Origin: a virus
Direction: 5' to 3' (one strand)
IMG/VR virus record: IMGVR_UViG_3300025896_002212
Location: 1 to 20,197 of that record
Length of the DNA: 20,197 nucleotides
A program made the translations under genes and the position numbers. This document shows positions 1-20,197 of the stretch, piece by piece (position 1 is the stretch's first letter; every line of letters begins with the position of its first letter). The notes beneath the pieces were generated by a model, which saw nothing but the letters and a program-made list of their open reading frames with translations, made no database searches and was not told where the DNA came from.

Positions 1-21
1 TGGTTCTGGATCTATTGGCAT
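1..21 (-). CDS. Start of a leftward gene cut by the window edge
   Basis: Only the first seven codons are inside the window (M-P-I-D-P-E-P), so no function can be given. The start is supported by a good ribosome binding site: on the minus strand GAAAGGATGAAATC precedes the ATG, placing AAGGA about 7 bases away. It also lies downstream of a terminator (about 374 to 402) and a possible promoter (-10 near 87 to 92), as expected for the first gene of a new transcription unit. A chance ATG behind a chance AAGGA cannot be excluded. Confidence 0.5.
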
Positions 22-86
22 GATTTCATCCTTTCCGTTTTTAACGTGCTATCGTCTGCACTAATGGATTAATTGATTGTGAGGTT

Positions 87-95
87 ATTGTATCA
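87..95 (-). promoter_or_regulatory. Possible extended -10 promoter for the leftward gene
   Basis: The minus strand reads TGATACAAT, an extended -10 (TG, one base, then TACAAT, 5 of 6 to TATAAT). No convincing -35 sits at 17 bases; a TTGCAA occurs at 13 bases, which is too close. The same TGATACA(A/G)T followed by AACC recurs in the candidate promoter at 5934 to 5966, which raises my confidence somewhat. It would drive the gene starting at 21 with a leader of roughly 60 bases. Confidence 0.35.
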
Positions 96-330
96 CTCTA
101 GTGCTTTGCAATCATTTTGTTGCGGAAAATTTTGGTTTTGGGAATGGTTGGGAAGCGATGGGTACAGTCGATCGTGTGAACGTGTGTGCACGCGTATGGG
201 CCACCCCTCCCCTACCGCATGGGTTGCGCCATGAAAAAAATTCTAAGGTGTTAAGACCACTCCCCTATCAGGGGGGTTGTCGGTCGAAAAAACGCTTTTT
301 ACCTCTGTTAATAGCGAACAAACCGCGAAC

Positions 331-361
331 GGGGGGGTTGAGGGCTCAGGGGGGTGCGGGG
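331..361 (+). other. G-quadruplex-forming motif
   Basis: Four G runs of 7, 3, 6 and 4 bases are separated by loops TTGA, CTCA and TGC. This satisfies the usual G3+N1-7 rule on the plus strand, opposite to the coding strand. It lies 13 bases left of the terminator hairpin, in a spacer free of genes. The motif is seen directly; that it folds or acts is inference. Confidence 0.55.
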
Positions 362-373
362 AAGTGGTCGACA

Positions 374-402
374 AAGCAAAAACCCCCGATTTCGGGGGTT
401 TT
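374..402 (-). terminator. Rho-independent terminator after the KhpA gene
   Basis: A perfect 10-base-pair stem (AAAACCCCCG at 379 to 388 with CGGGGGTTTT at 393 to 402) encloses a 4-base ATTT loop. Read leftwards it is followed by TTTTTGCTTT, a good U tract. It begins about 20 bases after the KhpA stop and so ends the leftward operon. The plus-strand reading also ends in TTTT and may terminate weakly in the other direction. Confidence 0.85.
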
Positions 403-422
403 AAAACTGCTTGAAACTAGAT

Positions 423-695
423 CTATTCGGCTTCTTCTTCGGGTGGTTCTTTGCTATCGACTTTGAGGCCGTAGTGCGCACTGTTGCGGGCCCCTAAGCC
501 ACGCAGTAAGGTGCGGACAGCTTGGGCGGTTTCCCCGCCGCGGCCGATCATGCGGCCAAGATCTGACCGTGCGACAAACAACTTAATCAGCACTCCCTTT
601 TCGTCGATGCTGCTTTCAACCTCAATCTTTTCAGGCTCCACACAAATCGCCTCGGCGATTTGTCTAACAAAATCAATGTGTGACGTTGGCTCCAT
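423..695 (-). CDS. khpA: KhpA-like KH-domain RNA-binding protein
   Basis: This 90-residue protein matches the small bacterial KH protein KhpA/YlqC almost end to end. KhpA binds RNA, often as a pair with KhpB, and affects translation and small-RNA function. The KH signature is clear: helix at about 5 to 17, strand VLIKLF at 35 to 40, then GRMIGRGG with the GxxG loop at 51 to 54 (G-R-G-G), then helix TAQAVRTLLRGLGAR at 56 to 70 and a last strand YGLKVD. An acidic tail (EEPPEEEAE-like) makes it about 10 residues longer than typical KhpA. The start has a strong site, GGAGGG, 7 bases upstream. It is the last gene of the leftward operon, before a terminator. A KhpA homologue carried by a phage is unusual; by eye the GVLI...IGRxGxTAxAxRTLLR pattern resembles Patescibacteria KhpA. 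The fold is certain; its role in infection is unknown. Confidence 0.85.
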   Translation of the reverse strand: MEPTSHIDFVRQIAEAICVEPEKIEVESSIDEKGVLIKLFVARSDLGRMIGRGGETAQAVRTLLRGLGARNSAHYGLKVDSKEPPEEEAE

Positions 696-714
696 CCCGG
701 TACCCTCCGATTAG

Positions 715-1068
715 TTATTTGCCAACGAATGATTCAGTTGGTTGCATTTGATTATACACAACCGGATTGGGCGGCGCACATTTTGGAGAATCGACTGGGA
801 TTGAATCGCCATAAGGGCAACCAGTCACATGGCCACAAACGAGCGCGCCGGTTTCTTTATCGAAGCCACGGACAAAATCACCCTCCGGGCATTTGTCTGC
901 GCAGCGGCCGACAGTTTCTAATCCGGTACACTCGCCATCAGATTTTTCAGTGCTGATGGCTTGCGCTTTTGGGGGCCCGGCCACTATCCAATCACAATGA
1001 AACGTAAACGTATATAATGCTGCGATTACGAGGATTACAAATGTGATTCGGATGGTAGTTTTAGCCAT
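715..1068 (-). CDS. Small Cys-rich membrane-anchored or secreted protein, unknown function
   Basis: This 117-residue protein starts MAKTTIR followed by a hydrophobic segment (about residues 7 to 24), so it is a signal anchor or signal peptide with the rest outside the membrane. The outer part holds six cysteines (47, 56, 60, 78, 84, 97), an even number that suggests disulfides, plus C25 at the end of the helix. The stretch GCPYGDSIPVDSPKCAPP at 83 to 100 looks like a motif I associate with secreted Patescibacteria proteins, but I cannot verify that. The lipobox rule is not met at C25. Its start overlaps the end of the glycosyltransferase gene by 8 bases, so the two are co-transcribed and probably translationally coupled. 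A role in the infected cell envelope, such as superinfection exclusion, would fit but is a guess. Confidence 0.7.
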   Translation of the reverse strand: MAKTTIRITFVILVIAALYTFTFHCDWIVAGPPKAQAISTEKSDGECTGLETVGRCADKCPEGDFVRGFDKETGALVCGHVTGCPYGDSIPVDSPKCAPPNPVVYNQMQPTESFVGK

Positions 1069-2221
1069 TGGGGGTTGCCTTTTTATCGGTTAGGAGCTCT
1101 TTGTAGATATTGTATGCCCGCAACGCCTTTTCTGGCAAGAACTTTTCCCAGCCAATTGGCGTTTTGGTAAACTCGAGATTATTTTCATAGCCGATCATTT
1201 CCGCTTTTAGATCGTTGACTAGGTTATGCGGATTGCGCTCTTGCTTGACGCTGGCCTTAGCGTAGATCACTGAATCAGGGAACTTGAACTGGGTAACGTA
1301 AGCCGCCCAAATATCATCCATGCGGCCTATGTGAGGGAATAAGAAGTAGGTTGGGAAGACCTTGCGGCTCAGGAACGTGTTTTGACTATTGAATGGCGAC
1401 AGTTTATCTGCGGCGATCGGTGACATGCTCGAGGGGAATTCGATCTCCGGTTGCATCGCGATCCGGGCGATGGCATCGATGTCCGGGTCGCCGTCCCAAA
1501 AATCAGCCTGAACGAGCACATGGCGCTTAACGAGCTGCGGCTTCTGGAGCATTCGATCGGGTAATAATTCAAGTGGAAAGCCTCTGTGCCATAGTGCAGG
1601 GAACAACGGCGACAGCGGGTCGAATACGTCCTGCTTGCACTTATAGGTCATGGCCGACCAATCGGTGTTGACCTTGCAGTTTTTGCCCCAATGATCGTAT
1701 GGGATATTATCGTCGTCAACGGTAGCGATGATCTCAGCGCCCCATTGGTATGCGGCCACCAATCCAAAGTTCCGGCGCTGTATGCAGTTCCAGCCGATCG
1801 CTTCGGATAGCTCGAGGCTAATAAGATCCTGATCTTTTGGTGTGAGATACGTCACACAATCTTCGACCAGCGCAATGTCCTGGTACTCCTTGTGGGGGGT
1901 TTTAAGATCCCCAACTATAAAAAGATGCCAGTCGTCTTTCTTGGCAATCTTTATGAACTTTTTAAGCGCTACTGTGGGTGGGTTTATAGTCGTGGTGACA
2001 ATGGCTTTTTTGCTAGCTACAATATTTGCAAGCCGATCGCGGCGTGTTTTGGCTAATTGAATCTCATAGTTATGTTGTTTCATCGCTGAATTTTTAGCGT
2101 TAGTAGCTGTCTCAACGGCTTGAGAGGCTTCGGCCAACGAATCGGCAAAGTCTAAACGCTCCTCGTCAGCGAGTTTGCACGGTAGTGAATCACTAACACG
2201 ACGAACTTTTCTAGTTGCCAT
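1061..2221 (-). CDS. STELLO/DUF288-like glycosyltransferase
   Basis: This 386-residue protein resembles the STELLO (DUF288) family, which is related to the reversibly glycosylated polypeptide GT-A proteins. Seen in order: a charged likely coiled-coil N-terminus (18 to 68); VTTTINPP and FIVGD at 75 to 105, the first nucleotide-binding strands; RRNFGLVAAYQWGAEIIATV at 149 to 168, ending in DDDN at 169 to 172 in the metal-binding DxD position; and WDGDPDIDAI at 242 to 251 and GRMDDIWAAY at 299 to 308, both hallmarks of the family. I chose the ATG at 2221 rather than an in-frame start at 2266 because GAGGAG lies 7 bases upstream and the overlap with the previous gene falls to 11 bases. It sits with an epimerase and a second glycosyltransferase. 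It probably transfers a sugar onto a phage or host surface molecule; donor and acceptor are unknown. The coiled-coil extension is not typical of the family and may mediate oligomerisation. Confidence 0.82.
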   Translation of the reverse strand: MATRKVRRVSDSLPCKLADEERLDFADSLAEASQAVETATNAKNSAMKQHNYEIQLAKTRRDRLANIVASKKAIVTTTINPPTVALKKFIKIAKKDDWHLFIVGDLKTPHKEYQDIALVEDCVTYLTPKDQDLISLELSEAIGWNCIQRRNFGLVAAYQWGAEIIATVDDDNIPYDHWGKNCKVNTDWSAMTYKCKQDVFDPLSPLFPALWHRGFPLELLPDRMLQKPQLVKRHVLVQADFWDGDPDIDAIARIAMQPEIEFPSSMSPIAADKLSPFNSQNTFLSRKVFPTYFLFPHIGRMDDIWAAYVTQFKFPDSVIYAKASVKQERNPHNLVNDLKAEMIGYENNLEFTKTPIGWEKFLPEKALRAYNIYKELLTDKKATPNG

Positions 2222-2429
2222 TGGTTTGCTCCTCGAACGTACACCCATTGCCAGTGAAATACTCATGCAGATCTTCGAGCTTCATTTTGTCGACATCGGC
2301 GTGGAACTCCGGTGCCTCCTCGCCAACCATGCTATGAGCGAATTCGCGCAAAGCTTTGAGATCATCCATTGCCGGCGCTTTGACGCCCTCCGGATAGTCG
2401 TAACCAATTGGTAATACTAAATATTTCAT
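2211..2429 (-). CDS. Hypothetical acidic protein, 72 residues
   Basis: I do not recognise this protein. It is acidic with no membrane segment and is probably helical from about residue 20 to 58. The start is well supported by AAGGAG 5 bases upstream and a 4-base ATGA overlap with the epimerase gene; its end overlaps the next gene by 11 bases. It sits between two sugar-modifying enzymes and so may serve the same pathway, but there is no sequence evidence for a function. Confidence 0.7.
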   Translation of the reverse strand: MKYLVLPIGYDYPEGVKAPAMDDLKALREFAHSMVGEEAPEFHADVDKMKLEDLHEYFTGNGCTFEEQTNGN

Positions 2430-3244
2430 GCGTTCTCCTTTAAGTGATTTACGAGCCGTTTAATTCCCTCCCCGAATTTTACCTCGGGTTTATAGTATTT
2501 GTGCAAAATCGTTGGGTCCGCTAAGGTTTCGTCAACGTAGCCCACAGGCCGATCAACGAACACTGGCTCGATACCTTTATTGAGTTGGTTAGAAATCTCC
2601 GCAGCAATATCGTTAAAAGATATCTTGGCTCCCGATCCAATATCCACGATAGGCTCGGTTGCCTCCTCAGCCAAATGCAAGATGGACTCCACAACGTCAT
2701 CTATATAAACGAAGTCCCGGGATTGTTCGCCATTGCCAAAAATAACCGGACTACGGCTATTTACCATGTCTCGAGCAAATAAGTATGGCACCGAAGCGTA
2801 ATGGCGCTTATGGCCCTCACCTGGGCCGTAGGTGGCGAATATACGCAAACCGATAGAGTCCATGTCCATTGTCGAAGCGTAAAGCTCACAAATTTCCTTG
2901 CATGTAGCATATTCGTTACGGTTAGAACTACTTAGCAAGCCAGTGCTGGGGTACACCAACCGAACACCATTGCGTTCACACGCTTTGGCGGCGTTAATAA
3001 AGCCGGTTAAAGTAACGGCCGCGCAGTAACCTGGGCTTTGCTTGAACAATACCTGACTGCTTGGTGCCGCAAAGTGGAACAGGTATGAAAATTCATAATC
3101 GAGATCCTTAAAGGTGCTGGGCTTGCGAATATCGCCGTCGAAAACATTAACAATGGCGCCAAGCTCAATTAAGCGAGCATGTAGGGCACTACCAAGAAAA
3201 CCATCTGCGCCTGTAATTGCCACATATTTATCTTTATAATTCAT
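2426..3244 (-). CDS. NAD-dependent nucleotide-sugar epimerase/dehydratase (extended SDR)
   Basis: This 272-residue protein is an extended short-chain dehydrogenase/reductase of the GalE/RmlB/WcaG group, which epimerise, dehydrate or reduce nucleotide sugars using bound NAD(P). It has the Rossmann motif TGADGFLG (11 to 18), D38 after the second strand, HFAAPSS at 57 to 63, the catalytic YPST at 98 to 101 and the Tyr112-x3-Lys116 pair in YATCK. The family motif RDFVYIDDV is at 177 to 185. At 272 residues it is shorter than typical family members (310 to 350), mainly in the C-terminal substrate domain. The exact substrate cannot be read from sequence. The start has GAGGAGAGG upstream and a 4-base overlap with the gene before it. 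Together with glycosyltransferases on both sides it likely prepares an activated sugar during infection. Confidence 0.9.
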   Translation of the reverse strand: MNYKDKYVAITGADGFLGSALHARLIELGAIVNVFDGDIRKPSTFKDLDYEFSYLFHFAAPSSQVLFKQSPGYCAAVTLTGFINAAKACERNGVRLVYPSTGLLSSSNRNEYATCKEICELYASTMDMDSIGLRIFATYGPGEGHKRHYASVPYLFARDMVNSRSPVIFGNGEQSRDFVYIDDVVESILHLAEEATEPIVDIGSGAKISFNDIAAEISNQLNKGIEPVFVDRPVGYVDETLADPTILHKYYKPEVKFGEGIKRLVNHLKENA

Positions 3245-3465
3245 ATGATTTGCCTCTCCTCTCGGGTCGGGACCCGCTTTTTACCTAATTTATAAACAAG
3301 AAATGAAGTCTCAACGTACTCATCGCCCTCATAGTTATAGCGGCTTTCAATGGTTTTACTCTTTATCTCGGTACCATCAGCGATCCGGCGGTGGCCATAA
3401 ATCTCGCCATACAGGTGGCCGGCAATGATGTACCAGTTTTTAATCGTTACTACTTTTTTGCGCAT
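3241..3465 (-). CDS. Hypothetical basic protein, 74 residues
   Basis: No family is recognised. The protein begins MRKKVVTIKNWYII and appears beta-rich, with GEIYGH and DGTEIKSKTI turns; the overall pattern is a small beta-barrel-like phage protein. I place the start at the ATG at 3465 because GAAAGG lies 9 bases upstream; a GTG at 3492 in the same frame would give 83 residues but a 53-base overlap with the previous gene. The gene ends in an ATGA overlap with the epimerase gene. Confidence 0.65.
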   Translation of the reverse strand: MRKKVVTIKNWYIIAGHLYGEIYGHRRIADGTEIKSKTIESRYNYEGDEYVETSFLVYKLGKKRVPTREERQII

Positions 3466-3706
3466 CTTCTGCAACCTTTCGTAATCGAGCACCTAGATCA
3501 CCAAACACTTGCGGCATATTCTCCGTGACGTCGCTGGCCACATGCTTGATGATATCGTCTTTTAGTTTTTGTACGTCCGGCTCGGATCCCTCTTGCATGT
3601 CTTTGAAAATTTCGTTGATCTCATAGCGGCAAACGTAATCAAGATATGCCTGGAAAGCGCCCAGGGCGATGGCCCAGTCTTCGATTGGGTTTTCAATATG
3701 GCTCAT
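3440..3706 (-). CDS. Hypothetical helical protein, 88 residues
   Basis: No family is recognised. It is a soluble acidic protein, predicted mostly alpha-helical, with no cysteines apart from one near residue 26 and no membrane segment. The start at 3706 is preferred over the in-frame 3721 because GGGGAG sits 7 bases upstream and it forms a 4-base ATGA junction with the zinc-finger gene. It overlaps the next gene by 26 bases. Function unknown. Confidence 0.65.
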   Translation of the reverse strand: MSHIENPIEDWAIALGAFQAYLDYVCRYEINEIFKDMQEGSEPDVQKLKDDIIKHVASDVTENMPQVFGDLGARLRKVAEDAQKSSND

Positions 3707-4104
3707 GCTGTTGCTCCCCATTTCCTAGCAAGTTTAATATGTGATCGACGTGCTTTTGCGCGCCATTCGGCTTCGTCAAACGGCTGGACAAAGCGCTCAA
3801 TGTACTGGCTATTTTCCGGGATCGGCTGGCGGTTTGCGATCTCGTGACGACGGACGCGGCGCTCCTCATTTAGCCGAGCTCGGTTCTTAGCCCAGTAAGT
3901 CCGGCAATACTCTTTGTTCTTAGCGCGTTTCCGTTGCTGATAGGCGGCATCGGTAAGTTTTTTGGCACGGTAAGCAGCGTTTTGTTTGCGCTGGCATGTC
4001 CGACAAATATTGCGGAGCCCATCGGGTGTGGTGTGCTGTTTATTGTACTCGGATCGCGGCTTGACGTTCAGGCACTTGGCGCAGTATTTTTCGGTCGACT
4101 TCAT
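3703..4104 (-). CDS. Basic zinc-finger protein with two CxxC motifs
   Basis: The 133-residue protein has paired CxxC knuckles at C8/C11 and C34/C37 in the pattern CAKC...(T/D)GLRNICRTC. This is the zinc-binding region common at the N-terminus of phage HNH and endonuclease VII-like proteins. The remainder is very Arg/Lys-rich (KRAKNKEYCRTYWAKNRAR) and helical. I do not see the His-Asn-His catalytic residues of an HNH nuclease, so this is more likely a nucleic-acid-binding protein or a degenerate nuclease than an active homing enzyme. It overlaps its neighbours by 4 bases on both sides. Confidence 0.65.
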   Translation of the reverse strand: MKSTEKYCAKCLNVKPRSEYNKQHTTPDGLRNICRTCQRKQNAAYRAKKLTDAAYQQRKRAKNKEYCRTYWAKNRARLNEERRVRRHEIANRQPIPENSQYIERFVQPFDEAEWRAKARRSHIKLARKWGATA

Positions 4105-4823
4105 TTCTTACCCCCGAGTGCATTCTTGATCTTTTTGGCGTCGGCGGCAATGAGTTGGCGAACCTCCTCACTGTCAAACTTAGGCAGTTCTTTGGCTTTG
4201 TCGGTGCTAACGCTTTGCATGTGGGCGTCGCTCATTGGGTTTGGTTTGTCGTGGGTAAAATCGTGGAATAAAGGCTCATCGATATTTCGAACCAGATGCT
4301 TGTTCGGCCGCTCCATAAACACAAGCTGGGCGACATGATTAATATAACTATCGATCCAACCGTGCGCACCAAGATAGCCCAGCACGTCGACAAAGCCCCT
4401 GCTGACCATATGATTCATGGCCCCGGCGTTATCGAAAACCGGCACAATAATATTGACGTCTTTGGGATCAAGCGAACGATTGCCAATATCAAACCGGAGC
4501 TTTTCATCCCAACCGTGATGAATAATAAAATGGTCCTCGCAAAAATAGATAATCCATTCACCTTTTGCGTGCTTGAGCAAATCGTTAAAGTAAACGTGCA
4601 AGCCAGCACGGCCGAGCTGATGGTCCTCACGGAAAAACTGGACCATGCCAGTTTCTTCCCAAAGCGCCACGATCTCATCGTTCCAAGTGTCATCTTGGTT
4701 AAGCATAACTAGTATCTCCGTGTTGGCTAAATCCTCAGTTCTCAGGAAATAGCCAGCCAAAAACTTAGCCAGATATTTCGAGTTTTTGCGTGCGGCAACG
4801 AGTACCGATATTTTAGGCTTCAT
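4101..4823 (-). CDS. GT-A fold (family 2-like) glycosyltransferase
   Basis: A 240-residue soluble glycosyltransferase of GT-A fold. It opens with MKPKISVLVAARKNSKYL, the first strand and loop of family 2 enzymes, then TEILVMLNQDD (35 to 45), a helix leading to HQLGRAG at 68 to 74, and WIIYFCEDHF at 90 to 99, where Glu96-Asp97 stand in for the usual DxD metal site. There is no membrane segment, so it acts in the cytoplasm or at its face. The first start codon in this frame is a TTG at 4850; I use the ATG at 4823 because the conserved fold begins there and AGAGG precedes it. It overlaps the upstream tiny gene by 11 bases and the downstream gene by 4. Acceptor and sugar are unknown; with the epimerase and DUF288-like enzyme it likely decorates a phage or host surface structure or phage DNA. 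Confidence 0.8.
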   Translation of the reverse strand: MKPKISVLVAARKNSKYLAKFLAGYFLRTEDLANTEILVMLNQDDTWNDEIVALWEETGMVQFFREDHQLGRAGLHVYFNDLLKHAKGEWIIYFCEDHFIIHHGWDEKLRFDIGNRSLDPKDVNIIVPVFDNAGAMNHMVSRGFVDVLGYLGAHGWIDSYINHVAQLVFMERPNKHLVRNIDEPLFHDFTHDKPNPMSDAHMQSVSTDKAKELPKFDSEEVRQLIAADAKKIKNALGGKK

Positions 4824-4989
4824 CTTGCCTCTGCTCCAAAGCGCCAACAATACGCTCCTTACGTTCTTCTAGTAGATCGATGCGCACCTGGAGCCTTACC
4901 AGCTCGTTTATAACGGTTTCGTATGGCAAACGTAAATAAATATCAATCTCTCGTGGATCGGCGGTCTGCGGTTCAGCTTCTAGGCTCAT
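4813..4989 (-). CDS. Tiny hypothetical protein, 58 residues
   Basis: This short gene is below common length cut-offs. Translating the minus strand from the ATG at 4989 gives MSLEAEPQTADPREIDIYL and a C-terminal half that is a charged amphipathic helix (LLEERKERIV), ending with TAA at 4813. Support comes from its junctions: GAAAGG lies 9 bases upstream of the ATG, it forms an ATGA overlap with the gene before it, and it overlaps the glycosyltransferase start by 11 bases. It is probably a small coiled-coil protein. No family is recognised. Confidence 0.65.
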   Translation of the reverse strand: MSLEAEPQTADPREIDIYLRLPYETVINELVRLQVRIDLLEERKERIVGALEQRQDEA

Positions 4990-5141
4990 GCTTTTTTGCC
5001 TTTCAACGCTTTTTCAACGAGGATCCGGATCACTACGGCCGGAGCGACTTTTAATAGTTTGGATTCTTTGACGATCAGGCCATCGGTTTCTTGATCAAAG
5101 CGGGCTGTGCGGCGGATAGGGTATTTAACTGGCTTGGCCAT
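4986..5141 (-). CDS. Tiny ribbon-helix-helix-like protein, 51 residues (candidate regulator)
   Basis: A 51-residue basic protein. Its layout fits the Arc/MetJ ribbon-helix-helix fold: a strand with alternating residues (RRTARFD at 10 to 16), a helix from about 18 to 30, a turn, then a second helix APAVVIRILVEKAL at 33 to 46, where family members have a conserved hydrophobic register. Such proteins bind operators as dimers. The ATG at 5141 is preceded by AGAGGCGGAAAG and overlaps the stop of the gene before it (TAATG); its end overlaps the next gene by 4 bases. A regulator candidate for the semi-palindromes at about 5946 and 8016, but that link is inference. Confidence 0.6.
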   Translation of the reverse strand: MAKPVKYPIRRTARFDQETDGLIVKESKLLKVAPAVVIRILVEKALKGKKA

Positions 5142-5269
5142 TACTTTCCGCCTCTAAGCTGCACTGCGCCGCAGTAACAGGTATACGTTTTGCCGGCCAC
5201 ACTGCCCTTTATATTCATAGGCAATTTAGCTTTGGGGTTGAACTTCCAATCGTGTTTATGCTCGGCCAC
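5141..5269 (-). CDS. Tiny hypothetical protein, 42 residues, GTG start
   Basis: Reading from the GTG at 5269 gives MAEHKHDWKFNPKAKLP, then a C-terminal CYCGA near residues 31 to 35. The GTG overlaps the stop of the upstream gene by one base (TAGTG), with GGGGCG 4 bases ahead; an internal ATG at 5218 would give only 25 residues. The end overlaps the next start by one base (TAATG). With just two nearby cysteines plus His residues, metal binding is possible but not shown. No family is recognised. Confidence 0.55.
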   Translation of the reverse strand: MAEHKHDWKFNPKAKLPMNIKGSVAGKTYTCYCGAVQLRGGK

Positions 5270-5895
5270 TATGCGCCCCGCACCGCTAAGTTCTTTTCCT
5301 CGTATTTTTCGGCACCAGTTGGAACCTCACCGCCCAGGCGGCGAACGTCGTCCTCGACCTCGATCCGGAGCGCTTCGATAACGCGTGGGCGCAAAAAGTA
5401 TTTGGTAGGCACCTTTGATGGATCGGTAATGCGAATGCGGGTAATAGTCCGGATGTTGGCCGAACCGTTTTCGGTTCGCACATGGCTTTCAGCTTGCTTG
5501 ATGTTTGAGATCTTACCCATCGCATCAGCAATGCCGATCTCGCCGGCGTCGGCCTGACTTTCGATCTTATCGGCTCGTTTGGCGGCACGCCTTTCGACAG
5601 CCTCGTGATATTTAATTATTGCTTCTTTGATCAAAGCCTCTGAATCTTTCAGTTGAGCCAGGGGTTCTTTGAATAGTTCGTCGATATCCTTAATGGCCTT
5701 GCGCAGCGGCGAGGTAATTGTTTTGCGGCGGGTATCAATGTTTTTATGAATCCGCTTAATTTCGACCAGCTTTTCGGTCGCTTCGGTTACGTCCTGATCC
5801 TTTCGGATCTTGATCGCATACACTTGCTCGGATAACTTGCCGGCCTCCGTAGTGGCGATTGCGGCTTCTTTTTTTGCGTCTTGTTCAGTATCCAT
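5269..5895 (-). CDS. Coiled-coil phage protein of the recombination module (DUF1351-like)
   Basis: The 208-residue protein has a long charged coiled coil (about residues 10 to 125, with the KRIHKNIDTRRKTITSPLRK stretch typical of phage DUF1351-type proteins) and a C-terminal beta-alpha domain beginning ITRIRITDPSKVPTKYFL near 150. This RxxxITDxSKVPxxYL element is the recurring core of these proteins, which sit beside RecT or Erf-type annealases in many siphophages. Their biochemical role is not established; a helper of the annealase or exonuclease is likely. The start has AAGGAG 9 bases upstream, and a candidate promoter/operator lies about 40 to 70 bases upstream (5934 to 5966), shared in sequence with the one ahead of the RecT gene. 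Confidence 0.75.
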   Translation of the reverse strand: MDTEQDAKKEAAIATTEAGKLSEQVYAIKIRKDQDVTEATEKLVEIKRIHKNIDTRRKTITSPLRKAIKDIDELFKEPLAQLKDSEALIKEAIIKYHEAVERRAAKRADKIESQADAGEIGIADAMGKISNIKQAESHVRTENGSANIRTITRIRITDPSKVPTKYFLRPRVIEALRIEVEDDVRRLGGEVPTGAEKYEEKNLAVRGA

Positions 5896-5929
5896 AACAA
5901 CAGGCTCCTTATATGTTTACTTAGCTTGG

Positions 5930-6109
5930 TTAAACTGTATCATTCGAGCTGCTCGCATTGCAAGCAGATTCTTTTCCACAGGCTTCATTCAAAGCCTCCA
6001 TGCAGATTTTGCCGACTTGGGTTTCAGCCCATTGCTGGGCTTGGCGTGCTTGTTCAGCGTACCAATCGGCCGTCTCCTCTTTTGTTGCTGGTAGTGTGGG
6101 GCGTTCCAT
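5930..6109 (-). CDS. Tiny hypothetical protein, 59 residues
   Basis: Just under the usual 60-residue cut-off. From the ATG at 6109 it reads MERPTLPATKEETADWYAEQ and continues as an amphipathic helix to about residue 44; it has three cysteines near the C-terminus (36, 44, 50) and a Ser/Asn-rich end. It begins 5 bases after the stop of the YopX gene with no clear ribosome binding site, so translation would depend on coupling. Its last codons overlap the candidate promoter of the next gene. Function unknown; moderately sure it is a gene. Confidence 0.5.
   Translation of the reverse strand: MERPTLPATKEETADWYAEQARQAQQWAETQVGKICMEALNEACGKESACNASSSNDTV
5934..5966 (-). promoter_or_regulatory. Candidate promoter and operator for the coiled-coil gene
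   Basis: The semi-palindrome gctcgcattgcaagc (5949 to 5963 on the plus strand; a 7-base arm, central base, 7-base arm with one mismatch) lies inside a 21-base sequence repeated exactly at 8016 to 8036. On the minus strand it carries TTGCAA (-35-like, 5958 to 5963), then 18 bases, then TACAGT (5934 to 5939) with TGA just before it, an extended -10. The repeat sits about 50 bases before the coiled-coil gene start, as the other copy does before RecT. It probably combines promoter and repressor or activator site. Confidence 0.55.
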
Positions 6110-6114
6110 TAAGT

Positions 6115-6573
6115 TTATTTTAACAGTTCTGGATTCTCATAGATGTTGCCGATGACTTCGCAAACTTCGTTACGGTGGCAGTCCCTTTGTTCATAAAACA
6201 TTCCCAAAAACTTGCGGTCTACAATCGCTAGTTGCTCTTTAACATTTATGGTAGACCAGCAGGCGAAGCTTTCCGACCAAACAACTTGGTGTGTTGACAC
6301 ATGGTTTTTCATGTAGTGGTCTTTAACAATATCCCCCTCATAAATCTCGATACCGTTCTTGTCCTTGAGGCCGGTGTATCTAAGCAATTTCCCATTAGCC
6401 ACAGCTAATTGCTTCATCAAAACCTCCCACGGATGGATATGCGGCTCCTCGACCGGCGAGTTTGAATCGGTGTGGCTCATAGCCTCGACGAGCTCAAGTG
6501 TCCAGGCAAGCGCCCATAGTTCAGCCATGCCGTCTTGTGGTGACCAGACTTTAAATTTAATGTCGTCGTTCAT
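6115..6573 (-). CDS. YopX family protein
   Basis: A 152-residue member of the YopX family, found widely in phages and prophages and without an established function. The family signature is plain: LLRYTGLKDKNGIEIYEGD at 63 to 81, just before IVK, and a closing EVIGNIYENPELL at about 139 to 151. The N-terminal part (FKVWSPQDG) is also normal for the family, with an insertion between about 20 and 50. The start has GGGGAGG 5 to 6 bases upstream and overlaps the exonuclease gene by 4 bases (ATGA). It lies between recombination genes in one early operon. Confidence 0.88.
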   Translation of the reverse strand: MNDDIKFKVWSPQDGMAELWALAWTLELVEAMSHTDSNSPVEEPHIHPWEVLMKQLAVANGKLLRYTGLKDKNGIEIYEGDIVKDHYMKNHVSTHQVVWSESFACWSTINVKEQLAIVDRKFLGMFYEQRDCHRNEVCEVIGNIYENPELLK

Positions 6574-7184
6574 AAGGACCTCCCCTCAATAGCAGACACC
6601 AGCATTGCAACGCGTTCACGCACCCACGGCAGTGCCGCGCCGATATCTTTCATCTTAAATTCTTTAGTAATGATCTTATAGCCGAGGATCTCGGTCTGCT
6701 GCCGGTTCCAAATCTCAACTAGGTAGGCGATCCGCTTAATTCGGATATCGTGAAGCCCAGCCTGGTAAGCGTAGATCGGAAGCTGTTTTGATTTCGAGTA
6801 TCGTTGGACGGCCAGGAGCTCGCCCATAGCGAACGAATCGGCGATGAGGGTCTTGTAGTCGACTATTGTGCTAATATCCGCGCAAACCGCATCAGGACGG
6901 CTGTGGAGCACAACATCGGGCAGAATCTCACTAACAAATTCTTGTTCGACATGACTAATCGGCCAGTCTAGGCCAAAACATTCGGGGATTCGGCCAGTGC
7001 GCTTGCCCTCATTTTCCCACATATCGTGCCTATCGGTTCCAAACTCCATATTGTCGCTTTTGAAGCTTTCGCGGGTTCCCAGGCGCTCGTCGATCACACG
7101 ATCGATTTGCCCCGCTGTGCAGCGGCTCAGTTCGGTATAGCGAGTATGGATTTTGCCATCGTCGGCGTAAAGATAATCAGCCAT
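6570..7184 (-). CDS. PD-(D/E)XK exonuclease, RecB/Cas4-like, partner of RecT
   Basis: A 204-residue nuclease of the PD-(D/E)XK superfamily. I see the helical motif FGTDRHDMWE around H53 (the family His), an acidic residue before the core (about E80), then RPDAV with D98 and IVDYK with D109 and K111, which form the D-(E/D)xK active centre, and the RecB-type QxxxY motif at Q134 to Y138 (QLPIY) followed by AYQAG. Such enzymes resect double-stranded DNA ends in phage recombination, and the RecT-like gene immediately upstream (8-base overlap) supplies the annealing partner, equivalent to RecE/RecT or lambda Exo/Beta. Cas4-type cysteines for an iron-sulfur cluster are not visible. The ribosome binding site is weak, so translation probably couples to RecT. 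Confidence 0.85.
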   Translation of the reverse strand: MADYLYADDGKIHTRYTELSRCTAGQIDRVIDERLGTRESFKSDNMEFGTDRHDMWENEGKRTGRIPECFGLDWPISHVEQEFVSEILPDVVLHSRPDAVCADISTIVDYKTLIADSFAMGELLAVQRYSKSKQLPIYAYQAGLHDIRIKRIAYLVEIWNRQQTEILGYKIITKEFKMKDIGAALPWVRERVAMLVSAIEGRSL

Positions 7185-7974
7185 TGGTGTTTATTCTGGC
7201 CGGCTTGAATGGAACGGCTTTAAGTTCTTTGTGCTTGGCCTCGGCCGCAGCCATCAGTTCCTTGCGGTTGTCTATTTTAGCTGACAGCTCGGCAGGTTTT
7301 TTATTGGTGCCGAGATCGTAATCGTCTGACACTTCGACAATACCCATAGCCGAACCAAGCACGTCAGGAATGTATGTGCTAATGATTAAACTGATCACGC
7401 CATAGCGCAGCTTCTTAATTCGGTTCATACCAGGACGCCAGCCAATTTTAAGTTTGCCGTAGCTGTCGGTCGTGTAGCCGGATGCCACAGCGTCAGCAAA
7501 CGTGAACGTCTCAACGTACTTTTCGCGACCTTTGGTGACGGTCGCAGTGCAAGATTCTTGGCTTTCGTTTGAATACTTAATTTTCCAACCATGTTCGGAC
7601 AGCCGGCGGATCGTGGCCTTGCCCCACACGTTGATCGCACCGTTGACTGGATAAAGCGAGTTCATCGCTTCCATTGGCTTCATTCCCATTTCAGCGCCGG
7701 TTTGCAAACCAACCAGCACTTGCTCGGCCGTCTCCCAAACTTTCGGAATGGCACCGGAACGTATGAAATCGTTGGCCAACGCCTTTAGCTGAATATAGAG
7801 ATTTGGGTCCAAAAAGTTCGTGGCAGTGGTGTCACGAATCGTCATTGGTTTTGAGGCTTCGGGGGGTGCTACTGCTGTCTGCGACGGCTCGAGCTCCCCT
7901 TTGAATACCTCAGCGGTTTCTTCTGGGCTTGGTACCGAAAATTCGGGACCATTAGTTGATGTTGGATCGGTCAT
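7177..7974 (-). CDS. recT: RecT-like single-strand annealing protein
   Basis: This 265-residue protein is a RecT-family single-strand annealing protein, used for phage homologous recombination and concatemer formation. After an unstructured Pro/Ser/Thr-rich N-terminus (1 to 50) comes the conserved core: helices at 55 to 80, GLQTGAEMGMKPMEAMNSLY at 89 to 108, then PVNGAINVWGKA at 109 to 120, beta strands around KIKYSNES and ATVTKGREKYVETFTFADA, and a helical segment MNRIKKLRYGVISLII at 183 to 198. The long disordered N-terminus differs from short RecT proteins. The start has AAGGAG 6 bases upstream; the leader carries a shared promoter/operator element (8005 to 8036), and a putative origin lies directly beyond it. 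It is the first gene of the early operon. Confidence 0.88.
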   Translation of the reverse strand: MTDPTSTNGPEFSVPSPEETAEVFKGELEPSQTAVAPPEASKPMTIRDTTATNFLDPNLYIQLKALANDFIRSGAIPKVWETAEQVLVGLQTGAEMGMKPMEAMNSLYPVNGAINVWGKATIRRLSEHGWKIKYSNESQESCTATVTKGREKYVETFTFADAVASGYTTDSYGKLKIGWRPGMNRIKKLRYGVISLIISTYIPDVLGSAMGIVEVSDDYDLGTNKKPAELSAKIDNRKELMAAAEAKHKELKAVPFKPARINTNG

Positions 7975-8004
7975 AGCGGGCTCCTTTTTTAAATGTACCT
8001 ACTA

Positions 8005-8036
8005 AGCATAGTTAGGAGCTGCTCGCATTGCAAGCA
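8005..8036 (-). promoter_or_regulatory. Candidate promoter and operator for the RecT operon
   Basis: Second exact copy of the 21-base element (8016 to 8036) whose core is gctcgcattgcaagc. On the minus strand it supplies TTGCAA (8028 to 8033), a 17-base spacer and TATGCT (8005 to 8010), giving a plausible sigma-70-type promoter 30 to 60 bases before the RecT start. The dyad covers the -35, so a bound protein could block or modulate it. The exact repeat before the first gene of two adjacent early units argues for shared control. Confidence 0.6.
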
Positions 8037-8040
8037 CTTT

Positions 8041-8284
8041 ATTTTTCACTAATTACTATAATAGTTAATATATAAATAGTAGTAGTTATAGGGCCTGTGG
8101 ATAATGTGTATAAGTTTACGAGCGTCTCTACCCACCTTTGTTAGTAAAAACATAAGCGAAAAAGCGGGGTGTGGATTGCCTGTGGATTCAGTGTGGATAA
8201 CTTTGGGATAACTATTCTATCAGAGACGCTCGCATTTATTTACCCACTACTTATACCCATGTTATCCACAGGTTATGCACAACT
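8041..8284. other. Putative replication origin with DnaA boxes
   Basis: This gene-free stretch has an A/T-rich block (about 8041 to 8090) next to a cluster of DnaA boxes (consensus TTWTNCACA). Reverse-oriented perfect copies TGTGGATAA are at 8096 to 8104 and 8192 to 8200; TGTGTATAA at 8105 to 8113 is also a full match. Two weaker reverse sites, TGTGGATTG (8170 to 8178) and TGTGGATTC (8181 to 8189), match 7 of 9. Forward sites are TTATCCACA at 8262 to 8270 (perfect), TTATGCACA at 8273 to 8281 (full match) and TTATACCCA at 8251 to 8259 (one mismatch). An 11-base inverted repeat (8119 to 8129 with 8222 to 8232) encloses the middle. This layout resembles a bacterial oriC and suggests that the phage or element uses host DnaA for initiation. 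The sites are seen; initiation is inferred. Confidence 0.75.
8119..8232. repeat. 11-base inverted repeat inside the putative origin
   Basis: CGAGCGTCTCT at 8119 to 8129 is the exact reverse complement of AGAGACGCTCG at 8222 to 8232, 92 bases apart. The arms enclose three of the reverse DnaA-box-like sites. The right arm is followed by CATT, so GCTCGCATT there repeats part of the promoter/operator core at 8016 to 8036. It may be an origin-specific protein site or a large hairpin. Confidence 0.7.
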
Positions 8285-8292
8285 TTTAAGTA

Positions 8293-8535
8293 TTACTTGC
8301 GAGTGTCCGCAATAGGAGTAGAGCCCTCGATCGGTACGCTCGCAAAGAGCGGCATCTGCTCACTCTGGATTGCCCCATTCACTAAAGCCACTTGGCCGAC
8401 AGCACCGGCAAAATTATTCTCAATATAGGCCTCGACTGATTCGTCATAAACGGCCTCATCAATGACACCTTTCTTAACCAAGCCCCATGCCAGGTGTTCG
8501 AAATTCCGAAGTCCATCATGCTCGTAAGTGCTCAT
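8293..8535 (-). CDS. Hypothetical protein at the end of the late operon, 80 residues
   Basis: No family is recognised. It is a small acidic protein with a likely helical N-terminal half (NFEHLAWGLVKKGVIDEAVYDESVE region) and no membrane segment. It starts inside the end of the tail fibre-like gene with a 4-base ATGA overlap and GAGG 7 bases upstream. Being last in the tail module, it could be a tail-tip accessory or a fibre chaperone. No terminator is seen after it before the origin. Confidence 0.65.
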   Translation of the reverse strand: MSTYEHDGLRNFEHLAWGLVKKGVIDEAVYDESVEAYIENNFAGAVGQVALVNGAIQSEQMPLFASVPIEGSTPIADTRK

Positions 8536-9122
8536 GGTGCCGCCTCGTAAGTAAAGGTACCGTATATCGATTTACCCGCGCCCCATGCTCCTGGTGATGA
8601 AGAAGAAAAACCAGCCTCTAGTACGTTAGAACCTGATGCCGAAGCCTGCACGATGTCGCCGTGGGTAGTGTCTGAAAATCGGATGATACCGCCGCAAGCA
8701 TTGGCCGAACCGGCGTTTATGCGCAGTGGCCCGAAAGGCATAGCGGCTGCCTGTGAAACGGCAGGGACAGGTAGCGTAAAGGTCGGCACTCCGGTACCCA
8801 TAGCGCTTGTGCTCCCCAGAACAACAGATATACGGCCAATAATCGTATTGCCGATTCGAGTATATTTGCACGCCTGAACGGCGTCACCAATAGTAAGAAT
8901 AGTCCAAGTTGGGGTCCAGTCACTCCATGCGCCCCCGAGTTCGCCGGTCGTGGTTGACAGTTTAGAGTTAGTAATTACACCGGCCGGAATATTATTAAAA
9001 AAGAACGTAATAAGATTTGCTAAAGTGAATCGTTTGGTTGTTGGGCCGGAGGCGGCGTTACCGAGCAAATAGTCCGCGCTGGCGGGACTTGTATTATTTG
9101 GCTGCCCGGATATTTTAGTCAT
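8532..9122 (-). CDS. Tail fibre-like protein
   Basis: The 196-residue protein opens with MTKISGQPNNTSPASADYLL and GPTTKRFTLANLI, the short virion-attachment segment common to many siphophage fibre proteins (pattern: tsaDyl...g.tkrftlanl). The middle WSDWTPTWT and the KYTRIGNTIIGRISV strand (about 86 to 101) belong to a beta-rich C-terminal domain found on phage fibres and head decorations, which probably binds a host surface glycan. It ends in Ser/Gly-rich beta structure. It sits directly after the tail hub gene, the usual place for receptor-binding proteins. The start lacks a strong ribosome binding site and follows the hub stop by 9 bases. A fibre role is likely; receptor identity is unknown. 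Confidence 0.78.
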   Translation of the reverse strand: MTKISGQPNNTSPASADYLLGNAASGPTTKRFTLANLITFFFNNIPAGVITNSKLSTTTGELGGAWSDWTPTWTILTIGDAVQACKYTRIGNTIIGRISVVLGSTSAMGTGVPTFTLPVPAVSQAAAMPFGPLRINAGSANACGGIIRFSDTTHGDIVQASASGSNVLEAGFSSSSPGAWGAGKSIYGTFTYEAAP

Positions 9123-9131
9123 AAGCTCATT

Positions 9132-11408
9132 CTACGTTGGTGTGTCCGGGTTATCAATCGTTTGTTCGTCGGTAAGACCCTTGCGGATTTCTTCGACCTT
9201 GCCGGACGGCTTTTTAGGTAATACCCCCAGTGATAGCGTAACCCCTGTTTTATGTGGAGTTTTGCCAACAATTTGCAAAATTAGATCATCGACAAAGTTT
9301 CCAAATCCCTGAAACCCAATAGTCTCACCAATATGGAAAAGCGTGGTATCGATCGTTTGGTCCAGAATCGTCACTGGCGTTATGTATTCCTCGGCGCTGT
9401 GCGCGGCCGAGTAGTTCTGTGCGATCAATAGGGCAACGGCGTCGTCGGTAACGTGGTTATCGGTGAGTTGCTTTAAGCCAACACGGTTTATAGCCAGTGA
9501 GGCTGCATCTTCGTACTTAACAAATGTGTTCACGCCGGCCGTCGGACCGCCAGTAAAGTAAACCCGGTTGGCGATGTTTTCTTTTGTGGCCTCAATTTCT
9601 AGTAGGTTGATATGCCGACCCTTAACTAACGTATGATCCGCTGTGGCGCTCACAGGCTGGAAATAAAGCGTTGAATCGGCCGGTTCGACATACCAATACC
9701 AATCTTCCGGTGCGAGGCTTACAATGGCCTCAATTGCCTGCTTAATGGTTTGGTATTTAAAGTCATAGTCGGTTGAAACCCCAGTGTCCGCGTAGCCGGC
9801 CGCTAATGAATCGGGGACTGGATCCAGGTGTGCCAGCCCAAAGTATAGTGCTGGGTTTGAAGTGCTATATGTGGCGCTGAATGATGAGTTGTTAAAGGTG
9901 GCACGAGCAATATAAAGTTGGCCAACACCTGTTGCGGTGATTGGCAGATCAGACGAACCGGCACCATACATATTTAAGGTACCGAACCCACCCTGATTGA
10001 AGAATAATAGTAAGAAATAATCGTGGCCGGCTTGTAAGGTGACTGGTGTGGCAATTTCAAAAGTAGTTACTTGAGCGGTGGTGTTAGTGATGGTTTGAGG
10101 GGTAGCTGTTGCGATAAGCGTGCTGCTGCCGTTGTTATCATAATTCCCAACACCACCGATAACAGTCACACCATCACCGGAGGGATCACCCTCATAAATC
10201 GCGACACCCACAAGACAGCTTCCACTACTCACACCTAAATAAAGTTGGATTAGGTTCGTAAGCGTGTCGGCCGTAGGGGTAAATATTTGCGCATACGAGC
10301 ACGACCAGTAACCGGACGGCACGGTTGAACCATGAGCAATTTGTGAAAGATAAGGAACGACCGGGCTGGGCGGGATTAGAATGTGGCCGCCGCGATTTGC
10401 GTAGTCCTCCATAATGCTGGTGAGCATAAAGGTTGGGTCCTCACTGGTGTAGCTACCGACGAGCGAGCCACCAAACTCCCACAAAATGAAGTACATATCA
10501 TAACTGGAGTATTGTGTTGGTGCTCCCCAAGTTGTACCACTAAACGAAGCCAGCCAAAGCGTGCCGTTGGCGTAAGGGTTTGAGCTGCTGCCGTAGGCAT
10601 AGGCCCAGTCATTGCCGCTAAAACTAAGTCGGAAATAATAGGTTGTGCCAGTGGATAGATCAGTCGAAGCGTTGAGGCCAATTTTAACATTCTCTTGGGC
10701 TTTGGGTGTTACGAGCACCGTGCCCGAAGCCACAGTCGGGTCGTTCCCGAGATCCGGCGACGCGCCAATCTGCTCCTGGATAATTACGGAAACATAGCCG
10801 GTTTCGACGCAAGACATTTGCACAGTGATCGCCGAAACGGTTTTGGTAAGGGGCATCGTGAAAGTCTGTATAACCGTTTCCTGGAAGTCGTGTGGTGGGC
10901 TGCCGAAACGGTTATACATACCAACGCTATCGCTTTGAGTAATATATGCCGAATCGCCAGTTTGAACTAAGAAGTTTTGGGTGTCTTGGCCCTCACTCAA
11001 GCAGGTAATTTCGATATCGTCGCCACCGCCAAAAACGGCTTTCCATTTGGATATATAGCCCTCAAAAACAGTAACGCCGTTGGGGTGATACGAAGAAAAC
11101 TCGATAACTTTAATCGTGTTGTGGTTACGAATTAGGTTATCTTCGTTGCTGTCGCCGATTGTGTTCGGTTGGCCGTCGGAGATAATCGGGTTGTCGCTTT
11201 CGTCGGTAATTGGATCGCCGGCCTCGTCAGTAAAAGCTTCGACCGACCTGGTAATTACGTTGGCGCTTTGTCCAACTGAAATAATGACCTGCGTGCCAAT
11301 TGAAGCAATCGGCTGGCTATAGGTAAAATCAGACGTAACGTCTTGCAAGACACCTAAGAATACGCCAGCTCGTGATATTTCATAGCGGTGGGTTTTTTGC
11401 AATGACAT
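9132..11408 (-). CDS. Tail hub/tail-associated protein with two inserted beta modules
   Basis: This 758-residue protein is in the position of the siphophage baseplate hub (Tal/gp27-like), downstream of tape measure and distal tail protein. Hub pieces are recognisable at residues 1 to 155 (YEISRAGVFLGVLQDV, then FEGYISKW and DDIEITCLSEGQD), at about 316 to 345 (DPTFMLTSIMEDYANRGG) and from 540 on (YQTIKQAIEAIVSLAPEDWY, then YVEPADSTLYFQP). Between them lie two beta-sandwich-like insertions, about 165 to 315 and 360 to 528, that resemble each other: both have an FT(M/P) start, a central Tyr-rich strand (TGTTYYFRLSF and AGHDYFLLLFF) and a closing YF(I/G)L. They are candidate carbohydrate-binding modules. 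A peptidase domain is not visible. The protein probably holds fibres and touches the cell surface. Coding is certain; module function is inferred. Confidence 0.83.
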   Translation of the reverse strand: MSLQKTHRYEISRAGVFLGVLQDVTSDFTYSQPIASIGTQVIISVGQSANVITRSVEAFTDEAGDPITDESDNPIISDGQPNTIGDSNEDNLIRNHNTIKVIEFSSYHPNGVTVFEGYISKWKAVFGGGDDIEITCLSEGQDTQNFLVQTGDSAYITQSDSVGMYNRFGSPPHDFQETVIQTFTMPLTKTVSAITVQMSCVETGYVSVIIQEQIGASPDLGNDPTVASGTVLVTPKAQENVKIGLNASTDLSTGTTYYFRLSFSGNDWAYAYGSSSNPYANGTLWLASFSGTTWGAPTQYSSYDMYFILWEFGGSLVGSYTSEDPTFMLTSIMEDYANRGGHILIPPSPVVPYLSQIAHGSTVPSGYWSCSYAQIFTPTADTLTNLIQLYLGVSSGSCLVGVAIYEGDPSGDGVTVIGGVGNYDNNGSSTLIATATPQTITNTTAQVTTFEIATPVTLQAGHDYFLLLFFNQGGFGTLNMYGAGSSDLPITATGVGQLYIARATFNNSSFSATYSTSNPALYFGLAHLDPVPDSLAAGYADTGVSTDYDFKYQTIKQAIEAIVSLAPEDWYWYVEPADSTLYFQPVSATADHTLVKGRHINLLEIEATKENIANRVYFTGGPTAGVNTFVKYEDAASLAINRVGLKQLTDNHVTDDAVALLIAQNYSAAHSAEEYITPVTILDQTIDTTLFHIGETIGFQGFGNFVDDLILQIVGKTPHKTGVTLSLGVLPKKPSGKVEEIRKGLTDEQTIDNPDTPT

Positions 11409-11410
11409 GG

Positions 11411-12184
11411 CTAATACCGCTTATAATACTCGGCTGAAATTGTGTAATTGCGAGTGGTTAGGGTATCGGAGTAATCGAGCGAACCGGGGCCAGCTTCCCA
11501 TTGAGGCAGTGCGCCGACGCCCAGTATTTCATCGCCGTTTAGGGTTATAATCTTGTTTCGCGAATCAATCACGAGCACGTCTGCGGTCGCAAAAGTATTA
11601 GTGATAGTAACCTGCTGGCCTGTATTGGGGTTTCCCACAACAACATCCTTGAGCGTGCCCCCGGTCACAGCGTTAAATACGATCGTAATCACTGGCACCT
11701 GGAATTCTGCGCTACCGCCAACAATAAAGTTGTCGGTGCTGCTTGAGCCGGTTCGCGTTGAGCTAAACAGGGTGGTAGGTGTCACAGCATAGCCATATGG
11801 ATCTGAGCAGATAAATTCTATTTCGATCGTGGCATGGCCACCCTCAACTTCCGAAACGGAGTAATTGCTATAAGTTGCTGTCCATTGCCGGCTACTTGAA
11901 CCATAGTTAGTAACAAGTGCCGCCTCTCTCGGGTGTAAAAGGGCCCTTAATTGATCGATAGAATCATCTAAAAGTTCGCGGGTATTGCGGCCTATTTCGA
12001 CTTTAATATTCATTTTATTGCCGGTAAACCACGCTGAGGTTGTGACTGATTTATTAGATCCAGCCAAAGGCGAATTGTTCACAACGCGATTTGCCGCCCT
12101 ATATGGATCTCTGCCAATTACAATCAGCCCAGTAACATAAGTTGCAAAATCTTTGCCGTTAAAGCTTACTGTTGGCCTGGTCAT
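11411..12184 (-). CDS. Distal tail protein (Dit)
   Basis: This 257-residue protein is the distal tail (Dit, Sipho_tail family) protein, which forms the hexameric ring joining the tail tube to the hub. It has the N-terminal FNGKDF/Y motif, then NRVVNNSPLAGSNKSVTTSAW, a beta-barrel region with IEIEFICSDPYGY at about 122 to 134, and a C-terminal galectin-like half with VITIVFNAV and a closing DYSDTLTTRNYTISAEYYK. Its place between tape measure (4-base overlap) and hub confirms it. The ribosome binding site is weak, so coupling to the tape measure gene is likely. Confidence 0.85.
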   Translation of the reverse strand: MTRPTVSFNGKDFATYVTGLIVIGRDPYRAANRVVNNSPLAGSNKSVTTSAWFTGNKMNIKVEIGRNTRELLDDSIDQLRALLHPREAALVTNYGSSSRQWTATYSNYSVSEVEGGHATIEIEFICSDPYGYAVTPTTLFSSTRTGSSSTDNFIVGGSAEFQVPVITIVFNAVTGGTLKDVVVGNPNTGQQVTITNTFATADVLVIDSRNKIITLNGDEILGVGALPQWEAGPGSLDYSDTLTTRNYTISAEYYKRY

Positions 12185-14475
12185 AATACTGCGACCCCCA
12201 TTCCCTCTAGCTCAAAATCACGATCCAACCTCTTGAGCAGATAATCAGCATCAGCCTGTGAGCCGATATGGATGTCACCGTAAATATTCGTACTGCTAGT
12301 AATTTGCTTACTGCCGGCTCCTTGAGGCGCTAGCTGGCTTGGTGACATAAAGTTACCCATGCCACCGCTCAAGAACGAGCGTAGCATATCGCCAACATTC
12401 ATCAGGTTATCGACTAAGTTAGCAGTCATATTGTGTGGAATGATCTTTGTACCAGATGGGAATAAACCGAGCTCGGCTCCCTCCTCACCAACGATCGCGC
12501 CGCCGCCGGCAAAGTTCTCAGTACCGCGGGCAAAGCGGCCGATATTGGCAACGTGTGGCGTGCCTGGGATCTTGCCGACGGTATTGTTATAGCCACTGAT
12601 CAGCCGGTTAGCGGTGTCAATAATCCAGTTGACGGCAGATTTAAATCCACCTTTCATGCTTTCCCACGCGCCGTTAAACCACCCGCCGATCGCGTTGGCT
12701 ACTGATCTGGCAATGCCCTCAATCGAGCCAAACACACCGCGGAACCAGCCGGCCGCACCTTGCCAGACACTCACGATCCAGTTCCACGCCCCGACTGCCG
12801 CACTACCTATGGCGCCAAAGATCGGTCCGGCAACGCCCCAAATGGCTTGCCAAACTCCGACAATCACGTCCCTTAACCACATGATGCTGCCGACGATCCA
12901 GTCGATGATCGGCTTAATGGCCACACCGTAAATGGCCTGCCAAACATAAACGGCAATTGCGTAAAGGGTATCAAAAACGAATTTGTAATAGTTATAAAAG
13001 AACGTAACCACGGCCATAATCATATTCCAATATGTTGAGATAACCGTCCAAATGGCGCTAAAGACAGTCGAAACGACGTTGAAAATTGCTTGCCAAACAG
13101 CCACCATGACATGCCATAGATCAACCGCGGCGTTCTTAATGCCGAGGAAAATACTCACTGCGGTGCTGCCGAGCCACGATATAACGCTAATTGCTACGTT
13201 CAGACCGTTAATAAATAGCCATAGGTAGACGAGAATCACCCCTCCAATGATTGCGCCAATAACTTTAAGTGCGGTCCATAGAGCCGGCGTGAGGAGGTCA
13301 AATAGCTTTTTCAGTGCCGGCCACAGCCGGGTCATAATCGTATTGAACAATGCCTCGAGGGATGGCTTTAAGAAATTAAATGCCTGTTGCATTCCGCGCC
13401 ATACAGCCGATAGGCCACCCTTTACCTTTTCGAGGACAGCGCCCCATCCACCCATCTTCTGTGCTAGGAGGTTAAATAAGAAGCCCAGGGCTGCACCAAC
13501 AGCTAGGATGGCCGTAGCCCACAACAACATTGGGGCGGCCGAAACCGCCCAGGCGATCATCGCGACAACCAGCGGGCCCGCGATTGCGCCGGCGATCATA
13601 GGAATGTAGGGCTGCATCTTTTTGAGAGCGTCACCCAATTTGGTCATAACACCCTCGACGCCGCCGACTGAATCGAACCAGTCCATCAGCTTATTAATAA
13701 ACGGCGTTGCCGCTTTGGCGATGAAGCCACCAATGGCCTCCTGGACATTATTAAATTGGTTCTTGAGCTTGGCTAATGCACCGGCAAACGTGCCGCCGGC
13801 CGCTTCGGCCGATCCGCCAAATTCAGTTCCCAACTCTTTCAAGATCAGTTTTTGGGCTTCGGCTTTGCGGCCGGTTTCCACCAGATTTTTAATTACCTCC
13901 TGCTGTGATTCGCTAAAGTTCACACCAACACGGCGTAGTGCCGTCACACCAACGATCGGATCCTGCAATGCTTTACCGAGCTGGATCGCCGAGCTTTTGG
14001 TGTCCTGGCCCAGGGCAGTGCTCATATCCAGCACAGTCTTGGTGGCTTCCGGGAAAATGTCCTTACCAATAGAGGTAAATGTCAGCAATAGGTTTTCGGC
14101 CGAGCGGACTTCTTCATCAGAAAACTTAGTAGTTTTTTCAAGAGCGCTGGCCAACTTTTCCACCTCTTGAGCAGTGACGCCGGCTATTCCACCTGTTGAC
14201 TTTAATACAGCGTTTGTCTGCGCAATCATATCCTCGGATTCGGAAAAGGCCTTAACCGAAACCACTCCGAACGCTGTCGCTGCGGCGCCGGCCACACCGA
14301 TCCCCAGCGCTAACTTCTTGCTCGCATTTAATCCACCCTCTAGTGCGTTTCCCATCTTATCGCCGAATGACTTGGTTTTTTGGGCCATGTCCTGCACCTC
14401 ACCGAGGCCACGCTGTAAGTCGTCGGTCTTAGCCTTAATAGTGACGATAATATCGCCGAGGTTGAATCCTGCCAT
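12181..14475 (-). CDS. Tail tape measure protein (TP901 family)
   Basis: The 764-residue protein sets tail length and is threaded in the tail tube. Features in order: an N-terminal DIIVTIKAKTDDLQRGLGEV, a coiled-coil and TP901 core with EKLASALEKTTKFSDEEVRS and AIQLGKALQDPIVGVTAL (about 105 to 180), two strongly hydrophobic membrane-like spans near 290 to 340, then a long region of aromatic repeats with Trp about every 11 residues (VWQAIFNVV, VWQAIYGVA, VWQAIWGVA, VWQGAAGWF), and a C-terminal GGGAIVGEEGAELGLFPSGT typical of tape measures. By the usual 1.5 angstrom per residue the tail would be about 110 to 120 nm, an estimate from family knowledge. The length is modest for a siphovirus. Plus-strand ORFs within this gene are shadows. 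Confidence 0.92.
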   Translation of the reverse strand: MAGFNLGDIIVTIKAKTDDLQRGLGEVQDMAQKTKSFGDKMGNALEGGLNASKKLALGIGVAGAAATAFGVVSVKAFSESEDMIAQTNAVLKSTGGIAGVTAQEVEKLASALEKTTKFSDEEVRSAENLLLTFTSIGKDIFPEATKTVLDMSTALGQDTKSSAIQLGKALQDPIVGVTALRRVGVNFSESQQEVIKNLVETGRKAEAQKLILKELGTEFGGSAEAAGGTFAGALAKLKNQFNNVQEAIGGFIAKAATPFINKLMDWFDSVGGVEGVMTKLGDALKKMQPYIPMIAGAIAGPLVVAMIAWAVSAAPMLLWATAILAVGAALGFLFNLLAQKMGGWGAVLEKVKGGLSAVWRGMQQAFNFLKPSLEALFNTIMTRLWPALKKLFDLLTPALWTALKVIGAIIGGVILVYLWLFINGLNVAISVISWLGSTAVSIFLGIKNAAVDLWHVMVAVWQAIFNVVSTVFSAIWTVISTYWNMIMAVVTFFYNYYKFVFDTLYAIAVYVWQAIYGVAIKPIIDWIVGSIMWLRDVIVGVWQAIWGVAGPIFGAIGSAAVGAWNWIVSVWQGAAGWFRGVFGSIEGIARSVANAIGGWFNGAWESMKGGFKSAVNWIIDTANRLISGYNNTVGKIPGTPHVANIGRFARGTENFAGGGAIVGEEGAELGLFPSGTKIIPHNMTANLVDNLMNVGDMLRSFLSGGMGNFMSPSQLAPQGAGSKQITSSTNIYGDIHIGSQADADYLLKRLDRDFELEGMGVAVL

Positions 14476-14487
14476 GAGCTTATTCTA

Positions 14488-14871
14488 TCACTTAGCTTTG
14501 ATTGATTTGGATTCATTTTGCATTGTGTTGCGGAATTGTTCGAAAGCCGCTGTATCGAGCTCGGCTTCGGCGTCTTCATCACCTCGATACCAGCGACGTT
14601 CGCTCATCAGGTTCTCAACAAACTCTTTGGCATCATCGCCCTCACGGTGAGGATTTGCGACAATGGCAATATCCATAAGATACTCATCAATCTTACGCAT
14701 TTTGATTTGCCGTTGCAGCAAAAAGAAGTCCTCGGGATAAGTGTTAAACATAATATCCCGGAGGCTCCATCCGTATTCGTGGGCGAGCAAGTCGACGGCC
14801 CCATAAAGCCAATCCTCAAAGTCTATTCTTGGGGAGCTGGTTTTTGGATTTTTGCTTTTAGGGCCATTAGT
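14488..14871 (-). CDS. Second chaperone reading frame (T domain), reached by frameshift
   Basis: This 127-residue stretch is in the -1 frame relative to the short chaperone and has no start codon of its own with a good ribosome binding site; a TTG at 14790 is the first formal start and is not preceded by one. It is acidic and helical (HREGDDAKEFVENLMSERRW near the middle) with conserved-looking AHEYGWSLRDI after the junction, the usual T-domain pattern before the tape measure gene. Annotated as part of the frameshift product rather than an independent gene. Confidence 0.75.
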   Translation of the reverse strand, partial: TNGPKSKNPKTSSPRIDFEDWLYGAVDLLAHEYGWSLRDIMFNTYPEDFFLLQRQIKMRKIDEYLMDIAIVANPHREGDDAKEFVENLMSERRWYRGDEDAEAELDTAAFEQFRNTMQNESKSIKAK

Positions 14872-15227
14872 TTTTTTACTGAGGCCACGATTCGCGCGAA
14901 GTCGTTTAGCTCAAAAATGGCAACAATGATATCGACAGCATCCGCACCATCAAGTGAGCCGAGATACTCGGCATCTTGATCGGTTGGTACTGCGATAAGA
15001 GCAACGACGTCCGACCATGATTCGGCTAACACCGCTGGCAACATAGCCAGTAACTCCGATGTGTCCATGTTCTTTATGTCGTTCTTGTCAGCGCCGATAA
15101 TTTGCCCGATTTGCTTAGGCAGTTTATCTAAGGCACGCAAAAGCTCGGCGTAGTCCTTGAGTGCCATTTTGCGCACTTCGACAGCACCGAGCTCCGTGTT
15201 TACGGTAATTGTGTTTGAGTCACCCAT
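14488..15227 (-). CDS. Tail assembly chaperone, long form made by -1 frameshift (gpGT-like)
   Basis: Joined product of the short chaperone frame (15227 to 14871) and the -1 frame (14871 to 14488), about 119 plus 127 = 246 residues. After the slip at the A-AAA-AAA heptamer the new frame reads TNGPKSKNPK and then ...DFEDWLYGAVDLLAHEYGW, continuous with the second reading frame to its TGA at 14488. The -1 frame is open from a TGA about 60 bases before the slippery run, so the shift window is short and contains it. Such long forms bind the tape measure protein and recruit the tail tube protein during tail assembly; they are found between the tube and tape measure genes, exactly as here. The slip itself is not shown, but frame, site and position all fit. 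Confidence 0.82.
14823..15227 (-). CDS. Tail assembly chaperone, short form (gpG-like)
   Basis: A 134-residue protein between the tail tube gene and the tape measure gene. It begins MGDSNTITVNTELGAVEVRK, has a helical body with LKDYAELLRALDKL and AVLAESWSDVVALIAVPTD, and ends KAKIQKPAPQE. Family function: chaperone that coats the tape measure protein. The slippery heptamer sits 16 codons before its stop. There is no clear ribosome binding site upstream (AGTTATTTAAACT before the ATG), which is odd for an abundant protein; possibly translation relies on structure or another mechanism. Confidence 0.78.
   Translation of the reverse strand: MGDSNTITVNTELGAVEVRKMALKDYAELLRALDKLPKQIGQIIGADKNDIKNMDTSELLAMLPAVLAESWSDVVALIAVPTDQDAEYLGSLDGADAVDIIVAIFELNDFARIVASVKKLMALKAKIQKPAPQE
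14871..14877 (-). promoter_or_regulatory. Programmed -1 frameshift slippery heptamer
   Basis: Minus strand reads GTA AAA AAA CTA in the short chaperone frame, so the heptamer A-AAA-AAA fits the X-XXY-YYZ rule with two Lys codons that can re-pair one base back, giving the continuation ACT AAT GGC. Downstream the longer frame is open to 14488, while the zero frame stops at 14823. A GGCCC about 6 bases after the heptamer can pair with a GGGCC 60 to 70 bases further on, but I see no convincing pseudoknot. The 7-base poly-A run alone is a strong slippery site. Confidence 0.8.
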
Positions 15228-15271
15228 AGTTTAAATAACTAGGCTTTGCAACCGAGTACCCAATCGTCTGT

Positions 15272-15784
15272 TTAGCTTATTGAATCACCGATAAAGCCGA
15301 GTAAGTTTCCATCACTCCGACCCTCATCGATCAAACCGTCAAACTCAACAGGCAATACTCTTTCACCATCGTTTTTGAATTCGATGGACAATTCGTTGGT
15401 GACAACTGCCTTATAGATCGCTACGTCGTATGCACGAGTATCGTTCGAAGCAGCATTCAATGGGTGCAATAGCAAAAGTCCCGCATTCAAACTAGCGCGC
15501 TTACCAGCATTTGAGCCCATAGAAACAGCGTCGTCACCGACTAAAGTTCCCTGGTTAATTGCCCGCTGGAGGTTGGCTATTGTGAATTCGGCTAGTGAAA
15601 CTTTCGCTGAAAGGCTTTCGCCGACCAGGAACTTCTCAACTTTAGACTTACCGTATTGATCCACTGATGTCTCGTGATATTCCGGGCTATAAACCACAGT
15701 AACACCACCAATGGTGTGACCAAGATCTACGCCTTTATACGTCACGGAACAGACACCAAGCTGAATTTTAGTTGCGTCTGCCAT
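15272..15784 (-). CDS. Major tail (tube) protein
   Basis: The 170-residue protein forms the tail tube. It shows the N-terminal KIQLGVCSVTYKGVDLGHT, VTVVYSPEYHETSVDQYGKS and KVSLAEFTIANLQRAI (about 62 to 78), a pattern seen in siphophage tube proteins, and ends with a strand of PVEFDGLIDEGRSDG. The start has AAGGGAGAACGAT immediately upstream, a good ribosome binding site as expected for a highly expressed gene. It precedes the chaperone pair, which is diagnostic order. A 44-base gap to the chaperone gene holds no visible terminator. Confidence 0.85.
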   Translation of the reverse strand: MADATKIQLGVCSVTYKGVDLGHTIGGVTVVYSPEYHETSVDQYGKSKVEKFLVGESLSAKVSLAEFTIANLQRAINQGTLVGDDAVSMGSNAGKRASLNAGLLLLHPLNAASNDTRAYDVAIYKAVVTNELSIEFKNDGERVLPVEFDGLIDEGRSDGNLLGFIGDSIS

Positions 15785-15807
15785 ATCGTTCTCCCTTGTT
15801 TAAATTG

Positions 15808-16050
15808 CTATTTTTGGCCCGACCGTTTAGCCGGCTTTCGCTGGCGAAACACCAATACCATTATCCTACCACAATTAGCGCAGCGCAATTGAATCCGGCC
15901 GCGAAAAATAAACTCGTAACCGATTAATTCTCCACACTTTAAACAGTTGATCGGCCGAAAGATTCGACCCTTGTTGTCGCGCAGTATATCACTAGCTGGT
16001 GATGGAATCGCCGTACCTGATTTGTGCGGTGAAGTTGATGGAGAATTCAT
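15808..16050 (-). CDS. Zinc-ribbon protein (Com-like) between tail genes
   Basis: The 80-residue protein has two Cys pairs, C36-x2-C39 and C57-x2-C60 (CLKCGE ... CANCGR), a compact zinc ribbon reminiscent of the phage Mu Com protein that binds mom mRNA. A Pro/Ser-rich N-terminus (1 to 25) and a very basic C-terminus (FRQRKPAKRSGQK) flank it. The ATG at 16050 has GAGGGG 6 bases ahead, which supports the 59-base overlap with the previous gene. It sits between the tail terminator and tail tube genes. Com-type mRNA binding or a structural role are both possible; similarity is by motif only. Confidence 0.6.
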   Translation of the reverse strand: MNSPSTSPHKSGTAIPSPASDILRDNKGRIFRPINCLKCGELIGYEFIFRGRIQLRCANCGRIMVLVFRQRKPAKRSGQK

Positions 16051-16420
16051 AACGCCCCTCGTCGTCTTGCCCTATTGGATATCCGTCTTGTTGAGCCTGA
16101 ATATACAGGCAGTAATAATTTGGTAAAGCGACCGCTAACTTGTCGTGCAAAAGTGACCTGACATCGCGCAAAACCTGTGAGCCAGTTTCGTAATCAGCAT
16201 TGCGAACGACGACCTGGAATCGGGGATATTCAAAGTCTGGAATATTAATATTTGGTAGGGTTGAGCCGATTAGCCCCAGCAAAGCAACACAATCGTCTGG
16301 ATCTGAGGGGTAAATACCACAAAAGATGTTGACGATGCCATTATCGGGGTTCGTTTCGCCCATGCCATTGATCGATAAATAGTCGGCCAATTGCGAAAGA
16401 AAATCAATTTTGCGCGACAT
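15992..16420 (-). CDS. Tail terminator/completion protein (minor capsid 3-like)
   Basis: The 142-residue protein has the pattern of siphophage tail terminators or head-tail completion proteins: an N-terminal helix FLSQLADYLSI, a beta-rich segment YPRFQVVVRNADYETGSQVL at about 65 to 84, a helix DVRSLLHDKL, then IQAQQDGYPIGQDDEGRYEF and a final strand SINFTAQIR. This 'minor capsid protein' family (named for its Pfam members) lies just before the tube gene in many siphophages, as here. It overlaps its upstream neighbour by one base (TAATG). It caps the tail where it meets the head. Confidence 0.75.
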   Translation of the reverse strand: MSRKIDFLSQLADYLSINGMGETNPDNGIVNIFCGIYPSDPDDCVALLGLIGSTLPNINIPDFEYPRFQVVVRNADYETGSQVLRDVRSLLHDKLAVALPNYYCLYIQAQQDGYPIGQDDEGRYEFSINFTAQIRYGDSITS

Positions 16421-16776
16421 TATAGGTTATCCCCAAATGATTTGCTAAACCTGATCCCCAGGACGTTAGCGTTTCGATTAATTGGATCCTCGAGATACTT
16501 ACCTTTTCGACCTTTTTGGAATCGATACTCGGGGTGCTCATGCAGCCGGGCGGCATAGGGCTCATGGTAGCCAACAATAACGTCGTCACCGATCTGCTCC
16601 ACATTACCAGAGTTTTGGAGCGAACCTTTATCGTGAGGGACTTCTTGCTGGCTCAAACGCATAATCTCATAACCGATATCGAGAGCGGATAATTTCTTAG
16701 AGTTCTCGGCTTTCTTGCCGAGTTGGCGAATGCTGGCGATGAAGCCACTGGTATCAACTTGAATACTGCCTATCAT
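16420..16776 (-). CDS. Neck/head-tail joining protein (minor capsid 2 or gp10-like)
   Basis: The protein of 118 residues (from the ATG at 16776) matches the head-tail connector group that includes HK97 gp10-type and minor capsid 2 proteins. The hallmark is QEVPHDKGSLQNSG followed by VIVGYHEPYAARLHEHPEYR, then FQKGRKGKYLEDPI. Its place between head closure and tail terminator is the expected one. The ATG at 16776 is preferred over a GTG at 16785 because AGGAG lies 8 bases upstream and it forms an ATGA overlap with the previous gene. Confidence 0.8.
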   Translation of the reverse strand: MIGSIQVDTSGFIASIRQLGKKAENSKKLSALDIGYEIMRLSQQEVPHDKGSLQNSGNVEQIGDDVIVGYHEPYAARLHEHPEYRFQKGRKGKYLEDPINRNANVLGIRFSKSFGDNL

Positions 16777-17093
16777 AGGTTCCACTCCTGTACCATTAGC
16801 TCAATGTGGCGGGTAGCGCCGTTGCGATCAATCATCGGCTCGATGGTCATAACTCGGTAGTCGACTGAATCAAAGGTTAATTTATCGTCACGAGCCACCA
16901 CGGCGGTCGCTGACAGCCAAACAACACCATTAATGGGTTCTCGCTCACGTTGCGTGGTTGCGATCACCCTAGACGTTTTCTGAAAGCGACAGTCATATTC
17001 GACGGCAGTACCTTGTGTCTTTTTACCAAATTTGTCCTGGGCGCCGGCCGTGGAGATCGTGCACAATTGTTTGAGTAAGTGATCTAGGTTCAT
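16773..17093 (-). CDS. Head closure (head-tail joining) protein
   Basis: This 106-residue beta-rich protein resembles the small stopper or head-closure proteins (minor capsid 1 and gp15/gp16-type). It has an N-terminal helix MNLDHLLKQLCTI, a short strand with VEYDCRFQKTSRVI, and a C-terminal DDKLTFDSVDYRVMTIEPM strand-turn-strand and a closing HIELMVQEWNL. It overlaps the adaptor gene by 4 bases and the neck gene by 4. No strong ribosome binding site is present, so translation is probably coupled. Confidence 0.75.
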   Translation of the reverse strand: MNLDHLLKQLCTISTAGAQDKFGKKTQGTAVEYDCRFQKTSRVIATTQREREPINGVVWLSATAVVARDDKLTFDSVDYRVMTIEPMIDRNGATRHIELMVQEWNL

Positions 17094-17800
17094 AGTGTCG
17101 TCGGATTGTCGTTAATTAGCTCGCCACCAGAGTTTTTAAAACCAACCAATAACGATCGGACCCTCGGCGAAACTAATTCGACAGACGCAGCGGCACCCGA
17201 GCCACCTCGGGAATAAGAGTAGTTGCCAATCCGTTCACTATTGACGTTTGAATCATTGCCAGTAAAGAAGTCGTCACCCTTAGAGATAAAGTAATCGATC
17301 TGAGCGGCAACCGCCTTTTTAATAGCTTCCGGAATAGTCTTATAAATCGAAGTGCCGTCGCGGTTGCTGTTGACGTCTGAACCACGAGGGAATTTAGCTA
17401 ATTGGTAGATCTTATAAATCGAAGTCGAATCGGGCGCAGTGTCCCAGGCATCGACAATCGTAACTGACTTGCTGGACCTTGTGGAGCTCGCAATATAGCG
17501 GATCTGGCCAGCCCCAGTACCGCCGATGATTTCGATTAAACAACGGGCGTAAGTTCCATTCGTAACATCCAGTGGAGTACCTGATCCAGTATCGATAACA
17601 TTCAGTGAATTTACAGAGGTGACTTGTCCGGTCGCCATTTGTTCGACACTCTTGCATTGGTAGCCGATATAATCGTCAATTGCCTTTTCCGCACGGTCCA
17701 ATTGGCGCAGGGCTTCGTCATTATCGGTGACAGTTAGGTTGGACAGGATTTGCAACTCTGCGATAGTCAAATAGTTTCGAGGAGTAGTTGTTAGGCTCAT
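17090..17800 (-). CDS. Head-tail adaptor (connector) protein with inserted beta domain
   Basis: The 236-residue protein is a gp6/gp15-like head-tail adaptor: an N-terminal YLTIAELQILSNLTVTDND and RQLDRAEKAIDDYIGYQCKS helical half, and a C-terminal AIKKAVAAQIDYFISKGDD helix with SVELVSPRVRSLLVGF. Between about residues 58 and 135 lies an inserted small beta domain containing GTGAGQIRYIASSTRSSKSV and VDAWDTAPDSTSIYKIY; this module occurs inside other phage proteins too. There is no Shine-Dalgarno sequence: the ATG directly follows a 7-base-stem hairpin (17801 to 17819). Confidence 0.78.
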   Translation of the reverse strand: MSLTTTPRNYLTIAELQILSNLTVTDNDEALRQLDRAEKAIDDYIGYQCKSVEQMATGQVTSVNSLNVIDTGSGTPLDVTNGTYARCLIEIIGGTGAGQIRYIASSTRSSKSVTIVDAWDTAPDSTSIYKIYQLAKFPRGSDVNSNRDGTSIYKTIPEAIKKAVAAQIDYFISKGDDFFTGNDSNVNSERIGNYSYSRGGSGAAASVELVSPRVRSLLVGFKNSGGELINDNPTTL

Positions 17801-17819
17801 AAACTGAGTATATCAGTTT
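17801..17819. other. Hairpin directly upstream of the adaptor gene
   Basis: AAACTGA at 17801 to 17807 is the exact inverse complement of TCAGTTT at 17813 to 17819 with a 5-base loop. On the coding strand it ends at the base before the adaptor ATG, where a ribosome binding site should be, and includes the TGA of the upstream gene. It could keep the start accessible only when the upstream gene is translated, or mark processing. Confidence 0.65.
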
Positions 17820-17995
17820 TTAGTAAACCAACTGCCCGAATTTGGGGTTTGCCAATCGCCGGCCGCGCCGTTGGTAGATATCTGGTCCCAGGTGACAACT
17901 GGGTCATCCCACAGATAACGATCACTATCCCATAGGGCAAGCACACCGAGTAAGCGGTTATACCAGGGCGTTTTCGTTTTAGTGAACCAACTCAT
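17813..17995 (-). CDS. Tiny Trp-rich protein, 60 residues
   Basis: The 60-residue protein starts MSWFTKTKTPWYNRLLGVLA and ends GSWFTKN; W occurs seven times in the sequence and both ends repeat SWFTK. At DNA level a 16-base repeat with one mismatch (TTTTAGT(A/G)AACCAACT) lies at 17818 to 17833 and 17977 to 17992. It sits between the fibre or decoration gene and the adaptor gene, a position often filled by small head or decoration proteins. It is probably a virion or assembly protein, but no family is recognised. The start has only a weak ribosome binding site. Confidence 0.6.
   Translation of the reverse strand: MSWFTKTKTPWYNRLLGVLALWDSDRYLWDDPVVTWDQISTNGAAGDWQTPNSGSWFTKN
17818..17992. repeat. 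Direct repeat flanking the tiny Trp-rich gene
   Basis: TTTTAGT(A/G)AACCAACT occurs at 17818 to 17833 and at 17977 to 17992, differing by one base. It encodes the SWFTK peptide at both ends of the 60-residue protein. It may reflect duplication of a coding piece or an assembly repeat; a cut-and-paste origin is possible but untested. Confidence 0.6.
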
Positions 17996-18014
17996 GTGCT
18001 CAGTTTACAGCAAC

Positions 18015-20099
18015 TTATGCGGTCGAGAAAAAGAAGTCAGCATTGGATAGAACTGGTGGGGCGGAAGCTAACCAATTTGTAGTTCCAGACACCAGTACAC
18101 CATTCACACCACAATATGCTGGGGTCGTTATAGAGGCAGTTATATCTTTAACAGACAGGTAATCACAGCTCACAATTCCGGTAGTAAAGGCAAGCGTTGC
18201 AGCCACTCCAGCCGTTTGGGTTTCAATGCTCATCAATTTGCCGCTAGTACCGTTTACGTTAAACTTCGTGCCATCTCTAATGGTGAACGTAAGCCCAGCC
18301 TGGAACCGCAAAGTCCGAGCATTCGTTGCGTCGCTAAAGTTAATTGCCCCAAACGAATCGCCACCTGTACCACGAATGTATAGCCGGCCAGTTGAGCCGG
18401 CCACCGTGTAGGTAAGTGTGCCTAAAATGTTACCGTTACCGACAATATCTCGTTGGTTAGCCGATGCATTAGCAACAACAATATTAGTGTTTGTCATGCT
18501 CTGAGTAAGCCCACTGCTCACTTGAATCCATAAGTTTGATGCTGTGGTATTGGTAAGGTTTATAGTTGCTGTACCACCCGTAAGGCTGCGCGTGGTTGGC
18601 GATGGTGAAGAAAAGCTTAGTAGTGCAATCACTTGGCTATTAAAGTCTAAACCACCGTTATTATGATTGAGAGCACCTGTGGTCGTAAAAGCATCTTGGA
18701 ACGTGTATGAACCACCAAAGGAATTTATATTAAAGGTCGCTCCCCACGTTTTGCCAGCCGATGTAATAGTATGGGTACTGCGACCAGCAAGAGTAATAGC
18801 TGAACCAGTGGAATTAGTCATACCCGACCCAAGTGTGAGGCTACCAAATATAGTGTTAGCTGTACTGGTTGTTGCGAGTGTTCGAGTGAAGCCCGTACAT
18901 GTCAGGTCAGCACACATTCTCGGCATATCTGCTGTGTAGGTACCTGCGGCAGAGTTAGCATCTAAAATTACTGTATCGTGACAGAGTGGCACGCTAACAC
19001 CCCCCGCACCACCAGATGTTGCCGACCATGTTGCGGTACTTGACCAGTTACCAGCGACGACTCCATATCTCGTGACAGGGGTAGTGAATGTTATGCCAGA
19101 ATTACCCAATGCGTTACCAAGAGATGTCCCTGTAAATGGTGAAGCTGCTCCTGCACCGGCTATGTCCATAAAATCGACATTGCTGAGAGAGACAGCGGCT
19201 GCGGTCACAGTTCTAGTAGTCCCTAGTATGTTTGTGTTGACAAGTGCTCTGTTGATAACAGAGTTGCCATTAATAGTGAATGTGCCAGTTGTCGTTATGT
19301 TTCCATACAGAGTCAGAACATTTGTCTTGGCGGCTGTACCCGTAAATGTAAAGTTAGCGAATGTGAGGTTTGTTGTTACGCCGGTATTAGCAACACCCCC
19401 AGTGAATACTAAGGACATCCCATTCCAGTTGAATGTTTGCCATGTAATAAATGATGCACCATTAGCGCTACAAGTAACAACGCTAGTATTTGCAGTTACA
19501 GTTAGGTTTGTTACATTAACATTCCAAGGGCTGGTTGTGCTCAGGTTCAAAGCTGATGCACCCAATGTCAACACTCGTGTATTAGTATTGTTTGAGTTAA
19601 ACCCACCGGCCGTTACAGTCTTGCCATTCGTATCAAGTGTGCCATTCGTTAGTGTTAGTATGGCTGTACCAGATGCCCCAACTTGTAAGGCACTGTTCAA
19701 CGTCCAGCCACCACCCACGCCTGTAAAGGTTACGCTACCAAGCGGCCACCCCTTTGTGTCGATTGTAAAACCAGTTGAGGTTGCGGCAAAAGTTTGTGTT
19801 GAAAATGCCGTCCCAGAAGGTGTTACAGAAGCATTAAGCGTCATGCTTCCATAGATGTTTACATTCACAGCGCCACCCATGTTAAACGTTCCGGTGAAAC
19901 CAGTCATATCAATACTGCGCATGACAGCAGCAGCCGTCCACTGGTAAGCGCCAGAACCGGAGTTTGCATCTATAAACACATCGTCGCTAGACGTAGGAAC
20001 AGAAGCACCTGACGCACCACCACTAGTAGTTGACCAGTTATTTGTGTCCGTACCGTTGTGGAGTGTTGAACCACCTGCAACCCAATAGCGATTCGCCAT
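18015..20099 (-). CDS. Large beta-rich fibre or decoration protein, internal duplication
   Basis: The 694-residue Thr/Ser/Gly/Asn-rich protein is two copies of one module, about residues 1 to 340 and 342 to 694. Each opens with RYWVAGG...NWSTTSGGASGASVP or its diverged copy RYGVVAGNWSSTATWSATSG, followed by a (S/H)D(D/T)V(F/I)(I/L)DANS element, then beta-strand repeats with TLTNGT, GSLTLG and GSMTLN motifs, and closes with an SLSNVDFMDI / YLSVKDITASI element. The RYWVGGTGxW...TSGGAGGASVP start is one I know from environmental phage structural proteins, probably parallel beta-solenoids; function is usually attachment or capsid decoration. The start has AGGAG 8 bases upstream. It lies at the head end of the late module, before the head-tail adaptor gene, so a head fibre or decoration is likely, though a tail fibre is possible. 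The plus-strand ORF inside is a shadow. Confidence 0.78.
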   Translation of the reverse strand: MANRYWVAGGSTLHNGTDTNNWSTTSGGASGASVPTSSDDVFIDANSGSGAYQWTAAAVMRSIDMTGFTGTFNMGGAVNVNIYGSMTLNASVTPSGTAFSTQTFAATSTGFTIDTKGWPLGSVTFTGVGGGWTLNSALQVGASGTAILTLTNGTLDTNGKTVTAGGFNSNNTNTRVLTLGASALNLSTTSPWNVNVTNLTVTANTSVVTCSANGASFITWQTFNWNGMSLVFTGGVANTGVTTNLTFANFTFTGTAAKTNVLTLYGNITTTGTFTINGNSVINRALVNTNILGTTRTVTAAAVSLSNVDFMDIAGAGAASPFTGTSLGNALGNSGITFTTPVTRYGVVAGNWSSTATWSATSGGAGGVSVPLCHDTVILDANSAAGTYTADMPRMCADLTCTGFTRTLATTSTANTIFGSLTLGSGMTNSTGSAITLAGRSTHTITSAGKTWGATFNINSFGGSYTFQDAFTTTGALNHNNGGLDFNSQVIALLSFSSPSPTTRSLTGGTATINLTNTTASNLWIQVSSGLTQSMTNTNIVVANASANQRDIVGNGNILGTLTYTVAGSTGRLYIRGTGGDSFGAINFSDATNARTLRFQAGLTFTIRDGTKFNVNGTSGKLMSIETQTAGVAATLAFTTGIVSCDYLSVKDITASITTPAYCGVNGVLVSGTTNWLASAPPVLSNADFFFSTA

Positions 20100-20102
20100 A
20101 GG

Positions 20103-20197
20103 TTATGTCTCCTGTGTCACAGCCATAAGGTTGTACTTGACGAGGCCGGAATCCCACTCGAATAGTAGTTCCATATTTTTGCCAAGTACCGTTGTAT
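20103..20197 (-). CDS. C-terminal end of an upstream gene, cut by the window edge
   Basis: The frame from the edge encodes a 30-residue tail, TTVLGKNMELLFEWDSGLV followed by KYNLMAVTQET, ending with TAA at 20103 to 20105, three bases before the fibre gene start. Its AGGAG lies within the last codons and serves the next gene. Position suggests a head-side structural protein; nothing more can be said. Confidence 0.6.
   Translation of the reverse strand, partial: TTVLGKNMELLFEWDSGLVKYNLMAVTQET

Follow-up and report, generated by a model that had tools for sequence, protein, structure and literature searches.

The window analyzed here is a stretch of 20,197 bp from an IMG/VR virus record. It contains an intergenic region of 318 bp (7975-8292) lying between a recT-like gene (7177-7974, minus strand) and a gene for an 80-amino-acid product (8293-8535, minus strand), the latter being the last gene of the tail operon; the recT-like gene and the tail operon both read leftwards. 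The GC content of the region is 37% compared to 49% in its surroundings. Five of the phage genome's 12 perfect DnaA boxes are located inside this gap. All five perfect matches to TTATNCACA fall within the 186 bp from 8096 to 8281, and just one more is present in the window, at position 752. In 1000 dinucleotide-shuffled windows the maximum was two perfect sites per 190 bp versus the five observed, and 20,000 shuffles of the gap alone also produced at most two perfect TTATNCACA sites. The first-pass annotation had reported a dense set of DnaA boxes in a gene-free stretch at this location, and this cluster lies far above the shuffled expectation. Each of the strong sites it had named was recovered (TGTGGATAA at 8096 and 8192, TGTGTATAA at 8105, TTATCCACA at 8262 and TTATGCACA at 8273), as were the weak sites at 8170, 8181 and 8251.

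Two additional weak sites in the same phase, at 8203 and 8240, had been overlooked, and with both of these included the cluster forms two opposed arrays of four sites each. The left array (8170-8211, minus strand, reading TGTGGATAA on the plus strand) consists of 9-mers starting at 8170, 8181, 8192 and 8203 which carry 2, 2, 0 and 2 mismatches to TTATCCACA, while the right array (8240-8281, plus strand) consists of 9-mers at 8240, 8251, 8262 and 8273 with 2, 2, 0 and 1 mismatches. Both arrays have a pitch of 11 bp, leaving 2 bp between neighboring sites, and they face one another over 28 bp; the earlier observation that the left and middle boxes point one way and the right boxes the other is seen in this arrangement. 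The eight array sites have 11 mismatches in total, compared to 30 in the best of 2000 dinucleotide shuffles when all pitches from 9 to 14 bp were allowed. Shuffling with the perfect boxes fixed in place (n = 2000) gave a best result of 21 mismatches. The DnaA-box cluster is a stronger observation than was initially stated.

To the left of the arrays, a perfect DnaA box TTATCCACA (8096-8104, minus strand, reading TGTGGATAA on the plus strand) is abutted without a gap by a second box, TTATACACA (8105-8113, minus strand, reading TGTGTATAA on the plus strand). Outward from this tandem pair are found the sequence GGCC (8092-8095, plus strand), which forms the spacer to the first box, followed by the DnaA-trio-like run TAT-AAA-TAG-TAG-TAG-(TTA)-TAG (8071-8091, plus strand) and then the weakest 50 bp. 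The run contains TAGTAGTAG, which occurs a single time in the ~37.9-kb circle described below, beside the tandem boxes. Its trio score is equalled at 139 of 75,712 positions, and it is broken by one triplet, TTA (8086-8088), which lacks the central A. The A/T-rich block recognized in the first reading of the sequence lies at 8041-8090 and is a predicted DNA unwinding element; no other 50 bp anywhere on the circle are less stable (-47.7 kcal/mol, z 5.0, with the next best at z 3.0).

An inverted repeat of 11 bp had also been described, and two such pairs were found in the region. The first has its left arm, CGAGCGTCTCT, at 8119-8129, within a 28-nt inverted match, and its right arm, AGAGACGCTCG, at 8222-8232 in the gap between the two arrays; the second is CCTGTGGATAA/TTATCCACAGG at 8094-8104/8262-8272. 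Repeats of the GACGCTCGC type were considered as a second motif and rejected, as GCTCGCA is present 14 times across the circle and the 11-bp inverted pair alone thus stands out. No RNA family was detected by Rfam in the intergenic region, nor at gathering scores in the window, in the phage sequence L132 or in the relative L002, and a scan of 7900-8600 for promoters and terminators returned none above shuffles.

The window was joined to a second IMG/VR contig, 3300006805_002624, which overlaps it at both ends, to form a circular map of 37,916 bp. The contig matches the window at 99.9% over 6324-20197 and at 98.9% over 1-2122 (24 gapped positions), and its other 17.7 kb sits between these two matches. 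The joints of the circle were drawn from overlap and not from reads; the closed map is as would be expected for a circular or circularly permuted genome. The gapped positions are near window position 2122 in the gene at 1061-2266, where the contig has eight extra residues (TEYRDVTV). Nearly all of the longest open frames of the circle run in a single direction. Recognized packaging and head genes encode a gp3-like small terminase, a large terminase, an SPP1-type portal, a minor capsid protein, a scaffold and a P22-like coat protein. Other recognized products are glycosyltransferases, Cpn10 (GroES-like; L132:12494-12790), a GH25-LysM endolysin, a GDSL esterase, KhpA, an epimerase, an endonuclease-like protein, the RecT-like protein and YopX. 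The gene for KhpA, a KH-domain RNA-binding protein, is at 423-695 (minus strand) of the window and has a match in just one other of 50,697 phage records.

Among genes of the replication and recombination type, only those for RecT- and exonuclease-like proteins were recognized on the circle. The RecT-like single-strand annealing protein (PHROG 4171, E 1.3e-8) is encoded by the first gene downstream of the intergenic region. The adjoining gene (6570-7184, minus strand) has no Pfam match and is related to PHROG 1706, annotated as "CRISPR/Cas system associated" (E 7e-5); by its position, its product is a probable recombination nuclease. Profile searches with DnaB_C and Bac_DnaA, both of which give matches in control genomes, produced none in either contig. 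Among the scanned proteins, a set that leaves out several tail-region proteins and a few others, no primase, polymerase, initiator or replicative helicase was recognized, and neither was an integrase or partition gene. The earlier remark that no initiator or helicase gene lies beside the site can thus be extended, for the scanned proteins, to the entire closed map. The suggestion of a plasmid-like prophage state was not borne out, with no integrase, partition, plasmid or lysogeny genes recognized in the same set.

A change in GC skew at the site had been proposed as a check. The cumulative GC skew reaches its minimum at ~8.87 kb of the circle and the DnaA-box region lies at 31.8-32.0 kb, so this expectation failed. 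A turning point in GC skew is a common but not a defining property of oriC-type origins, and skew is unreliable in a 38-kb phage genome whose genes are almost all on the same strand. A perfect hairpin, TTATCCACAGG-tgtaaaag-CCTGTGGATAA (L132:8834-8864), comprising two inverted perfect DnaA boxes, was observed just after the coat gene, no more than about 20 bp from the skew minimum; this may be a second DnaA site or a terminator-like element.

Apart from the skew and an unbroken trio run, all of the sequence features testable here appear to match a bacterial oriC. On this basis the region is probably a replication origin of the oriC type that depends on host DnaA. The phage apparently borrows the host's DnaA, because no initiator or helicase gene is recognizable in the reconstructed circle; the original proposal of a DnaA-box origin dependent on host initiation is supported by this and by the oriC-like anatomy. 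We computed the sites, their spacing and orientation, the duplex weakness, the circular map and the lack of a recognizable initiator or helicase gene, and we infer DnaA binding, unwinding, origin use and a recombination-dependent late phase, which may proceed as follows. Host DnaA-ATP would bind the three perfect TTATCCACA boxes and two close variants, and DnaA would spread cooperatively over the two opposed arrays. The tandem pair at 8096/8105 would guide the DnaA filament onto the TAG trios, and the A/T-rich block at 8041-8090 would open. DnaA would bring in the host helicase, and the host replisome would copy the circularized genome. Later, RecT and the neighboring nuclease would build concatemers for packaging.

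Relatives of the phage RecT are few, numbering five and then 12 viral loci. The nearest, L002 and L003 (72%), do not have the box cluster, and it is also absent from the DNA examined of the RecT relatives L134, L139, L140 and L142, so the element is not a shared feature of its own RecT lineage. Other modes of replication must exist in that lineage. A further RecT relative, L144, has a cluster of TTTTNCACA sites. At the place of the phage origin region, L002 has a long gene-free stretch (2250-2930) with several inverted repeats and no Rfam match, which may be a different origin or may encode a structured RNA. L002 also has a small ORF (6500-6751) resembling the KhpA gene, and two of its ORFs, 11302-11598 and 12009-13667, resemble GroES and GroEL by eye. 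A search of isolated phages and plasmids returned no convincing nucleotide relatives of the origin region.

A scan of genome contigs for KhpA produced no match, and the host was then approached through RecT. One RecT relative (L134, 50% identical) comes from a metagenome bin, where its contig also carries an integrase-like gene. Genomes in the order and phylum to which this bin belongs, here the candidate host lineage, are small, at about 0.4-2 Mb, which fits with Patescibacteria. The best matches of the phage KhpA are in this same lineage, at 46-51% identity. The host that we infer from this one RecT in a metagenome bin and the KhpA similarity is thus a candidate assignment. Two same-strand DnaA boxes at 11-bp pitch are present at 22 of the 30 dnaA loci of the candidate host family; same-strand pairs at this distance number 24, with five or fewer at any other distance up to 40 bp. 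The dnaA locus of L160 provides an example, TTATTCACAGGTTATTCACAGTTG, and the right array of the phage has TTATCCACAGGTTATGCACAACTT. These pairs suggest that the presumed host lineage uses the phage's box at the phage's spacing.

It is conceivable that the cluster serves as a DnaA sink or timing site of the datA or DARS kind, which would titrate or reload host DnaA and thereby slow host initiation or favor the phage, and would not be an origin. A dense group of strong boxes could titrate DnaA, and a further inverted pair of perfect boxes is present in the phage, in the hairpin after the coat gene. A sink, however, could work without an unwinding element, without trios and without opposed phased arrays, yet the weakest duplex of the genome is located at the box pair, and under this explanation a phage with no recognized initiator would also be left with no origin. 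We consider it improbable that the region is a sink. Regulation of transcription is similarly doubtful as its main role: DnaA bound in the gap, which is directly upstream of recT, would control the recT-exonuclease operon, along with read-through arriving from the tail operon, in the manner of DnaA acting at the dnaA promoter. The 11-bp box pairs near dnaA in relatives of the candidate host, perhaps autoregulatory, are consistent with this. On the other hand, no sigma-70-like promoter was found in 7900-8600, which is weak evidence, and ten box-like sites with opposed arrays and a trio element are more than a promoter needs. Transcriptional and origin roles of the region can be compatible with one another.

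The TTATCCACA-like sites could also be recognized by a phage-encoded repeat-binding protein acting as an iteron-type initiator or regulator. Several phage genes belong to no known family, and a divergent initiator could be overlooked by family scans. Nevertheless, the motif is the exact DnaA consensus, the 2-bp spacing between sites is that of DnaA arrays, no Rep, O-like or DnaA-like protein was recognized among the scanned proteins, and the candidate host family uses an identical box and pitch, all of which make such a protein very unlikely. An injection-stop or packaging signal of the T5 type can be given almost no weight, even though DnaA boxes have been reported for the injection stop signal of T5 (PMC13250531): such a site would be expected close to where a first-step-transfer terminal repeat ends and T5 has fixed terminal repeats, whereas here two contigs with different ends close one circular map without fixed ends, and the cluster has a mid-genome position, with tail genes on one side, recombination genes on the other and the terminase genes about 8 kb away.

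The first-pass annotation held that few phages use DnaA this visibly. This does not stand: three TGTGGAT motifs at 11-bp pitch are present in at least 120 IMG/VR contigs, and 387 isolated-phage records contain matches to a 37-nt box array (E up to 10). Spacing of 11 bp was rejected as a unique mark of viral DnaA arrays, since three TGTGGAT at 12-bp pitch are likewise found in at least 120 IMG/VR contigs, many of them in open frames; four contigs have them at 10 bp. Four other viral contigs (L049, L107, L111 and L118) carry convergent TGTGGATAA/TTATCCACA arrays with the 11-bp pitch. These resemble the phage region in array layout, being in or near gaps on contigs with terminase or portal-like genes, but they belong to different phages with different neighboring genes, and no sequence relationship to the phage region was seen. 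In L111 (7672-7866), the two convergent arrays together hold ten perfect DnaA boxes and adjoin A/T-rich DNA containing TAGTAG/CTACTA runs. Another viral contig, 150 kb long, has five DnaA boxes arranged head to tail at 9-bp pitch with no gap between them (L009:497-541).

Of the 101 contigs with arrays that were compared, 42 have their weakest 50 bp no more than 300 bp from the array, versus 7.9 expected by length alone, a difference that is supportive only, as gaps are A/T-rich in any case. TAGTAG beside other viral arrays is weakly above background (11 versus about 6.6 expected). An origin has been predicted with Ori-Finder in a Pseudomonas phage (PMC11512268), and a limited search of open-licence literature turned up no account of a full double array of the oriC type in a phage. 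DnaA-box arrays as such are not rare in phages.

A broader and more tentative proposal, which we regard as possible but would not yet favor, is that the phage infects ultra-small, reduced bacteria (probably Patescibacteria), has given up every gene for replication initiation and copies the host oriC so closely, with opposed phased arrays, a trio-type unwinding element and tandem boxes, that the host handles it as a second chromosome origin, and that such mimics have arisen repeatedly in unrelated phages. If the region is a host-DnaA-dependent origin, its near-ideal DnaA geometry in a phage with no recognized initiator would make it a naturally occurring minimal oriC, about 250 bp long. Were the host a member of the Patescibacteria, it would open a way to study replication in a group that is difficult to culture, and might supply an origin for replicating vectors there.

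In well-studied phage origins such as those of lambda and P1, a phage-encoded initiator bypasses or supplements DnaA. The origins of P1- and F-type plasmids, phage-plasmids and lambda carry iterons for their own initiator (RepA, O), whereas no initiator gene was recognized in this phage. The P1 origin also needs host DnaA and carries DnaA boxes (PMC5043065). On its unwinding side, the phage region resembles the basal unwinding system of the Bacillus subtilis type, which is made up of a DnaA-trio element (3'-GAT-5', i.e. 5'-TAG-3'), tandem boxes and a short GC-rich spacer (PMC8287927, PMC10721633), a GC-rich gap of 4 bp being typical (PMC8287927). Both have co-oriented tandem boxes and a short GC-rich spacer; the adjacent A/T-rich DNA of the phage continues this order with a trio-like run, which differs in being broken once by TTA, and its unwinding is predicted. 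In E. coli oriC, two opposed groups of four sites are also separated by 2 bp between sites (PMC6070618), and there too an A/T-rich unwinding element adjoins a TGTGGATAA box with TTATCCACA boxes at the far end (L180). The phage element is shorter than E. coli oriC and does not lie beside replication genes. Its array sites are near-consensus, with 0-2 mismatches, whereas the low-affinity arrays of E. coli oriC are too degenerate for the same scan to detect. The phage sites are therefore closer to the consensus than those of E. coli, and would permit a clean test of the joint action of opposed arrays and DnaA-trios.
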